Assembly (NCBI RefSeq): GCF_021049265.1
Contig: NZ_CP088018.1
Location: forward strand, 3,286,001 to 3,350,000
Source: Ruania suaedae
GTDB taxonomy: Bacteria; Actinomycetota; Actinomycetes; Actinomycetales; Beutenbergiaceae
Direction: 5' to 3'
Length of the DNA: 64,000 nt
Made by a program: the position numbers and the translations under genes. Under the pieces are notes generated by a model. It saw only the letters and a list, made by a program, of their open reading frames with translations. It was not told the DNA's origin and made no database searches. Of this stretch, positions 1 through 64,000 are shown one piece after another (positions within the stretch are counted from its first letter, which is position 1; each line of letters opens with the position of its first letter).

Positions 1-149
<149 letters not shown>

Positions 150-185
150 CCCACATTGGAATCGCCTGTGGGCGGGGCAGCGACC

Positions 186-614
186 TCAGGCGGAGGCGAC
201 CGCCGTGCTGTACAGCCCCCGCGCGACGGCGAGCTTCTTGCCGTCACCATTGGTGACCACGGCGTCGGCCACGCCGAGCGAGCGCCCCTTCCGCACCACG
301 GTGCCCACCGCCAGCAACCGGTCGGTGGGCCGGGCCGGGCGCAGGTAGTCCACCCGCAGGTCGATCGTCGGCAGCCCCACGCCCAGCTCGGTCACCAGCG
401 CGAAGTCGCCCGCCACATCGAGCAGCGTGGCGAGGATGCCGCCGTGCACGTAACTGCCGTCGACGTCCGCGGTCAGCTCGCCACGGCACTGCAGGGCGAT
501 CTCCACCTCCCCGGGTGCGGCGCGCACGAGCTCCAGGCCCAGCCAGCGGTGGTAGGCGGGGGTGGTGAGCAGCCGCTCCACGGTCGCGCTGTCCACCAGG
601 GTCGTCTCACTCAC
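186..614 (-). CDS. PaaI-like hotdog-fold thioesterase
   Basis: A 142-residue single hotdog domain of the PaaI/YbgC-like thioesterase family, expected to hydrolyse acyl-CoA thioesters in the cytoplasm. The motif YVHGGILATLLDVAGDFAL (about residues 53-71) is the helix and oxyanion-loop signature; the Asp in it fits the usual catalytic acid position. The C-terminal strand VADAVVTNGDGKKLAVARG is typical. The start is a GTG whose first four bases overlap the stop of the upstream acyl-CoA ligase gene (GTGA), so the two are translationally coupled. A ligase/thioesterase pair suggests handling of an aromatic or branched acyl-CoA. The exact substrate cannot be read from sequence. Confidence 0.88.
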   Translation of the reverse strand: MSETTLVDSATVERLLTTPAYHRWLGLELVRAAPGEVEIALQCRGELTADVDGSYVHGGILATLLDVAGDFALVTELGVGLPTIDLRVDYLRPARPTDRLLAVGTVVRKGRSLGVADAVVTNGDGKKLAVARGLYSTAVASA

Positions 615-2191
615 GTCGTCTCCTCGGTCTCGATCCGTTCGCGTGCCAGCCGGGTCAACCGGGCGTAGTCGATCTTCCCGGTCCCGCCCAGCGGCAGCTC
701 CTCGACGAACCACACCCGCCGCGGATGCGCGTGCGCCGCGCCGTGGGTGAGTGCGTACTGCTTCACCTCGTCCTCGCTCAAGCCCCCGGCCACGACGAAC
801 GCCGCCGGCACCTGGCCCTTGCGCGCGTGCGGGATCGGTACGACGGCGGCCTGCCCCACCCCGGGCATGGTGCGCAGCAACTTCTCCACCTCCAGCGGGT
901 ACACGTTCTCCCCGCCCACGTTCATCATGTCGTCCGCGCGGCCCAGCACCCGCAGGTAGCCGTCGGCATCTGCCGCGGCGAGGTCGCCCGTGCGCAGCCA
1001 CCCGTCGGTCATCCGCTGCGCCGTCACCTCCGGCAGCCGGTGGTAGCCGGCGGTCACGCCGGGGTTGCGCACCCACAGCTCCCCCACCTGACCCACGGGC
1101 AGGTCGGTCGCCTGGGCGAGTTGCGCCGTCGGGAGATCGGGGTCGAGCACGCGCACCTCGCAGCCAGGCAGCGGCAGTCCGGCCCGGCCGTAGCGAGGGT
1201 TCTCGGTGCGCGGGTTCATCAGCACCTGCGGGCCGCCCTCGGTGAGCCCGTAGGCCTCGATCACCGGCACCCCGAGCCCGGCGGCGAATCGCTGCCCGAG
1301 CGCGTCCGAGAGCGGGGCCGAGCCGCAGATCACGAACCGCAGCGAGGACAGGTCGTGCTCGGTGTGCTGGTCGCTGGCGAGCAGCATCTCGTAGGTGGCC
1401 GGCACCCCGGTGGTGTAGGTGCAGCGGTGCTCGGCCACCTCGGCGGGGATGCCGGCGGGGTCGGGCCGGCGGCCGATCACGATGGTGCCGCCCACCAGCA
1501 GCAGCGGCTTGACCACGCAGATCATCGCGTTCTTGTGGTAGAGCGGGGCGGTGATCAGGCCGCGGTCGTCGCCGGCGAGCTCCCACACCCGCGCCACCGT
1601 GCTCGCGTTCCAGATCTGGCCGGCGTGGGTGAGCAGGCACCCCTTCGGATTGCCGGTGGATCCGGAGGTGTAGGGCTGCAGGCAGATGTCGCCGGGCCGC
1701 ACGGGCTCGGGTCCGCCGGCCCCCGACGGCGCAGCCTGCGTCCCGTCAGCTCCTCGCCAGCCGCCGTCGGCCGCCAGCAGCACGGGCACCTCGGCGGGGG
1801 CCGCGAGCTCGGCGGCGCGCTCGGCCAGCGGATCGTGCGTGAGCAGCACGCGTGGCTCGGCGTCGGCCATCACGTGCTCGAGCGAGGCGCGCCCGGCGCG
1901 GGTGTTCAGCGGCACGGCCACCGCACCGATCCAGACGGTGGCGAGCAGGGCCTCGACGAACCGGTGGTCGTTGCCGAACAGCAGCGCCACCCGGTCGCCC
2001 GGGCCGGCCCCGAGGCCGCGCAGGGCCGCCGCGGTGGTGCGGACCGCCGTCGTGAGATCGCCGTAGGTGATCGTCTGCGAACCCTGCAGGATCGCGGGCC
2101 GGCCCGGGTGGTCGGCGGCACCGGCGAGGAGGGCGACGGCGAGATTGTCGGCGAGGTGGGTATCGCCGACCGGCGTCTCGCCCTGCGTCAC
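611..2191 (-). CDS. AMP-forming acyl-CoA synthetase (class I adenylate-forming enzyme)
   Basis: A 526-residue ANL-superfamily enzyme that activates a carboxylic acid to an acyl-AMP and then an acyl-CoA. The P-loop motif YTSGSTGNPKG is at about residues 174-184. The central AYGLTEGG (A5) and the A8 hinge region GRADDMMNVGGENVYP are present. A C-terminal Lys lies in GGTGKIDYAR and is expected to act in adenylation. Full family length, no truncation. It starts with GTG, overlapping the stop of the quinone-oxidoreductase gene by four bases. It sits in a three-gene leftward operon with that oxidoreductase and a thioesterase. It may act on medium-chain or aromatic acids; specificity is inference only. 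Confidence 0.93.
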   Translation of the reverse strand: MTQGETPVGDTHLADNLAVALLAGAADHPGRPAILQGSQTITYGDLTTAVRTTAAALRGLGAGPGDRVALLFGNDHRFVEALLATVWIGAVAVPLNTRAGRASLEHVMADAEPRVLLTHDPLAERAAELAAPAEVPVLLAADGGWRGADGTQAAPSGAGGPEPVRPGDICLQPYTSGSTGNPKGCLLTHAGQIWNASTVARVWELAGDDRGLITAPLYHKNAMICVVKPLLLVGGTIVIGRRPDPAGIPAEVAEHRCTYTTGVPATYEMLLASDQHTEHDLSSLRFVICGSAPLSDALGQRFAAGLGVPVIEAYGLTEGGPQVLMNPRTENPRYGRAGLPLPGCEVRVLDPDLPTAQLAQATDLPVGQVGELWVRNPGVTAGYHRLPEVTAQRMTDGWLRTGDLAAADADGYLRVLGRADDMMNVGGENVYPLEVEKLLRTMPGVGQAAVVPIPHARKGQVPAAFVVAGGLSEDEVKQYALTHGAAHAHPRRVWFVEELPLGGTGKIDYARLTRLARERIETEETT

Positions 2192-3195
2192 AGGGTGATC
2201 ACGACCTTGCCGATCACGGCCCGGTCCTCCAGCAGCTGCTCGGCCTCGCGGATCTGGTCCAGGCCGAAGGTACGGTCGATGACCGGCTCGAGGTCACCGG
2301 AGGCCACCATCGCCAGCAGTGCCTCGAGGTCCTCCCGGCGCCAGCCGTTGCTGCCGCGGATGTCGAGCTCGCGCACCCACACGTAGGGCTGGAACTGGGT
2401 GACCTCGTAACCGCTGGTGGCACCGCAGGTGACCACCCGCCCGCCGACCTTGGTGGCGCGGATGGAGGACTGCCAGGTGGCGGCGCCGGTGTTGTCGACC
2501 ATCAGGTCCACGCCCTGCTTGCCGGTGGCCTTCCAGATCTGGGCGCCCCAGTCCTCGGCGCTGGAGTCGATGACGACATCGGCGCCGAGCTCGGTGAGCC
2601 GGTCACGCTTCTCGGCCGAGCTGGCGCAGGCGATCACGGTGGCTCCGACGGCCTTGGCGATGAGCACGGCGCCGGTACCGAGCCCGCCGGCGGCGCCGAG
2701 GATCGCGACGGTCTCACCGGCCTGCAGCCCGCCGCGAGTGATCAGCTGGCGGCGGGCGGTGCCGTAGGCAATGGGCAGGGAAGCGGCGCGCACGTAATCC
2801 ACGCCGTCGGGCAGGGGGATGATGTTGGTGGCCGGGACGGCGGCGTACTCGGCCAGCCCGCCCTGCATGTCCTCACCGAGCGCCTTACCGTCGACCAGCG
2901 GGTCGATGAGGATGCGCTGGCCGACCTCGAGGTCGGTGACCTCGGAACCGAGCGCCGCGATCTCCCCGGCGATGTCACCGCCGGAGATGTGCGGCAGCGG
3001 CAGATGCTGGCCGGCCACGCCCTTGCGCACGAAGACGTCGAGGTGGTTCAGCGAGCAGGCCCGCACCCGGACGAGTACATCGGCTGGGCCGACCTCGGGG
3101 ACCGGGTGCTCGCCGACGACCCGCCCCTCGGGTCCGCCGCGCTCGACGATCAGCGCCGCGCGCATGGTGGTACCGGCGGTGGTCGCCTCGGGCAT
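2188..3195 (-). CDS. Quinone-oxidoreductase-like medium-chain dehydrogenase/reductase
   Basis: A 335-residue MDR-superfamily enzyme, likely NAD(P)H-dependent. The N-terminal GroES-like half carries SLNHLDVFVRKG. The nucleotide-binding motif AAGGLGTGAVLIAKA begins near residue 150, and GADVVID follows. The catalytic-zinc GHE signature of true alcohol dehydrogenases is not visible, so this is probably a zinc-independent QOR-type reductase. A much longer upstream reading frame exists, but ATG 3195 is preferred because a strong GAGGAGGAAC ribosome-binding site precedes it. First gene of the operon with the acyl-CoA ligase and thioesterase. Its role there, perhaps enoyl reduction, is inferred. Confidence 0.9.
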   Translation of the reverse strand: MPEATTAGTTMRAALIVERGGPEGRVVGEHPVPEVGPADVLVRVRACSLNHLDVFVRKGVAGQHLPLPHISGGDIAGEIAALGSEVTDLEVGQRILIDPLVDGKALGEDMQGGLAEYAAVPATNIIPLPDGVDYVRAASLPIAYGTARRQLITRGGLQAGETVAILGAAGGLGTGAVLIAKAVGATVIACASSAEKRDRLTELGADVVIDSSAEDWGAQIWKATGKQGVDLMVDNTGAATWQSSIRATKVGGRVVTCGATSGYEVTQFQPYVWVRELDIRGSNGWRREDLEALLAMVASGDLEPVIDRTFGLDQIREAEQLLEDRAVIGKVVITL

Positions 3196-3398
3196 CGGTG
3201 TTCCTCCTCGTTCCGGTGGCGCTGCGCGGACCGGAAGGCGCTGCGCGGTGTCCGGCTTCACCTTCTCACGGCCGGCGCGGCGCGTCAGATCCGGCGGCCC
3301 GTGACGGGAGAGACACGGCTGCGCCGGTCTGCGGCACCATCGCGCCGCAGTCCACGCATCCGTGTCCCGCCGGTCAGCGCAGTCGTAGGGTGGCGCCC

Positions 3399-4034
3399 AT
3401 GACTGCGATCGATCACCTCGTCTACGCCGGCCCCGACCTGCAGGCCCTGGTGGCACAGGTCACCGAGCTGACCAGGGTCGCACCGGTCGACGGCGGCCGG
3501 CACGAGGGCCGCGGCACCGCCAATGCCCTGCTGGGGCTGGGTGAGGGCCGCTATCTCGAGCTGCTGGGTCCCGATCCGGAGCAGGGCGAGCCCGACCGGC
3601 CCCGCCCGCTGCGGGTGGACGAGGTCAGCGCCCCCACGATGGTGGGGTGGGCCGTGAACCTCGGCGGGAGCGGGCGCGACATCGAGGCGCTGGTGACCTC
3701 GGCCCGAGCGGACGGGTACGACCCCGGGGTGGTGGCACCGATGAGCCGGCGCACCGCCGACGGCGAGCTGCTGGCCTGGCAGCTGACCCCGCCCGAGGGC
3801 GGTCTGGGCGGCGCGATCCCGTTCCTCATCGACTGGGGCCAGACCCCGCACCCCTCGGTCGACCTGCCCTCGGTGGAGCTGACGGCGCTGCACCTGGAAC
3901 ATCCCGAGCCGGAGACGGTCCGGGCTGCGCTGACCGCCGTGGATTCCGTCGGACTGGTGCAGGTCGGAGCGGGTCAGCGGCTGCGGATCCGGGCGGAGCT
4001 GCGCACCCTCCGCGGAGTGGTGACCCTCGGCTGA
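3399..4034 (+). CDS. VOC/glyoxalase-like domain protein
   Basis: A 211-residue cytoplasmic protein of the vicinal oxygen chelate superfamily (Glyoxalase_3 type). The opening AIDHLVYAGPDL contains the His that normally begins the metal site of such folds, and GRYLELLGP (about residues 49-57) supplies a Glu in the usual second position. A duplicated beta-alpha-beta-beta-beta layout is consistent with the length. No nearby gene fixes the substrate. It is divergent from the oxidoreductase operon, with about 200 bp between starts. The function beyond the fold is unknown. Confidence 0.82.
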   Translation: MTAIDHLVYAGPDLQALVAQVTELTRVAPVDGGRHEGRGTANALLGLGEGRYLELLGPDPEQGEPDRPRPLRVDEVSAPTMVGWAVNLGGSGRDIEALVTSARADGYDPGVVAPMSRRTADGELLAWQLTPPEGGLGGAIPFLIDWGQTPHPSVDLPSVELTALHLEHPEPETVRAALTAVDSVGLVQVGAGQRLRIRAELRTLRGVVTLG

Positions 4035-4047
4035 GGAACCGCCGCGT

Positions 4048-4121
4048 GGGAATCCACGTCCGTCTTTCGAATCCGCCTCTGCCGAGCAGAAACCGGATTC
4101 GATCGACAGAAGTGGATTCCC
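4048..4121. repeat. Nested REP-like palindrome, copy 1
   Basis: A 74-bp element between the VOC gene and msrA. The outer arms are GGGAATCCAC (4048-4057) and GTGGATTCCC (4112-4121). Inside, a second inverted pair is built from the same GAATCC / GGATTC core, so the element holds four related half-units and can fold into a long interrupted hairpin. A close relative lies at 21715-21786, which marks it as a dispersed repeat rather than a local terminator. It lacks a T-tract. Confidence 0.8.
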
Positions 4122-4187
4122 TTGTCCGCGGAACATCGCAGGTGCCGCGGGAGTTGAGCGTGGGAGAACCCCGATGCAGGAGGCACC

Positions 4188-4721
4188 ATGACTGAGACCG
4201 GCACGATCACCCAGACCCCGGGCGCCGAGACCGCCGTGCTGGCGGGCGGCTGTTTCTGGGGCATGGAGGACCTGATCCGCGCCCAGCCCGGCGTGCTAGG
4301 CACCCGGGTCGGCTACACCGGCGGCACCAACGACCACGCCACCTACCGCAACCACCCCGGGCACGCCGAGGCGGTCGAGATCGTCTTCGACCCGGAGCAG
4401 ACCAGCTACCGGGATGTGCTGGCGTTCTTCTTCCAGATCCACGACCCGAGCACGCTGAACCGGCAGGGCAACGACATCGGCTCCAGCTACCGGTCGGCGA
4501 TCTTCCCGCTCACCCCCGAGCAGGAGCAGACGGCGCTCGAGACGATCGCCGATGTCGACGCCTCCGGGCTGTGGCCGGGACCGGCGGTGACCACGATCGA
4601 ACCGGCCGGCCCGTTCTGGGAGGCCGAGCCCGAGCACCAGGACTATCTGCAGCGCTACCCGAACGGCTACACCTGCCACTTCCCGCGCCCGGGATGGGTG
4701 CTGCCGCGCCGGAACCGCTGA
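4188..4721 (+). CDS. msrA: Peptide-methionine (S)-S-oxide reductase MsrA
   Basis: A 177-residue enzyme that reduces the S-epimer of methionine sulfoxide in oxidised proteins, using thioredoxin for turnover. The catalytic Cys is in GGCFWGMED (about residue 22). VGYTGG, the GHAEAV block and the FFQIHDPS segment are all family hallmarks, and length is normal. The start ATG is preceded by GCAGGAGGC at good spacing. It stands alone, convergent with the CopD-CtaG gene whose end is 4 bp beyond its stop. No MsrB is in the window. Confidence 0.96.
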
Positions 4722-4725
4722 CCGG

Positions 4726-6780
4726 TCAGCCGGGCCGGGAGTCCCTGGCCATCTTCGCCATCATGTCGTTGTAGGCCTCGAGCTCGGCGTCCTCGTCGCG
4801 GTCCGCCTTGCGATCCACCCGCTTCGCCTCGCGGGTGTCGCTGCGGGCCCACTGCACGGCGACGCCGATCGCGAGCGCCAGTGAGGGCACCTCGCCGATC
4901 CCCCAGGTGATCTCGCCGCCGGTCTCCTGGTCGGCGAGGGCGTCCACGCCCCAGGGCAACCCGAGGGCGCCGAAGTAGTCGGCCGCCAGCAGGGTGTCCA
5001 TCGAGATGATCGCGATGCCGAAGAAGGCGTGGAAGGCCATGGTGGCGAACAGCACCACCAGCCGGAGCGGGTAGATCGGGCGCCTGGGACCCGGGTCGAT
5101 CCCGATGAGCACGTTGACGAAGACGTACCCGGCGAGGCTGAAGTGCAGCACCATGAGAATGTGGCCGATGTGGGTGGTCAGTGCCCCCTCGAACAGCGGC
5201 GTGAAGTAGAACAGGATCATCGAGCCGGCGAAGTTCAGGGCCGCGATCACCGGGTGGGAGGCCAGTCGCGCCCAGCGGGAGTGGACGATCGCGAGCAGCC
5301 ACTCGCGCGGGCCGCGGCTGCCGTCGGTGCGGGCGGGCAGGGCCCGGACCGCCAGGGTGACCGGCGCCCCGAGCACGAACAGGATCGGCAGCACCATCAC
5401 CAGCGTCATGTGCTGGAGCATGTGCGCGCTGAACAGGATGCGCCCGTAGACCGCCGGCCCGCCGCAGGTGATCCAGGCGAAACCGGCCACGCCCACCAGC
5501 CAGACCACGGTGCGCCCGAGCGGCCAGCGGTCACCGCGGCGCCGTAGCCGCAACACCCAGGTGATGTAGACGATGGCCATCACCGCGGCGAGGTAGGCGT
5601 ACAGCAGGTCCGGCACCCCCTGGGTGAACCATCGCTCGAACGTCGGCTCCGGCGGCACCGGCTGCTGGGAGAGCTCCTCGGCCGGGCTGAGGTTCTCCTG
5701 CGCCTCCTGCGGCACGGGCGGCCCGGTGTCGGCCAGGGCTACTGCCACGCCCATGACGGCGCCCATCACCAGGATCTCCACCGCGGCGAGGCGCCAGAAC
5801 GCCCCGGGCGCTCCGCCGTCGGGCCGCGGTGCCAGGGTGCGGATGGTGCGCACCCGGTGCACCAGCCCGATGGCCCCGAGGCCGCAGAAGATCAGGATCT
5901 TGACGGCGAGCAGCGCGCCGTAGTTGCCGAGGAACCCCTCCCAGCCTCCGAGCCGCAGCCACGCGTTGGCGGCACCGGAGACGCCGACGCCGACGAAACA
6001 CCACAGGGCGACGGCCGAGTAGCGGGTGGCGGCGGCGGACAGGTCCCGGCCGAGCCTCGAGGCTGTCACGCACAGCACCACCAGTCCGCCCACCCAGACG
6101 GCGGCGAAGAGCAGGTGGCCGAACAGCCCGGACATGCCCAGCTCGTGGTAGGCGCTGCCGGAGGCGTGCCCGGAGGTGGCGAGGGGGATCAGCACGGCGA
6201 TGGCGAGGACGGCCGCGATCACGGCGCTCCCGTAGCCGGCCACGGCCACGCAGGCGATCGAGGCGACTACCGCGAGCACGGCGGCGACCAGGGCCGCCCG
6301 GCCGGTGGAGATCTCGGTGAGGTAGAAGGCGAGCTCGTCACCGAACCCGGCACCGCCGATCGGGCGCCCGGCGACGGTCGCATAACCGAGGACCAGATCG
6401 ATCACCATGCAGGAGGCCCACACCGGGCCGGCGATCATCACCGCGCGCGCGGCGACCGGCCAGGCCTGCCCGGCGCCGCGCTCGCGCCCGGTCCGCTCGT
6501 GCTGGCGCCCCGCCCGTGGGCCCGCCTGCGCCCTGGCGTGATCAGGCGGCGGGCTGAGCACGAACAGCAGCAGCACCAGGCCACCGAGGGTGACCGAGGC
6601 CCCGAGCTGCCACAGCACGGTGACCACCGGCCGGGCCCACCGCACCAGCGGGCCGGCGTCGGCCAGCTCGGTCGGGCCGGCCGCCCCGGAGAAGGTCAGG
6701 CCCAGGAGCGCGGCGAGCATCGCCGTCGGGGCGAGGGCCCAGACGGCCCAACCCACGTGGCGCACGGGAGGCGGAGGCAC
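4726..6780 (-). CDS. CopD copper-resistance / CtaG cytochrome c oxidase assembly fusion membrane protein
   Basis: A 684-residue polytopic membrane protein. The N-terminal half (about 1-350) is a CopD/YcnJ-type copper-uptake domain with at least eight hydrophobic helices. The C-terminal half (about 390-640) is a caa3_CtaG domain with FSAHMLQHMTLVMVLPILF, whose His residues probably bind copper, and a later HIGHILMVLHFSLAGYVF. The two-domain fusion is common in actinobacteria and is thought to supply copper to the oxidase Cu centres. The tail (about 645-684) is charged and cytoplasmic. It stands alone, with no neighbouring oxidase subunit. Confidence 0.9.
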   Translation of the reverse strand: MPPPPVRHVGWAVWALAPTAMLAALLGLTFSGAAGPTELADAGPLVRWARPVVTVLWQLGASVTLGGLVLLLFVLSPPPDHARAQAGPRAGRQHERTGRERGAGQAWPVAARAVMIAGPVWASCMVIDLVLGYATVAGRPIGGAGFGDELAFYLTEISTGRAALVAAVLAVVASIACVAVAGYGSAVIAAVLAIAVLIPLATSGHASGSAYHELGMSGLFGHLLFAAVWVGGLVVLCVTASRLGRDLSAAATRYSAVALWCFVGVGVSGAANAWLRLGGWEGFLGNYGALLAVKILIFCGLGAIGLVHRVRTIRTLAPRPDGGAPGAFWRLAAVEILVMGAVMGVAVALADTGPPVPQEAQENLSPAEELSQQPVPPEPTFERWFTQGVPDLLYAYLAAVMAIVYITWVLRLRRRGDRWPLGRTVVWLVGVAGFAWITCGGPAVYGRILFSAHMLQHMTLVMVLPILFVLGAPVTLAVRALPARTDGSRGPREWLLAIVHSRWARLASHPVIAALNFAGSMILFYFTPLFEGALTTHIGHILMVLHFSLAGYVFVNVLIGIDPGPRRPIYPLRLVVLFATMAFHAFFGIAIISMDTLLAADYFGALGLPWGVDALADQETGGEITWGIGEVPSLALAIGVAVQWARSDTREAKRVDRKADRDEDAELEAYNDMMAKMARDSRPG

Positions 6781-6803
6781 ACCGGCAGCCTACGCGGCGT
6801 CCG

Positions 6804-6882
6804 GGCGGGCAGGGCCGGCCAGGCTGGCAGGGCGGGCAGGCCGGCCAGGCTGGCAGGGCGGGCAGGCTGGCCAGGCTGGCAG
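6804..6882. repeat. Three-copy 26/27-bp G+C-rich tandem repeat
   Basis: Units run 6804-6830 (27 bp), 6831-6856 (26 bp) and 6857-6882 (26 bp), each beginning GGCGGGCAGG and ending CCAGGCTGGCAG. A fourth unit breaks off after GGCGGGCT. The array lies in the divergent spacer between the CopD-CtaG gene and the MoxR operon. It is a likely slippage-prone minisatellite. It is too G+C-rich to be a core promoter. Confidence 0.85.
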
Positions 6883-6976
6883 GGCGGGCTCGGGTGAGCA
6901 CAGGCGAGCACAGGCGCGCTCCGGCGATGGGCAGTCCTGCCCGCGGGCGGCCGGGGCCGGTGTCAGCGACGGCTGG

Positions 6977-6982
6977 CATAAT
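6977..6982 (+). promoter_or_regulatory. Candidate -10 element of the MoxR operon
   Basis: CATAAT at 6977-6982 is the only A+T-rich hexamer in a very G+C-rich spacer, and it lies about 38 bp before the MoxR ATG. No convincing -35 was found. The call rests on position and similarity to TATAAT only. Confidence 0.4.
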
Positions 6983-7020
6983 CGGCCGCGACCGCACTCC
7001 TCGTCACAGAGCCGGAGCTC

Positions 7021-8043
7021 ATGTCCAGTCCCGTTGCCCCCCATCTGGCGCCGTCGACGGCGACGATCTCCTACGACGACGTCCAACGGGCGAGCGAGCG
7101 GCTAGCCCAGGTGGCGCGGGTCTTCGACCAGCGCATCGTGGGCCAGCACGGCCTGCGCACCGCCCTGGTCAGTTGCATGCTCGCCGGCGGGCACGTGCTG
7201 CTCGAGTCCGTGCCGGGACTGGCGAAGACGACGGCAGCGCAGACCCTCGCGGACTCGGTCTCGGGCACCTTCCACCGGATCCAGTGCACGCCGGACCTGA
7301 TGCCCAACGACATCGTCGGCACCCAGATCTACAACTACGCCACCGGTGAGTTCTCCACCCAGCTCGGCCCCGTGCACGCGAACATGGTACTGCTGGACGA
7401 GATCAACCGCTCCTCCGCCAAGACCCAGTCGGCGATGCTGGAGGCGATGCAGGAGAAGCAGACCTCCATCGGCGGGGAGATCTTCAAGTTGCCGAAGCCG
7501 TTCATGGTGATGGCCACCCAGAACCCCATCGAGGAGGAGGGCACCTACGTCCTGCCCGAGGCGCAGATGGACCGGTTCCTGATGAAGGAGGTGCTCACCT
7601 ATCCCGCTCCGGACGAGGAGGTGGACATCCTGGAGATGATCCAGTCCGGCCGGATGAGTGCTCCCCTGACGGCGCAGCCCGTGTCCATCCAGGATGTGGA
7701 GTTCCTGCAGGGCCTCGTCGAGCAGGTGTACGTGGACACCTCGATCAAGCAGTACATCGTGGCGATCATCAACACCACCCGCGGCGGCGGCCCACGGCCG
7801 TTGCCGAACCTCAACCAGCACGTGCGGGTGGGCGCGAGCCCTCGTGGTGGGATCGCGCTGATGCGCATCGCCCAGGCGCTCGCCCTGCAGGCGGGCCGCA
7901 CCTACGTCGTCCCCGACGACGTCAAGGCACTGCGGCACTCGGTGCTGCGCCACCGGATCGTGCGCACCTACGACGCGCTCGCGAACAATGTGGCACCGGA
8001 GTCGCTGATCGACGCCGTCTTCGCCGCCGTGCCCAGTCCGTGA
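7021..8043 (+). CDS. MoxR-family AAA+ ATPase
   Basis: A 340-residue cytoplasmic ATPase. Walker A is in ESVPGLAKTT (about residues 62-71) and Walker B in MVLLDEINR (about 122-130). Sensor 1 is in MATQNPIEEEGTY, and a winged C-terminal lid helps stack the ring. MoxR proteins act as chaperones or activators for von Willebrand factor A partners. Here a DUF58 protein and two VWA membrane proteins follow on the same strand, the standard partnership. A 115-bp gap separates it from the DUF58 gene. The client complex is not identified in this lineage. Confidence 0.95.
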   Translation: MSSPVAPHLAPSTATISYDDVQRASERLAQVARVFDQRIVGQHGLRTALVSCMLAGGHVLLESVPGLAKTTAAQTLADSVSGTFHRIQCTPDLMPNDIVGTQIYNYATGEFSTQLGPVHANMVLLDEINRSSAKTQSAMLEAMQEKQTSIGGEIFKLPKPFMVMATQNPIEEEGTYVLPEAQMDRFLMKEVLTYPAPDEEVDILEMIQSGRMSAPLTAQPVSIQDVEFLQGLVEQVYVDTSIKQYIVAIINTTRGGGPRPLPNLNQHVRVGASPRGGIALMRIAQALALQAGRTYVVPDDVKALRHSVLRHRIVRTYDALANNVAPESLIDAVFAAVPSP

Positions 8044-8062
8044 GCTGCCGATGAGCTGCCGA
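8041..8062 (+). repeat. 11-bp tandem duplication across a stop codon
   Basis: TGAGCTGCCGA occurs twice head to tail (8041-8051 and 8052-8062). The first copy begins with the MoxR stop codon. It looks like a recent slippage duplication at the end of the gene and does not change the protein. Confidence 0.8.
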
Positions 8063-8157
8063 TGACGCGCCGACGCACTGCCCTGACCCGCCCGTGATCC
8101 ACCCGCCACGACGCCCCGCCTGAGGGCCGGCGCCCCACCGATCAAGGAGAGCCCCGC

Positions 8158-9045
8158 GTGGTCTCGACGTCCCGCCTGGCGAAGGTCCGAGCCCGTCTCG
8201 ACCTGCCCACGGTGCGGCGCGCCTCCGGGCTGCTGGAGGGCCGCCACCGTTCGATCTACTCCGGTCACGGCCAGGACTTCGACGAGATGGCCGAGTACCA
8301 CATGGGCGATGACGTCTCCGACATCGACTGGAAGGCGAGTGCCTCCTACGGGGAGCCGGTGATCCGCCGGTTCGTGCGCGATTCCAACCTGGCGATGGTG
8401 CTGGCGGTCGACACCGGCCGGAACATGGCCGCCACCGCCCCCGACGGCGGCAGCAAGGCCGAGATCGCCACCTTCGCCGCCGAGATCGTCTGCTACCTGG
8501 CCCGCGGGCGCGGGGACACCGTGGCACTGGTGGCCGGGGATGCCGAGCGCATCGTCCAGATCCCCGCCCGCGGGGGCACCGAGCACATGGAGATGCTGCT
8601 GCGCCGGGCGGAGGCGATGCTCACCCTCGACGCCGGGCCGAGCGACCTCAACCGGCTCATGGACCGGGTGCTGACCTGGTTCAACCGGCGCTCGCTGGTG
8701 GTGCTCATCACCGACGAGGCCCGCCCGCGCCCCGAGCACGAACTCGGGCTGAAGCGCCTGCGCACCCGTCACGAGGTGATGGTCATCCAGGTGGCCGACG
8801 CACTGCCCACCACCTTCGGGGACCGGCCCATCGACGACGTCGACGAGCCCCTCGACATCCCCGAGTACATGCGCTCGCACAGGACGCTGGCCGAGGAGGC
8901 CCGCACAGCGGTCGAACGTCGCCGCGCCGACGTGGCCGCGATGCTGCGCCGCCAGGGCGTCGAGGGCGTCACGGCCGACAGCGAGGAGACGCTCATCGAC
9001 GCCCTGATCGATCTGCTGAGGAGGCAGCGCCGTGTCCGCCGGTGA
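8158..9045 (+). CDS. DUF58 domain protein (MoxR partner)
   Basis: A 295-residue soluble DUF58 protein. The defining block HMGDDVSDIDWKASA (about residues 49-63) is present. A VWA-like beta strand with AVDTGRNM (about 82-89) retains only part of a metal-binding DxSxS site. DUF58 proteins are paired almost universally with MoxR ATPases. It starts at GTG 8158 with AAGGAGAG just upstream. Its 3' end overlaps the next gene by 14 bp, which argues for coupled expression. Confidence 0.92.
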   Translation: MVSTSRLAKVRARLDLPTVRRASGLLEGRHRSIYSGHGQDFDEMAEYHMGDDVSDIDWKASASYGEPVIRRFVRDSNLAMVLAVDTGRNMAATAPDGGSKAEIATFAAEIVCYLARGRGDTVALVAGDAERIVQIPARGGTEHMEMLLRRAEAMLTLDAGPSDLNRLMDRVLTWFNRRSLVVLITDEARPRPEHELGLKRLRTRHEVMVIQVADALPTTFGDRPIDDVDEPLDIPEYMRSHRTLAEEARTAVERRRADVAAMLRRQGVEGVTADSEETLIDALIDLLRRQRRVRR

Positions 9046-9544
9046 GATCGTGGCCGGCGATCTCGTGAGCGGGGTCATCGCGGCCGCCCCGATCAACGAC
9101 CCGGTCGCCCCGGCCGCCTACTCGACCTGGGTGTGGATCGTGGGTCTGGTGCTGCTGGCCCTCATCGGTGTCTGGTACTGGTTCGTCTTCTACCGCACGC
9201 GCAAGCGCCCCTACGAGGAGGACGAGGGCGGGCGCGACCGCTACGCCGACCTGCGCACGACGATGCTCGGCCAGGTCGACGCCGCCGAGGCGCGCTACCG
9301 CGAGGGCGAGTCCGACCTGCGCACCCTGCACCTGGACCTCAACCACATCCTCCGGGAGTTCGCGAACGGGCGGATGCGCATGGACACCTCCTCGCTCACC
9401 GTCCGCGAGATCGCCCGGCTGGAGGGCACCGACCGGCTCGTGGCCCTGCTCAGCGAGTACGAGGAGCCGGCGTTCGCGATCGACTCCGACGCCGAGGCGC
9501 TGGCCGCCACCGACAGCGCGAGGGCGGTGGTGCGCCAGTGGTGA
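9032..9544 (+). CDS. Single-pass membrane protein of the MoxR-VWA operon
   Basis: A 170-residue protein with a short extracytoplasmic N-terminus and one strong transmembrane helix (about 33-55, VWIVGLVLLALIGVWYWFVFY). The rest is a charged cytoplasmic region with likely helices that includes YREGESDLRTLHLDLNHILREFANGR. It occupies the position of the DUF4381-type protein found between DUF58 and VWA genes in many MoxR operons, but I cannot confirm that family by eye. GTG start, with GAGGAG upstream. Its stop overlaps the next GTG. Confidence 0.8.
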   Translation: MSAGEIVAGDLVSGVIAAAPINDPVAPAAYSTWVWIVGLVLLALIGVWYWFVFYRTRKRPYEEDEGGRDRYADLRTTMLGQVDAAEARYREGESDLRTLHLDLNHILREFANGRMRMDTSSLTVREIARLEGTDRLVALLSEYEEPAFAIDSDAEALAATDSARAVVRQW

Positions 9545-10578
9545 CGAGCGTGCTGATGCACCCGTGGGCGATCTGGGTGGTGCTGGCGGTCGTGGTGGCG
9601 GCGCTGGTGCTGGGCTGGTTCGCCCGCGCGGCCAAGCTCGAGCGGCAGCGCGTGGCGTGGGTGGCCAACTCCGGCTATCTGACCTCGCTGCCCTCGTTCC
9701 GGTCCCGGATCTCCCGGTACCGCGTGCTGCTGGGCGCTTTGGTGGTGGTGCTGTTCGGGGCCTCGATCGCGGCAGGCTTCCTGGTCTCGCGCCCGGTCGA
9801 CCGGGAGATCCGCTCGGACGAGCTCGCCACCCGTGACATCGTGCTGTGCCTGGACGTGTCCGGCTCGATGGTCGAGTACGACACCGAGATCGTGCAGCGG
9901 TTCCTGGAGCTGCTGCCGAGCTTCCAGGGGGAGCGGATCGCGCTGTCGATCTTCAACTCCACCTCCCGTACCGTCTTCCCGCTCACCGACGACTACGCCC
10001 TGGTCGAGGAGCAGCTGACCGAGGCAGCCGAGGCGCTCGACTTCGACGTGGACTCCCTGGAGGACTTCTCCTACGACGCCGAGGCACTGGACCGGCTGTT
10101 GGAGTTCCTGGCCGGGACCGAGGGGCTGGGGCAGGACGCCTCCTCGCTGGTGGGGGACGGCCTGGCCACCTGTGCGCTCGCCTTCGACCTGGAGGACGAG
10201 GAACGGTCGCGCTCGATCATCCTCGCCACCGACAACGAGGTGTTCGGGGAGGCGCTGTACAGCCTGCCGGAGGCGGCCGACCTGGTCGCCGAACGCGACA
10301 TCACCCTGCACGGCTTCTACGCGGGGGCGGTGACGGCCGACTCGGCAGCACAGGAGAAGGAGTACCGGGACGCCGTCGAGGCCCACGGGGGGCTCTTCTA
10401 CGCCAGTGACGACCCGGACGCCGTCGCCGGCATCGTGGACGAGATCTCGGCGCAGCAGGCGGCCGAGCTGGATGCGGACTCGGACGTGATCATCACCGAT
10501 CGGCCCGAGACCTACTTCGCGTGGCTGATGGGGCTGCTGGCCCTCTACCTCCTCGCCGCCTGGAGGTTGCGCTCATGA
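9541..10578 (+). CDS. VWA-domain membrane protein 1 (BatA-like)
   Basis: 345 residues. There are two N-terminal transmembrane helices (about 8-28 and 60-82), then a von Willebrand factor A domain whose MIDAS motif is intact as DVSGS (Asp105, Ser107, Ser109). A C-terminal helix (WLMGLLALYLLAAW) follows. This is the Aerotolerance BatA/BatB layout: a metal-dependent adhesion domain held on the membrane and probably remodelled by the MoxR ATPase. The start is taken at GTG 9541, which overlaps the previous stop as GTGA. GTG 9538 is an equally in-frame alternative. Its stop overlaps the next ATG. Confidence 0.88.
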   Translation: MTSVLMHPWAIWVVLAVVVAALVLGWFARAAKLERQRVAWVANSGYLTSLPSFRSRISRYRVLLGALVVVLFGASIAAGFLVSRPVDREIRSDELATRDIVLCLDVSGSMVEYDTEIVQRFLELLPSFQGERIALSIFNSTSRTVFPLTDDYALVEEQLTEAAEALDFDVDSLEDFSYDAEALDRLLEFLAGTEGLGQDASSLVGDGLATCALAFDLEDEERSRSIILATDNEVFGEALYSLPEAADLVAERDITLHGFYAGAVTADSAAQEKEYRDAVEAHGGLFYASDDPDAVAGIVDEISAQQAAELDADSDVIITDRPETYFAWLMGLLALYLLAAWRLRS

Positions 10579-11669
10579 CTCTGCGGATGATGTGGCCGCT
10601 GTGGCTGACGCTGCTGGTGTTCGCCCCGCTGCTGGCGCTGGCGGTGTGGAGGATCCGCACCTCCCACGGGCAGCGCCGCCGCGACTGGTGGCGCCGCGGC
10701 GCGATCGTGACGACCGCGCTGGTGATCGCCCTCACCCCGAGCATCCCACGGACCCTGGAGGAGTCGCTGATCACGAACGTCGAGATGTACTTCGTGGTGG
10801 ACCGCACCGGATCCATGGCCGCCGAGGACTACGACGGCGAGCAGGCGCGCCTGGTCGGGGTCCAGCAGGACATGGTCGCCCTCACCCAGGCGATGCCGGC
10901 CGCCCGCTACAGCATTCTTGCGTTCGACTCCCAGACGACCTCCCAGCTGCCGCTGACGACGGACTCGCGTGCCGTGCGCTCGTGGGCGGACACGGTCTCG
11001 CAGGAGATCACGAACTTCTCCGCCGGCTCGGCGATCGACCGGCCGCTGGCGGCGCTGACGCAGACGCTGACCGCGGCCGCCGAGCGCAACCCGGAGAACG
11101 TCCGGCTGGTCTTCCTGTTCTCCGACGGCGAGAACACCGACGGGTCCGGGTCCGAGGCGGGCGAGGGGTTCGACTCCTTCGCCGAGCTGGAGCCGCTCGT
11201 GGACGGCGGCGCGGTCCTCGGCTACGGCACGCCCGACGGCGGCACCATGCGCTCCTATGACGGCTCCTCCGACACCGGCTTCGGCACCGACGCGCCCTTC
11301 ATCACCGACGAGACCGGGCAACCGGCTGTCTCCCGGATCGACGAGACGACCCTGCGCACCGTCGCCGACCAGCTCGGGGTCTCCTACACCCACCGCATCA
11401 CCCCCGACTCGGTGGAGCCCCTGGTGGAGGGCGTCGACGTCGAGCAGATCGCTGCGGACGGGCGCCGCGACCTGACCACCTACGAGGATGTGTACTGGCC
11501 GTTCGCGATCCTGCTGGCCCTGCTGCTGGCATGGGAGGCCTGGGCCCTGGCCCGGGAGGTGCCGAAGTCAGGTCGCAAGCACCCTCGCGACGATGACGAC
11601 GACGAGCACACCGGCGGACGAGCAGACGTAGTAGCGGTGCCGGTCGGCACCGGGAACGGAGGCCGATGA
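10575..11669 (+). CDS. VWA-domain membrane protein 2 (BatB-like)
   Basis: 364 residues with the same topology as the preceding protein: N-terminal helices (about 7-25 and 42-57), a VWA domain and a C-terminal helix (about 325-345). The MIDAS begins DRTGS (Asp76, Thr78, Ser80), so the first Ser is replaced by Thr; metal binding is still plausible. FLFSDGENTDG supplies the later Asp of the site. The tail is rich in Asp and His (DDDDDEH). ATGA overlaps bind it to both neighbours. The two VWA proteins probably form a heteromeric complex. Confidence 0.88.
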   Translation: MTLRMMWPLWLTLLVFAPLLALAVWRIRTSHGQRRRDWWRRGAIVTTALVIALTPSIPRTLEESLITNVEMYFVVDRTGSMAAEDYDGEQARLVGVQQDMVALTQAMPAARYSILAFDSQTTSQLPLTTDSRAVRSWADTVSQEITNFSAGSAIDRPLAALTQTLTAAAERNPENVRLVFLFSDGENTDGSGSEAGEGFDSFAELEPLVDGGAVLGYGTPDGGTMRSYDGSSDTGFGTDAPFITDETGQPAVSRIDETTLRTVADQLGVSYTHRITPDSVEPLVEGVDVEQIAADGRRDLTTYEDVYWPFAILLALLLAWEAWALAREVPKSGRKHPRDDDDDEHTGGRADVVAVPVGTGNGGR

Positions 11670-12589
11670 TGGCGATGGACCTGCTTCCTCCGCCCGGTGA
11701 GTTCCGCACCACCGAGGAGATTCGCGACGCCCGCTTCCACGAACAGCTCGCACGCCGCCGCAAGCGGATGCTGCTGTGGTCGGCACCGGTGGTGGTGATC
11801 GCGCTCCTGGCCGCCATCAAGCTGCTCAGCGCCACGCTGATCAACGTGGCGGGCACCAGCGCCTACGACAACGCCGGCTACGTCACGGCCTCCGAGCGGT
11901 TCTCCTCCCTGGAGCTGTTCAACGTGGTGGAGCCGTGGAAGGCCCACTTCAACCAGGGCACCGCGATCTACGCCGGCGGTGACTTCTTCAACGCGACCCT
12001 CCAGCTGGAGGTCGCCCTCGGGCTCGTCCCCCAGGCGCCGCAGGACGAGCCGCGCGGCGAGGACGAGTGCAAGGTCCGCACGAACTACTCCCTCGCCCTC
12101 GAAGGGCTGGGGGACGAGGCCTCGATCGCCTCCGACTTCGCCACCGCGAGCAACTACTACGACCAGGCGCAGACTATGCTCTCCGACTGCGGTGAATCCG
12201 GCGGCAGCGGCGGCGAGGAGGCCCAGGAAGCCGAGGAGCGCCAGCAGGAGTCGCAGGAGCAGAGCCAGCAGGACCAGCAGCAACAGGAGCAGGAGCAGCA
12301 GGAGGGCGAGGAAGGCGAGGAAGGCGACCCGAGCGAATCGCCCAGCGACGGTGAATCGGGTGAGTCCGAATCGCCCAGCGACGGCGAGTCCGGCGAGTCC
12401 GAGTCCCCCACCGGCGGCGAGTCCGAATCCCCCAGCGAGGGAGAGTCCGGCGGGGAGAGCCCGTCGCCGACGGAGTCACTGGACCCGCGCCAGGAGGAGC
12501 TGCAGAGCCGCAACCAGGAGGCGCAGGAGTCGCGTGAGGCGTCGGAGCAGGCCTCCGGCGGCGGGAACGGGTCCGGCCAGAACTGGTAG
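11666..12589 (+). CDS. Membrane-anchored protein with long acidic Glu/Gln/Ser/Pro tail
   Basis: A 307-residue last gene of the MoxR operon. One transmembrane helix lies at about 33-57. A middle section (about 58-175) has a TPR-like feel, with NQGTAIYAGGDFFNATLQLEVAL and later YYDQAQTMLSDC. The last 120 residues are low-complexity. They are first Glu/Gln-rich, then carry repeated ESPSDGESGES blocks, and end with another Gln/Glu/Ser stretch. It occupies the BatC/BatE-like slot of such operons. The repeat-rich tail is likely disordered and may vary between strains. No enzymatic motif is seen. Confidence 0.8.
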   Translation: MMAMDLLPPPGEFRTTEEIRDARFHEQLARRRKRMLLWSAPVVVIALLAAIKLLSATLINVAGTSAYDNAGYVTASERFSSLELFNVVEPWKAHFNQGTAIYAGGDFFNATLQLEVALGLVPQAPQDEPRGEDECKVRTNYSLALEGLGDEASIASDFATASNYYDQAQTMLSDCGESGGSGGEEAQEAEERQQESQEQSQQDQQQQEQEQQEGEEGEEGDPSESPSDGESGESESPSDGESGESESPTGGESESPSEGESGGESPSPTESLDPRQEELQSRNQEAQESREASEQASGGGNGSGQNW

Positions 12590-12630
12590 GCACCGCCGGC
12601 GATATTGGAGTTGCGGCGCCGCATAGAGTC

Positions 12631-13905
12631 ATGGCCGTGGACTACGTCTTCGACACCCTGGACCTGCAGGACGACTCCCCCGCCGCCGTCGCCCGGCGCG
12701 AGGCCTGGTTCGGCGCCGTCGCCCGAGCCTTCCACGAGGGGCGCCCGGGCAACGAGCACATCCAGCACTGGCTGGCCTCCGCCCGGGCCGACGCCGCGGT
12801 GTGCCGGGGCGCCTGGCTGCCCGAGGGCGCCTTCGGTGCCGGTCCGGAACCGGTGGCGACCTACGTCAGCTTCGACAAGACCCTCAACGCCGGCCACGAG
12901 TTGCTCGACGTGCGGATGGTCAGCGATGTCAGCGCCAGCCCGGCCCACCGCCGTCGGGGTCTGGTGCGGACCATGCTGGAGGCGGACCTCGCGGACGCCG
13001 CAGCTCACGGTGCCGCACTGGCAGCGCTGACGGCGTCGGAGGCGACGATCTACGGGCGCTGGGGCTTCGGCCCCGCGACCTTCGCACGCAGCGTCGAGCT
13101 CGACACCGGCCCGCGGTTCGGCCTGCGCACGCGCGACCTGCCCGGCCGGATGGAGTTCGTCGACGCCCGCGACGCCTGGCCGCACCTCAGCAGCGTGTTC
13201 GAGCGTTTCCACCGAAGCCGGCGCGGATCGATCGCGCGCCCCGGCTTCTACCGCGACCTGCACACCGGCGCCTTCGACTACACCGAGGGCGGACCGTCGA
13301 AGAAGCTCCGGGCGGCGGTCCACCTGGACGAAAGCGAGCAGGTCGACGGATTCGTCCTCTACCGCTTCGACGGCGAGGACCGGGACAAGCCCACCGTCCG
13401 GGTGAGCGAGATGCTCGCCCTCGAGCCCGGGGTGCAGCTGGCCCTGTGGGACTTCCTCGCCCACATCGACCTCTCCACCCGGGTGGTGTGGCGCATGGCC
13501 GATCCGCTCGACCCGCTCCCGTGGGCCCTGACCGATATCAACGCCCTCAAGGTCACCGGCGAGAGCGAGTTCATCTGGCTGCGGGTGCTCGACGTGGTCC
13601 GCGTGCTCCAGGCCCGCCCGTGGACGGCGGAGGGTCGCCTCGTGCTGTCCGTCGAGGACCCGCAGGGTCACGCCGGGGGGACGTTCGCGATCGAGTCCCG
13701 CGCCGGGCGCGCCACCGTCACCCCGACGCAGGAGACGGCCGAGGTCACGGTGACGGCGGAGACCCTCGCCACCCTGTGCCTGGGCACCGCCCCGGTGACC
13801 ATGCTCGCGGCGGCCGGGCGCGTGGCCGGGGCAGCGGACGCCGTCGGGCGCCTCGCCGCGATGGCGGACCTGCCCGACCGGCCGTACACGACGACCTTCT
13901 TCTAG
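12631..13905 (+). CDS. Eis-like GNAT N-acetyltransferase
   Basis: 424 residues, the full size of the Eis family: an N-terminal GNAT domain, a second degenerate GNAT region and a C-terminal SCP2-like region. Acetyl-CoA binding is marked by SASPAHRRRGLVRTML (about 110-125). A Tyr in ASEATIYGRWGFG fits the catalytic Tyr of Mycobacterium Eis. The protein ends in aromatic residues (TTTFF), and in Eis the terminal carboxylate acts as base. Eis enzymes acetylate amines, including aminoglycosides. That activity is not proven here. It follows the MoxR operon by 41 bp but is probably separate. Confidence 0.88.
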   Translation: MAVDYVFDTLDLQDDSPAAVARREAWFGAVARAFHEGRPGNEHIQHWLASARADAAVCRGAWLPEGAFGAGPEPVATYVSFDKTLNAGHELLDVRMVSDVSASPAHRRRGLVRTMLEADLADAAAHGAALAALTASEATIYGRWGFGPATFARSVELDTGPRFGLRTRDLPGRMEFVDARDAWPHLSSVFERFHRSRRGSIARPGFYRDLHTGAFDYTEGGPSKKLRAAVHLDESEQVDGFVLYRFDGEDRDKPTVRVSEMLALEPGVQLALWDFLAHIDLSTRVVWRMADPLDPLPWALTDINALKVTGESEFIWLRVLDVVRVLQARPWTAEGRLVLSVEDPQGHAGGTFAIESRAGRATVTPTQETAEVTVTAETLATLCLGTAPVTMLAAAGRVAGAADAVGRLAAMADLPDRPYTTTFF

Positions 13906-13989
13906 GAAGGACCCCCGCGGGTGGTGAGGACTCCCCATTCCGTCCACCTCGCCGGCGCCCTATCTTGAGCGCGAGACGAGGAGGACGCC

Positions 13990-14706
13990 ATGGGGATGAC
14001 CGTGCCCGGCGAGCTGGACTACGTGCTCGACCTGCTCGGCTACGAATGGCCGAACCTCGACGAGGACGCGATCCGGGAGGCTGCCGTGCTGATGCGCGGC
14101 CTGCGCGATGACCTGCAGGGCACGCTCGACGACCTGGACAACACCATCAACGTCGAGCTGGCCGAGGCCTTCACCTCCAAGACGGCGACGGCCTACATCC
14201 AGGGGTGGACCGAGAACCGCACCCAGAACATGGACCAGATGCTCGACCTGATGCCCACGGTGGCGGACGGGATCGACATCTTCGCCGACGCCGTGCTCGC
14301 CCTCAAGGTGAAGGTGATCGCCGAGCTGACGATCACCGCGGCACAGATCGCCGCGGCGGCGGCGACCGCCGTGGTGACCCTCGGCGCGAGCGTGGCAGCC
14401 AACGCAGCGATCATCGCCGCCCGCAAGAAGGCGCTGGACATCGCCACCGACATCGCGATGGACCAGCTCCTCGGCCAGATCGTGGCCATGGTCATCGAGC
14501 CGCTCACCGACACCGCCGCCGGCCTGGCCGAGGCCGTGGTGGCCGCACCGATCACCTCCTCCGGGAGCGAGACGGCCTCCTTCGACGCGAGCTACGACAT
14601 GCTGGAGCGCCTGGCCCAGGCCATCGACGACTGCGGCGCCGACCAGGAGGAACTGGTCGACGCCTTCATCTCGCAGGTCATGGGCCTGCCGATCTTCGCG
14701 TCCTGA
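13990..14706 (+). CDS. WXG100-like secreted carrier protein (toxin N-terminal module encoded as its own gene)
   Basis: A 238-residue, mostly helical protein. It begins with PGELDYVLDLLGYEWPNLDEDAIREAA, the signature of the WXG100-like/CpnT N-terminal domain that precedes many actinobacterial type VII-associated toxins. A long Ala-rich hydrophobic region (about 97-145) follows. There is no classical signal peptide. It is 10 bp upstream of a GH-E nuclease gene and probably delivers or chaperones that toxin. In most relatives the carrier and toxin are fused, so the split is notable. The assignment to ESX-type export is inference, since no secretion genes are in the window. Confidence 0.75.
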   Translation: MGMTVPGELDYVLDLLGYEWPNLDEDAIREAAVLMRGLRDDLQGTLDDLDNTINVELAEAFTSKTATAYIQGWTENRTQNMDQMLDLMPTVADGIDIFADAVLALKVKVIAELTITAAQIAAAAATAVVTLGASVAANAAIIAARKKALDIATDIAMDQLLGQIVAMVIEPLTDTAAGLAEAVVAAPITSSGSETASFDASYDMLERLAQAIDDCGADQEELVDAFISQVMGLPIFAS

Positions 14707-14716
14707 GGAGACCCCC

Positions 14717-15328
14717 ATGTCCGCACTCACGCGCAACGCCCAGGAGATCCTCGAGGCGATCGAGGACGGCTTCACGCGCATCAAGCGCGCCCTGCGGGAT
14801 CGTCAGCGCGATCAGGCGCAGAAGATCCGCGACGACAACGACCGCGTCAACCAGGCCGACGGCGAGCTGGCCGACACCGTCCGCAAGACCGACCTTCCCG
14901 AGACCGGCCCGCCCGGCTCCTACGGCTACGACGCCGACGGCAACCGGCTGCCGTACGCCAACGACCGCCCCAGGTACGACGACGGACAGGTCGAGACGGT
15001 CTGGCAGGACACTCACGACAACCAGGTCGCCGACGCGCAGAACGGGGCCCTGCTGGATGAGAACGGCCGGCCGCTGGACCCGCCGGGTGAGAACCAGGTG
15101 TGGGTCCAGCGCACCGACGACAGCTGGGACCTGGTGACCTGGGAGTCCGGGCAGAATCGGCGCGGCGTCTGGGACATGGGGCACCGCCCCGACTCCAAGT
15201 ACAGCGAACTGCGGGACCGCTACCTCAACGGCGAGATCAGCAAGGACGATTTCCTCGCCGAGTACCGCGATCCCGACAACTACTTCGCCGAGGATCCCGG
15301 GCGCAACCAGTCGCACATGGACGAATAG
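14717..15328 (+). CDS. GH-E (HNH/Endo VII) polymorphic-toxin nuclease
   Basis: 203 residues. The N-terminal third is a charged helical segment (EAIEDGFTRIKRALRDRQRDQ). The middle (about 65-150) is a linker with YGYDADGNRLPYAN. The C-terminus (about 150-203) is the toxin. It has WDMGH, then the helix RDRYLNGEISKDDFLAEYRD, and ends in NQSHMDE. The spaced Gly-His and terminal Glu match the GH-E family of HNH/Endo VII superfamily nucleases, which cleave nucleic acid in rival cells. It is followed at once by two putative immunity genes. Preceded by GAGGAGAC, it is translationally close to the carrier gene. Confidence 0.82.
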   Translation: MSALTRNAQEILEAIEDGFTRIKRALRDRQRDQAQKIRDDNDRVNQADGELADTVRKTDLPETGPPGSYGYDADGNRLPYANDRPRYDDGQVETVWQDTHDNQVADAQNGALLDENGRPLDPPGENQVWVQRTDDSWDLVTWESGQNRRGVWDMGHRPDSKYSELRDRYLNGEISKDDFLAEYRDPDNYFAEDPGRNQSHMDE

Positions 15329-15379
15329 GTGCTGTGGAAGGATGAGACGAAGCGTGAGCACACGATCGAGAGGTGGGAC

Positions 15380-15922
15380 GTGGCCGATCCGATTCTGAGC
15401 GCGAAACGCGCGACCCTCGAGTCGTTCCTCGCCGACTACGACCCGGCGTCCACCCCGGCGTTCGCCAGCGCGAGCACCGGGCAGACGGTGCTCTTCGGTG
15501 CGCTCGCCAACAAGGACCCCGGTGCGCGGGCCGCCATCGCGAACCGGCTGCTCGACGACGGCGCCGACCCGGCGGTGGTCTCCCGCACGGGCGTCAGCCT
15601 GCTGCACGTGCTGCTGGGCCAGCGCGCGCACGATCCGGCACTCGAGGGGCCGTTGCTGCGGCGCCTGCTGGAGGGCGGTGCACCGATCAATGCGGTCGAG
15701 AGCCGCGACGGCGCCGCGCTGGCGATGCTGCTGCGCCTGAGCTCCCTCTCCGACGAGGACCGGCTGCCCATGTACGAGGCGTTCTTCGCACGCCCCGACC
15801 TCGACCTCGACGCGCGCGCCTCGCAGGCGCACACGATCCGCGAGCTCATCGAGCAGGCCGCCGAGAACCGGCCCATCCCCCACCGCCTGATGCGTGAGCA
15901 CGAGGCACGGCAAGGAGCCTGA
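15380..15922 (+). CDS. Ankyrin-repeat protein, putative immunity protein to the GH-E toxin
   Basis: About 180 residues with two or three ankyrin-like repeats, such as GQTVLFGALANKDPG, LLDDGADPAVVSRTGVSLLHVLLGQ and LLEGGAPINAVESRDGAALAMLL. Ankyrin proteins are recognised immunity partners in polymorphic toxin systems. Position directly after the nuclease supports that job. GTG 15380 is preferred because GAGAGG lies six bases upstream. An in-frame GTG at 15329, immediately after the toxin stop, would add 17 residues. Binding to the toxin is inferred. Confidence 0.78.
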   Translation: MADPILSAKRATLESFLADYDPASTPAFASASTGQTVLFGALANKDPGARAAIANRLLDDGADPAVVSRTGVSLLHVLLGQRAHDPALEGPLLRRLLEGGAPINAVESRDGAALAMLLRLSSLSDEDRLPMYEAFFARPDLDLDARASQAHTIRELIEQAAENRPIPHRLMREHEARQGA

Positions 15923-15923
15923 C

Positions 15924-16322
15924 ATGACTGACACACCCGCCGGGTCACCCTCGGCGCCGGCCGAGTACCCCCAGTTCATCCCGCAGGCGGGCGCCTGCCT
16001 CGCCACCACCCACGTGCTCAGCGGCGCGGGTGTGGTGCGGTGGATGCTGCGCAAGCCCTCCCAGGCCGGCGCCGACAACGGCTGGCGCATCATGAGCCAC
16101 ATCGACACCAGCGAGTACCTCTCCGACCCCTCCAGCTGGACGATCACGGACTTCAACCGGGTCTGCGCGATCGAGCCCGCGCTCATCGGGATCTGGGACC
16201 TGGAGGTCGGCTCCGACCTGCAGCTCGTGCGGGACGAGCGCGGCCTCACGATCGTGGACACTCCGACGGGGCGCGTCGTCCCGCCGGAGAACCTGTACGT
16301 CCCGCCGCAGCACCGCGCCTGA
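15924..16322 (+). CDS. DUF2185 (Imm33-type) putative immunity protein
   Basis: A 132-residue protein. The block THVLSGAGVVRWMLRKP, then NGWRIMSH, then the ITDFNRVCAIEPALIGIWDL segment, follow the DUF2185 pattern, known as Imm33 when next to toxins. Its ATG is 1 bp past the ankyrin gene stop, with GGAG upstream, so all four genes from 13990 look like one transcript. Two unrelated immunity genes behind one nuclease suggests either a two-part antidote or an orphan immunity acquired against another toxin. Confidence 0.78.
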   Translation: MTDTPAGSPSAPAEYPQFIPQAGACLATTHVLSGAGVVRWMLRKPSQAGADNGWRIMSHIDTSEYLSDPSSWTITDFNRVCAIEPALIGIWDLEVGSDLQLVRDERGLTIVDTPTGRVVPPENLYVPPQHRA

Positions 16323-16340
16323 CCCAGGCTCCCCGCCCGG

Positions 16341-16398
16341 ACATAGGTTCCCGGTGCGGACACGGGCGGGAACCGGACTCGATACCCGGAACCTGTGT
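16341..16398. repeat. Nested palindrome downstream of the toxin-immunity cassette
   Basis: The outer arms are ACATAGGTTCCCGGT (16341-16355) and ACCCGGAACCTGTGT (16384-16398), pairing with two mismatches. An internal CGGGAACCGG (16367-16376) can pair instead with the left arm, giving a nested design like the elements at 4048 and 21715 but with different sequence. It lies between convergent genes, so it could also stop transcription from either side. No T-run. Confidence 0.75.
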
Positions 16399-16422
16399 CG
16401 ACACGGCCGGCGCGCTCCCCGA

Positions 16423-16824
16423 TCAGAGGATTCGTGCCCGGCGAACCCGCGGGACGCCGGCGCGACGGAGCTTGTCCGCCAGCGGCGCGCGGTGCCAGGC
16501 GGCATGCCAGTCCCAGCGGACGAGCGCGCGCAGGTGCTCCCGCAGCTCGTCCTCGCGCCGCTTCTCCTCGATCAGGCTCTCCGCCGTGCGCGCTCCACGG
16601 TACTTGCGGTCACCGTCCGCCTCCCCGCCGATCCCCTGCTCCTCCCACAGATAGTCCAGGTACGCCGTCCGCCCGGACGGCAGTGCGATCGTCACCTGCT
16701 TGGCGGGGGCCTGGAAGCCGAGCGCGTCGATCGCCACGTCGCTGAGGGTCTCCAGCGCCGACTCGCTCCTCGTGCTGACCCGGCCGAGCATCCGGGCAGC
16801 GGAGCGGGAGCCGCGATAGGGCAT
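16423..16824 (-). pseudogene. C-terminal remnant of an AbiEi/DUF559-like protein
   Basis: A 133-residue open frame that matches only the C-terminal part of actinobacterial AbiEi-type/DUF559-like proteins. SESALETLSDVAIDALGF is followed by YLDYLWEEQGIGGEADG, then KRREDELREHLRALVRWDW, a Vsr-like endonuclease fold with Asp, Glu and Lys in the expected order. Intact relatives carry about 150 more N-terminal residues (winged helix), absent here. Only 57 bp separate the first ATG from the next gene. It is probably a deletion remnant, although it could still be translated as a small nuclease-like domain. Confidence 0.55.
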
Positions 16825-16837
16825 GCCAGCCGCGCTA

Positions 16838-16872
16838 CCTTATCGACGATCGCTAATAACGACTATCGGTAA
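16838..16872. promoter_or_regulatory. TATCG-containing candidate operator/promoter of the DUF2975-YozG pair
   Basis: An A+T-rich island directly before the DUF2975 gene. It contains TTATCGACG and ACTATCGGTAA, two TATCG-centred elements about 20 bp apart around GCTAATAACG. YozG-type regulators often control their own operon, so this is the likely binding site. The GGTAAGGAA stretch just after it serves as the ribosome-binding site. Confidence 0.45.
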
Positions 16873-16881
16873 GGAACTGCT

Positions 16882-17532
16882 ATGGAGACCGCCCGCCGCA
16901 CTATCGGCCGTGGGGACCGGATCGCTCTCATCGTCGTGGCCGTCGGCGCAACGCTGATCGGCGCCGCAACGTTGGCCGGCCTCATCGTCCAAGCGGTGAC
17001 GATCGGCACCTCGGCCAGCCTGCAGATCGACGGCTTCGCACTCGGCAACGCCACCTCACCGGAGTTCCTCACGCCGTTCGCCGCCGTGACCGACGCGCGC
17101 TACGAGTCCGTCACCCTCACCCTCGCCGACCCACCCGCGCTGGTGCGCTGGCTGCACTGGGCCACCGCACTCTGCTCCGGGCTGATCACCATCGGGGTGG
17201 CCGGGTCCGTGGCGTGGCTCGCCTGGCGCACCGTCACGGGCCGCCCCTTCGTCCGTTCGGCCACCGCCGCGGTGCTGGCCACTGCGATCATCGTGCTTGC
17301 CGCGGGCCTGATCGGCGACGTCCTGCACGGCATCACCCGGGCCGAGGTGATCGACCTCCTCGGGGCGGGGTCGACGGCGGGGGATGCCGGCGAGGGACCG
17401 TACGAAGGCTTCGTCACCGTGATCTTCGAGAGTACCCTCGCCTCGTTCGGCTGGGGGCTGGGCCTGGCCGTCGTCGCGCAGATCCTGCAGATCGGTGAGC
17501 GCATGCAGAAGGACACGGAGGGGCTGATATGA
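16882..17532 (+). CDS. DUF2975-type four-helix membrane protein
   Basis: 216 residues with four predicted transmembrane helices at about 13-36, 93-115, 130-150 and 175-200, as in DUF2975 proteins. A long outer loop follows helix 1. The stop overlaps the start of a small YozG-like regulator (ATGA), the usual arrangement for this family. It may be a membrane component controlled by that regulator. The biochemical role of DUF2975 is unknown. Confidence 0.72.
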   Translation: METARRTIGRGDRIALIVVAVGATLIGAATLAGLIVQAVTIGTSASLQIDGFALGNATSPEFLTPFAAVTDARYESVTLTLADPPALVRWLHWATALCSGLITIGVAGSVAWLAWRTVTGRPFVRSATAAVLATAIIVLAAGLIGDVLHGITRAEVIDLLGAGSTAGDAGEGPYEGFVTVIFESTLASFGWGLGLAVVAQILQIGERMQKDTEGLI

Positions 17533-17762
17533 CGCCGCGCCGCGCCGGGGAGGTCGAACCGGCACTGATCCACTGCCGGCTGGACGAGCTCCTGGCCGAG
17601 CGCGGCATGACGCTCACCCAGCTCTCCCAGGAGGTCGGGGTGAGCCTGGTGAATCTCTCGGTGCTCAAGAACGACCGGGCGAAGGCGATCAGGTACACCA
17701 CACTGGCAGCGATCTGCGACGCCCTCGGCTGCGACGTCGGCGACCTGCTGGTGCGCGCGTAG
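17529..17762 (+). CDS. YozG-like Cro/C1-type HTH regulator
   Basis: A 77-residue single-domain DNA-binding protein. The helix-turn-helix is RGMTLTQLSQEVGVSLVNLSVLKN (about residues 27-50), followed by ALGCDVGDLL, typical of the HTH_26/YozG group. It overlaps the DUF2975 gene by four bases and is expected to repress or activate the pair through the TATCG-containing site upstream. Confidence 0.88.
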   Translation: MTPRRAGEVEPALIHCRLDELLAERGMTLTQLSQEVGVSLVNLSVLKNDRAKAIRYTTLAAICDALGCDVGDLLVRA

Positions 17763-17861
17763 CGCTACCGACCGACGTTCCCGGCCCCGACCATGGCAGC
17801 ACCCTGCCTCGATGCCTCCCGCCTCGGTCCGTGCGGGGAGCCTGGGTCGGCGATGAGCCGG

Positions 17862-19322
17862 CTACCCCCAGACCAGGCCCTGGCTCGGCTCCTCCATCAC
17901 CCGGGCCACATCGTGCAGCACCCGGGAGGCGAGCTCGCCGTCCACAAGCCGGTGATCCACCGACAGCGCGAGCTGGGTCACCCAGCGCGGCTTGATCTTG
18001 CCCTTGTGCACCCACGGGCGCTGGTCGATCGCACCGAGCGCGAGGATCGCCGACTCCCCCGGGTTCAGGATCGGGGTGCCGGTGTCGATCCCGAAGATGC
18101 CGACGTTCGTGACCGTCACGGTGCCGTCGGACATCTCGGCCGGCTGCGTCTTGCCCGCCCGCGCGGTGGCGGTCAGGTTCGCGATCTCCACCGCCAGCTC
18201 GTGCAGCGAGAGCCGGTGCGCATCCTTGATGTTGGGCACGATCAGCCCCCGCGGGGTCGCCGCGGCGATCCCGAGATTGATGTAGTGCTTGTAGACGATC
18301 TCCTGCGTCGCGTCGTCCCACGCGGCGCTGATCATCGGGTGCTGGCGGATCGCCAGCACCAGCGCCTTCGCGGCGATCAGCAGCGGGGTCACGCGCACGT
18401 CACCGAAGTCGCGATCGCCCTTGAGCCGCTCCACCAGGTGCATCGTCTTGGTCACGTCGACGGTGACGAAGACCGTCACGTGCGGCGCCGTGAACGCCGA
18501 GGCCACCATCGCCTCGGCGGTACGGGCCCGGACGCTGCGCACCGGCACCCGGGTCTGGCGGCCGTCATCGGAGACGACACCGCCGTCCAGCCAGGGCCGG
18601 TCGTCGTCGCGGTGCTTGACGTAGTGCTCGGGAGCCGAACGTTCTGCCGCGGAGAGCACGTCCGCGCGGGTGATGATGCCCCCGGGTCCGGTGCCCGGGA
18701 CCCGGGCCAGGTCCAGCCCGAGGTCCTTGGCGAGCTTGCGCACGGGTGGCTTGGCCATGATCTGGGCCGACCGGTTCGAGGACGCCGACGGCGCAGCCTG
18801 AGCAGGTGCAGGTCTCGCCTGGGAAGCCGGGGAGGGCTGCGCAGCAGCGGGTCGGGCAGGCGGCGCGGCCTGAGCGGGCGCCGCGGGAGCGGGCGCAGCG
18901 CTCTCGGGCTCCCGAGTGCCACCGGCAGCGGCCTTGCGCGGGCGGCGCGTGGGCGAGGCCGCCTTGGTGCCGTATCCCACCAGCACCCCACCGCTGGTCT
19001 CCTCCTCGTCCCCGGAGGCCTGCGCCTGGGGTGAGGCAGACGCCTCGGAGGCCCCGCCGTCGGGGGCTTCTCCGCCCGGGTCGAGGTCGAAGGTGATGAT
19101 CGGCGTCCCGACCTCGACGGTGTCACCCACCTCGGCGAGCAGCTCGGTGACCACCCCGGCATGCGGGCTGGGCAGTTCGACCAGGCTCTTCGCCGTCTCG
19201 ATCTCGACGATGGTCTGGTTCACCGTCACGGTGTCACCGACGGCCACCTGCCAGGCGACGATATCGGCCTCGGTGAGACCTTCACCGACGTCGGGAAGGC
19301 GGAACTGCACGAGCTTGGGCAT
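17862..19322 (-). CDS. Dihydrolipoamide acyltransferase (E2) of a branched-chain-type 2-oxoacid dehydrogenase
   Basis: 486 residues. An N-terminal lipoyl domain has the lipoylated Lys in ETAKSLVELPSP (Lys45). An Ala/Pro-rich linker (about 105-185) follows. A peripheral subunit-binding domain (about 188-225, with KLAKDLGLDLARVPGTGPGG) precedes the catalytic acyltransferase domain, which ends in SVDHRLVDGELASR with the active-site His near 457. It transfers the acyl group from E1 to CoA. Last gene of the E1 alpha, E1 beta, E2 operon. No E3 is nearby, so dihydrolipoamide dehydrogenase must be supplied from elsewhere. Confidence 0.93.
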   Translation of the reverse strand: MPKLVQFRLPDVGEGLTEADIVAWQVAVGDTVTVNQTIVEIETAKSLVELPSPHAGVVTELLAEVGDTVEVGTPIITFDLDPGGEAPDGGASEASASPQAQASGDEEETSGGVLVGYGTKAASPTRRPRKAAAGGTREPESAAPAPAAPAQAAPPARPAAAQPSPASQARPAPAQAAPSASSNRSAQIMAKPPVRKLAKDLGLDLARVPGTGPGGIITRADVLSAAERSAPEHYVKHRDDDRPWLDGGVVSDDGRQTRVPVRSVRARTAEAMVASAFTAPHVTVFVTVDVTKTMHLVERLKGDRDFGDVRVTPLLIAAKALVLAIRQHPMISAAWDDATQEIVYKHYINLGIAAATPRGLIVPNIKDAHRLSLHELAVEIANLTATARAGKTQPAEMSDGTVTVTNVGIFGIDTGTPILNPGESAILALGAIDQRPWVHKGKIKPRWVTQLALSVDHRLVDGELASRVLHDVARVMEEPSQGLVWG

Positions 19323-19358
19323 GGTCTGGTCTCGTCTCCTCGATCGACGGGCGCCGGA

Positions 19359-20417
19359 TCAGTGTTGCATCACGGTGTCGACGGCGTGCAGCACCCGGTC
19401 CAGGTTCGGAAGATACTCCTCCTCCAGCTTCGCCACGGGATAGGGCGTGTGGAAGCCGCCCACCCGCAGCACCGGCGCCTCGAGGTGGTAGAAGCACTCC
19501 TCGCTGATCCGGGCGGCGATCTCGGCACCCGCGCCGAGGAAGGTGGCAGCCTCGTGCACCACGACCAGTCGCCCGGTCCGGCGCACCGAGTCCGCCACCG
19601 CCGCGAAGTCGATCGGCGAGATCGAGCGCAGGTCGATCACCTCGATGCTGGTGCCCTCGGACTCGGCGGCGGCCGCGGCGCGGAGCGCGGTGGTCACCGA
19701 GGGGCCGTAGGCGGCGAGCGTGACATCGGTGCCCGGGCGGGCCACCGTGGCGCGCACGTCGCCGGGCGCACCGGGACCGCCGACCAGCTCATCGGCCGCG
19801 GTGAGGTCCACCTCGGCCTTGTCCCAGTAGCGGGCCTTCGGCTCGAAGAACATCACCGGATCGGGGCAGGCGATGGCCTGCTGGATCATCACGAACGCGT
19901 CGGCCGGCGTGGCCGGGGTGATCACCCGCAGCCCGGCGGTGTGCGCGAACAGCGCCTCGGGTGACTCCGAGTGGTGCTCGACCGCTCCGATGCCGCCGCC
20001 GTAGGGCACCCGGATGACCACCGGCACCTGCGACTTGCCGCGGGAGCGGTAGTGCATCTTGGCCAGCTGGGTGGTGATCTGGTCGTAGGCGGGGAAGATG
20101 AACCCGTCGAACTGGATCTCGCACACCGGCCGGTACCCGGCCAGCGCCAGCCCGATCGCGGTGCCGACGATGCCGGACTCGGCGAGCGGGGTGTCGACCA
20201 CCCGGTCGGAGCCGAAGTCCTTCTGCAGTCCGTCGGTGACCCGGAAGACGCCACCGAGGGGCCCGATGTCCTCACCCATCAGCATCACCTTCGGATCGCG
20301 CTCCATCGCGCGGCGCAGGCCGAGGTTGATCGCCTTGCCGAGGGTGAGGCGCTGGGTCCCGCCTTGTTGGCCCTGATCGCCCTGCCGGTCCTGGTCGCTG
20401 ACGGCCCGCTCGCTCAT
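19359..20417 (-). CDS. 2-oxoacid dehydrogenase E1 beta subunit
   Basis: 352 residues of the transketolase-like pyrimidine-binding type. MLMGEDIGPLGGVFRVTDGL and DTPLAESGIVGTAIGLALAG contain the Glu that contacts the thiamin ring. EIQFDGFIFPAYDQI and RVPYGGGIGAVEHHSES are diagnostic of branched-chain/pyruvate E1 beta. A Gln/Gly-rich N-terminal extension (about 20 residues) is unusual but has no motif. ATG overlaps the stop of E1 alpha by four bases, so the heterotetramer subunits are made in step. Confidence 0.94.
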   Translation of the reverse strand: MSERAVSDQDRQGDQGQQGGTQRLTLGKAINLGLRRAMERDPKVMLMGEDIGPLGGVFRVTDGLQKDFGSDRVVDTPLAESGIVGTAIGLALAGYRPVCEIQFDGFIFPAYDQITTQLAKMHYRSRGKSQVPVVIRVPYGGGIGAVEHHSESPEALFAHTAGLRVITPATPADAFVMIQQAIACPDPVMFFEPKARYWDKAEVDLTAADELVGGPGAPGDVRATVARPGTDVTLAAYGPSVTTALRAAAAAESEGTSIEVIDLRSISPIDFAAVADSVRRTGRLVVVHEAATFLGAGAEIAARISEECFYHLEAPVLRVGGFHTPYPVAKLEEEYLPNLDRVLHAVDTVMQH

Positions 20418-21565
20418 GAGGCCACCTCCTCGAACCCGGCGAGGTACTCGGTGAGCCAGGTCCGCTCGCGGGTGATCTGGGACTGCTCGGTGGCGTAGAC
20501 GTCGTCGAAGATCCGCTCGACCGGTGGCGCGGCGATGGTGTGGCAGTACTCGCGGATCTCGGCCCCGAACTGCTCGGCCTCCGCCTCGAGGCCGGCGAAG
20601 AACTCCGACGGCGACCCCTCCCGCTCCAGCAGCAGGCGCATCCGGTCGAGGGGGTCACGACGGCGCCATGTCTCCTCCTCCGCCCGGCTTCGGTAGCGCG
20701 TGGGGTCATCGGAGGTGGTGTGCGCACCCATCCGGTAGGTCACCGCCTCGATGAACGTGGGGCCACCGCCCGCCTTGGCGCGTTCGAGCGCCTCGGACGT
20801 GACGGCGTGGCAGGCGAGCACGTCGTTGCCGTCCACCCGGACCGAGGGCACACCGAAGCCCCGGCCGCGGTGGTAGAGCGGTACCCGGCTCTGCCGCTGC
20901 GTGGGCTCGGAGATCGCCCACTGGTTGTTCTGGCAGAAGAAGACCACCGGCGCGTCGTTGACCGAGGCGAAGGTCAGGGCTTCGCTGACATCACCCTGGG
21001 CGGTGGCGCCGTCACCGAAGTAGGCCACCGCGGCGCGGTCACGTCCGGGATCGCCCGTACCGACGTCGCCGTCGCGCTGGATGCCCATGGCGTAGCCGGT
21101 GGCGTGCAGCGCGTGGGAGCCGATGACCAGGGTGTAGAGGTGGCAGTTGTGGGCATTCGGGTCCCAGCCACCGTGGTCCTCGCCGCGGAAGATGTGCAGC
21201 GTGGAGCGCAGATCCACCCCACGGGTCCAGATCACCCCGAGCTCGCGGTAGGAGGGGAAGGCGTAGTCGCGCGAGGACATCGCCCTGCCGGAGCCGATCT
21301 GGGCGGCTTCCTGCCCCAGCGAGGGGGGCCACAGGCCCAGCTCGCCGTGGCGCTGCAGGGACGTGGCCTCGCTGTCGAAGCGGCGCACCAGGTACATGTC
21401 CCGGTACAGGCCTTCGAGCGCTGCTCGGTCCAGGTGGTCGACCCGGGGCGAGTAGCTCTCGTGGTGCACACGCTCACCGGTGGGGGTGAGCAGCTGGATG
21501 AGATCGTCATCCGTCTCTCCGACCGGGGTGGTGACCCCGTCTACGTCGGGTGTGAACACAGGCAC
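20414..21565 (-). CDS. 2-oxoacid dehydrogenase E1 alpha subunit
   Basis: 383 residues. The thiamin-diphosphate fold motif starts GDGATAQGDVSEAL and ends with CQNNQWAIS, and the phosphorylation-loop region YRMGAHTTSDDPTRYR is conserved. This organisation (separate alpha and beta plus a single-lipoyl E2) is that of branched-chain 2-oxoacid dehydrogenase, which makes branched acyl-CoA primers for actinobacterial fatty acids. A pyruvate-specific enzyme cannot be ruled out. First gene of the operon. A direct-repeat regulatory site precedes it. Confidence 0.93.
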   Translation of the reverse strand: MPVFTPDVDGVTTPVGETDDDLIQLLTPTGERVHHESYSPRVDHLDRAALEGLYRDMYLVRRFDSEATSLQRHGELGLWPPSLGQEAAQIGSGRAMSSRDYAFPSYRELGVIWTRGVDLRSTLHIFRGEDHGGWDPNAHNCHLYTLVIGSHALHATGYAMGIQRDGDVGTGDPGRDRAAVAYFGDGATAQGDVSEALTFASVNDAPVVFFCQNNQWAISEPTQRQSRVPLYHRGRGFGVPSVRVDGNDVLACHAVTSEALERAKAGGGPTFIEAVTYRMGAHTTSDDPTRYRSRAEEETWRRRDPLDRMRLLLEREGSPSEFFAGLEAEAEQFGAEIREYCHTIAAPPVERIFDDVYATEQSQITRERTWLTEYLAGFEEVAS

Positions 21566-21608
21566 GCTCCTTCGTGTGGGTAGCCGTCCTCGCGCAACTT
21601 ACGCCAGC

Positions 21609-21632
21609 GTAGGCTACGCAACCGTAGGTTAC
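21609..21632. promoter_or_regulatory. Direct-repeat candidate operator of the 2-oxoacid dehydrogenase operon
   Basis: GTAGGCTAC (21609-21617) and GTAGGTTAC (21624-21632) form a direct repeat with 15-bp period, 44 bp upstream of the E1 alpha start. Each unit is itself nearly palindromic (GTAG..CTAC). An Lrp/AsnC- or TetR-type regulator of branched-chain metabolism is a plausible binder, but none is in the window. Confidence 0.5.
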
Positions 21633-21714
21633 AACGAGAGCGATCACACGAAGCTGCCGGCCCCGGAGTTGTAGGAAACCTCCAACGAACGCTCCCCCAC
21701 CCGGCGCACCCGTG

Positions 21715-21786
21715 CGAATCCACTTCTGTCATAGAAATCCACTTTCGGGCGACCAGAACTGGATTCGGATGACAGAAGTGGATTCG
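21715..21786. repeat. Nested REP-like palindrome, copy 2
   Basis: The outer arms GAATCCACTTCTGTCAT (21716-21732) and ATGACAGAAGTGGATTC (21769-21785) are a perfect 17-bp inverted repeat. Two diverged half-units (AAATCCACTTTC and CAGAACTGGATTC) lie inside. It shares its core and total size with the element at 4048-4121. It lies between the E1 alpha promoter region and the end of the DUF1537 kinase gene. Confidence 0.85.
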
Positions 21787-21821
21787 AACGCAGCGAACTG
21801 CGGGTACAGGCGTGGGACGCG

Positions 21822-23117
21822 TCAGGCCTCGGAGCCGAGGGTGCGGACCTGCTCGAACAGGTCGACCTCCCCCACCTGTCCGCCCTTGAGCAACAGCTCC
21901 AGGCCGTCCACCGCCGGATCCGGCGCATGGGCGCGCAGCAGAACCACGTTCCCGGACGGGTTCGCAGCGATCGAGAGCGACTCCACCCCCAGCAGCGTGG
22001 TCACCCGGCTGGAGGTGTCCCCACCGCACACGACCACCCGCCCGACGCCGGCCCTCACCGCTGCCTCGACCACATCCGCCGCCGCACGCGCCAGGGCGGG
22101 CAGGATCTCGTCCGGCGTGAGCCCGGCGGTGTCGGCGTCGTCGGAGCTCAGCGCCACGCTCCGCCCCGCGGCGAGCGCGGCCAGCGCCTGCTCCCTGACC
22201 CCCGCGGCAAGCACCGGCGCGGTCATCCACCCAGCGCGGGCGGCGGCGTCGATCTGCCTGCGCGTCTGTGCGGAGCGACTGCCCGAGACGGCGAGCACCG
22301 GGCCGCGGGCGGGCGTGGCCGCCGGCACCGGACCGGCATCCCCCGGCTCGGCCGACGCGAGCGCGTGGGAGAGGCCACCGGAGCCGATGGCGAACCCGCC
22401 CAGGTCCAGCACTGCCCGCCCGAGCAGCTGCAGGTGTTCCTCCCCGAGGGCGTCGAGCACCAGGGCGGCCGCGTCGGAGGACCGGATCAGCTGGGTCACC
22501 TGATCCGCTGAGGTGTAGGCCGGGAACGCCAACCCCGCGACAGCCAGGTCGGTCTGGCGCCCCAGGTGCACGGCGAGGTCGGACTCGTCCATCGGCGTCA
22601 CGGGGTGGCTGGACATCGTCGGCTGCCGGTCGAGCCGATACACGGTCTCACCCTCCCGGGCGAAGTGGTGCCCGAAGGCGGTGTAGCGCCCGAAGTCGGG
22701 CTGGGCGAACAGCAGCGGTACGGTCTGATCGCCCCTCAGCGCGCGACCGATCTCCAGCGCCCGGCCCAGGCTCCCCACCTGCGGGGAGGAGTCCGCCGTC
22801 GAGCAGGCCTTGTACTGCAGCACCTGTGGCTCCAGGGCGGCGAGCGCGCTGAGCACCGGGCGGACCTCGGCCTCGAGCCGGCCGGTGGGTATCGACCGGG
22901 CGATCCCGGCGATCCCGACGGCGTCGCAGCCCCTGGCGGCCTCGGCGAGCGCCGCAGGCCCGGGCAGGTGCGTGAACAGCCGCCCGGCCCATCCCTGCCG
23001 GGCCACCTGCAGCAGCACGTCCACGCTGCCGGTGAAGTCGTCGCCGTAGAAGGCCAGCCGGGGCGACGTGCCCTGGCCCCGAGGAGACCGACGCTGGGGT
23101 GGCGGCGCCTCAGACAC
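21822..23117 (-). CDS. DUF1537 (four-carbon acid sugar kinase) family kinase, OiaK-like
   Basis: 431 residues. The N-terminal domain starts with LAFYGDDFTGSVDVLLQ, the substrate-binding signature of DUF1537 kinases. YKACSTADSSPQVGSLGRA is also typical. The C-terminal ATP-binding domain has VVCGGDTSSRV and NPSGNVVLL. These kinases phosphorylate tetronates and, when next to a RuBisCO-like protein, 3-oxo-isoapionate (OiaK). GTG 23117 is chosen because it overlaps the RuBisCO-like gene by eight bases. The in-frame extension to 23189 reads through that gene and lacks family similarity. The substrate is inferred from context. Confidence 0.88.
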   Translation of the reverse strand: MSEAPPPQRRSPRGQGTSPRLAFYGDDFTGSVDVLLQVARQGWAGRLFTHLPGPAALAEAARGCDAVGIAGIARSIPTGRLEAEVRPVLSALAALEPQVLQYKACSTADSSPQVGSLGRALEIGRALRGDQTVPLLFAQPDFGRYTAFGHHFAREGETVYRLDRQPTMSSHPVTPMDESDLAVHLGRQTDLAVAGLAFPAYTSADQVTQLIRSSDAAALVLDALGEEHLQLLGRAVLDLGGFAIGSGGLSHALASAEPGDAGPVPAATPARGPVLAVSGSRSAQTRRQIDAAARAGWMTAPVLAAGVREQALAALAAGRSVALSSDDADTAGLTPDEILPALARAAADVVEAAVRAGVGRVVVCGGDTSSRVTTLLGVESLSIAANPSGNVVLLRAHAPDPAVDGLELLLKGGQVGEVDLFEQVRTLGSEA

Positions 23118-24366
23118 GGACCGGCCCGAAGCGGTCGACCGCCCGTCGCAGGGCTTCGGAGGTGCGGAGGGCATCCTCGACGGTCTCACCCGCGGCGGCG
23201 GATGCCCAGGCCTGGCGCATGCTGTCCACCCCCGCCCGGACGCCGTCGGGGTGGCCGTGGATCCCGCCCCCGGCGAGCACGAGCAGATCGGTGCTGCCCA
23301 CGGCCTCGTGCGTGGCGTGGGCGAGCCCGCCCCACTGCCCGGAGGAGAGCACCGGCACCGTCGGCGTGGTGCCCAGCAACGGCTCCTGGACGGCGGAGAT
23401 CGCCGCGAGCACCTCGGCGTCGGACTCGTAGAACTTGTTGGAGATGCCGTTGGTATGCAGATGGTCGGTCCCGCTCAGCCGCGCCAGCTTCTGCCACGCG
23501 CGGAACGCGATCCCGACCTGCTCGGAGCGGCTGATGGCCCCGAAGCCCGCCCGGTGGCCGTGGATGGGCAGCTGGGAGCGGCGGCGGATGTACTCCAGCC
23601 CGGCCAATCCGACGTTGTTGAGGCAGACCATGATGCAGGTGCCACCGGCCTCGAGCACCATGTCGTGATTGCGTTCGAGCTGGTCGATGTCATCGGTGAT
23701 GTTGAAGGCGTACATCGGCTTCACACCGGTGCGCTCGGCGTGCCGGTTCAGCACCGGCATCACCGCCGCAATCCGTTCGGCCAGCGGGGCGTGCGGGCCG
23801 TTGCCCTGCAGCTCGTCGTCCTTGATGAAGTCGATCCCGCCGTCGGCGAGGTCACCCACCAGCTCGGCGAGCTCGGCGGGGGTGAGGCCGATGCTCGGCT
23901 TGACGATCGTGCCCAGCATCGCCCCCTCGGGGCGCGACATCAGCCGGCGCGTGCCCTCGACGCCGAACTGCGGGCCGGGGTAGCGCTCGGCGAAGGCCGG
24001 CGGCAGGTCGAGATCGACCAGCTTGATCGCGCCGAGTTCCTTGATCTCGAACAGGTTCCCGGCCACCGCGGCCATGAGGTTGGGCAGCGAGGGGCCGAAG
24101 TTGCTCAGCGGGAAGCGGATCCGCAGGCGCGCCCGCCGCCGGTCGGATGGGTCGCCCACCGTGCCGGGCAGGGCCGAGGCCCCGGTCAGTGGCAGCTCCT
24201 CGAGGCCGTCGACCTGGGCGGCGAAACGTGCCCGCACCGAGTCCGACTCCCGCTCCACCCGCACGAAGGTGCCGGTGGACTGCTCCCCGGCGAGCACCTC
24301 GGCCGCACGTTCGAGCGGCATGGAGGTCTCGACGATATAGGTCGCCACCACATAGTCGGCGGCCAT
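23110..24366 (-). CDS. RuBisCO-like protein (type IV), candidate 3-oxo-isoapionate-4-phosphate decarboxylase/hydrolase
   Basis: 418 residues with the two-domain large-subunit fold. GTIVKPSIGL keeps the first catalytic Lys, but the KPK second Lys is Ser. GGIDFIKDDELQG keeps the carbamylated Lys and both acidic metal ligands. HGHRAG keeps the His/Arg pair, LHTNGISNKF the loop-6-like Lys, and SSGQW plus GGGIHGHP the phosphate site. So it is a metal-binding RLP and not a carboxylase. RLPs beside DUF1537 kinases include OiaC and OiaX of D-apionate catabolism. TGATG overlap with the GH127 stop shows coupling. Confidence 0.88.
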   Translation of the reverse strand: MAADYVVATYIVETSMPLERAAEVLAGEQSTGTFVRVERESDSVRARFAAQVDGLEELPLTGASALPGTVGDPSDRRRARLRIRFPLSNFGPSLPNLMAAVAGNLFEIKELGAIKLVDLDLPPAFAERYPGPQFGVEGTRRLMSRPEGAMLGTIVKPSIGLTPAELAELVGDLADGGIDFIKDDELQGNGPHAPLAERIAAVMPVLNRHAERTGVKPMYAFNITDDIDQLERNHDMVLEAGGTCIMVCLNNVGLAGLEYIRRRSQLPIHGHRAGFGAISRSEQVGIAFRAWQKLARLSGTDHLHTNGISNKFYESDAEVLAAISAVQEPLLGTTPTVPVLSSGQWGGLAHATHEAVGSTDLLVLAGGGIHGHPDGVRAGVDSMRQAWASAAAGETVEDALRTSEALRRAVDRFGPVRV

Positions 24367-26351
24367 CACCACACCACCGGCAACCACACGGACATCTCCG
24401 ACGGCCCGCGGTTGCTCCAGGCGTAGTACGGCACCAGCCGCACGCTCGCCCGGCGCAGCGGGGCGTCGTCGACGTCGCCGTACAGGCCCTCGGTCGCCGG
24501 CGGGAGGATGGCGGCCTCGGTCTCCAGCGCCGTCACCTGCTCCGACCCGATCGTCATCTGCACCGGCTGCGGCTGCGCATCGCGCGGCAGTGCGACCTGC
24601 TCCAGCCGGGCGCCGTCGGGAAGCTCGTGGCTCTCCAGGCAGTACACGACCGGTCCGCGCTGCACGGCCACCTGGTTGGTGATCTCCTCGGCGAGGCGGT
24701 GCCCGCGCACGATCCGCACCGGCATCGGCAGGTCCAGGGTGATCTCGTCGCCGGCCTGCCACTCGCGCTCGATGCGGGTGTAGCTGGAAGGTTCGCTCAC
24801 CTCGACCGCGCTCCCGTTGACGGCGACCCGCGCCCCGCGCGACCAGCCGGGGATGCGCAGGTGGACCGGCAGGCTGCCGGCGGCCTCGGTGACGGTGAAG
24901 GTGATCGCGCCGTCCCACGGATACTGCGAGCTCTCCGTCAGCACCACGTGACCGCTCGCGGACTCACCGCGCACCTGCGACCCGCCGTACTGGTGCACGT
25001 ACAGCCCGTCCGGGCCGACCGAGGCGATGCGCTCGTGCATCTCCGACAAGGTCCGGGCGATGTTGGGCGGGCAGCAGAAGCAGCTGAGGTAGGGCTGGCG
25101 CAGCCGCTCGTCCGAAGGCGGCGGCTCCGGCGTGGGGCGCAGGGCGGTGTCCCCGGCGCGGCGCAGCGGGAACGGCAGCTCGCGCACCTGCCGCAGCGGG
25201 TTGGTGTAGAAGTAGCTCGCGCCGTCCAGGCCGATGCTGGCCAGCAGGGCGTTGTAGGAGATGGTCTCGATGACGTCGGCATAGCGCGCCCGCGGGGCCA
25301 GCGCCAGCATCCGCTCGGACCAGAAGATCATGCCGATGTGCGCGCACGACTCGTTGTGCGCCGTCGTGTTCGGCAGCTGGTAGGGCCGGCCATAGGCCTG
25401 GTGGACGCGGCTGATCTCCTTCTGCCAGGGGAAGCCGTCCGGGGAGGCGCCGTCGTAGAGGGCACCGCAGCCACCGGTGAGGTAGAGCTTGGTCTCGACC
25501 ACATCGGTCCAGAGGCGCTCGAGCACCCCCTGCAGGCCGGCGTCGCCGGTCTCGGCGACCAGATCGCTCAGGCCGGCGTAGAGGTAGTTGGCGCGTACGG
25601 CGTGGCCGGTGACGACGGTCTGCTCGCGCACGGGGATGCGGTCCTGGTTGTCGTCGCCGCCCTCCTCGAACTCGTCGCGGACGCGCAGGAACGCCTCGGC
25701 CAGGCGCAGGTAGCGCTCGTTCCCGGTGGCCCGGTACAGGTCGATGACGGCCATGTAGTGGGAGGGGCAGATCGCCGACTTCGCCAGCTCGGTCGGCTTG
25801 TCGGTGGCGAGCATCTCGAGGAAGCCGGCCGCCTTCTCGGCCACGTCGAGCAGGGTCGCCGAACCCGTGACGGCGTGATGGCGCACGGCCACGGTGATGA
25901 GGTGACCGAGGTTGTAGGTCTCGAAGTTGAACCGGTCCGCGAGCGCCTGCACCTGCTCCTGCTTGCGCTCGGCGATCGCCGTCGGGGTGTGCAGGTAGCC
26001 GTCCTCGCGCTGCACCGAGGCGATGAGGGCGGCAAGGTCCTCGATCCGGGCCGCGAGCTCGTCGTCCCAGGCGAGCTCGAGCTGCACGACGGCGGACTCG
26101 AGCCACTTGTAGGTGTCACCGTCCATGAACGGCGGGCCCTGGTGCTCCCCCTCCTCCAGTCCGGCCGCGATGCGGAAGTTGCGCACGCCGGGGCTGACGG
26201 CGGGGTCGCGCAGCATGTCCTCCATGCTGGGCACCGTCACCTCGCGGGTCCGGCGTGCGACATCGGCCCAGAATCCGGAGCGCCAGCGTGCACCCTCGGC
26301 ACCGAGCGGGGTCCAGGGCGCATGGGCGCGGGTCTGGGATGGGGCCGTCAT
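24366..26351 (-). CDS. GH127-family glycoside hydrolase
   Basis: 661 residues, cytoplasmic (no signal peptide). An (alpha/alpha)6 barrel of GH127 (former DUF1680) is followed by beta-sandwich domains. NESCAHIGMIFWSERM contains the Glu/Cys zinc-site residues, and SCFCCPPNIARTLSEMH supplies the catalytic-Cys cluster. Known members are beta-L-arabinofuranosidases and an aceric-acid hydrolase acting on rhamnogalacturonan II. First gene of the leftward GH127, RLP, kinase operon, with AAAGGA before the ATG. Its link to an apionate-type kinase/RLP favours a branched-sugar plant glycan. Confidence 0.9.
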   Translation of the reverse strand: MTAPSQTRAHAPWTPLGAEGARWRSGFWADVARRTREVTVPSMEDMLRDPAVSPGVRNFRIAAGLEEGEHQGPPFMDGDTYKWLESAVVQLELAWDDELAARIEDLAALIASVQREDGYLHTPTAIAERKQEQVQALADRFNFETYNLGHLITVAVRHHAVTGSATLLDVAEKAAGFLEMLATDKPTELAKSAICPSHYMAVIDLYRATGNERYLRLAEAFLRVRDEFEEGGDDNQDRIPVREQTVVTGHAVRANYLYAGLSDLVAETGDAGLQGVLERLWTDVVETKLYLTGGCGALYDGASPDGFPWQKEISRVHQAYGRPYQLPNTTAHNESCAHIGMIFWSERMLALAPRARYADVIETISYNALLASIGLDGASYFYTNPLRQVRELPFPLRRAGDTALRPTPEPPPSDERLRQPYLSCFCCPPNIARTLSEMHERIASVGPDGLYVHQYGGSQVRGESASGHVVLTESSQYPWDGAITFTVTEAAGSLPVHLRIPGWSRGARVAVNGSAVEVSEPSSYTRIEREWQAGDEITLDLPMPVRIVRGHRLAEEITNQVAVQRGPVVYCLESHELPDGARLEQVALPRDAQPQPVQMTIGSEQVTALETEAAILPPATEGLYGDVDDAPLRRASVRLVPYYAWSNRGPSEMSVWLPVVW

Positions 26352-26394
26352 TGGCTGTCCTTTCGCGTCTTCACTGGTGGCGACTCTGGCGACA

Positions 26395-26444
26395 TGCTAA
26401 CCTGAGACTGCAACTTCTCGCAATCGTGAATCCTTATGCATGGT
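26395..26444. promoter_or_regulatory. Divergent promoter/operator region between the GH127 operon and the racemase-fold gene
   Basis: On the minus strand, TTGCGA (26418-26423) and TTAGCA (26395-26400) are spaced by exactly 17 bp and precede the GH127 ATG by a short leader. Just upstream of that -35 lies ATGCATGGT (26436-26444). The same nonamer sits next to the candidate -35 of the sugar-binding-protein gene at 40496. This suggests one regulator controls both operons. Confidence 0.5.
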
Positions 26445-26493
26445 AAAACGGTTGCTCTGGCTTTCCCGCCGTCTCAAAGGAGAAGATCGGACC

Positions 26494-27162
26494 ATGACCT
26501 CCACCACCCCCGCCACGCGCGTCGCGTTCCTGCACACCGGCGCCGTCGTCATCCCGCCCGTCATGGAACTGGTCGGCGAGCAGCTGCCCGGCCTGAGCAC
26601 AGTCAACTACCTCGATGACCGGATCGTGGCCGACCTCGCCGATCCGGCGCACCAGGAGTCGGTGGCCGAGCGCCTGGCCGATCTGGCCGCGGCCGCGAAG
26701 TCCGCCGGCGCCGACGTGGTGATGTTCACCTGCTCCTCGATCTCCCACCTGGCCGCTCCGACGGCGGAGAAGGCCGGGATCCCGGTGCTGCGCATCGACG
26801 AGGCGATGGCCGACGAGGCCGTGGCCGCGGCTGGACGGGTCACGGTGCTGGCCACCCTCCCGACGACGCTCGAGCCCACCCTGGGGCTGCTGCGCGAGCG
26901 CGCCGAGCTGGCCGGCACCACACCGGAGTTCGTCAGCGAGGTGGTCCCGGGGGCGTTCGAGGCCGTCGCGGGCGGGGACCGCGCCGCGCATGACCGGCTC
27001 GTGGCCGAGGCGATCGAGCGGCACGCACCGACCAGCGACGTCGTGGTGCTCGCGCAGGCGTCGATGGCCTCAGCCGCCGAGGCGGCTCGGGTCGAGGTGC
27101 CGGTGATGACGAGCCTGCGGCCGGGCATCGCCCGCCTCGCCGAGCGCGTGCAGGCCGGCTGA
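26494..27162 (+). CDS. Asp/Glu-racemase-fold protein with a single active-site Cys
   Basis: 222 residues of the aspartate/glutamate racemase superfamily. The N-terminal half has MFTCSSISHLAAP (Cys near residue 79), the first catalytic Cys. The second half has VVVLAQASMAS, where the second catalytic Cys would be; it is Ala-Gln-Ala here. With one Cys lost, two-base racemisation is unlikely, so decarboxylation, isomerisation or a lyase step is more plausible. It is divergent from the GH127/RLP operon and runs into the GH-A and GH95 genes. The ATG follows CAAAGGAGAA. Its role in acid-sugar breakdown is inferred. Confidence 0.8.
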   Translation: MTSTTPATRVAFLHTGAVVIPPVMELVGEQLPGLSTVNYLDDRIVADLADPAHQESVAERLADLAAAAKSAGADVVMFTCSSISHLAAPTAEKAGIPVLRIDEAMADEAVAAAGRVTVLATLPTTLEPTLGLLRERAELAGTTPEFVSEVVPGAFEAVAGGDRAAHDRLVAEAIERHAPTSDVVVLAQASMASAAEAARVEVPVMTSLRPGIARLAERVQAG

Positions 27163-27182
27163 GGTCACCTTCGACCACTACC

Positions 27183-27221
27183 GGTGTGGATCCGGTGCAT
27201 GAGGTGCACCGGAATCACACC
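27183..27221. repeat. 39-bp palindrome, copy 1 (left flank of GH-A/GH95 pair)
   Basis: GGTGTGGATCCGGTGCA (27183-27199), a 5-bp centre, then TGCACCGGAATCACACC (27205-27221). The arms pair with two mismatches. The same 39-bp design occurs at 31842-31880. It lies 34 bp before the GH-A start, where it could act as an operator or fold in the leader RNA. Confidence 0.82.
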
Positions 27222-27254
27222 ACAAGCCGCTGTTCCTCACGTTCGGAGCTGAGC

Positions 27255-29417
27255 ATGAGCGAGATCCCCGTCGTCCCCTACGTCATCGACCACCACCGGC
27301 GCGAACCGTCCGCCGCCGACCTGTCCTTCCTGCTGGACGCCCCGGCGGGCCGGGACGGCTTCGTCCGCGTCCAGGACGGTCATCTCGTCCGGCCCGACGG
27401 GCAGCGTCTGCGCATCTGGGGGGTGAACCTCACCGGCTGGACCAGCGGCTCCACACTGCTGCCGCCCAAGGAGGAGGCGCCGCTCTGGGCCGGCACGCTG
27501 GCCCGGTTCGGCATCAACTGCGTGCGCTTCCACTTCCTCGACCTGCCCGTCTGCGACCCCGCCGACCGCCGGCCGAGCGGACTGATCGACCCCGGGCCCG
27601 ATCACACCCAGTCCTTCGACCCCGACCAGCTCGACCGGCTCGACTTCTTCGTCGCCGAGCTCAAGCAGCGCGGCATCTACACCAATCTCAACCTCAACGT
27701 CGGCCGCACCTACAAGCCTGGTGACGAGGTCCCCGACGGTGAGGCGGTGCGGATCTGGAAGGGCATGACGTTCGTCGGCGAACGCCTGATCGAGCTCCAG
27801 AAGAACTACGCACGCGATCTGCTCACCCACCACAACCCCTACACCGGCACCGAGTACCGCCACGAGCCGGCCGTCGCGATCGTGGAGATCGTCAACGAGA
27901 ACTCCCTCTACGAGTTCTGGATGCGCAACTGGCTGCGCGGTGAGCGCACCCCCGGCAGCCCGGACATCCAGCTCGACTTCCCGCCCTACTACGCCGAACG
28001 CCTCGACGGGCTGTACCAGGCGTGGCTGGCCGAGCACCGCACCGAGGCCGAGATCGTCGAGCTGCGCGCGCTCGCCGGTGTCGGTGAGGACGAGCCGGTC
28101 CCGCGGCTGCGCGCCGAGCAGTTCGCCGAGGCGCCCACCCCGCTGTTCCACGCCGAGGGAGAGTTCTACGGCGCCGTCGAGCGCGGCTTCTTCCTGGACG
28201 TCAAGCGCTACCTCACCGACGACCTCGGGGTGGAGTCGCTGATCGTCGGCTGCGCCGATCACACCTACTGGATCCCGAACCAGCCGATCGTGCAGAGCAC
28301 CTCCCAGCTCGACATCGTCGACGGCCACGTCTACTGGCAGCACCCGGCGATCTGGGGTGCACGCAACACCCCGATGGTGGAGGACCCGCTCAACTCCACC
28401 ATCGTCAAGCTCAGCCGCTCCCCGGTGGCTGGGAAGCCGTTCACGGTGAGCGAGGTCAACCACCCGAATCCGAACGAGCACGCGGCCGAGATGATCCCGA
28501 TCCTCGCCGCCTACGCCGCGTTCCAGGACTGGGACGGCATCTTCTTCTACACCTTCGAACCGAAGCTGCAGGGGCAGCACAGCGGGACCGTCGCCGACCA
28601 CTTCGATCTCACGCTGGACCCGGTGAAGATGCCCCAGCTGGCCGCGGGCGCGCTGATCTTCTCCCGCCCGGACGTCCGGCCCGCTCGCGAGACCCTCACC
28701 CGCTCCTACTCCACCGAGCAGGTGCTGGAGAGCATCCGGCTGCCCGAATCCGCCCGGCCGTACTTCACGCCCGGCTTCCCCGTCTCGACGGCGCTGCGTC
28801 ACGGGGTGCGCATCTCCTCCTTCGACGGCGCCCCCACGGCCGCCTTCGACCCGGACCAGCCCGGGCCCTATCTCGCCGACACCGGTGAGCTCGGCTGGTA
28901 CGCCGACGACCGTGGCGGCTTGGTGACGATCGACACCGACCGCACCCAGGCTCTCGTCGGGCACGTGCGCGCCCACGGGCGCAGCACCTCCCACCTGAGC
29001 GCCGAGGTCGCCAACGACTTCTGCGCCCTGACGCTGAGCTCGCTCGACGGCGAGCCGATCCCGCGCAGCGAGACCCTGCTGCTCACCGCCGGCGCGCGCA
29101 TCGAGAACACCGGCACCCGGTGGAACGCCCGCCGCACCCTGTGGGAGACCTGGGGTGAGGCGCCCACGCTCATCGAGCCGGTCACCGGCTGGCTGGTGCT
29201 GACCGACCTGCAGGGCGTCATCGACATCCAGATCACCCCACTGGACGGCTCCGACCGCCCGATCGGCGACCCGCTGCACGGCCGGCGGCTGGAGATCGGC
29301 TGGGAGATCCCCCTCGGCGATCCCCCGACGACGCAGTACCTCCTCCATCTGGTCCGCTCGGCCGAGCAGGCCACCCGCCTCGCCGAGGGCGGCCGACGCT
29401 CGGAGTTCTTCGGCTGA
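27255..29417 (+). CDS. Clan GH-A (GH5-like) glycoside hydrolase, family unassigned
   Basis: 720 residues, no signal peptide. The first 500 residues form a (beta/alpha)8 barrel: [11 protein letters not shown], then [14 protein letters not shown], then [12 protein letters not shown] (Asn-Glu acid/base), then [14 protein letters not shown] (nucleophile Glu) and [11 protein letters not shown]. The remaining third is beta-rich. The pattern is that of retaining clan GH-A enzymes similar to GH5, but I cannot place it in a numbered family. ATG 27255 is chosen for GGAG six bases before; an upstream in-frame ATG lies inside the palindrome. Cytoplasmic location implies action on imported oligosaccharides. 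Confidence 0.8.
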
Positions 29418-29454
29418 GCCACCTGTCCGCACCCAGGAGAAAGCTGACCCCACC

Positions 29455-31848
29455 GTGAGCACCGCCCCGGCCGACGACGGCCTGACCCTCTGGTACACCC
29501 AGCCCGCCCGCACCTGGCAGGAGTCCTCGCTGCTGGGCAACGGCCACCTCGGAGCAGCCCTGTGGGGAGGGATCGAGCGGGAGGTGATCGACCTCAACGA
29601 GGACACCCTCTGGACCGGCGAACCCGGCTACGAGCCCAACCCGGCGGCACCGACCGCCCTGCCCGAGGTCCGCCGGTTGCTGCTGGCGGGCAAGTACGCC
29701 GAGGCCCAGGAGCTCGCGGCGGACTCCCTCGGCGGCATCGGCGGGACCGCCCTCTACATGCCGCTCGGGCAGCTCGTCCTCGACCTCCCCGCCGGTGAGG
29801 TCAGCGGCTATCGCCGCGAGCTCGACCTGACCACGGCGACGGCGCAGGTCACCTTCCGCTCCGACGGAGTCACCTACCGCCGGGAGACCTTCGTCTCCCA
29901 CCCCGACCGCGCCCTGGTGGTGCGCCTGAGCGCGGATCGGCCCGGCGCGATCTCGTTCACCGCCTCGCTGACGAGCCTGGTGCGGCACCAGACCACCGCC
30001 GACGGCGAGAGTCTGCGGATGGCCGGGCGGGCGCCGATGCGGGCCTTCGACTACTCCGGGCGCACGCGCGAGCCCGAGTACGACGAGGAGCCCGATCCCC
30101 GGGGGATGCGGTGGGAGGCCCGCCTCGCAGCGGTCGCCGAGGGCGGCAGCGCGACGATCAGCGAGAAAGGCGACGCCGTCCTCTCCGAGGGGTGCGACGC
30201 CGTCACCCTGATCCTCACCGCACGCACCAGCTACAACGGTCCGGCGGTCAGCCCCAGCCGGGACGGCCAGGACGAGAAGGCGCTGGCCGAAGCAGACCTA
30301 CGGGCCGCCGTCGGGAAGGGGTACGAGGCGCTGCGCACCGCGCACGTGGCCGACCACCAGGAGCTGTTCAGGCGGGTAAGCCTGGACCTGGGCCGCAGCG
30401 ACGCCGACGCGCTGCCGACCGACGAGCGCGTGGCGGCCTACGTCGCCGGGAGCGCGAACGACCCGGGCCTGGCGGCGCTGTACTTCCAGTTCGGGCGGTA
30501 CATCCTCATCGCCACGAGCCGGCCGGGCAGCCAGCCGGCGAACCTGCAGGGGGTCTGGAACCCCTCGATCAACCCGGCGTGGGGGTCGAACTGGACGATC
30601 AACTGCAACGCCCAGATGAACTACTGGCCGGCCGAGGCCGCGAACCTGGCCGAGTGCCACGAGCCGCTGCTGGAGCTGACGCGCGAACTGAGTGAGAACG
30701 GGGCGCGGGTGGCGCGCGACCACTACTCCGCCCGGGGCTGGGTCTCGCACCAGGGCACCGACCTCTGGCGCTACGCGCAGCCGGTGGGCAGCAACCCGCA
30801 GTGGTCGAACTTCGTGGCCAGCAACGCCTGGCTGAGCCAGCACCTCTGGGAGCACTATGCCTTCTCCGGCGATCTCGAGGACCTGCGCCGGGCGTGGCCG
30901 ACGATCCGTGATGCCGCGAGCTTCCACCTGGACATGCTGGTCGAGGAACCGGAGCATGGCTGGCTGGTGACCGCCCCGGACATCAACTTCGAGAACATCT
31001 GGGTGGCACCGGATGGCACCACGGGCTCGCTGGCAATGGGCACCACGCCGACGATGCAGATGGTGCGCGAGCTGTTCACGCATGTGCTCGCTGCCTCGCG
31101 ACTGCTCGGCGAGGCAGGCGAGCTGGCCGCGGAGATCGAGGCGGCGCTGCCACGGCTGGCGCCGATGCAGATCAGCCCCGCCACCGGGCAGCTGCAGGAA
31201 TACCTGGAGGACTGGGGGCGGACGATGAAGGCGGAGGTGCTCTCCAGCTGGGGCGCGGTGGCCAGCGCGCAGATCCACCCGCGGCGCACGCCGGAGCTGG
31301 CGGCGGGCCTGCGGCGGATCTTCGACACCGAGCGCTGGTGGGAGGAGAAGAAGGACCCGCTGAAGGGCCCGTGCCTGGGGAGCTGGGAGGGCGGCTTCCA
31401 GGCGATGGCCTACGCCCGGCTCGGTGACGGCGATGCGGCGCTGCGGGTGTTCGACCTGCATCTGCAGAAGGCGGTCCAGCCCAACCTCGGCTCGAAGTTC
31501 ATCGGGCACTCCCCGACGAACCCGATGTTCCAGATCGACGGCAACCTCGGCCAGACCAGTGCCGTGAACGAGATGCTGCTGCAGAGCCACGTGCACGACG
31601 GCGTGTACGAGCTCGACCTGCTGCCGGCACTACCGGGCCAGTGGGCCGACGGCGAGGTGCGCGGACTGCGCGGGCGCGGCGGGTTCGAGGTGGACCTGCG
31701 CTGGCGTGGCGGGGCGCTCGAGTCCGCGACTATCCGGGCGGTCACCGGCACGACCACGCGGGTCCGCTACCGCGAGCGCACGCTGGACGTGACCCTGGCC
31801 CCCGGCGAGCAGATCCGTCTCAGCCAGGACCTGGCGCTTGTGGTGTGA
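29455..31848 (+). CDS. GH95-family alpha-L-fucosidase/alpha-L-galactosidase
   Basis: 797 residues, full GH95 length. The N-terminal beta-domain starts [14 protein letters not shown] and has [12 protein letters not shown]. The (alpha/alpha)6 catalytic domain has [18 protein letters not shown], supplying the Asn pair that activates water. [10 protein letters not shown] holds the proposed general-acid Glu, and [12 protein letters not shown] a conserved Asp. GH95 is an inverting family that removes terminal L-fucose or, in rhamnogalacturonan II, L-galactose. No signal peptide, so it is intracellular. GTG start, 37 bp after the GH-A gene. Its stop codon lies inside the second 39-bp palindrome. Confidence 0.93.
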
Positions 31849-31883
31849 TTCCGGTGCACCTGGTGCATCGGAATCACACCACA
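31839..31883. repeat. 39-bp palindrome, copy 2, spanning the GH95 stop codon
   Basis: The core is GGTGTGATTCCGGTGCA (31842-31858), a CCTGG centre, and TGCATCGGAATCACACC (31864-31880). Flanking TGT/ACA extend the symmetry to 45 bp. One mismatch in the core arms. The GH95 TGA is at 31846-31848, within the left arm. It lies between convergent genes and could be a terminator for both, but it is homologous to the leader element at 27183. Confidence 0.82.
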
Positions 31884-31893
31884 GTCCGTCGCG

Positions 31894-33147
31894 TCAGTGC
31901 TCCCAGAGTGTGGCGAGCGGCAGCGCCCAGAGCCGGCCACCGAAGGGAACGGCACGAGTCCCCGTGTACAGGACCACCCCGGCGACGAACCGCTGACCCA
32001 CCTTGTCGCGGAGAAGCTCCAGACCACGGAAGTCACCCGCGCCGACCGTCGCCGCAGACTTCACCTCGACCCCGACCACCTCGCGGCGACGATCCTCAAG
32101 CACGATGTCGACCTCACGACCGTGGTTGTCGCGGTAGTGGGACAGTGAGTAGGACTTCTGCGACCACGCGCGTTGCTTCACGAGTTCTCCGACCACGAAG
32201 CCCTCGACGAATCCACCAGTGAGCGTCGACGACACCTCGCGCTCGAGACCCTCGACGTCGACTCCGGCGAGATGGGCCGCAAGGCCGGTGTCGCTCAGAT
32301 ACACCTTCGGGGCCCGCACCGCACGAGCTGCCCTGTTGTTCGACCAGCCCGGGACGACGCGGATCAGGTAGACGGACTGCATCGCCCGGAGGTAGGCGGG
32401 AACGGAACGCTCCGGTATGTCGACCTCTCGCGCGACTCTCGCTGCGACGAACTCGCTGCCATTGCGTGCAGCCAGAACATCGAGCAGCGGGCCGAGGCGA
32501 TCCACGTATGAGATCCCGGAGACATCGGTGGTGTCCTTCGAGAGCACGCGATCGGCGTAGTTTTCCATCCATCGGCCGCGGGCACGGGCGGGCGCCTCGC
32601 GTAGTTCCGGGAATGAGGGGGCAGTCGCAATCTCCAGGTAGTCGCGCCGAGTGTACGCAGGGCGATCCGCAGGCACCTCGGTCGGCAATCTCCAGGCGTA
32701 CGCTGCGAAGTCCTCGACCCGCCCTGCCACCTCACCCCGGCTGAGGCCCTCGAGCGGAATGGTCTGCGCGCGTCCCGCCAACGATTCCTGCGCGCCCCGC
32801 AGCGACAGCAGGTCGGCTGAACCCGTCACGATGAAGCGGCCTGGTCGCCGATCCTGGTCGACTGCTGCCTTCAACGAGGTGAGCAGCGCGGGGACACGCT
32901 GGATCTCGTCGATGGCGAGCAAACCGTCCGGATACTGCATCGCGAACCCATCAGGATCGCGCTCAGCGGCGGCGCGATCGACGGCGAGATCCAGGTTGAT
33001 CGTGCGCGCGTTGCGGCCCGAGATGAGTTGTTGCATCAGGGTGCTCTTGCCTACCTGGCGGGCGCCACTGATCACCGTGACCGGCGTGTCCGCGAGGGTC
33101 TCCGCCACGAGATCGCTCGCGTTTCGACGGATGAGATCGGGCGTCAT
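31894..33147 (-). CDS. AAA-type ATPase with DUF4143 domain
   Basis: 417 residues. The N-terminal AAA_14 ATPase domain has Walker A ISGARQVGKST and Walker B LLAIDEIQRV, with TGSADLLSLRG after them. A winged-helix middle section (VDIPERSVPAYLRAM) leads to the C-terminal DUF4143 PD-(D/E)XK-like region with GFVEGFVVGELVKQ and EVDIVLEDRRREVVGVEVKS. Such proteins are widespread and poorly understood; nuclease or defence roles have been suggested. It interrupts the glycan locus and has lower G+C in places, suggesting independent acquisition. Start ATG 33147; a longer frame reads through a repeat array. Confidence 0.88.
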   Translation of the reverse strand: MTPDLIRRNASDLVAETLADTPVTVISGARQVGKSTLMQQLISGRNARTINLDLAVDRAAAERDPDGFAMQYPDGLLAIDEIQRVPALLTSLKAAVDQDRRPGRFIVTGSADLLSLRGAQESLAGRAQTIPLEGLSRGEVAGRVEDFAAYAWRLPTEVPADRPAYTRRDYLEIATAPSFPELREAPARARGRWMENYADRVLSKDTTDVSGISYVDRLGPLLDVLAARNGSEFVAARVAREVDIPERSVPAYLRAMQSVYLIRVVPGWSNNRAARAVRAPKVYLSDTGLAAHLAGVDVEGLEREVSSTLTGGFVEGFVVGELVKQRAWSQKSYSLSHYRDNHGREVDIVLEDRRREVVGVEVKSAATVGAGDFRGLELLRDKVGQRFVAGVVLYTGTRAVPFGGRLWALPLATLWEH

Positions 33148-33171
33148 AGGTCCCAGGCTAGACCTCGTTCT

Positions 33172-33248
33172 GCGGATTCGCCAGGCTAACGTTGCGGATC
33201 CGCCGGGCTTTTGTTGCGGATTCGCCACCCTCCCGTTGCGGATCTGCC
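33172..33248. repeat. Four-unit array with exact 22-bp period upstream of the DUF4143 ATPase
   Basis: GCGGAT(T/C)(C/T)GCC occurs at 33172, 33194, 33216 and 33238, always 22 bp apart (two helical turns), with differing spacers. The 33194 copy contains the perfect palindrome GCGGATCCGC. The array sits 25-100 bp upstream of the ATPase start, ideal for cooperative binding of a repressor along one DNA face. It resembles iterons but no replication gene is present. Confidence 0.85.
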
Positions 33249-33277
33249 GCGCCCCGCTCTCGCCGGGCGGGCCACGC

Positions 33278-35860
33278 TCAGGCCACCACCCGCCGGTGCT
33301 GTCCGTGCCCGAGGATCTCCGGCTCCGCGCCCGGCAGCTCCAGCACACCCTCGGTCCCCACCGGCACGGTCACCTCGACCGTCAGCTCACCGCCGGCGAG
33401 CTCCCATCGGATCGCGGCCTCGCCGTACGGCGTCAGGTGCCGCGCCGAGGCGTGGGTCAACCCGCCGCCGGGCCGCGGGGCGAACCGGATCCGGCGATAC
33501 CCGGGCTCCGCGGGCGCCAGCCCCGCCACCACCCGGTGCAGCCAGTCGGCCACCGCGCCGAGCGCGTAGTGGTTGAAGGAGGTCATCTTGCCCGGGTTCA
33601 CGGTGCCATCGGGCAGCATCGAGTCCCACCGCTCCCACACCGTGGTCGCGCCCTGCTCCACCTGATACAGCCAGCTGGGGCACTCGCGCTCCTGCAACAG
33701 CCCGTAGGCGGTCTCCAGCTCCCCGGCCGAGGTCAGCGCATCGGTCACCAGCGGCGTGCCGACGAACCCGGTCGCGATCCGGTGCCCGGCCTCACGCACC
33801 AGCTCGGCCAGCCGCCGTCCGGCAACCTCCCGCTGGGCGGGGGTGAGCAGGTCGAACTCCAGCCCGAGCGCGTAAGCGGTGACGGCGTCGCTGGTCATCC
33901 GTCCGTCGGGCAGCACGTAGGCGGCACGGAAGGCCTCGGCGACGGCGTCCGCGAGCGCCCGGTAGCGCGCCGCGTCCTCCGTCTTGCCCAACCGCTCGGC
34001 CGTCTGGGCCATCAACCGCGAGGACCGCGCGAAGTACGCGGTCGCCACCAGGTACCGGTCGGTGCGCGCATCGGCCGGGTCGTCCGGCGGTGCCGCCGGA
34101 TCGAGCCAGTCGCCGAGCTGGAAGCCCTCGTCCCACAGGTGGTCGTCCCCGGCGAGCCGGTCCACCAGATCCACCCACCGGGTCGCGCTGCCGTACTGGG
34201 TCTCGAGCACCCCGGCGTCACCGAAGCGCTGATACAAGGTCCACGGCAGCATGGTCGCCACATCACCCCAGGCGGCGCCAGGGCGGATCGGGGTCCACAT
34301 CCGGTGCGCCGGGATCACCGGCACGTACCAGGGCACGGTGCCATCGGGCAGCTGATCGGCCTCGACGTCGCGCAGCCAGCCGGCAAGCATCCCGGAGACG
34401 TCGAACAGGAACGAGGCGGTCGGCCCGAACACCTGGATATCCCCGGTCCACCCGGCACGCTCGTCCCGCTGCGGGCAGTCGGTGGGCACGTCGACGAAGT
34501 TGGAGCGCATCCCCCAGACGATGTTCTCGTGCAGCTTGCTCACCAGCTCGTCGGAGCACGCGAACCAGCCGGTGCGCTCGACGTCGGTGTGCAGCACCCG
34601 GGCCGCCAAAGCGCCGGCGGCCACATCGGCATCGAGATCGCCCGGCCAGCCGTCCACCTCCACGTACCGGAACCCGTGGAAGGTGAACCGCGGCTCCCAC
34701 TCCTCCGTCTCGCGCCCGGCCAGGGTGTAGTGATCGGTGGAGCGCGCCGAACGCAGCGGCCGGGTGTACAGCTCCCCCTCCTGCAGCACCTCGGCGGTGC
34801 GCAGCCGCACTGTGGTCCCCGCCGGACCGCTCACCCGGAGGCGCACGCGGCCGGCGAGGTTCTGACCGAAGTCGAGGATGCGGTTCCCGGCCGGCGAGGT
34901 GAGCACCTCAACCGGCCGGACTTCTTCGGTGCATCGGACCGGCGGCGCCGTCGGGGCCACCAGCGTGGCGGGGTCGCGGTAGCGCACGGCCACCTGCTCC
35001 CAGGCGCCGTCGTCGAACCCGGGAGCGGACCAGCCGGCCTGCTCCAGCCGGGCGTCGTAGTCCTCGCCGTCGTAGATGCCCGAGCGCAGGATCGGACTCG
35101 GCGCGGTGCGCCAACTGCGGTCGGTGGCGATGGTCTCGGTGCGCCCGTCGGTGTAGGTCACCTCGAGCTGGCCGAGGAAGGACAGATCCTCACCGAAGAC
35201 GTTCCGGAACCCCTCGTACCAGCCGATCCGCCCGCGGTACCAGCCGTCCGCCAGCCAGGCCCCGACGGCGTTGCCTCCCGGGCGTAGCAGCTCGGTGACG
35301 TCGTAGGTGTAGTACCGCAGCCGGGTGGTGTAGGAGGTCCAGCCCGGGGCAAGGGTGTCGGTGCCCACGCGGGTGCCGTTGATCTCGGCCTCGTAGAGCC
35401 CGTGGGCGCTGGCGTAGAGCCGGGCACTGGCGATCTCGCCGTCGAGGTCGAACTCCCGGCGCACCAGCGAGGGGCGGCGGGAGTCGGAGTCGCGGTGCTC
35501 GAGCGAGCGAGCCCCGACGGGCCGGGCCCGCCAGTCCTGTGGCGTGAGCAATCCCGCCTCGAGCGTGCTGGGCTCGGAGGGCTCCGACCAGGTGCCGTCC
35601 TCACCGCACACCTGCACCCGGACGGTGGCGCTCTCCCGGGATGTCAGCGGTTCCCCCGGCCACGGCACCAGGATCTGCTCGGCGGAGGCGACCTCGGTGA
35701 CCTGCTCGGCCCCGCCGCGCTCGATCAGCAGGCGGTAGGCGCGCTGCTGCCACCCCGGGTCCGCATGCCGCAGCGTCCACGAGAGGCGCGGCCGCGCCTC
35801 GCCGATGCCCAGCGGCTGGCGGTGATGCTCGATCATGGGGGCGTCGGCGATGACGCTCAT
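33278..35860 (-). CDS. GH78 alpha-L-rhamnosidase
   Basis: 860 residues, no signal peptide. Beta-sandwich domains come first (about 1-390, with the Bac_rhamnosid_N type YEAEINGTRVGTD). The (alpha/alpha)6 catalytic domain follows, with PTDCPQRDERAGWTGD carrying the acid Glu and TTVWERWDSM carrying the base Glu. A C-terminal beta domain closes the protein. It hydrolyses terminal alpha-L-rhamnose from plant glycosides or pectic fragments. ATG 35860 is preceded by AAAGGTGG; the longer frame to 35983 reads into the promoter. It is divergent from the apiosidase-like gene and shares a LacI-type operator region. Confidence 0.95.
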   Translation of the reverse strand: MSVIADAPMIEHHRQPLGIGEARPRLSWTLRHADPGWQQRAYRLLIERGGAEQVTEVASAEQILVPWPGEPLTSRESATVRVQVCGEDGTWSEPSEPSTLEAGLLTPQDWRARPVGARSLEHRDSDSRRPSLVRREFDLDGEIASARLYASAHGLYEAEINGTRVGTDTLAPGWTSYTTRLRYYTYDVTELLRPGGNAVGAWLADGWYRGRIGWYEGFRNVFGEDLSFLGQLEVTYTDGRTETIATDRSWRTAPSPILRSGIYDGEDYDARLEQAGWSAPGFDDGAWEQVAVRYRDPATLVAPTAPPVRCTEEVRPVEVLTSPAGNRILDFGQNLAGRVRLRVSGPAGTTVRLRTAEVLQEGELYTRPLRSARSTDHYTLAGRETEEWEPRFTFHGFRYVEVDGWPGDLDADVAAGALAARVLHTDVERTGWFACSDELVSKLHENIVWGMRSNFVDVPTDCPQRDERAGWTGDIQVFGPTASFLFDVSGMLAGWLRDVEADQLPDGTVPWYVPVIPAHRMWTPIRPGAAWGDVATMLPWTLYQRFGDAGVLETQYGSATRWVDLVDRLAGDDHLWDEGFQLGDWLDPAAPPDDPADARTDRYLVATAYFARSSRLMAQTAERLGKTEDAARYRALADAVAEAFRAAYVLPDGRMTSDAVTAYALGLEFDLLTPAQREVAGRRLAELVREAGHRIATGFVGTPLVTDALTSAGELETAYGLLQERECPSWLYQVEQGATTVWERWDSMLPDGTVNPGKMTSFNHYALGAVADWLHRVVAGLAPAEPGYRRIRFAPRPGGGLTHASARHLTPYGEAAIRWELAGGELTVEVTVPVGTEGVLELPGAEPEILGHGQHRRVVA

Positions 35861-35878
35861 AGGAACCACCTTTGCTTC

Positions 35879-35945
35879 GAAACGTTTCAGTCCTACTGTA
35901 GTTGACGCTAGATTGGTGGTGAAACGATGTACTGCACGTTTCACC
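35879..35945. promoter_or_regulatory. LacI-type operators in the divergent GH78 / apiosidase-like promoter region
   Basis: GAAACGTTTC (35879-35888) is a perfect palindrome of the LacI-family type. A second inverted pair, GGTGAAACG (35918-35926) and CGTTTCACC (35937-35945), repeats the same half-site with a 10-bp gap. A plus-strand -35-like TTGACG (35902-35907) with GATGTA 18 bp later overlaps the second site, which fits repression. The LacI regulator at 63043 is a candidate binder. Confidence 0.65.
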
Positions 35946-36000
35946 CACCGATCGAGGCCAGGATCCGTCCCGCACCGGGACACCGACGAGGAGGTCGCTG

Positions 36001-37518
36001 ATGGCGCAGCGGACAGCGCACGTGCACGAGCCCTACGAGATCGAGCTCACCGGGCCCCGGACCCCGATCCGGGCCGATCAGGTCCCGCTCCGGGCCGAGT
36101 TCACGCACGAGTCCGGCCAGGCCATGACCGTGCTGGGCTTCTGGGACGGCGAGCGCCGCTACCTCGCCCGCCTCGCTCCCCCGCTCGCGGGAACCTGGAC
36201 ATGGCGCACCACCAGCGCCGCACCCGAGCTGGACGCCCGGACCGGCGAGTTCACCGCCGAACCGGCGCCTTCCACCGGCACCCACGGGATCGTCCGCGTC
36301 GCCGAGCGCTTCCACTTCGCGCACGCCGACGGCACCCCGTTCCGCCCGGTCGGAGCCACGGTCTACAACTGGATCCACCAGGACGAGGAGCTGCGCAGCC
36401 AGACGGTGGACTCCCTCTCCGAGGCGGGCCTGAACAAGCTCCGGTTCATGGTCTTCCCGCAGGCCGGTGGCTACGTCGAGCACTTTCCCGAGCTGATGCC
36501 GTTCGAGAAGACCGCGGACGGCTGGGACGTGGGCCGCCCGGTGATCGAGTTCTTCCGCCGCCTGGACTCCCTCGTCGCCGACCTCGGCGCCCACGGCATC
36601 GAGGCCGACGTGCTCATCTTCGACGCCTACGACCGCGGCGTGTTCGGCCTCAACGACCTCACCGAGGACCAGGACGCCGCCTACCTGCGCTACCTGGTGG
36701 CCCGGCTCGGCGCCTACCCCAACGTGTGGTGGTCGCTGTGCAACGAGTTCGACCAGATGACCGACCGTCCCACCGAGCGCTGGACGCGCGCCGGTGAGCT
36801 GCTCGCCGAGATCGACGCCCACGAGCACCTGCGCTCGATCCACAACTGGGTCGAGCTCTACGACTACAACCAGCCCTGGGTCACCCACGCCTCCATCCAG
36901 AACGGGTTCGCCACCGAGACGTTCGGCCGCGCGAGCCTGTACCGCGACGTCTACCGCAAGCCGGTCGTGCTGGACGAGATCAAGTACGAGGGCGACACCG
37001 AACGCTGGGGACGCCTGAGCGCCGAGGAACTGGTGGACCGGTTCTGGATCACCACCAGCTCGGGCTGCTACGCCTCCCACGGGGAGAGCTTCGTCACCGA
37101 GTCCGCCAGCCTGCACATCGTCGAGGGCGGCCGGCTGCGCGGGCGGAGCCCGGCCCGGCTGGGCTTCCTGCGGCAGGTGCTCGATGGGCTGAAGGTCCCC
37201 GGCCTGGACCCGATCGACAAGTGGGACGACCCGGCCTGCGTGGTGGGCAGGCCCCGCGAGCAGTACCTGGTCTACCTCGGCCGCGAGGCTCCCGCCGAGT
37301 GGACGTTCCGTCTCCCGCAGGGCCACGACGGCGACCGGCTCGAGGTCGGCGACGCCTTCGAGATCCAGATCATCGACACCTGGAACATGACCATCGCGAC
37401 CGCCCCCGAGCAGTTCGTGCTCACCGACGTCCAGCGCAACGACGCCTACGCCACCGGCAACAACCCGCTGGCCCTCCCCGCGGGCGAGGCCATCGCGCTG
37501 CTGATCACCCGCGCATGA
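36001..37518 (+). CDS. Apiosidase-like DUF5060/DUF4038/DUF5605 glycoside hydrolase
   Basis: 505 residues, no signal peptide. The N-terminal beta-sandwich (about 1-95; FTHESGQAMTVLGFWDG) is DUF5060. The middle barrel (about 105-400) has FRPVGATVYNWIHQ, then LNKLRFMVFPQ, and WSLCNEFDQMTDRP, a likely acid/base Glu; PVVLDEIKYEGD holds a candidate nucleophile Glu. The C-terminal beta domain (about 415-505) is DUF5605. The DUF4038 group includes GH140 apiosidases. It starts an operon with the beta-galactosidase (ATGA overlap), after GAGGAGG. Apiose specificity is a family-based inference. Confidence 0.82.
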   Translation: MAQRTAHVHEPYEIELTGPRTPIRADQVPLRAEFTHESGQAMTVLGFWDGERRYLARLAPPLAGTWTWRTTSAAPELDARTGEFTAEPAPSTGTHGIVRVAERFHFAHADGTPFRPVGATVYNWIHQDEELRSQTVDSLSEAGLNKLRFMVFPQAGGYVEHFPELMPFEKTADGWDVGRPVIEFFRRLDSLVADLGAHGIEADVLIFDAYDRGVFGLNDLTEDQDAAYLRYLVARLGAYPNVWWSLCNEFDQMTDRPTERWTRAGELLAEIDAHEHLRSIHNWVELYDYNQPWVTHASIQNGFATETFGRASLYRDVYRKPVVLDEIKYEGDTERWGRLSAEELVDRFWITTSSGCYASHGESFVTESASLHIVEGGRLRGRSPARLGFLRQVLDGLKVPGLDPIDKWDDPACVVGRPREQYLVYLGREAPAEWTFRLPQGHDGDRLEVGDAFEIQIIDTWNMTIATAPEQFVLTDVQRNDAYATGNNPLALPAGEAIALLITRA

Positions 37519-40469
37519 GCACCGAACGCTACTGGGAGTCCCACGCCCCGGGCGAGGGCCGCCGTCGCCCCCGGGCCGAGGCGGCCACGGACGTCCGCAC
37601 CCTCTCCCTGAACGGCACCTGGCGGTTCCGGCTGTGCCCGACGGCGGCCGGTACCGGAGCCGCGTTCCTCGCCGCGGACTTCGACGACACCGCCTGGGAC
37701 GAGATCCGCGTGCCCTCGCACTGGGTGCTGGAGGACGTGACCCCGCTGGCGGGCGGGGAGCCGCGCTCGCTGCGCGGTAGCGCCGAGGGGCCGCTGTACA
37801 CGAACACCGCGTTCCCGATCCCGATCGACCCGCCACGGGTGCCCACCGAGAACCCGACCGGGGACTACCGGCTGGTCTTCGACGCCCCGGCGGACTGGGG
37901 CACCTCGATCCTGCGGCTGCGCGGCGCGGACTCCTGCGCGAAGGTGTGGCTGAACGGCGTCGAGCTGGGCTGGTCCACCGGCAGCCGGCTGCCGGTGGAG
38001 TACGACGCCCCGGTGCGCCCGGGCCGCAACGTGCTGTGCGTGCGGGTGCACCGCTGGTCGGCCGGCACCTACCTGGAGGACCAGGACATGTGGTGGCTGC
38101 CCGGGATCTTCCGGGACGTCGACATGATCGAGCGGCCCACCGCCGCGATCGAGGACCATCACGTCCACGCCGACTACGACCACCGCACCGGTCTGGGCAC
38201 GCTCCGGGTGGACGCCGAGGTGGCCGACGGGTCACCGGCCCGCGTGCGCATCCCCGAGCTCGGGATCGACATCGACGCCGGGGAAGAGATCACCGCCGAG
38301 GTCACCCCGTGGAGCGCCGACCACCCGCGGCTGTACCGCGGCACCCTCACGACGGCGGAGGAGACCATCGAGCTGGCGATCGGTTTCCGCCGGGTCGAGA
38401 TCTCGGGCGGCGTGCTGCTCGCCAACGGCACACCGTTGCGCTTCCACGGCGTGAACCGGCACGAGCACGACCCGGTGACCGGCCGCACCCAGGACCGGGC
38501 CACGATGATCCGCGACATCGAGATGATGAAGCAGGCCAACATCGACGCCGTCCGCACCAGCCACTACCCCCCGCACCCGGACTTCCTGAGCCTGTGCGAC
38601 GAGTACGGGCTCTGGGTGGTCGAGGAGTGCGACCTGGAGACCCACGGCTTCATCTACGCCGGCTGGGAGAAGAACCCGCCCGACGATCCTGCCTGGTTCC
38701 CCGCGCTGCAGGACCGGATCGAGCGGATGGTCGAGCCGGACAAGAACCACCCGAGCGTGGTGATCTGGTCGATGGCGAACGAGAGCTGGACCGGCGCCGG
38801 CTTCGACCTGCTCGAGCAGTGGATCCGCGAGCGTGACCCCTCCCGGCCCGTGCTCTACGAACGCGACCCCTCGTACCGCAACTCCGACTTCTACTCCTGC
38901 ATGTACCCCGAGCTGGACGCCCTGGAGGCGATCGGACGGCGGGAGGAGACCCGGCCCGAGAACGTCACCGACGCCGAGGATGCCCGCCGCCGCACCCTGC
39001 CCTTCCTGCTGGTGGAGTACGCCCACGCCATGGGCAACGGCCCCGGTTCGCTGCAGGACTACCAGCGCATCCTGGAGAGCTCGGACCGCTTCTGCGGCGG
39101 CTTCGTCTGGGAGTGGATCGACCACGGTTTCGATGCCCGCACCACCGACGGCACACCCTTCACCCTGCACGGCGGGGCGGTCGACTTCCGGCCCACCGGC
39201 GGGCGCTTCTGCCTGGACGGTCTCGTCTTCGCCGACCGCACCCCCAGCCCGGGCCTGACCGAGCTGGCGAAGGCGTATGCGCCGGTGCGGATCGCGATCG
39301 GGGACGCGATCGCGGTGACCAACCGCCGCCACACCACCGACACCAGCGACCTGCAGTGGAGCTGGGAGGCGCTCGTGGACGGCCGGAAGGTCGCCGAGGG
39401 CGCCCTCGAGATCCCGCCGGTCCCCGCCGGGGGCAGCGGTGAGGTGCCCCTGCCCGCACTGACCCTGCCCGGCGACGGCGAAGCCCACCTGACCGTCGAG
39501 GCACGCCTCGCGCAGGACACCCCCTGGGCCCCGGCGGGCCACGTGGTGGCCTGGAGCCAGCACCAGCTGCGCCCGGCTCCCGCCCTCGCACGCCCCGCGG
39601 GCGGTGAGGACGCTGCGACAGCGCAGCGGACGCCGTCGGGACTCGTGCTCGGCCCGGCCACCTTCGATGCCGACACCGGGCGCCTGGTGCGCCTGGGCGA
39701 CCTGGAGCTGGAGGGGCCGTGGCTGGACGTGCACCGCGCCCCCACCGAGAACGACCGGGGCCAGGGCGGCCGCAACGACCTCTCGGCGGCGTGGGCCGCC
39801 GTCGGGATGGACCGGATGCTGGACCGGACGCTGGAGGTACGGGCCGATGGCGACCGGGTGCGCGTCACCGGCCGGGTGGCCGCCGCCACCCATCCGCACG
39901 CGCTGGAGTACGCGCTGGACTGGCACCTGCAGGAGGACCTGCTGTGGCTGGACGTGCACGTGGACTTCACCGGCCCCTGGGAGAAGACCCCGCTGAAGGG
40001 GTTGGAGATCGTGCTGCCCCGGCTGGGACTGCTGTTCGGCCTGCCCCGGGAGTACGCGCGGGCGGACTGGTTCGGGCGCGGCCCCGGGGAGACCTATGCC
40101 GACTCCTTCGCCGGCTCCCGTCTCGGCCGCTGGTCGGCCGCGATCGACGACCTGCAGACCCCGTACCCGGTACCACAGGAGAACGGCAACCACGTGCACA
40201 CCCGGGAGCTGACCCTGTCCGGACCCGGGCTGGCGGACCTGCGCGCGGTGGGTGACCCGGTGTTCGACTTCACTGCGCGGCGCTGGACGTCCAAGGACCT
40301 GCAGGTGGCGCGCTTCCCGCACGAGCTGCGCGACTCCGGGCGGGTGTGGCTCAACGTGGACCACGGGCAGCTGGGCGTCGGCTCGGCCTCGGTGGGGACC
40401 AGGCTTCCGGACCGGTACCGGCTTCCGCGGACCAGCACGTCCTGGCGGATCGGGCTCGGTCTGGGCTGA
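37515..40469 (+). CDS. GH2 beta-galactosidase (LacZ-like)
   Basis: 984 residues with the five-domain LacZ layout. The N-terminal sugar-binding domain has SLNGTWRFR. The catalytic barrel has GVNRHEHDP, TSHYPPHPDF, then MANESWTGAG with the acid/base Glu, and LLVEYAHAMGNGPG with the nucleophile Glu. The C-terminal Bgal_small_N domain has APTENDRGQGG. It is cytoplasmic and overlaps the apiosidase-like gene by four bases. Its expected substrate is a terminal beta-galactoside, or another sugar of similar shape, from the same imported oligosaccharide. Confidence 0.94.
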   Translation: MSTERYWESHAPGEGRRRPRAEAATDVRTLSLNGTWRFRLCPTAAGTGAAFLAADFDDTAWDEIRVPSHWVLEDVTPLAGGEPRSLRGSAEGPLYTNTAFPIPIDPPRVPTENPTGDYRLVFDAPADWGTSILRLRGADSCAKVWLNGVELGWSTGSRLPVEYDAPVRPGRNVLCVRVHRWSAGTYLEDQDMWWLPGIFRDVDMIERPTAAIEDHHVHADYDHRTGLGTLRVDAEVADGSPARVRIPELGIDIDAGEEITAEVTPWSADHPRLYRGTLTTAEETIELAIGFRRVEISGGVLLANGTPLRFHGVNRHEHDPVTGRTQDRATMIRDIEMMKQANIDAVRTSHYPPHPDFLSLCDEYGLWVVEECDLETHGFIYAGWEKNPPDDPAWFPALQDRIERMVEPDKNHPSVVIWSMANESWTGAGFDLLEQWIRERDPSRPVLYERDPSYRNSDFYSCMYPELDALEAIGRREETRPENVTDAEDARRRTLPFLLVEYAHAMGNGPGSLQDYQRILESSDRFCGGFVWEWIDHGFDARTTDGTPFTLHGGAVDFRPTGGRFCLDGLVFADRTPSPGLTELAKAYAPVRIAIGDAIAVTNRRHTTDTSDLQWSWEALVDGRKVAEGALEIPPVPAGGSGEVPLPALTLPGDGEAHLTVEARLAQDTPWAPAGHVVAWSQHQLRPAPALARPAGGEDAATAQRTPSGLVLGPATFDADTGRLVRLGDLELEGPWLDVHRAPTENDRGQGGRNDLSAAWAAVGMDRMLDRTLEVRADGDRVRVTGRVAAATHPHALEYALDWHLQEDLLWLDVHVDFTGPWEKTPLKGLEIVLPRLGLLFGLPREYARADWFGRGPGETYADSFAGSRLGRWSAAIDDLQTPYPVPQENGNHVHTRELTLSGPGLADLRAVGDPVFDFTARRWTSKDLQVARFPHELRDSGRVWLNVDHGQLGVGSASVGTRLPDRYRLPRTSTSWRIGLGLG

Positions 40470-40485
40470 GCCGCGGTGGCATCGG

Positions 40486-40532
40486 ATGCATAATCATGCA
40501 TGGTTGATTCTGTAGTTACCATCGGCTACGCT
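40486..40532 (+). promoter_or_regulatory. Promoter/operator of the first sugar ABC operon
   Basis: TTGATT (40504-40509) and TACGCT (40527-40532) are spaced by 17 bp and lie 57 bp before the lipoprotein ATG. Overlapping and upstream are two ATGCAT palindromes (40486-40491, 40496-40501). The second is part of ATGCATGGT, also present at 26436-26444. Confidence 0.5.
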
Positions 40533-40588
40533 CACTCCGAGTCACACAGCAGGCCGCGCCGAGACGCGGCCCCCGTCAAGGAGGACGC

Positions 40589-41947
40589 ATGAACATCCGC
40601 ACCCGGCGCCGTACCGTCGCCGTCGCCAGCACCCTGCTCGTCTCGTCGCTGACCCTCGCCGCCTGCTCCGGCGGCGACGACAGCGGCTCCGGATCCGACG
40701 GCGGGTCCGACAACGGCTCCGACGCCGGCACCAGCATCGGGACCGACGCCGACAGCTTCGAGGTCCTGACCGCCAACGAGAACCCCACCCTGCGTGAGCA
40801 GCTGGACGCCCTCGCGGCGAACCAGTGCTCGGCCGAGAACGAGGCGCTCCCGCTGGAGCACCGCACCATCGCCCAGGGCGACACGGTGCAGCAGATCACC
40901 TTGCTTGCCAGCCAGGGCGCACTGCCCTCGCACTTCATCGCCGGCACCGACCAGGTCCGGCCCACCGGTGACCTCGGCGGCGGTGACCTCGTGCTCGACT
41001 ACGAGGAGGCGTTCACCGAGGCCGGTGTGTGGGAGAACATCCTGCCGGCCGCCTCCTCGACCGTGGAGTCGGTCTACGGCCAGATGGTCTCGCTGCCGTA
41101 CCAGTACAACCTCGAGGGCTTCTGGTACAACAAGGAGATCCTCGCCGAGCTCGGGCTCGAGGAGCCGCAGAGCTATGACGAGCTGGTCGACGCGGCGGAT
41201 GCTGCGGCCGAGGCCGGCTACATCCCGATCGCCCAGTCCGGTGCGGACGGATGGCCGCTGACCCGCCTCATGGGCCTGTACATCTTCCGCAACGTCGGCC
41301 CCGAGGCCATGGCGGCCGTGCGCGACGGCGAGGCCAGCCTGACCGACCCCGAGTACGTGGCCGGCGCCCAGGCGCTGCAGGACCTGGCCCTGAACGGCGC
41401 ACTCGGTGACGGCTTCATCTCCCGCACCGGCGACCAGGCCACCGCGGCCCTGCTGAGCGGGCAGGCCCTGATGAAGTACGACGGCACCTGGCTGCTCAGC
41501 GCTGTCAACGACGCCGAGCGCAACGAGGTCGGCGAGGACAACATCGGCTTCATGCCCTTCCCGGACGTCTCAGGCGGCCAGGGCTCGGCCGACCAGTACC
41601 CCGCCAACGCCGGCGCCGCGATGGCCATCAATCCCGAGACCTACGGTCCCCTGACGGCCGACTGGTTCGCCTGCATCGCCGAGAACTACGGCGAGCAGGC
41701 CCTCAACGAGGCCGGCGTGCTTTCCGGCTTCGCGATCAACGGCGAGGTCGGCGACATCCCGCCGGCCACCGCCGACATCCAGGAGCGGATCTCCTCCATC
41801 GACGAGACCGTGCTGTGGTTCGAGGCGCTGCTCGACTCCGAGAGCAACTCGCTGGCCTCCACGAACGTCTCCCTGCTCACCAACGGGGACATGACCGCCG
41901 AGGAGTACATGAGCCAGCTGCAGGAAAGCATCGACTCCAACCGCTGA
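40589..41947 (+). CDS. Extracellular sugar-binding lipoprotein (ABC importer)
   Basis: 452 residues. A positively charged signal peptide is followed by the lipobox LAAC (Cys near 25) and a Ser/Gly/Asp-rich tether. The mature part is a solute-binding protein family 1 domain that captures oligosaccharide outside the cell; LPYQYNLEGFWYNKEILAELGL is a family hallmark. AAGGAGGACGC precedes the ATG. It is followed by a G+C-rich hairpin and two permease genes. No ATPase gene is in the operon, so a shared MsiK/UgpC-type ATPase is expected elsewhere. Confidence 0.93.
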   Translation: MNIRTRRRTVAVASTLLVSSLTLAACSGGDDSGSGSDGGSDNGSDAGTSIGTDADSFEVLTANENPTLREQLDALAANQCSAENEALPLEHRTIAQGDTVQQITLLASQGALPSHFIAGTDQVRPTGDLGGGDLVLDYEEAFTEAGVWENILPAASSTVESVYGQMVSLPYQYNLEGFWYNKEILAELGLEEPQSYDELVDAADAAAEAGYIPIAQSGADGWPLTRLMGLYIFRNVGPEAMAAVRDGEASLTDPEYVAGAQALQDLALNGALGDGFISRTGDQATAALLSGQALMKYDGTWLLSAVNDAERNEVGEDNIGFMPFPDVSGGQGSADQYPANAGAAMAINPETYGPLTADWFACIAENYGEQALNEAGVLSGFAINGEVGDIPPATADIQERISSIDETVLWFEALLDSESNSLASTNVSLLTNGDMTAEEYMSQLQESIDSNR

Positions 41948-41953
41948 CGCGAG

Positions 41954-41987
41954 CTCGCCGGCCCCGCCCCCGGGTGGGGCCGGCGAG
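41954..41987 (+). terminator. Strong hairpin after the binding-protein gene
   Basis: CTCGCCGGCCCC (41954-41965) and GGGGCCGGCGAG (41976-41987) form a perfect 12-bp G+C stem with a 10-nt loop, 6 bp after the stop codon. There is no T-tract, so it is more likely an RNA-stabilising or partial-termination hairpin that keeps the binding protein more abundant than the permeases. Confidence 0.75.
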
Positions 41988-42009
41988 GTCTGCACGAAAG
42001 GATCACGCG

Positions 42010-42891
42010 ATGTCGCGCGTCTTCGGGGACAGAAAGACCATCCTCATCCTGCTCCTGCCCACCCTCACGATCTACGTGATGCTCAAGGTCATCCCGGTCG
42101 CCTGGTCGCTGGGACTGTCCTTCTTCCAGGGCAACACCCTGCGCGGGTTCGAGTTCGTCGGGATCGAGAACTTCCAGACGTTCCTCTCCGATGACGCCGC
42201 ACTGAACTCGGTGTGGGTCAGCGTCTTCTTCGCGGTGGTCGTCACCGCCGCCCAGGTCACCTTCGGGTACCTGCTCGCCCTGCTGTACGTGTTCGTGCTG
42301 CGCAAGGGCTCGGCGTTCGTGCGCACCGCGGTCTTCTTCCCGATGGTGCTGCCGACGGTGGCGGTGTCGCTGCTGTTCAAGAGCCTCATCGCCGTCGGGG
42401 AGAACCAGGGCCCGGTCAACGATGCGATCAACGCCTTCGGCGGCGAGAGCGTGGAGTTCCTCGCCTCGACCTCCGGCACCATGACGATCGCGATCGTGAT
42501 GACGCTGTGGAGTTCGATGGGCTTCTACGCGGTGCTGCTGTACACCGGTCTGCTCGACATCCCCGAGGAGGTGGTGGAGTCCGCGCGGATGGACGGCGCC
42601 ACCGGCCCGCGACTCGTGGGCTACATCATCATCCCGCTGTCGCTGCCGATCCTGCTCTCCTCGATCATCTTCAGCCTCAACGCCACCCTCAAGGTGTTCG
42701 ACAGCCTGCTCGCCCTGAACAACGGCGGGCCGGGCACCACGACGGCGCCGCTGACCCTGTACATGTACCGGACCGCCTTCGAGTACGCCGAGTACGGCTA
42801 CGGCAGCACCATCGCCCTAGCCCTGACGCTGCTGTGCCTGGTGTTCACGCTCGTCGTGTTCCGGCCCTCGAGCAAGCGCGTGGAGGACTGA
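42010..42891 (+). CDS. Sugar ABC transporter permease (MalF-like)
   Basis: 293 residues, six transmembrane helices. The cytoplasmic EAA loop is EEVVESARMDGATGPRLVGYIIIPLSLP (about 190-217), where the ATPase docks. ATG 42010 is used, since it follows GAAAGG and begins the first helix; the longer frame to 41815 reads back through the binding protein gene. One base separates its stop from the second permease. It forms the membrane heterodimer of the importer. Confidence 0.94.
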   Translation: MSRVFGDRKTILILLLPTLTIYVMLKVIPVAWSLGLSFFQGNTLRGFEFVGIENFQTFLSDDAALNSVWVSVFFAVVVTAAQVTFGYLLALLYVFVLRKGSAFVRTAVFFPMVLPTVAVSLLFKSLIAVGENQGPVNDAINAFGGESVEFLASTSGTMTIAIVMTLWSSMGFYAVLLYTGLLDIPEEVVESARMDGATGPRLVGYIIIPLSLPILLSSIIFSLNATLKVFDSLLALNNGGPGTTTAPLTLYMYRTAFEYAEYGYGSTIALALTLLCLVFTLVVFRPSSKRVED

Positions 42892-42892
42892 G

Positions 42893-43798
42893 ATGACCAC
42901 CGCACCTGTTGCCGCCCCGTCCCGGCTCTCCGGCCCCCGGCCCCGGCCGAAGCCGATGCACCGCCGCGCTCGCCTGATGGCGCGCCGCTTGCCCGTCTGG
43001 CTCCTGGTCGCCGTCCTGCTGCTGGTGATGCTCTACCCGCAGTTCTGGATGATCATGGGGTCGTTCAAGACCCAGACGGAGTTCTTCGCGAACCCCACCT
43101 GGGCACTGCCCGAGCAGTTCAACCTCGACAACTACATCGATGCCTTCACCCGCGGCAACGTCGGCATCAACTACCGCAACTCGATCCTGGTAACGCTGCC
43201 CTCGGTGGCCCTGATCGTGCTGGCGGGGCTCTCCGCCGGGTACGCCCTGGAGATCATGATCTTCAAGGGCCGCCGCCAGATCCTGCTGTTCGTGATGGGC
43301 GGGATCATGGTGCCCGGGCAGATGATCCTGGTGCCGCTGTTCACCGTGTACTTCCAGCTCGGCATCACCGACAGCCTGCTGCCGATGATCCTGACCTACA
43401 CCGCGATGGGCATCCCGCTGACGACGTTCCTGATGGCGGCCTACTTCCGGGCCATCCCGAGGGAGATCTTCGAGGCGGCCACGGTGGACGGTTGCGGGCC
43501 GTTGCGTTCGTTCTTCGTGATCGCGATCCCGTTGATGAAGAACTCGATGCTGACGATCGGCCTCATCCAGTTCTTCAGCGTCTTCAACGATCTCCTCATC
43601 GCGCTGACGTTCACCACCCGGCCTGATCTGGCGACCATCCAGGTCGGTCTGCTGAGCCTGTCCGACCAGTACGGCTCCACCCAGTACGGGGCGCTGTTCG
43701 CCGCCATCAGCATCAACATCATCGTGCTGCTGATCGTGTTCGTCTTCCTCAACAAGAAGATCATGGCCGGTCTGGCGGCCGGATCGGTGAAGGGCTGA
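42893..43798 (+). CDS. Sugar ABC transporter permease (MalG-like)
   Basis: 301 residues, six transmembrane helices after an Arg-rich cytoplasmic N-terminus (about 1-30). The EAA loop has REIFEAATVDGCGPLRSFFVIAIPLM (about 196-221). It pairs with the preceding MalF-like subunit. The gene ends 7 bp before a glycosidase gene, so importer and intracellular hydrolases are co-transcribed. Confidence 0.95.
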   Translation: MTTAPVAAPSRLSGPRPRPKPMHRRARLMARRLPVWLLVAVLLLVMLYPQFWMIMGSFKTQTEFFANPTWALPEQFNLDNYIDAFTRGNVGINYRNSILVTLPSVALIVLAGLSAGYALEIMIFKGRRQILLFVMGGIMVPGQMILVPLFTVYFQLGITDSLLPMILTYTAMGIPLTTFLMAAYFRAIPREIFEAATVDGCGPLRSFFVIAIPLMKNSMLTIGLIQFFSVFNDLLIALTFTTRPDLATIQVGLLSLSDQYGSTQYGALFAAISINIIVLLIVFVFLNKKIMAGLAAGSVKG

Positions 43799-43805
43799 GA
43801 CCCTC

Positions 43806-44819
43806 ATGCCTTCGCTGCCCGACGGCGTCCGTCACCTCGCGCCGCAGCACCGGCATCCGGAGCTGCTCGTGGGGCCGACGTTCGAGGCCGGCGACTGGCG
43901 CAGCCTCGGTGTGGACTGCCCGTTCGTCTTCCGCGCCGGCGGGCGGCTGGGGATGACCGTGGTCGGGTGGGACGGGCGCGGCTACCAGTCGGGGCTCGCC
44001 TGGTCCGACGGCGAACGCTGGACCGAGCCGGACCTGATCTTCGGCCGGGTGCCGGGATCGGCGCACCGCCGCCACAACGCGGCCATCACCTCGCTGGCGC
44101 GGGACACCGAACTGCTCGGCCAGGGCGCGTTGGTCCGGATCGACGGTTGGTACTACGGGACCTATCACGCCTACCCGGACGCCGGCTATGAGGCGGGCTC
44201 GGCGGTGATCGGGTTCGTGCGCTCGCGCGACCTGGTCACCTGGGAGGAGACCGGCGGGTTGCTGCGCCCCGAGGACGGGGCGGCGTGGGAGCGGGGCGGG
44301 CTGTACAAGTCGTGGCTGATGCGTCACGAGGGTCGCTGGTGGCTGTTCTACAACGCCAAGGACAAGGCCGAGGGCGCCTGGGTCGAGCAGACCGGCGCCG
44401 CGATCTCCGATGATCTGGTCACCTGGGAGCGGGTCAGCTCGGAGCCGTTGCTGCCGGTCGGCCCGCCGGGGTCCTTCGACGAGCGCTTCGCCTCCGACCC
44501 GTGCGTGCTGCAGGCCCCGGACGGCACCTGGGTGATGTTCTACTTCGGCCTCGCGCCGCGCCGCGGTGCAGTCGACCTGGTGGCCACCTCCCCCGATCTG
44601 CTGACCTGGACGCGCGACCCGGAGCCGCTGCTGAAGCCGGGGCCGGCGGGATCGGTGGATGACCTCCACGCCCACAAGCCCTCGGTGATCCGCGACGGCG
44701 ACCGGTTGTTGCACTTCTACTGCGCCGTGCGCCGGCTGAACGAGCCGGTCACTGTCGGTGAGCACGCCACCGGTGAGCATCGCGGTATCGGCCTGGCGTG
44801 GTCGGAGGTGCCGCGATGA
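43806..44819 (+). CDS. Five-bladed beta-propeller glycosidase (GH43/GH32/GH130-like)
   Basis: 337 residues, no signal peptide. Repeating blade motifs such as DCPFVFRAGGRLGMTVVGWDG, IDGWYYGTYHAY, HEGRWWLFYNAK and DGTWVMFYFG are those of the clan GH-F/GH-J five-bladed propeller fold. An Asp early in blade 1 (VDCPF) is a candidate general base. I cannot assign a numbered family. Its stop overlaps the start of the next hydrolase (ATGA). It probably trims oligosaccharides brought in by the neighbouring ABC importer. Confidence 0.78.
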   Translation: MPSLPDGVRHLAPQHRHPELLVGPTFEAGDWRSLGVDCPFVFRAGGRLGMTVVGWDGRGYQSGLAWSDGERWTEPDLIFGRVPGSAHRRHNAAITSLARDTELLGQGALVRIDGWYYGTYHAYPDAGYEAGSAVIGFVRSRDLVTWEETGGLLRPEDGAAWERGGLYKSWLMRHEGRWWLFYNAKDKAEGAWVEQTGAAISDDLVTWERVSSEPLLPVGPPGSFDERFASDPCVLQAPDGTWVMFYFGLAPRRGAVDLVATSPDLLTWTRDPEPLLKPGPAGSVDDLHAHKPSVIRDGDRLLHFYCAVRRLNEPVTVGEHATGEHRGIGLAWSEVPR

Positions 44820-46894
44820 GCATCGATCGGGAGGCCGTGGTGCGCCGTCACCACGTCCGCTACGCGGGCCCGTGCCCGGAGGCCCCGGTCTCGGTGGGTA
44901 ACGGCGAGTTCGCCGTCACGGTCGACCACACCGGCCTGCAGACCTTCGCCGACCGGTACGAACGCAACGCCGCCCGCGCCCGCAAGGAAGCGGCCACTCC
45001 ACTGGGCCTGCAGGCGCAGTGGGGCTACCACTGGTCGCCCAACCCCCGCGGGTACACCCTGGCCGACACGATGGAGACCTTCGAGAGCCCGCGCGGGCCC
45101 GTGCAGTACCCGACGGCGTACGACTTCCGCGAGTCGCGCGAGGAGTCCGAGGCCGCCGGGCGCGGGGCCGGGTATCACTTCTGGACCAACCCCCAGCGGC
45201 TGCACCTGGCGCAGATCGGGCTGCAGCTGGACGGGCAGCTGCCGGAGTGGGAGGAGGTCCAGGGGATCGGCCAGGAGCTGGATCTGTGGACCGGGATCGT
45301 CGCCAGCCGGTTCCGGATGGACGGGCACGAGGTACGCGTCCGGACGGCGGTCGACCCCGAACGGGACTGCCTCGCCTTCGAGGTGGATGCCGCTCCCGAG
45401 CTGGGCGGGCGTCTGTCGGTGCGCGTCGCCTTCCCCTACGTGGAGGAGAGCTTCGAGGCGCCGCCGGTGTGGGACCGCCCCGAGGCGCACCGCACCGAGT
45501 ACACCCGCGACGGCGTAGCGCACCGCTGGCAGCGCACCGTGGACGAGGCGCGCTATCAGGTCCGTGCCGCGGGCACGTTCTCGGTGAGCGGTGACCAGCA
45601 CGAGTGGGTGCTGACGCCGAGCGAGGCGGTGCTGCGCGGCGCGGTGGAATTCGCTCCGGAGCTGCCCGCCGACCCGATCTCCTCCCCCGGTGAGGTGCTG
45701 GCACGCTCGGCCGCCGGCTGGGAGGACTTCTGGCTCCGCGGCGCGGCCGTGGACCTGTCGGTCAGCACGGCCGAGGGTGCGCACGAGCTGGAGCGGCGGA
45801 TCGTGCTCTCGCAGTACCAGACGCGGGTGCACTGTTCGGGCTCCACGCCACCGCAGGAGACGGGCCTGGTGTGCAACAGCTGGGGCGGCACCTTCCACCT
45901 GGAGATGCACTGGTGGCACGCCGCCCACTTCCCGGCCTGGGGCCGGCCCGAGCTGCTGGAGCGCAGCCTGGCCTGGTACGAGTCGATCCTGCCGGTGGCG
46001 CAGGCGGGCGCGGCGGCGCAGGGGTACGCAGGCGCGCGCTGGCCCAAGCACGTCGGACCGGAGGGGATCGAGAGCCCGAACGAGATCGGGCCGCTGCTGA
46101 TCTGGCAGCAACCGCACGTGATCAGCTACGCGGAACTGTTGCGCAGCGGCGCCGCGGACGGGGCGCCCGTGCGGCAGCGGTACCGGCGGCTGGTGGACGA
46201 GACGGCGGAGTTCCTCGCCTCGTTCGCCCTCGCCGGTGAGCGCGGGACGTTTCACCTGCCACCGCCGCTGATGCCCGCGCAGGAGGTCTACGGCGCCGAG
46301 AACACCTGGGACCCGCTGTTCGAGGTCGCTTACGTGCGCTGGGCGCTGCTGACGGCGCTGGCCTGGCGCCGCGCGGACGGGCGGGAGGAACCGGAGCTGT
46401 GGGCGCGGGTGGCCGACGGGCTGCGCCCGGTGGTCAGCGACGATGGTCACTACGACGCCGTCCAGCGTCCGCCCCGCACCGTCTACACCGACCACCCGGC
46501 GATGCTCGGGGCCCTGGGGGTGGTGCCCGACACCGGCGCGATCGACCACGAGGCGATGCTGCGCACCCTGGAGCGGGCGTGCGAGCAGTGGAACTGGCGC
46601 AGTGCCTGGGGCTGGGATTTCCCGATGATCGCCATGTGCGCCACCCGGTTGGGCCGGGCGGACGTCGCGCTGGCCGCGCTGCTGCGCACCGAGGACAAGA
46701 ACACCCACCTGCCCAACGGGCACAACCGCCAGGTGCCGCACCGGATGCCGTTGTACCTGCCCGGCAACGGCGGGCTGCTGATGGCCACGGCCCTGCTGTT
46801 CGGGGGCTGGGTGGACCCCGACGGCGTCCATCGCCGGGTCGAGCTGCCGTCAGGCTGGTCGGTGGTCGCCGAGGGGTTCCCGCCGCGGCCGTGA
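44816..46894 (+). CDS. (alpha/alpha)6-barrel glycoside-hydrolase-like protein, family unassigned
   Basis: 692 residues, cytoplasmic. The N-terminal beta-sandwich begins SVGNGEFAVTVDHTGLQTF, as in clan GH-L/GH95-type enzymes. The second half is a helical barrel: QYQTRVHCSG, then GGTFHLEMHWWHAAHFPAWG, then ESPNEIGPLLIWQQPHVISYAELL, and WNWRSAWGWDFPMIAMCA. Candidate acids are the Glu in EMHWWH and the Glu in SPNEIG. It resembles uncharacterised proteins annotated as GH65-like. Last gene of the ABC operon, overlapping the propeller gene. The substrate is unknown. Confidence 0.72.
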   Translation: MSIDREAVVRRHHVRYAGPCPEAPVSVGNGEFAVTVDHTGLQTFADRYERNAARARKEAATPLGLQAQWGYHWSPNPRGYTLADTMETFESPRGPVQYPTAYDFRESREESEAAGRGAGYHFWTNPQRLHLAQIGLQLDGQLPEWEEVQGIGQELDLWTGIVASRFRMDGHEVRVRTAVDPERDCLAFEVDAAPELGGRLSVRVAFPYVEESFEAPPVWDRPEAHRTEYTRDGVAHRWQRTVDEARYQVRAAGTFSVSGDQHEWVLTPSEAVLRGAVEFAPELPADPISSPGEVLARSAAGWEDFWLRGAAVDLSVSTAEGAHELERRIVLSQYQTRVHCSGSTPPQETGLVCNSWGGTFHLEMHWWHAAHFPAWGRPELLERSLAWYESILPVAQAGAAAQGYAGARWPKHVGPEGIESPNEIGPLLIWQQPHVISYAELLRSGAADGAPVRQRYRRLVDETAEFLASFALAGERGTFHLPPPLMPAQEVYGAENTWDPLFEVAYVRWALLTALAWRRADGREEPELWARVADGLRPVVSDDGHYDAVQRPPRTVYTDHPAMLGALGVVPDTGAIDHEAMLRTLERACEQWNWRSAWGWDFPMIAMCATRLGRADVALAALLRTEDKNTHLPNGHNRQVPHRMPLYLPGNGGLLMATALLFGGWVDPDGVHRRVELPSGWSVVAEGFPPRP

Positions 46895-47020
46895 CACGGA
46901 GCCAAGCCTGGCTGGCCGGGAGTTCGGGGCTCCACTCCTCTCGATCTCAGCCCACCAAAACGTGGCTTCCACGACGTGACAGCCGGTATGGGAGTCCGTT
47001 TGGCGGAGTCCGGTCCCCGG

Positions 47021-47860
47021 TCAGCCGCTGCTCGTCGCCTCAGTGAAGCGTCCCATCGGCGGCTGAGACGCCGCTACCGAGCCGAGAAAGCCCAGAGAGC
47101 CGGAGATCGAGTCGGCCGTCTCGATGACCTTCCCGGCCAGCTCGGCTTCGCGCTCGGCAAGGTTGATCGCCGTCAGCGGACCCGAGATGGAGACGGCCGC
47201 GACGATCTGCTGGGACCGATCGCGGATCGGCGCGGCGATGCAGGAGCGCCCGAACGCTAGTTCTTCGTGCTCGGTTGCGTAACCCCGACCCCGAATCGTG
47301 CGTAGCTCCTCGGTCAGTGCGTCGAGCGTGGTGATCGTCCTTGGCGTGCAGGCGGCGTAGCTGGTGCCGAGAAGGGCCCTGACGTCGTCCTCGTCCTGGT
47401 CGCTGAGCAGGCACTTGCCGAGGCCGGTGGCGTGCAGGTACCCGGTGCGGCCGGCCATGTCGTAGTTCTTCGGGGCCGCAGCTCCCTCGAAGTGACACAC
47501 GTAGAACAGTTCCGCCCCCTCCTGGAGCGCGACGTTCACCCCCAGGCCCGTCTGTGCCGCCACGTTCTGCGCGACCTGCCGGGCGGCGGTGTAGATCGGT
47601 GAGCTGTTCAGTGCCAGCGCACCCAGCGCGACGGCTCGGTGCCCCACGCGGTATAACCCGGAGCGAGCATCGCGCTCCAGGAAACCCAGGGCATCGAGGG
47701 CGCCGACAAGGCGCGAGACGGTCGACTGACCCAGGCCCGAGAACGCGACGAGCTCGGAGATCCGGTGCTCGGGCGCCTGGTCGGTGAACGCCTCCAGCAG
47801 CAGCAGCGCACGCTCGACGCTCTGCGTCCCCATGGACTCCTTGGACGACTCTCGCGGCAT
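47021..47860 (-). CDS. IclR-family transcriptional regulator
   Basis: 279 residues. A winged helix-turn-helix (about 8-70; ERALLLLEAFTDQAPEHRISELVAFSGLGQSTVSRLVGAL) is followed by the IclR effector domain with YLHATGLGKCLLSDQ and CIAAPIRDRSQQIVAAVSISGP. ATG 47860 is preferred for its GGGGAAAG leader; ATG 47875 and the longest frame at 47920 are alternatives. It is divergent from the second ABC importer and the acid-sugar genes, which it most likely controls in response to a sugar acid or lactone. Confidence 0.92.
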   Translation of the reverse strand: MPRESSKESMGTQSVERALLLLEAFTDQAPEHRISELVAFSGLGQSTVSRLVGALDALGFLERDARSGLYRVGHRAVALGALALNSSPIYTAARQVAQNVAAQTGLGVNVALQEGAELFYVCHFEGAAAPKNYDMAGRTGYLHATGLGKCLLSDQDEDDVRALLGTSYAACTPRTITTLDALTEELRTIRGRGYATEHEELAFGRSCIAAPIRDRSQQIVAAVSISGPLTAINLAEREAELAGKVIETADSISGSLGFLGSVAASQPPMGRFTEATSSG

Positions 47861-47986
47861 CTCTTTCCCCTTCATCACGTGGTCGAAGTATACGGGCCTC
47901 ACCCATCTACCGGACATCATCGCCGATCCGTGGGTACGTCATCCAATCGATTCCCATCATATGCATACAATGTGCGCGTAGTGGGT

Positions 47987-48012
47987 TATAGTCGCTCACG
48001 GGTGGATCACCC
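47987..48012 (+). promoter_or_regulatory. Promoter/operator of the second ABC operon
   Basis: TATAGT (47987-47992) is a good -10 for the binding-protein gene. Directly after it, GGGTG-GAT-CACCC (48000-48012) is a perfect palindrome near the expected transcript start. The 47941-47990 stretch is clearly A+T-richer than its surroundings. IclR binding is inferred from the divergent gene. Confidence 0.5.
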
Positions 48013-48059
48013 ATAGCGGCCCCGTTCGGGGTGAGCTGGTACTGACAAGGGAGTGAGTG

Positions 48060-49448
48060 ATGGGTTCCAGGTTGACGAAGCAGCGGGTGGCAGCGGCAGG
48101 TTTGGCTCTAGGGTTGCTCGCCCTCACCGCATGCTCCGGGTCGTCGACGGGGGGTGGATCCTCGACCGGCGAGTCCGACGAGGTGACGATCACCGTGGGC
48201 AACCAGCCCGACGACAACCAGCCCGAACAGCTCGAGCTCTTCAACGCACAGCTCGAGGCGTTCCGGGAGTTGCACCCGAACATCACGATCGAGGCCGAGA
48301 TCACCAAGTTTGATCCGCAGACGTTCAACGCCCAGCTCAGCGGAGGCACCTTGCCGACGACGATGACAGTGCCCTTCACGCACGTAGGGTCACTCATCGA
48401 GCAGGGTGCCGCACTCGACCTCACGGACCACATCGACGACGACGAGATATTCAGTTCCCTCAACCCGGCCCTGAACACGATCTCGCAGGACACCGAGGGC
48501 AGTCGCTACGGCATCACGGTCCAGGCCTACACCTTCGGCCTGATCTACAACCGGGACCTCTATGAGCAGGTTGGGCTCGACCCGGACTCTCCCCCGACCA
48601 CCTGGGACGGGGTTCGCGAGAACGCCCGACTGATCTCTGACGAGCTCGGCGCGACCGGCTTCACCATCGCGACCACGGGCAACACCGGTGGGTGGACGCT
48701 GACCGCGATGTCCTACTCCAACGGAGACACGATCCAAGAGCTCGACGGTGACCAGGCCACCGCCACCATCGCCAGCCCGGGAGTGGAGACCAGCCTGCAG
48801 TTCCTGCGCGATCTGCGGTGGGAGGACGAGTCCTTCGGCTCGAATGTGCTCCTAGAGACGGCGGACCTGAACACCGCCTTCGCGGCCGGCGACATCGGGC
48901 AGTACGCGGGCGGTGCCGATGTCTACCGGAACCTGGTGACGACGTTCGAGGCCGACCCCGAGAGCATCGGCATCGGCCCGTTGCCGCAGAGTCCGGACGG
49001 ACTGGGCACACTCGGCGGCGGATCGGTGAGCATCGTCAACCCGACCGCGACCGAGGCGGAGGCCGCGGCCGCTCTGGAGTGGGTCAAGTACTCCTACCTG
49101 CAGAAGTACAGCGACGAGGACGCCGCGGTTGCCGACGCCGAGGCAGCCATCGCCTCCGGTGTCCCCGTCGGGCTTCCCCAGGTGCCGCTCTTCGACGAGG
49201 CCGGCAACGAGCAGTACCTGTCCTGGATCGAGGACAGCATCAACGTCAACCGGGACAACTACACGGTCTATCTCGACAGCATCAGTGCCCTCCCGGTGGT
49301 GGCTGAGCCCGCCGTGGCCGCCGGGTCGACCTATGGACTCCTGTCGACCGTCGTGCAGGATGTGCTGACCGACCCCGACGTCCAGGCAGCGGAGGCGCTG
49401 GCGGCAGCCGAGTCGGAAGGACAGGCATTGATCGACGCCGAGTCCTGA
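48060..49448 (+). CDS. Extracellular sugar-binding lipoprotein of the second ABC importer
   Basis: 462 residues. Signal peptide with lipobox LTAC (Cys near 24), a Ser/Gly tether and a family 1 solute-binding domain. VQAYTFGLIYNRDLYEQVGLDPDSPPTTWD is typical. The ATG follows AAGGGAG; a GTG directly in front (48057) would add one residue. Gene order (SBP, MalF-like, MalG-like) repeats the first importer, but the proteins are clearly different. As before, no ATPase is encoded. Confidence 0.92.
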   Translation: MGSRLTKQRVAAAGLALGLLALTACSGSSTGGGSSTGESDEVTITVGNQPDDNQPEQLELFNAQLEAFRELHPNITIEAEITKFDPQTFNAQLSGGTLPTTMTVPFTHVGSLIEQGAALDLTDHIDDDEIFSSLNPALNTISQDTEGSRYGITVQAYTFGLIYNRDLYEQVGLDPDSPPTTWDGVRENARLISDELGATGFTIATTGNTGGWTLTAMSYSNGDTIQELDGDQATATIASPGVETSLQFLRDLRWEDESFGSNVLLETADLNTAFAAGDIGQYAGGADVYRNLVTTFEADPESIGIGPLPQSPDGLGTLGGGSVSIVNPTATEAEAAAALEWVKYSYLQKYSDEDAAVADAEAAIASGVPVGLPQVPLFDEAGNEQYLSWIEDSINVNRDNYTVYLDSISALPVVAEPAVAAGSTYGLLSTVVQDVLTDPDVQAAEALAAAESEGQALIDAES

Positions 49449-49482
49449 TCACTCGACTGCCCCGTCCACCGCCACCAGAACC

Positions 49483-49523
49483 CGGTGGGCTGGGTACGTC
49501 GACCCGACGTACCCAACCCACCG
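49483..49523 (+). terminator. Hairpin between binding protein and first permease
   Basis: GGTGGGCTGGGTACGTCG (49484-49501) pairs with CGACGTACCCAACCCACC (49505-49522) around a 3-nt loop, with one mismatch; an extra C:G closes the stem. It has the same position as the hairpin at 41954, so a role in lowering permease expression relative to the binding protein is likely. Confidence 0.75.
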
Positions 49524-49538
49524 ATCCGGAGTCGCCGT

Positions 49539-50471
49539 ATGTCCAGCCTGACACGCACGCCTGGTCGCACCAGAGGGCCGATCGCGCGCGTCACCTCATG
49601 GTGGCGCAATGGCGGTCCGGCGGCTCTGCTGTTCCTGCTCCCGCTGCTGATCTGTTTCGGCTACTTCGCATGGTGGCCCATCATCCAGGGGCTCCTGCTC
49701 TCGTTCCAGGACACCAACTTGGTGCTGGAGTCGACCTGGGTGGGTCTGGTGAACGTCGAGCGCGTCCTGGCCGATCCTCGCCTGGGTACCGCTGTGGAGA
49801 ACACGACCCGGTTCGCGTTGCTGTCGATCCTCATCGGCTTCCCGCTACCCGTCCTGCTCGCGGTAGCGATCAGCGAGCTGCGCCGAGCCAGAGCCCTGGC
49901 CGGCATCCTGGCCTACACGCCGGTCATCATCCCACCGGTCGTCAGCGTGCTGCTCTGGAAGATCTTCTACGACCCGTCCTCGACCGGCCTGTTCAACGAT
50001 GTGTTGTCCCGCGTGGGGTTGGGCCCGGTCGAATGGCTCCAGACCACCACCACCGTGATCCCCGCCATCGTCGTCCAGGCAACCTGGTCCAGCATCGGCA
50101 CCGCGACGATCATCTATCTCGCCGCCCTCACCAGCGTCCGTGCTGATCTCTACGAGGCCGCTGAGCTCGATGGCGCGCGCATTTTTCGGCGCTTCTGGCA
50201 CATCACCCTGCCACAACTGCGCCCCGTCATGCTGTTGCTGCTTCTCCTTCAACTCATCGGGGTCTTCCAGATCTTCACCGAGCCCTTCGTCATGACGGGG
50301 GGCGGACCGGCGAATGCGTCGCTGACCGTGCTCATGCTCATCTTCAACTACGCGTTCATCGACGGCGACTACGGCAAGGCTGCAGCGCTCAGCCTCATGC
50401 TCGCGGTTGTGCTCTCCGCCTTGTCAGCCGTCTACCTCGCCGCCACTCGCCGATGGAGCCAACACTCATGA
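49539..50471 (+). CDS. Sugar ABC transporter permease (MalF-like), second importer
   Basis: 310 residues with six transmembrane helices, the first at about 29-50. The EAA loop is ADLYEAAELDGARIFRRFWHITLPQLRP (about 203-230). FVMTGGGPANAS after helix 5 is a family feature. The start ATG 49539 follows the hairpin. The stop overlaps the next permease by ATGA. Confidence 0.94.
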   Translation: MSSLTRTPGRTRGPIARVTSWWRNGGPAALLFLLPLLICFGYFAWWPIIQGLLLSFQDTNLVLESTWVGLVNVERVLADPRLGTAVENTTRFALLSILIGFPLPVLLAVAISELRRARALAGILAYTPVIIPPVVSVLLWKIFYDPSSTGLFNDVLSRVGLGPVEWLQTTTTVIPAIVVQATWSSIGTATIIYLAALTSVRADLYEAAELDGARIFRRFWHITLPQLRPVMLLLLLLQLIGVFQIFTEPFVMTGGGPANASLTVLMLIFNYAFIDGDYGKAAALSLMLAVVLSALSAVYLAATRRWSQHS

Positions 50472-51409
50472 GCCTGCTCACGCGCGCCAACCGGGTCATG
50501 CCCCGCCGATCCCTGCGGCACAAGGGCCACGAGGCGGAGCGCAGCATCATCTCGCCCCTGGATCGCCGCCGCCCCGCGACGCGGGCGGGCCTCGGCGTCA
50601 TGTCGACGCTGCTTCTCAGCTCGCTGCTGCTGGTCGCGGGCGGGCCGCTGCTCTGGTTGGCGAAGAGTGCATTCTCGACCACCCAGGACATCATCGCCGA
50701 TCCCTTCACATGGTGGCCCAGCGGCATCCAGTGGACCAATCTCGCCGACGCCTGGTCGCGCGCAAACTTCGACACGTACTTCCTCAACACGGTGTGGATC
50801 GCCGTCGGGAGCTGGGCGTTCAGTCTGATCGTGGCGGTCTGCGGTGGGTACAGCCTGTCGGTGCTCCGACCGAGCTATGGCAAGTACGTCAACGTAGGTG
50901 TGCTCGCCACCTTGTTCATCCCCGGCGTCATCTCCTTGGTCCCGCTCTACATCACCGTGCTGGACCTTCCGCTAGTGCACATCAACCTGCTGAACACCTA
51001 TTGGGCCGTGTGGTTGCCTGCGGCCGCCAGCGCGTTCAACGTGCTGCTGGTGACGCGATTCTTCGACGGCCTGCCCAGAGACATCTTCGACGCGGCCAAG
51101 ATCGACGGTGCGGGGGCGTTCGGCGTGTTCTGGCTCATCGTGATCCCGCTGTCCCAACCGATCATCGCCACCGTGTCGCTGCTGTCGATCATGGCGGCGT
51201 GGAAGGAGTTCCTGTGGCCCTTCCTGGTACTCCCCTCACGGGATCTCCAACCGCTGTCCGTGGGCCTGTACCGGGCGGTCGAGGTTTTCCCGCTCAACCT
51301 CCAGATCGCCGGGATGTTCATCTCGGTGATCGTGCCGTTGATCGTGTTCATGCTGTTCCAACGTCAGTTCCTCAAGGGTGTCGGCCAGAGCGGTGCCCTC
51401 AAGGGCTAG
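50468..51409 (+). CDS. Sugar ABC transporter permease (MalG-like), second importer
   Basis: 313 residues. An unusually long basic cytoplasmic N-terminus (about 1-40) precedes six transmembrane helices. The EAA loop is RDIFDAAKIDGAGAFGVFWLIVIPLSQP. It overlaps the preceding permease by four bases. An in-frame ATG at 50453 is possible but lacks a better ribosome site. After it comes 640 bp without a credible gene. Confidence 0.93.
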   Translation: MSLLTRANRVMPRRSLRHKGHEAERSIISPLDRRRPATRAGLGVMSTLLLSSLLLVAGGPLLWLAKSAFSTTQDIIADPFTWWPSGIQWTNLADAWSRANFDTYFLNTVWIAVGSWAFSLIVAVCGGYSLSVLRPSYGKYVNVGVLATLFIPGVISLVPLYITVLDLPLVHINLLNTYWAVWLPAAASAFNVLLVTRFFDGLPRDIFDAAKIDGAGAFGVFWLIVIPLSQPIIATVSLLSIMAAWKEFLWPFLVLPSRDLQPLSVGLYRAVEVFPLNLQIAGMFISVIVPLIVFMLFQRQFLKGVGQSGALKG

Positions 51410-52052
51410 GTGCACGCAACATCGCTGCCGTTGCTCACTGGCAGTGCCCTGCGAGGATCGCGCGAGCCACTCGCGTAGGGCAAACGCGTGGAGCCGGGGC
51501 TGTCCGATACTGGGCGCGTGTCATCGGCACTGAGCGCGATGCTCTGCAGGTAGAACGCAGCCGGTGGTCCGCCACCAGCCGGAAGAAGGGCGAGCCCCAC
51601 GGGTCGAGCGTGACCACATCGCAGAGGAACAGGTCCGCGCACTCGCTTGCATGGCGTGCCGTGACCCAGGACGACGTCGCCCATCACAGAGCCCGTGGGC
51701 TCCAGAACACGCGTGGCAATGATGGTCCCGGCAGCGACGACGGGTACTGGATCAGGCAGAAGCGGTTGGTGCGTCGCCATGGAGTCGCGCTGGAAACTCA
51801 GGTCGACCTGAGATCAAGACGGAAGAGGCCGAGCAGTGAAGATGGGTGAGGCCGCCCGGAGCATCGTCGTCGACGGCGCACGTCATCGGCTGCACGCACG
51901 ACCTCCTCATCCGATATCAGGACCGTACGAGGTACGCCTCGGCCAGCCCGCGGCCCGGTCGAGGAACCGACCGCGTCAAGAGCCTCACTGCCGGCACCAG
52001 CTAGGGCGCTCGCCCCAGCCTCGGAGCTGGCAACCGTTCTTTGAGGTGGTAC
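51410..52052. other. 643-bp region without an intact gene, probable gene decay
   Basis: No frame carries a convincing protein. On the minus strand two overlapping frames (51406-51780 and 51435-51617) show short protein-like stretches, such as PDPVPVVAAGTIIATRVLEP and then, in a different frame, LFLCDVVTLDPWGSPFFRLV. This looks like one gene broken by frameshifts. The family could not be recognised. It lies between convergent operons of the acid-sugar module. Confidence 0.45.
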
Positions 52053-53198
52053 TCATGTCGACAGCATCGCGACGGTCGCCTCGTCGACCTCGACGCCGAG
52101 ACCTGGCCCGTACGGGACCTGGAGCGTGCCGTCGGTGGGTGGTTCCTCGAGAAACGGCGCGCGGACGAGGTCGCGTGAACGGCGCGCCACAGCTGGCGAG
52201 TATTCCATCGCCACCAAGTTCGGGTGGGCCGCGCACAGGTGCAGCGCCGCGGCGTAGGCGAGGCCGGTCGCCATCGAGTGGTGAGGGGCGAACCCGACGT
52301 GGCTGGCCTCCATCACCCGGGCGATCGCGTCCAGCTCCGAGATGCCGCATCGACCGACATCCGGCTGCGCGATTCCCAGTGCCTCGACCCGTGCCCAGTT
52401 CGAGAAGTCGAACCGGCTGCGCATCGCCTCACCCGCCGCCACCGTGATACCGCTCGCACCGACCATCGCATGGCCACGATGGTCCTCGGGTGCTGTGGGG
52501 GCCTCGAGGAACCAGGCGCCACGGGCTGCGAGCTCGCGGCCCAGCAGCACTGCTTGCGCACGATCGTGGCGCCAGTGTGCGTCAACAGCCAGGCGGACCG
52601 AGGTCGCCGCCGACCCCAGGGCCGAGGCGACCTGGTCATACGCGTCGATGGTGGCCGGGACGTCGTCGACCAGGTGCAGCTTGAGTCTGCTGAGTCCGGA
52701 CTCGACCGCGGCGGCAGCAGCCTCGGGCCTGGCGTCGCCGGCGGGCAGGTCCGTGAGGTAGACGGGCACCTCGTTGCGGGTGGCGCCCCCAAGCAGCCGG
52801 TGCACCGGCACCCCGAGCAGCTTGCCTTCCAGGTCCCACAGCGCCAGGTCGACGGCGGCGACGGCATCGGCATGGTGGCCCTCGCGATGACCTCGCTCCC
52901 GCATGACGCTCTGCAGCAGCGCGGTCATCGGGCGGACACCACTGACCTCCTGTCCGACGATCAGCGGGCCCAGCAGATGGGTGATGACAGCTGCCGGCGC
53001 CTCGGGGACGACGGGGCTCAGGCACTCCCCCCACGCCACGACGCCGTCGGCGACCACGCGAACCAGCAACGTCTCATCCGTGGCCGGGTAGACCGATCGC
53101 GTGCTGCTGCGGCGGTACCGCGGACCCGCCGGGTCGACGGTGGTGCCGGCGCGCGGGAGGCGCAGCACGTACGGGGTGACGGACTCGATCTCCGTCAT
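52053..53198 (-). CDS. Enolase-superfamily acid-sugar dehydratase (mandelate racemase/muconate cycloisomerase type)
   Basis: 381 residues. An N-terminal capping domain precedes the (beta/alpha)7beta barrel. The metal ligands are visible in AVDAHWRHD, FLEAPTAPED and AGEAMRSRF. The base pair motif is LSRLKLHLV (K-x-H, where most relatives have K-x-K). FAPHHSMATG carries the opposing His. It probably dehydrates an aldonate to a 2-keto-3-deoxy acid. ATG 53198 overlaps the lactonase stop (ATGA). With lactonase, aldolase and SDR around it, it completes a non-phosphorylative pathway. Sugar identity is unknown. Confidence 0.88.
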   Translation of the reverse strand: MTEIESVTPYVLRLPRAGTTVDPAGPRYRRSSTRSVYPATDETLLVRVVADGVVAWGECLSPVVPEAPAAVITHLLGPLIVGQEVSGVRPMTALLQSVMRERGHREGHHADAVAAVDLALWDLEGKLLGVPVHRLLGGATRNEVPVYLTDLPAGDARPEAAAAAVESGLSRLKLHLVDDVPATIDAYDQVASALGSAATSVRLAVDAHWRHDRAQAVLLGRELAARGAWFLEAPTAPEDHRGHAMVGASGITVAAGEAMRSRFDFSNWARVEALGIAQPDVGRCGISELDAIARVMEASHVGFAPHHSMATGLAYAAALHLCAAHPNLVAMEYSPAVARRSRDLVRAPFLEEPPTDGTLQVPYGPGLGVEVDEATVAMLST

Positions 53199-54058
53199 GA
53201 CACTCCTCCGGCCCAGCAGGGCGTGGGGGCGGCGCCCACCCCGACCTCGGCCGCATGGATGCGGCCGGCTCGTTCGTCGTCGGCCTCGACGCCCACACTG
53301 GCGGTGCTGATGTAGCAGTACCCACCATGCAGCGCGACCGAAGTCGGCCTCGCCGTACCCACGTCGACCTCCAGCAGCACCCGCCCGTCGGGTGAGATCC
53401 GCTGGACCAGCGCGGCGTCCCACAGCGCGACCCAGACGCACCCACTCTCGTCGACGGCGATGCCATCAGGGTTGCCCTGCTCGAAGCGGAACACCTGACG
53501 CCGGTGCCGGAGCGCTCCGCCGATCACGTCGAAGACCTCCAGCGCTCGACCCGGCAACGTGTCGACGTAGTACATCAGCCGCCCATCGGGTGTGAAGCTG
53601 ATTCCGTTGGAGACAGTCACCCCGGTCAGCACGGTCTGCACCGAACCGTCGGTGGTCACATGATAGAGCGCCGCTTCCGGCAGTCGGGCATGTGACTGGC
53701 TCCCCACCCAGAACGACCCGTCCGGCGCGCACACGCCGTCGTTCAGCAGGCACCGGTCGTCAGCCAGCACATCGGGCAGCACCGTGCTCACCGAACCGTC
53801 GGCCGCCACTGCGAGGACGTCGCGCCCCGCCGCCACCAGGAAGCCGCCTGCGCTCGCGGGTGCTACGCAGCCCACTGCGGGGGCCACCGGCAGGCGCGTG
53901 GCTGGGCCCGTAGTCATCCCATCAGGGTGAGCCGAGAACATCGCCCCGTCGCGCATGTCAACCCACAGCAGGCGGTTCGACCGCCCATCGAGACGCAGCG
54001 ACTCGCCTTGCCGGTAGGCAGCGGTCGTGACGGGCTCTGCTGCTATCCGACGAACCAC
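53195..54058 (-). CDS. SMP-30/gluconolactonase family lactonase
   Basis: About 287 residues, a six-bladed propeller. Metal ligands are in GESLRLDGRSNRLLWVD (Glu), SNGISFTPDGR (Asn) and NPDGIAVDESG (Asp); LLNDGVCAPDGSFWVGS is a hallmark. It opens the ring of an aldonolactone made by a sugar dehydrogenase. GTG 54058 is preferred since GAAAGG lies six bases upstream; an alternative GTG at 54082 would add eight residues. It is divergent from the aldolase gene, with a 19-bp palindrome between them. Confidence 0.9.
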   Translation of the reverse strand: MVRRIAAEPVTTAAYRQGESLRLDGRSNRLLWVDMRDGAMFSAHPDGMTTGPATRLPVAPAVGCVAPASAGGFLVAAGRDVLAVAADGSVSTVLPDVLADDRCLLNDGVCAPDGSFWVGSQSHARLPEAALYHVTTDGSVQTVLTGVTVSNGISFTPDGRLMYYVDTLPGRALEVFDVIGGALRHRRQVFRFEQGNPDGIAVDESGCVWVALWDAALVQRISPDGRVLLEVDVGTARPTSVALHGGYCYISTASVGVEADDERAGRIHAAEVGVGAAPTPCWAGGVS

Positions 54059-54085
54059 GACCAGCCTTTCGAGAGACACCACATT

Positions 54086-54104
54086 GTACGGATCGGATCC
54101 ATAC
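54086..54104. promoter_or_regulatory. 19-bp palindrome in the divergent lactonase/aldolase promoter
   Basis: GTACGGATC-G-GATCCATAC is an inverted repeat with one mismatch, 28 bp from the lactonase start. TACTAT (54102-54107) overlaps its right end and can serve as a -10 for the aldolase operon. An operator for the IclR or another sugar-responsive regulator is likely. Confidence 0.6.
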
Positions 54105-54156
54105 TATGATTGTTTGAGCCTGATGATAGCTCAGAAGCCTCATGAAATGGAGATAC

Positions 54157-55074
54157 ATGTCAACGCACCCCCCGATCAGTGGCTTGGTACCCGTGCTGGC
54201 GACACCGTTCACCGACGACGGTGGGCTGGATCTCGACAGCCTTGAGCGGTTGATCGAGTTCCAGCTGGCATCCAGCGCTGACGGTCTCGCGATCTTCGGT
54301 ATGGCTTCGGAGGCCTTCAGCCTCTCGGACGACGAGCGCCATCAGATTCTGCGCACGACTGTGGCGACCGCGCATGACATCCCCGTCGTGGCCGGCGTCT
54401 CTGCGACCGGCCTGAGCGCCGCCGTCGATCAGGTCCGCGTGGCCGCGGACGGTGGTGCGGCCGGCGTCATGGTGCTGCCGCCCCACCTCGTCAAGCCACA
54501 ACCCGCCCACCTGATCGACTTCTACGGCGGTGTGGGCGAGGAGGCGCAGCGCCTGGACATCGACGTCATGGTGCAGGACGCTCCGGGCGCCACTGGTGTG
54601 CAACAGTCCGTGGCGCTGCTCGGCGAGCTCGCTCGGCTACCGGGCGTGGCCAGCATCAAGGTCGAGGCCCCACCCACCGTGCCGAAGATCCATGGCGTCG
54701 TGGCCGAGGTCGCGGACACCCAGGTCGTCGTCCTCGGAGGGCAGAACGCCCAGTTCGTCCTGGACGAGTACGCCTGCGGCGCCCAGGGCACGATGCCGGC
54801 CGCGGAGTTCACCGACGTGTTGCGGGAGATCCTGGACAGGTGGGACGAGGGGGCCCGCAAAGAAGCGCGCGCGCTCTTCGCTCGACTGCTGCCGCTCATC
54901 GTCTGGGGATTGCAGGCTGGTCCGGCGTGGGCGGTCCACAAGGAAGTGATGCACCACCGCGGCATCATCAGCAGTGCCCGTGTCAGGATGCCCGCGCACA
55001 CACTGGAGCCCTATCAACGTGAGCTGCTCGACGAGATCGTCGAGCAGCTCGACCTGGAGGTCAGACGCGCATGA
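54157..55074 (+). CDS. DapA/NAL-family aldolase, probable 2-keto-3-deoxy sugar acid aldolase
   Basis: 305 residues, a (beta/alpha)8 class I aldolase. The Schiff-base Lys is in VASIKVEAPP. The usual pyruvate-binding GTTGE is GMASE here, and the usual catalytic-Tyr segment (YNxPxRTG) is VQDAPGATG, so the Tyr is absent. Hence it is not dihydrodipicolinate synthase. ATG 54157 follows TGGAGA; an in-frame ATG at 54142 is less well placed. Overlaps the SDR gene by ATGA. It likely splits a 2-keto-3-deoxy aldonate to pyruvate and an aldehyde. Confidence 0.85.
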   Translation: MSTHPPISGLVPVLATPFTDDGGLDLDSLERLIEFQLASSADGLAIFGMASEAFSLSDDERHQILRTTVATAHDIPVVAGVSATGLSAAVDQVRVAADGGAAGVMVLPPHLVKPQPAHLIDFYGGVGEEAQRLDIDVMVQDAPGATGVQQSVALLGELARLPGVASIKVEAPPTVPKIHGVVAEVADTQVVVLGGQNAQFVLDEYACGAQGTMPAAEFTDVLREILDRWDEGARKEARALFARLLPLIVWGLQAGPAWAVHKEVMHHRGIISSARVRMPAHTLEPYQRELLDEIVEQLDLEVRRA

Positions 55075-55805
55075 CCGAACGCCGCAGGGTGGTCCTGATC
55101 GGCACCCGTTCCACCATCGGGCGCGCGATCACTGCGGCGTACCGATCGCTGGGGTCGCCGATCGTCGGGATCGACATCGTCGAGGACGACAACGACCGGC
55201 TGAGCCATGTCATCTGCGCCGACATGTCCGATCCCGCAGCAGCACTGGCAGCCATCGCCGAGGCGGACGCACACCTGGGTGGGGTCGACACCTTGATCAC
55301 GGCGGCTGCCTTTCAGGCCAGGGCGAAGATGCATCTGACCACTCCGGAGCATTGGCAGGCCGTTTTCGGGGGCGCCGTCGATACCACCGTCAACGCACTG
55401 CGCGAGACGCTGCCGCGACTGGGAACGGGCGGTAGCGTCGTCGTGATCAGCAGTGTGAACGCCGTGCTCGCTCATCCGGGGCTACCCGCCTATGCCGCGG
55501 CCAAGGGCGCGCTGAACGCCCTCGTCCGGCAGGTCGCGCTCGACTACGGAAACCGTGGGATCCGCATCAACTCCGTTGCGCCCGCCCTCGTGGACGGCAA
55601 CCACGACCCCCTGCGCCAGCGCGGCTATCCGCTGGGACGAACAGTGACCTCCGATGAGGTCGCCGCCGCCGTCACCTTCCTTGCCTCGGACGCTGCGTCC
55701 GGTATCACCGGAGTCTCCCTACCTGTTGACGCCGGCCTCAGCGTCGTCTCACCCACCGTGTTCCTTCGGCCTGACCTGCTCGACCGGCTCGAGGCCGACG
55801 GGTAG
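55071..55805 (+). CDS. SDR-family oxidoreductase, probable sugar dehydrogenase
   Basis: 244 residues. The catalytic Ser is in VVISSVNAVLAHPG, the Tyr-Lys in YAAAKGALN, and the C-terminal PVDAG is typical. The N-terminal cofactor loop reads GTRSTIG, a departure from the usual TGxxxGIG. ADMSD suggests NAD preference in the second strand region. It likely oxidises the aldose to the lactone that the SMP-30 protein opens. Overlaps the aldolase gene. Confidence 0.88.
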   Translation: MTERRRVVLIGTRSTIGRAITAAYRSLGSPIVGIDIVEDDNDRLSHVICADMSDPAAALAAIAEADAHLGGVDTLITAAAFQARAKMHLTTPEHWQAVFGGAVDTTVNALRETLPRLGTGGSVVVISSVNAVLAHPGLPAYAAAKGALNALVRQVALDYGNRGIRINSVAPALVDGNHDPLRQRGYPLGRTVTSDEVAAAVTFLASDAASGITGVSLPVDAGLSVVSPTVFLRPDLLDRLEADG

Positions 55806-55872
55806 TCGTACAGGCGCGTGTCGTACGGCACCCAGAGGTCGGTGGTCTTGCCCGCAGGTCCGGTTTCAGGAG

Positions 55873-56025
55873 ATGGCTGAGCCAGATCAAGTAGAGCTCG
55901 ACGTCGTCATCATCGGTGGCGGCCCGACCGGGCTGTCCGCCGCCCTCACGCTCGCTCGGGCCAAGCCGCCGCCACATTGGCGAATGCCCGGATCGCCACG
56001 CAGGGCGCGTGCGCCTATGCGGTGA
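55873..56025 (+). pseudogene. N-terminal remnant of an FAD-dependent oxidoreductase
   Basis: A short frame starts MAEPDQ and has DVVIIGGGPTGLSAALTLARA, a textbook FAD-binding Rossmann motif of thioredoxin-reductase-like enzymes. After about 35 residues the similarity stops and the frame ends. The rest of a 300-residue enzyme is missing, so a deletion has destroyed the gene. Surrounding bases 55806-56252 hold nothing else recognisable apart from a palindrome. Confidence 0.65.
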
Positions 56026-56177
56026 TGACGCCTGCCACGCGCGCCGCCTCATGACGGCTGCAGGGATCAGCGATCAGGCTCGGCTGCCGCGGCTGGTGTC
56101 TGTGACAGACCCGCCCAACCCGTCAGGGCGGCGTCAGCAGTACGTAACACGACCCTCACGTGGCGTTGCGACGCACG

Positions 56178-56198
56178 ATATGGACAGGCCGCCCATAT
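56178..56198. promoter_or_regulatory. Inverted repeat upstream of the giant Tat-exported protein
   Basis: ATATGG (56178-56183) and CCATAT (56193-56198) form an inverted repeat with a 9-bp gap, 55 bp before the chosen start. TATTGT and similar A+T-rich bases here could be a -10. A regulator site is plausible but unproven. Confidence 0.4.
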
Positions 56199-56252
56199 TG
56201 TGCAATTGTACTTCGCGACAAACTGTTCGCATCGTCATGGGAGTCGGTCAAC

Positions 56253-59200
56253 GTGGATCGTTCGGAGTCGAGAGGCCCCAGTCGCCGCAGTGTGCTGGTC
56301 GGAGGGGGAGGGCTGATCGGATCGGTCCTGCTGGTTCGTGGGCAGGGACGCGCGCACGCGGCGCCACAGCATCCGCAGGAACCGCTCCCGGACGCCCTGC
56401 GTCGACTCGACAAGCCCGGTTTGGTGGTCTCAGAGGCAGGCGGTATCGAGGGCAACGGCTACCGCATCCGCTTCCACAAAGCGGTGTGGGACGGCGGCCA
56501 CACGATCCTGCGTGACATCGAGATCGCAGACGATGGTGGGTGGAGGCCGGTGAACGACCCGACCCGACGCTTCGATGAGCAGTGGGTGATCCTTCGTTCG
56601 GACGAGCCCGTGCCGCTGGACTACTACGCTACGGCTGACCCACTTTGGGTCGGCTTCGATTCGGTCGAAATTCTCGACTCCGCATCGGCAAGACTTGTCG
56701 CGAGTGCGGGTGAGGAGTTCGAGTTCAGCGTCGTGTGGACGCTGACGGGCTCGGATCCGATCGCGCAGGTCGAACTCATCGCCGGCCGGCGTGCGCAGCA
56801 TGTGATCGGGTATCAGGCGACCGATATTCGCGACCGGCAGGACATCAACGAGGTGCTCTGCGGTTCTCGTCAGCACGCGCGAGTGATCACGACCGCCGAG
56901 TCGCTCGGCGCGTGGGAACTCTTCGCTCCCATGTCATTGCGGGAAGCCGGGAACGAACGACCGCTCACCTGGGGTGTCTTCGCGCCCGCACACGATCTCG
57001 CCTTCGAGCACGAGCGCCACAACCAGCGATGGAACCAAGCCTTCGGGATGAGTTTGCGAAATGACGATCGGGGGGTCCAGCCGGTCATGTACGCGCCGCA
57101 GGCCGGTGAGCGTGCGGAGCTCGATCCTGGCGATGCGATCAGCACGATGTTCGGGGTCGTGGCCCGCTCCGAACCGCTCACCCGAACCTTCGAGTACCTC
57201 GCGCGGGAGCAGTACGGATTGACGGACTATCGGGAGAACGTCTTCGATACGAGTCTCACGCAGACCGCCTTCAACATCATCGACCTGATCCAGACGAGCG
57301 AGCCCTCGACCGAGGCGGGTGGGTTCGTGGCGTCGCCGAGTGGTTGGTGGGATCGAGCCAAGTCCTTCGTCGACCCGGAGTTCGACAACACCACCAAGAC
57401 CACGACGGCCGGCGCGCTGCTCGGCGCGGCCCTCCTGACCCGGGACCACAGCCTCTACGCCGACCGGGCGAGACCGATGATGGAGTTTCACGTCTCTCGC
57501 GAAGACCACGCGTGGAGCCCCATCCCGGGAACGATGACCACCGGTTCGCGGTCCTACACCGAGATCGGGCATGTACCACGTGGATTGAGTGCCGTCGCGG
57601 CGATGTGGCACCAGACACGCGGGACCGCTCCGGGTCTGTACGCGCTCGCACTACGCGAGGCGAATGACCTCGACGCAACGGGAGCCACACCCATGACGAA
57701 CCCGCTCATGGCGTGGAAGCTCACCGGTGACCGGGCGCACCTGGCTCGCCTTCGAGCCGAAGCGCGTCGGTACGTACGGCAGTGGATGCCCGAGCCGTAC
57801 TCCACCAACGAGCCCGACAATGTCTTCCAGTACTACTACAGCAAAGCATGGACGGAGATCCTTCTCGCCTATGAGGAGACCGGCGATCGCGAGCTGCTCG
57901 AGGCCGCGCACGTCGAAGCGCGGCGATTCGTCACGCAGACCCAGGTGCGCCCGGTCCCGTCGGGTGATGTCACGGTGCCGACCGACGACATCATCCTCAA
58001 TCAGTTCAATCGCTGGGACGGGGGGCGGGGAGTCTACGACTACCCGCGAACCGAGGTGGAGGACGACGACGTTCCCGCCTGGGTCGTGGCGACATCGGGC
58101 CTGACCTTCGAGCAGTTGAGCACCTACAAGATCGACGGCCCGCACCCGGGAGGTGGGTTCAGTCTGATCCCGATGTGGGCGCCGTATCTGCTGCGACTGG
58201 CGTCCTTGTGCGATGACGACCTGCTCCGGGATGTCGCTCACAATCTGGTCGTCGGGCGGTGGACGAACTATCCCGGCTACTACAACCGTCAACACATCGC
58301 GACTCACATGAAGCCCGACTTCCCCCACGAAGGGCCCAGTGGGATCTCAGCCGTCTACTACAACCACATCCCGGCACAACTCGCTCTTACTCTCCACTAC
58401 CTGTTCGAGGAGGTGCGGCATCGTTCCCGTGGCGAGATCGACTTTCCCGGCCAGTTCGAATCGAACTACGTGTTCTTCCGCTTCAACACGTACGGGCACG
58501 AGCCGGGAGTGGTCTACGGAGATACGGGGGTATGGCCGGTCCTTGAGCCCGGCACCGTGACTTTGGACAATGCACAGATCAACTGGGTGGGCGGGCAATC
58601 GTCCGACGCATATCACCTCGTCCTGCTCAATGAGAGTCAGTCGGAGGAGGAGGTCACAGTCCGCTTCGGGGGGCGCCTCGAAGGTACGCGCGTGGGGCGC
58701 GGTGTTCTCCGTCCGAGGCGAGGAAGGATTCGCGCTGACGGGGCGAAGTCGTCGCGCCCGGTTGTCATCCGTAACGACAGTCTGACGGTCGATCTCACGG
58801 CCCGGGGGATGGCCGTCATCACGCTCGAGGATGTCTCGGACGGGCTCATCCACTACGCCCCCGAACGAGTCGACTACCGCGGTCGGATGGGGTACCACTT
58901 CGACGAGGAGAACGAGCGCGGAGTGGTGCGCGCCATGCTGATACCGCGGCCCGACTTCAGCGGTTACGACGCCTACGTGCAGATCGCGACGACGTCGGTC
59001 GCTGAATTGGACTATCGAATCGGTGAAGGTGAAAGTCACAGGGTCGTTCCTGCGAACTATCCGAACGAGTGGACAGTTTTCGTGGAGCCGATGGCGGAGA
59101 CCTTCGAGTTCAACATCGAGGTGGACGGTGGTCTCGTCTACGACGAGCCCGTGTCATTGCGGTTGTCGAGCAGGATCACCGGAGCGGTCCCGGACGATAC

Positions 59201-60911
59201 CCTTGCAGAAGGCGAGGCGACGGGGCCCGCGAGTACGACGGCAGGCGATGACGTCGACGTGACCGTGCGGGTACGCACGGCCTCGGAGCCGATCTCACCC
59301 CTGCGCGTCGATCTCGACCTTCCCTCGGGATGGTCCCGCACCGATGGCGACGAGTCGAATACACCGGCTGCCGGGGACGAAGCGACGTGGGTGTGCGGCG
59401 TCTCCATTCCCGCCGATGGTGCCCCGGGTCCGTACGAGATCCCGGTTCGAGTTCTGGGGGATGAGGTGTCGTTGGATCTTGAACCATGGCGGGTCGAGGT
59501 ACTTCCTTCGGTCCTTCTGACTGCTATCGCAGCATCACCCATGATCCTGGAACGCCCGGGCGATCCGGTCGAGATGCGGTGTTCGGTGCTCAACCTCTCG
59601 CCCGTCGATCGCTCCGTCCGCGTCGCGATCCAGCTACCCGTCGGTTGGTCGGCGATGCAGGTCGAGCACGACGTGGAGGTCCCCGCACGTCAGGAGTTCG
59701 AACTTGTCGTCCCGCTGACCTCGCCGCTCGGCGCCGAGCCTGGATCGCGTCACCAGATCGTGGCACGGCTCTCCGACGGCTCCTCTCGCAGCGTGACGGT
59801 GAACGTGCCCTCGCAGGAGACGATCGTGGACAACGAAGACCCCTGGCCCCGCTACCGCGAGACGGGGTACTGGAACACCACGGGATTCACCGGGAGCTTC
59901 AGCGGCACCAGCCGGTGGAGCGCTTCCGGTCGCCTCGGCGGCACCGCCCGGTGGGCGCCGCAGATTCGCGAAGCGGGGCGCTACCAGGTTGCGCTCTGGT
60001 ACCCCTCGAACGAGGAGACCACCACTGCAGCGACCTACGTGATCCGTCACGCAGAGGGCGAAGAAGTTCTAGCGGTGAATCAGCAGGAGAACGCCCGGGC
60101 GTGGAACGTGATCGGTGAGTTCAATTTCGCGCAGGGCGACGACGGATGGGTAGAGCTGCGAGTCGAGAGCGAGGGGTACCACCGCGCGGACGCCGTCCGA
60201 TTCGTCCCGCTGGCCCACGAACCTGGCGGAGCGAAGTCACTTCGCTTCGCGGCGACCCTTCCTGGCGAACCGAGTGCAGGTGAGATCCTGGTCTCCGGCG
60301 GCTCTGCGGGATTCACCGGCGAGGTGAACCTCGACGTCCCAGCCGGTTGGACGGTTGATCCAGGTCTACTGGAAGTCGAGGTGGCTGCGGACGGGGAGCG
60401 CGCTTACGAGGTTCGCGTGACGCCTCCAGCCGGCCTGACCTCGGCGGTTGCGCAGGAAGTGCGGGTCCGGGAGGCGCCCGACGTCAGGGCCGCCGTCCAC
60501 GTCGGCGACCTGCCGTTCGAGCCGCTCGGGCCCGGTGACCCTCGCTACGAGGAGACGGGAAGTTGGTCCAACAGCGGCCTGGCCGACCACGACGGTGGAC
60601 CCTCCCGTTACGCGGGAGGCACCACTATGGCCGCTGCTCGTTGGCTCCCGGACCTGGCCGAGGCCGCCACCTACGACGTGATCGTCTGGTGGCCCGGGCC
60701 CGGGTCATCGACGAATCGAGCCGTCTACGAACTTCAGACGGAGGCAGGTCTGGTCACCTTGACCCGAGATCAGGGCGTGGACGACGGAAGGTGGGTCTCT
60801 CTCGGGCTGTTCGAGCTGGGCCGGCAGGGCGCCGGGCTCACACTGACCGCCCAGCACCCAGGTCACCATCGTGCGGCGTCCGCACGCTTTGTCAGGGTCG
60901 TCCCGCTCTAG
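56253..60911 (+). CDS. Very large Tat-exported hydrolase-like protein with two golvesin-C-like modules
   Basis: 1552 residues. A Tat signal (SRRSVLVGGGG, then AHA near residue 37) sends it out folded. The next 650 residues include a probable (alpha/alpha) toroid: YREGESD-free, helix-rich text with GGRGVYDYP, GGGFSLIPMWAPYLLRL and RWTNYPGYYNRQ, as in polysaccharide lyases or heparinase-like enzymes. Beta-sandwich and NEW3-like segments follow (about 900-1180). Two golvesin-C-like domains start RYRETGYWNTTGF (about 1200) and RYEETGSWSNSGL (about 1430). GTG 56253 follows GGGAG. The enzyme class is not certain. Confidence 0.75.
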   Translation: MDRSESRGPSRRSVLVGGGGLIGSVLLVRGQGRAHAAPQHPQEPLPDALRRLDKPGLVVSEAGGIEGNGYRIRFHKAVWDGGHTILRDIEIADDGGWRPVNDPTRRFDEQWVILRSDEPVPLDYYATADPLWVGFDSVEILDSASARLVASAGEEFEFSVVWTLTGSDPIAQVELIAGRRAQHVIGYQATDIRDRQDINEVLCGSRQHARVITTAESLGAWELFAPMSLREAGNERPLTWGVFAPAHDLAFEHERHNQRWNQAFGMSLRNDDRGVQPVMYAPQAGERAELDPGDAISTMFGVVARSEPLTRTFEYLAREQYGLTDYRENVFDTSLTQTAFNIIDLIQTSEPSTEAGGFVASPSGWWDRAKSFVDPEFDNTTKTTTAGALLGAALLTRDHSLYADRARPMMEFHVSREDHAWSPIPGTMTTGSRSYTEIGHVPRGLSAVAAMWHQTRGTAPGLYALALREANDLDATGATPMTNPLMAWKLTGDRAHLARLRAEARRYVRQWMPEPYSTNEPDNVFQYYYSKAWTEILLAYEETGDRELLEAAHVEARRFVTQTQVRPVPSGDVTVPTDDIILNQFNRWDGGRGVYDYPRTEVEDDDVPAWVVATSGLTFEQLSTYKIDGPHPGGGFSLIPMWAPYLLRLASLCDDDLLRDVAHNLVVGRWTNYPGYYNRQHIATHMKPDFPHEGPSGISAVYYNHIPAQLALTLHYLFEEVRHRSRGEIDFPGQFESNYVFFRFNTYGHEPGVVYGDTGVWPVLEPGTVTLDNAQINWVGGQSSDAYHLVLLNESQSEEEVTVRFGGRLEGTRVGRGVLRPRRGRIRADGAKSSRPVVIRNDSLTVDLTARGMAVITLEDVSDGLIHYAPERVDYRGRMGYHFDEENERGVVRAMLIPRPDFSGYDAYVQIATTSVAELDYRIGEGESHRVVPANYPNEWTVFVEPMAETFEFNIEVDGGLVYDEPVSLRLSSRITGAVPDDTLAEGEATGPASTTAGDDVDVTVRVRTASEPISPLRVDLDLPSGWSRTDGDESNTPAAGDEATWVCGVSIPADGAPGPYEIPVRVLGDEVSLDLEPWRVEVLPSVLLTAIAASPMILERPGDPVEMRCSVLNLSPVDRSVRVAIQLPVGWSAMQVEHDVEVPARQEFELVVPLTSPLGAEPGSRHQIVARLSDGSSRSVTVNVPSQETIVDNEDPWPRYRETGYWNTTGFTGSFSGTSRWSASGRLGGTARWAPQIREAGRYQVALWYPSNEETTTAATYVIRHAEGEEVLAVNQQENARAWNVIGEFNFAQGDDGWVELRVESEGYHRADAVRFVPLAHEPGGAKSLRFAATLPGEPSAGEILVSGGSAGFTGEVNLDVPAGWTVDPGLLEVEVAADGERAYEVRVTPPAGLTSAVAQEVRVREAPDVRAAVHVGDLPFEPLGPGDPRYEETGSWSNSGLADHDGGPSRYAGGTTMAAARWLPDLAEAATYDVIVWWPGPGSSTNRAVYELQTEAGLVTLTRDQGVDDGRWVSLGLFELGRQGAGLTLTAQHPGHHRAASARFVRVVPL

Positions 60912-61103
60912 GTGTACCCGGCCATGAGGTTGGTGGCAGCGGGCGTGTCGAGATGGACGACGAGACCCCCTCGGTGGACTGCGGGTGTCGTGAGTCCGCA
61001 GCACCAGGAGGTTCGTGAGTACCACCGTAGTGCTAGAACCACGTTCCAGGGTCGGCTGCTGTCGCTCGGCCCGGTGCGCTACCTTCGCCCGGGCCCGACG
61101 CCC

Positions 61104-62072
61104 CTACAACAACGCCCGCGCCGTCCTCGCATCGGTGATCAACGTCGTGACCCATCCCCCCGCGAGCGCCCCACGCACCGGCTCCACCTTCCGCTCCCCA
61201 CCGGCGATCCCGATCCGCCGCGGGATCCGCCGGAAGTCCTCGACCGGCACCGAGATCGTCCGCGCGTCCACGTCGCCCTCGATCGCCGACCCGTCCACCC
61301 GGAACACCCGGTGGCAGATGTCCCCCACCGCGCCGTCGGCCAGCAAGGTCTCACGATCGGCCGCATCGAAAGCGTTCCCGCTCTCGGCCAGCAGGTCACT
61401 CGGGTCGATGCTGCCGATGCCCACCACCGCGGCCGTCAGCTCGCGCCACCGCTCCATCACCGCCTGCAGTCCGGGCTCACGCAGCAGACTGTCCCGGGTC
61501 CCGCGATCGGCCACCACGCCCGGCGCCTGCACGTAGTACGCCTGCCCGCCCAGCATCCGCGCCAGCTCACTCGCCAGCCGCTGGGCCTGGGTCTGCACCT
61601 CGGGCACCCCGATCCCACCGAGCAGCTGGACCACCTCGCTCACCGTCGGCGTCACCGACGGACGCATCCGGTCCAGCGTCGCGAGCAGCGTCTGGCTCCA
61701 GGAAGCGATGCCCACCCGGTCGGCCCCGGAGAAGGCCGTCTCCAGGTACGCCGCCCCCGCTCCCCCGATGGCCGCGATCTGCTCGGCCTCGTCGGCGTCG
61801 TCCTCGACATCCACGATCACCGCCTCGGCCAGCCCGAACGCGCGCTCCAGCTCGGCCTCGAGCTCGGTGTGCAGACCCGGCGCGATGCTGACCGTCGTGC
61901 GCACCACCCCCAGCTGCGTCGCGCGCTTGAGCAGCCGCGAGACCTTCGCCTGCGAGAGCCCGAGCGCCTCGGCGATCTGCGCCTGGCGCACGCCTTGCTC
62001 GTGGTACATCACCGCCACCTTCGTCAGCTGCCGTAGCTGGACGTCGATCGGCGGACCGTATCGTGAGGGCAT
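61104..62072 (-). CDS. SorC/DeoR-type sugar-binding transcriptional regulator
   Basis: 322 residues. The N-terminal helix-turn-helix is YHEQGVRQAQIAEALGLSQAKVSRLLKRA (about 23-51). The SorC sugar-binding domain follows, with VGIASWSQTLLATLD, LLGGIG and AVVGIGSIDPSDLL. These proteins bind phosphorylated sugars. It is divergent from an epimerase gene. The shared 111-bp spacer has an A+T-rich core (62095-62125) with TTGCAAG and TTGAATGAATTGC, a likely operator. No sugar kinase is adjacent. Confidence 0.92.
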   Translation of the reverse strand: MPSRYGPPIDVQLRQLTKVAVMYHEQGVRQAQIAEALGLSQAKVSRLLKRATQLGVVRTTVSIAPGLHTELEAELERAFGLAEAVIVDVEDDADEAEQIAAIGGAGAAYLETAFSGADRVGIASWSQTLLATLDRMRPSVTPTVSEVVQLLGGIGVPEVQTQAQRLASELARMLGGQAYYVQAPGVVADRGTRDSLLREPGLQAVMERWRELTAAVVGIGSIDPSDLLAESGNAFDAADRETLLADGAVGDICHRVFRVDGSAIEGDVDARTISVPVEDFRRIPRRIGIAGGERKVEPVRGALAGGWVTTLITDARTARALL

Positions 62073-62183
62073 CGCTGCTCCTTCCCCAAGTGGCTTGCAA
62101 GTCTATTCGTAGTTGAATGAATTGCGCCAGCATCTGCCGCACCATTAGGCTCGCACCGTTCTCACCACGAAGGAGTGTCGACG

Positions 62184-63014
62184 ATGATCGTCGGAGTGAC
62201 CGGCAGCTCGGGCAAGCTCGGCAGCGCCACCGTGACCCACCTGCGCGAGCACGGGAACGAAGTCATCGGCTTCGACCGATCGGGCGCCCCCGGCCCCGGC
62301 TTCACCCAGGTCGACCTCGGCGACTACGGCCAGACTCTCGACGCGCTGCTCGGCGTCACCGCCCGCCACGGCGGCCTCGACGCGCTCGTCCACCTCGCCG
62401 CCATCCCGGTCAACGGCATCGTCCCCGACGCCGCCACCTTCGACGCCAATGTCGGCGCCACCTTCCACACCCTCTTCGCCGCGCACCGCGCCGGCATCCG
62501 CACCGTCGTCTTCGCCTCCAGCATCACCGCGATGGGCTTCCCCTTCGACGAGTCACCACCTTCACTCCCGGTGGACGAAACCTTCACCCGCGCGCACAAC
62601 ACCTACGGCCTCGGCAAGGTGGCCGAGGAGGCGATCGCGGCCCAGCTCACCGGCTGGGGCGAGGGCACCTCGCTCACCGCCCTGCGCTTCACCAACGTGG
62701 TCGCCCCCGATGAGTACGCCACCTTCGAACGCGCCGGCGAGCCTGGCTACCGGCGCGACCTGCTCGGCTCCTGGGTCGACTCCCGCGACGGCGCCCTCGC
62801 CGTCCGGCTGGCCCTCGAAGCCGCCACGCCGGGCTTCCGCGTCTACAACGTCGCCCACCCCGAGTCCGGCACGCAGGCGCCCTCGCGTAAGGTTGCCGAG
62901 CGCTGGTTCCCCGGCACCCCGGTGGCCGAGGACCTCGGTGAGTACGAGTCGCTGATGTCCGTGCGCAAGATCCAGCGCGAGCTCGGCTTCGCTCCCCAGC
63001 ACGACTGGCGCTGA
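62184..63014 (+). CDS. NAD-dependent epimerase/dehydratase family protein
   Basis: 276 residues, an extended SDR. The Rossmann motif is GVTGSSGKLG, cofactor specificity Asp follows in GFDRSG, and catalytic Ser and Tyr-x-x-x-Lys are in FASSITAMG and YGLGKVAEE. ATG 62184 follows AAGGAG with an 8-bp gap; the GTG nine bases earlier is too close to it. It could be a sugar-nucleotide epimerase or, from context, a sugar dehydrogenase such as uronate dehydrogenase, to which its length is close. Divergent from SorC and 28 bp before a LacI gene. Confidence 0.88.
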   Translation: MIVGVTGSSGKLGSATVTHLREHGNEVIGFDRSGAPGPGFTQVDLGDYGQTLDALLGVTARHGGLDALVHLAAIPVNGIVPDAATFDANVGATFHTLFAAHRAGIRTVVFASSITAMGFPFDESPPSLPVDETFTRAHNTYGLGKVAEEAIAAQLTGWGEGTSLTALRFTNVVAPDEYATFERAGEPGYRRDLLGSWVDSRDGALAVRLALEAATPGFRVYNVAHPESGTQAPSRKVAERWFPGTPVAEDLGEYESLMSVRKIQRELGFAPQHDWR

Positions 63015-63042
63015 GTACCCTCGAGCACGTGGAGGACAGGGC

Positions 63043-64000
63043 GTGAGCAGGGTCGGCATCCGTGATGTCGCCCTTCATGCCGACGTCGCGACCGGCACCG
63101 TCTCGAACTACCTCAACCACCCCGAACGCGTCTCGCCCGAGACGGCGCGCCGTATCGCCGCCGCGATCGAGATCCTCGGCTTCGTGCCCAGCCAGGCCGG
63201 CCGGCAGTTGCGCTCGGGGACCAGCCGGCTGATCGGCTACCTCGCCCCCGACATCTCCAATCCCTACTTCACCGAGATCGCCGAGAGCGTCGAACGCGGC
63301 GCCGCCACCCGCAACGTCTCGGTGCTCTTCGCCGACTCCCACCGCAGCCGCGCCCGCGAGGACGCCTACCTCTCCGTCTTCGAGGAGCACCGCGTGCTCG
63401 GCCTGTTCGTCTCCTCGCACGAGCCGATCGAGGACAGGCTGGCGCAGGTGCGCCGGCGCGGGACGCCGTCGGTCCTCGTGGGCCAGCAGGCCCTCCACCC
63501 CGACCAGCCCTCGGTCTCCGTCGACGACGTCTCCGGCGGCCGGCAGGCCGCCGCCCACCTCATCGATCGCCGACGGCGCAGACTCGCCTTCGTCGGGGGC
63601 CCGCTCACCATCGCCCAGGTCGCCTCCCGCCTGACCGGGGCGAGCGCCGCCGTCAGCGGTGGCGGTGCCGGGCTGGAGATCATCGACACCGCCGACCGCA
63701 CCGTCGAGGCCGGGCGGCGGGTGGGTGCCCAGCTGCTCGACCGCGCCGCCGGCGCCCGCCCGGACGGGATCCTCGCCGTCAACGACCTGGTCGCACTCGG
63801 CCTCATGCAGACGCTCGTGCACGGGGGCGTGCGGGTGCCCGAGGACGTCGCGATCGTTGGCTACGACGACAACGAGTTCGCCGAGGCCTCCCTCATCCCG
63901 CTCACCAGCGTCCGCGGCCGGCACGAGGAGTTCGGGAGAAGCATGATCGACCTGCTGTTCGAGGCGATCGCCGGAGAGTTCTCCGGGCAGGTGCACCGCA
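63043..64000 (+). CDS. LacI-family transcriptional regulator, 3' end outside window
   Basis: 319 residues are visible before the window ends. The DNA-binding headpiece is VGIRDVALHADVATGTVSNYLNHPERVSPETARRI with the hinge QLRSGTSRLIGYLAPDISNPYF. The periplasmic-binding-protein-like effector domain continues to VAIVGYDDNEFAEASLIPLTSV. It starts with GTG 63043 after GGAGGACAGGGC. LacI sites of the GAAACGTTTC type occur at 35879-35945. This is the only LacI regulator in view and may govern them. Confidence 0.92.
   Translation, partial: MSRVGIRDVALHADVATGTVSNYLNHPERVSPETARRIAAAIEILGFVPSQAGRQLRSGTSRLIGYLAPDISNPYFTEIAESVERGAATRNVSVLFADSHRSRAREDAYLSVFEEHRVLGLFVSSHEPIEDRLAQVRRRGTPSVLVGQQALHPDQPSVSVDDVSGGRQAAAHLIDRRRRRLAFVGGPLTIAQVASRLTGASAAVSGGGAGLEIIDTADRTVEAGRRVGAQLLDRAAGARPDGILAVNDLVALGLMQTLVHGGVRVPEDVAIVGYDDNEFAEASLIPLTSVRGRHEEFGRSMIDLLFEAIAGEFSGQVHR

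Follow-up and report, generated by a model that had tools for sequence, protein, structure and literature searches.

A GH127, RuBisCO-like protein and DUF1537 kinase operon with a divergent racemase-fold gene as a candidate module for L-aceric acid catabolism in Ruania suaedae

The window analysed here is a stretch of 64,000 nucleotides from the genome of Ruania suaedae (NZ_CP088018.1, positions 3,286,001 to 3,350,000). It carries genes for a GH127 glycosidase, a RuBisCO-like protein (RLP) and a DUF1537 kinase in one overlapping minus-strand operon, with the gene of an Asp/Glu-racemase-fold protein (RAC) divergent from it. On balance, we consider it somewhat probable that the operon and RAC together form a catabolic module for L-aceric acid (3-C-carboxy-5-deoxy-L-xylose) of the plant polysaccharide rhamnogalacturonan II (RG-II). 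The set is not a chance arrangement, since it recurs with its order reshuffled in many genera.

The operon begins with the GH127 gene (24366..26351, minus strand, 661 aa; PF07944, 316 bits), whose stop is overlapped by the ATG of the RLP gene (23110..24366, minus strand, 418 aa; RuBisCO_large, 222 bits) in the form TGATG. The kinase gene (21822..23117, minus strand, 431 aa; PF07005/PF17042) has its likeliest start codon at GTG 23117, which overlaps the stop of RLP (GTGTCTGA), and runs to 21822. These overlaps bear out the single, translationally coupled operon proposed in a preliminary description of this DNA. RAC (26494..27162, plus strand, 222 aa) has its best start at 26494, with GGAGAAG upstream, and gene layout and start-codon context mark 26352..26493 as the divergent promoter region. 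For the three smaller proteins we propose roles as decarboxylase of a 3-C-carboxy-2-ketose 1-phosphate (RLP), ketose 1-kinase and aldose-ketose isomerase (RAC). Pfam and NCBIfam scans were run on the longest open frames, giving extra N-terminal residues for RLP, the kinase, RAC and the 720-aa protein described below.

Two plus-strand neighbours outside the conserved core follow RAC, a 720-aa protein (27255..29417) and a GH95 glycosidase (29455..31848; PF22124, 423 bits, with GH95 matches in the PDB). The racemase-fold and GH95 genes had been recognized correctly in the preliminary description; its third divergent gene, the 720-aa protein, is plausibly but weakly a clan GH-A glycosidase, having no Pfam or NCBIfam family and matching GH5 structures in the PDB only weakly (E 0.004 and 0.008), and the gene does not adjoin RAC in the related locus L017. 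The same glycan-degrading region holds an alpha-L-rhamnosidase (33278..35860, minus strand; PF17389, 419 bits; start 35860 from the codon model, scanned as 33278-35983), an apiosidase-like protein (36001..37518, plus strand; PF13204, 59 bits), a GH2 beta-galactosidase-type enzyme (37515..40469, plus strand; PF02836, 289 bits; start from the codon model, scanned from 37221) and an oligosaccharide-type ABC importer with a binding protein and two permeases (40589..43798, plus strand; PF01547, PF00528). The apiosidase-like gene is near, as had been claimed, about 4 kb past the end of GH95 and at a distance of 9.6 kb from GH127. A search of 11 selected intergenic stretches in the window turned up no shared operator; its strongest match was a hairpin repeat flanking the 720-aa gene and GH95, with no other strong match.

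The link to aceric acid begins with the glycosidase. GH127 scores 756 bits on the aceric-hydrolase model NF049879, under its curated cut-off of 950, and its best PDB match by far is 5mqo (600 bits; runner-up 362), which we take to be BT1003. The two proteins align over residues 5-659 in two stretches, and the E-x-C and C-C motifs, presumably catalytic, are retained (HNE-S/T-CA, here HNESCA, and SCFCCPPN). According to the excerpts of PMC5698469 and PMC10850190, BT1003 is the aceric acid hydrolase of RG-II breakdown, and the former excerpt also describes GH127 members as varying widely in specificity, with diverse substrates. The protein is of the aceric-acid-hydrolase type, with a putative activity to match, which sustains the connection to RG-II made earlier. 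BT1003 of Bacteroides thetaiotaomicron is the closest solved homologue; the GH127 studied here is instead tied by TGATG to the proposed catabolic enzyme for the released sugar. Such a hydrolase does not always depend on the RLP module, since similar GH127 proteins occur in genomes without an RLP. Among the controls, Bacteroides ihuae and Thermotoga maritima have matches to the aceric model, in one case above the cut-off, and neither has a RuBisCO-family match; seven genomes of family f34 have a GH127 at 510-558 bits, with an RLP match, of the ApnO kind, in G391 only.

RLP is the sole PF00016 match in the 3.56 Mb single-contig genome. The best NCBIfam matches of RLP and kinase are OiaX (420 bits) and OiaK (256 bits, the top of three DUF1537 kinase models, with 127 bits on the 3-oxo-tetronate kinase model), in keeping with the OiaX/OiaK-type pair recognized before, and both stay under curated cut-offs of 700, as does an ApnO-associated Halomonas RLP (480 bits on the OiaX model). 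Residues K156, K182, D184, E185, H304 and K311 are invariant in seven aligned RLPs; by RuBisCO numbering we take these to include the carbamylated Lys with its Asp and Glu, the second Lys and the loop-6 Lys, and RuBisCO-type catalytic residues thus appear to be present. MtnW, the 2,3-diketo-5-methylthiopentyl-1-phosphate enolase of methionine salvage, is also a RuBisCO-like protein, and its clade had been named as the placement that would count against an apionate function. We reject this identity on model scores, 195 bits where the cut-off is 409 and 159 bits where it is 513.6. OiaC, which the preliminary description listed among the RLP clades, is a xylose-isomerase-like decarboxylase and does not belong there.

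RAC scores 62.8 bits on PF01177 against a cut-off of 31. Its first cysteine (C80) is kept in all 50 aligned members, and glutamine (Q188) stands in all 50 at what is presumably the position of the racemase family's second catalytic cysteine, which rules RAC out as a classical two-cysteine racemase. A Pfam scan of RAC gave no nucleotide-binding domain. The single-cysteine signature is common to rhizobial relatives in amino-acid-like loci; it is therefore no proof of isomerase activity, and we dropped it as such. Relatives of RAC adjoin LacD-type aldolases and in two loci lie near 3-oxo-tetronate-type kinases, a neighbourhood that would suit a sugar isomerase.

The four genes also travel together. 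Among 297 genomes of the order, an RLP with at least 62% identity, a GH127 above 600 bits on the aceric model (616-762 bits, then a gap to 477 and below) and a RAC with at least 56% identity and at least 210 bits (next 129) each occur in the identical 13 genomes. GH127 and RLP are near each other on one contig in 12 of these; in the remaining genome, G013, RLP stands at the start of one contig and GH127 is on another. Genera differ in the gene order of the module. The comparison was extended to 88 RLP loci (87 plus the window, eight of 96 RLP rows with cut-off flanks being left out), and candidate feeder genes were counted within the same limit of eight genes for every feeder; genes in unannotated loci were called with a simple codon model, not a standard gene finder. 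RAC was the only feeder in 47 loci, ApnO in 22 and an alcohol dehydrogenase (ADH) in 12, while two had both RAC and ApnO (L097 and L065, the latter with ApnO seven genes away) and five had none, so that 81 of 88 have exactly one; these proportions are biased towards the window's relatives, because the scan of genome contigs contributed the best 80 of 436 confirmed relatives, and the tally includes two duplicate RAC records (the duplicates in the set are L019/L031, L027/L069 and L022/L063). Among the five without a feeder, L025 has RAC by a separate search, L060 has a kinase missed by the gene caller and L111 has RAC elsewhere on the plasmid, leaving L079 and L093 with no feeder accounted for. 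With a four-gene limit RAC alone falls to 27 of 87 loci, because an importer intervenes in Microbacterium. The kinase was called in 82 of 87 loci; in L071, which has RLP, RAC and a GH127-family gene, none was found. Independent tree pairs, labelled with unequal limits (eight genes for RAC and GH127, four for ApnO and c34, three for ADH), gave 3.2 for, 0 against and 3.8 tied of 7 for RAC with absence of ApnO (median p 0.25), and 1.9 for and 0.2 against for RAC with GH127-like genes (median p 0.5); the pairs are few and the tests not significant.

Beyond the order, RAC, RLP and kinase genes also occur together in pectin loci of Bacteroidota, Bacillota and Verrucomicrobiota, and RG-II-type genes (GH28, pectinesterase, sialidase-like, rhamnosidase and apiosidase-like) are found in the window or in relatives' loci. 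A Rufibacter plasmid carries RLP-kinase-RAC along with the best GH127 match (43%) among 72,556 plasmids, and a Croceibacterium plasmid carries GH127-RLP-kinase and RAC-MFS, with a GH127 of just 87 bits on the aceric model and the best match to the Rufibacter RAC apart from that RAC itself. We count these plasmids as second origins, in favour of the aceric acid reading. A tblastn search of plasmids with the window's RAC had given no match; we suspect a false negative, because the two proteins, from Rufibacter and from the window, match at 140 bits by blastp and a search with the Rufibacter protein gave 162 records. The minimal set, in Leucobacter, is an MFS acid-sugar-type transporter, RLP, kinase and RAC, and an importer related to the window's ABC importer adjoins the module in many Microbacterium loci. 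In a phylum sample with eight RLP genomes (all read except the loci of G476 and G528), G670 had an RLP with no matched module partner on its 5.4-kb contig.

In the pathway we propose, GH127 would free aceric acid inside the cell, as its similarity to BT1003 suggests. RAC would then convert the aldose to 3-C-carboxy-5-deoxy-pent-2-ulose by transferring the C2 proton to C1. The resulting ketose, a beta-keto, alpha-hydroxy acid, would be phosphorylated at its C1 hydroxyl by the OiaK-like kinase. The OiaX-like RLP would decarboxylate the phosphorylated product by the kind of enediol(ate) chemistry that relatives of RuBisCO typically use, yielding a 5-deoxypentulose 1-phosphate, which a class II aldolase encoded elsewhere would split into dihydroxyacetone phosphate and acetaldehyde. 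Isomerised aceric acid, HOCH2-CO-C(OH)(COOH)-CH(OH)CH3, has CH(OH)CH3 in place of the CH2OH of 3-oxo-isoapionate, HOCH2-CO-C(OH)(COOH)-CH2OH, and since the remainder is shared, the reactive half presented to kinase and RLP would be identical in either substrate. The OiaK/OiaX branch of the D-apionate pathway (3-oxo-isoapionate kinase and 4-phosphate decarboxylase) likewise has an RLP and a DUF1537 kinase side by side, and the chemistry proposed here is the same, phosphorylation followed by decarboxylation of a beta-keto, alpha-hydroxy acid; that branch is fed by ApnO, whereas the present module, with both proteins under the curated cut-offs, would be fed by a racemase-fold protein. The last intermediate would be of the same kind as 5-deoxyribulose 1-phosphate, which PMC6302742 describes together with an aldolase. 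In 5-deoxyribose salvage this compound is converted to dihydroxyacetone phosphate and acetaldehyde, although salvage starts from nucleoside by-products and the present route would start from a plant polysaccharide, with no dedicated aldolase in the operon.

The preliminary description had instead favoured apiose or apionate as substrate, a reading that gives RLP and kinase the OiaX and OiaK roles in D-apiose/D-apionate catabolism, couples them to apiose-releasing glycosidases and makes RAC an accessory. In its favour, RG-II contains apiose, the pair matches the OiaX and OiaK models best, and an apiosidase-like gene is near. The dehydrogenase, lactonase and oxidoisomerase of the apiose route had been reported as not seen, but genes resembling ApnL and ApnO are present 0.4-3 kb past the window's right end. 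Strain LCG007, with a cluster of ApnL, ApsD, ApnO, OiaK and OiaX, grows on apiose according to the excerpt of PMC11747546. We nevertheless think this reading unlikely. The two model scores are far below 700, GH127 lies outside the apiosidase families and is of the aceric type, and the conserved partner is RAC rather than the NAD-dependent ApnO. ApnO-linked RLPs sit on the other side of the RLP tree, and among the 53 rows that share the window's side, some of them short-flanked, ApnO never lies within four genes (in L065 it is seven genes off). The 13 genomes with the module and a control genome were also searched for ApnO, ApnL and class II aldolases, and five of the eight ApnO loci were read. 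Five of the 13 have no match to PF16896, the ApnO family. In R. suaedae itself the ApnO-family gene lies about 42 kb from RLP, in a separate operon that also encodes an ApnL-like and a PF01261 protein. In the five loci read, ApnO stands beside a gene of 248-273 aa (PF01261 in all four scanned) and no RLP matched there. On these searches and readings we demoted apionate as sole substrate.

A compromise, in which one RLP and kinase serve as the outlet for both apionate, from the distant ApnO, and aceric acid, from RAC, would agree with the shared reactive half, the single PF00016 match and the presence of ApnO in eight of the 13 module genomes. We regard it as quite unlikely, since the ApnO operon carries its own candidate decarboxylase. 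This PF01261 protein, which gave no OiaC match in the NCBIfam scan and no PDB match, is called OiaC-like here on its operon position and fold family. In G097 the operon also has RpiB-like and triose-phosphate-isomerase-like genes, fitting the RLP-free L-erythrulose route that exists in the apiose literature. A last alternative, with GH127 as a beta-L-arabinofuranosidase-like enzyme and some other acidic or branched sugar as substrate, derived from pectin or from a plant secondary metabolite, seems improbable: GH127, RLP and kinase all fall under their curated cut-offs, GH127 members have diverse substrates and an ADH-fed RLP-kinase pathway exists, but BT1003 is the closest solved homologue, RG-II-type genes lie around the module and aceric acid is, to our knowledge, alone among RG-II sugars in bearing its carboxylate at a tertiary carbinol.

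If the aceric acid reading is taken together with the third, ADH-fed class of loci (12 of 88), a tentative generalization is that RLP and DUF1537 kinase could be a portable cassette that decarboxylates branched beta-keto sugar acids and has at least three interchangeable feeders: ApnO for apionate, which is known, a one-cysteine racemase-fold isomerase for aceric acid and a zinc-type alcohol dehydrogenase for a third sugar acid. Aceric- and apionate-type loci are annotated much alike, as "four-carbon acid sugar kinase" and "ribulose-bisphosphate carboxylase large subunit family", and RAC near RLP and DUF1537 may serve as a marker to separate them; not every RLP-DUF1537 pair should be read as apiose catabolism. 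The module gives a concrete four-enzyme prediction, with a putative new substrate for the RuBisCO superfamily and a predicted isomerase in the racemase fold. The enzyme releasing aceric acid from RG-II is known, and among the matches listed by an open-access literature search we found no account of the sugar's later bacterial catabolism. If true, the pathway would be the first catabolic route for aceric acid and would add a new reaction to both the RuBisCO and Asp/Glu-racemase superfamilies.

In the window, GH127 (24366-26351), the RuBisCO-like protein (RLP; 23110-24366) and the DUF1537 kinase (21822-23117), each assigned by its Pfam family, lie on the minus strand; TGATG contains both the stop codon of GH127 and the start codon of the RLP, and the GTG start codon of the kinase overlaps the RLP stop. 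These overlapping gene ends and family assignments uphold the single operon recognized in the preliminary description. Divergent from it are a 222-aa protein with an Asp/Glu-racemase fold by Pfam (RAC; 26494-27162), a 720-aa protein with no family by Pfam or NCBIfam, and a GH95 enzyme, and the wider region holds an alpha-rhamnosidase, an apiosidase-like protein, a GH2 enzyme and an oligosaccharide-type ABC importer. Directly 3′ of the kinase gene is an imperfect 34-nt inverted repeat (85%) with a 12-nt loop (21711-21790). A hairpin-forming repeat lies on both sides of the 720-aa gene and GH95 pair (27183-27229 and 31839-31883); its core has four matches in the genome, three here and a distant one with two mismatches. 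Both genes are absent at the corresponding position in a relative (L017), so they may move as a unit. Farther along, a 38-nt unit repeated three times at a spacing of 22 nt (33171-33252) falls in the 5′ part of an AAA_14/DUF4143 ATPase open frame (31894-33348), probably upstream of the true start. A second sugar cluster (47021-55805) encodes an IclR regulator, an ABC importer, an enolase-superfamily dehydratase, an SMP-30 lactonase, a DHDPS-family aldolase and a short-chain dehydrogenase, likely a non-phosphorylating sugar acid route. Two genes at 13990-15328, for a WXG100-like protein and then a protein with a GH-E/HNH nuclease domain, resemble a secreted polymorphic toxin pair.

In a PDB comparison GH127 came closest to 5mqo (600 bits; runner-up 362), which we take to be BT1003, and the HNESCA and SCFCCPPN motifs aligned between the two. 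Passages of PMC5698469 and PMC10850190 describe BT1003 as the aceric acid hydrolase in rhamnogalacturonan II (RG-II) breakdown. On the NCBIfam aceric acid hydrolase model, GH127 scored 756 bits, under the cut-off of 950. The control genomes Bacteroides ihuae and Thermotoga maritima also match this model, one above the cut-off, and neither has a RuBisCO-family match. In the phylum sample, family f34 contains GH127 proteins at 510-558 bits in seven genomes, where an RLP was found in G391 alone and is of the kind associated with apionate oxidoisomerase (ApnO). A strict GH127-RLP link is disfavoured because f34 and the control genomes have GH127 matches without this RLP module.

Among 297 genomes of the order, an RLP (E ≤ 1e-60) was found in 14. 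Identity is 62-100% in 13 of them; G005 is the exception with 47%. On the aceric model 13 genomes have a GH127 of more than 600 bits, the next score being 477, and RAC was present at 56-100% identity (at least 210 bits) in 13 (next 129 bits), while any GH127 at E ≤ 1e-100 occurred in 65 and any RAC relative at E ≤ 1e-15 in 36. The three sets of 13 comprise one and the same group of genomes, which are interrelated and do not represent 13 independent events. GH127 and RLP are close together on one contig in 12 of the 13; in G013 they are on separate contigs, with the RLP at a contig start. The arrangement varies among genera, from GH127-RLP-kinase with divergent RAC to RLP-kinase-GH127-RAC, a reshuffling expected if selection holds the set together.

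To look beyond the order we compared 96 RLP rows. Of these, 80 are the best of 436 confirmed loci in genome_contigs, a collection of 84,980 species; the rest are 13 loci of the order, two from plasmids and the window itself. Neighbour genes were clustered and named from scans of one or two members: we took c8 (PF16896 with a Rossmann domain) to be ApnO; c28 is ApnL, scoring 921 bits against a cut-off of 750, and c16 a zinc-type alcohol dehydrogenase (ADH). A class II aldolase makes up c40 and an MFS acid-sugar-type transporter c26. Within eight genes, the 88 rows with usable flanks from this set divided by candidate feeder gene of the RLP-kinase cassette into RAC only (47), ApnO only (22), ADH only (12), RAC with ApnO (2) and none (5). 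At four genes RAC alone fell to 27 of 87, because an importer separates RAC from GH127 in Microbacterium. In a quick RLP tree, with no outgroup and several long branches, the window's side holds 53 rows, most with RAC and GH127 and none with ApnO within four genes, and the ApnO loci are on the other side (42 rows), where 8 rows have RAC. Independent-pair tests on the tree were not significant. On the window's side, Kribbella and Streptomyces have ADH with c34, a distant GH127-like protein under the Pfam cut-off (L060:8146-9858 and relatives) that adjoins or lies near the RLP there and in Paenibacillus pectin loci. The ADH-fed RLP-DUF1537 pairs (L070:8204-14023, L072, L080, L085, L061 and L112) are possibly a third pathway; the four Bacilli loci among them (L070, L072, L080, L085) also have a class II aldolase. 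L053, a Firmicutes-labelled record titled Planococcus sp. APC 4015, has an RLP that shares 77% identity with the one in the window and falls among Microbacterium rows; the record is probably mislabelled or contaminated.

Related sets occur in other lineages. On a Rufibacter tibetensis plasmid (Bacteroidota), RLP-kinase-RAC adjoins pectinesterase, GH28 and sialidase-like genes, and elsewhere the plasmid carries GH140 and a GH127; among 72,556 plasmids, none matches the window's GH127 better (43%). A Croceibacterium plasmid (Pseudomonadota) has GH127-RLP-kinase, with RAC-MFS about 31 kb off across the circle start; its GH127 is weak on the aceric model (87 bits). Leucobacter has MFS-RLP-kinase-RAC, and in Paenibacillus (L078) and Verrucomicrobia (L084) RAC, RLP and kinase lie beside GH95 and GH78 or GH2. 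In the phylum sample (396 genomes), eight had an RLP match; with G476 and G528 left out of the locus reading, G326 has RLP-kinase-RAC, G391 and G465 RLP-kinase-ApnO, and G005 ADH. A haloarchaeal plasmid (L143, Haloterrigena salifodinae) groups an RLP with a DUF1537 kinase and an ApnO-like protein (PGDH_C); a TRAP transporter accompanies them.

The operon was at first read as a candidate link from apiose-containing glycans to apionate catabolism. Just past the window's right end (G000:C1:3350369-3354629, computed from locus L121) are ApnL-like (188 bits, cut-off 750), ApnO-like and PF01261 xylose-isomerase-like genes with a divergent GntR-like regulator. Among eight ApnO loci, ApnO adjoins a 248-273-aa gene in all five that were read and PF01261 in all four scanned (G031 being the fifth), and in G097 the ApnO and PF01261 genes come after RpiB-like and triose-phosphate-isomerase-like genes. 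An RLP-free apiose route runs through L-erythrulose, and these gene sets fit it. Apionate would have a separate operon of its own in the Ruania genome, and an ApnO match is absent from 5 of the 13 genomes with the GH127, RLP, kinase and RAC module. We now assign the operon most likely to aceric acid rather than apionate. The genome, a single 3.56 Mb contig, has only one PF00016 match, and this RLP may have a double role that includes apionate.

For aceric acid, RAC, the sole further enzyme conserved across RLP-kinase loci of this kind, would supply the missing step by moving a proton from C2 to C1. C80 is kept in 50/50 aligned family members, and Q188, also in 50/50, occupies the position expected for the second cysteine of racemases; this pattern would suit a proton transfer by a single base on one face. 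We offer the isomerase role as a hypothesis, because relatives without an RLP, including rhizobial proteins in amino-acid-like loci, share the motif. LacD-type aldolases adjoin RAC relatives in 6 of 14 loci read (two aldolases scanned), and a 3-oxo-tetronate-type kinase shares the locus in L131 and L138. In the window's own genome a LacD/tagatose-bisphosphate-type aldolase is followed immediately by a paralogue of RAC (40%) (L127:5111-6696; C1:1691110-1692695). Five more of the order genomes read have this pair, which in L138 lies near the kinase just mentioned.

Isomerised aceric acid and 3-oxo-isoapionate have a common HOCH2-CO-C(OH)(COOH)- half, so a kinase like OiaK and an RLP like OiaX, of the 3-oxo-isoapionate branch, would suit the former without new chemistry. 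RLP residues K156, K182, D184, E185, H304 and K311 are invariant in an alignment of seven RLPs, and 14 internal positions (V6 to L362) tell the RLPs with RAC and GH127 (41 rows) from those with ApnO (24 rows), including A100/T, I159/V, G188/A, D225/G, T305/V and L348/Q; some adjoin active-site motifs. PMC6302742 describes RLPs acting on 3-oxo-isoapionate 4-phosphate in one of two ways, by decarboxylation or by transcarboxylation and hydrolysis, and the window's RLP could follow either course. A class II aldolase would take the last step; the genome has three matches to this family (PF00596), none at the operon. Among the matches listed for open-access literature on aceric acid, RG-II, GH127, BT1003 and RLP with rhamnogalacturonan, no title or abstract opening dealt with aceric acid catabolism. 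Overall, the pathway served by the operon and RAC is most likely that of aceric acid, and we regard the module as a variant of the RLP-DUF1537 pathway.
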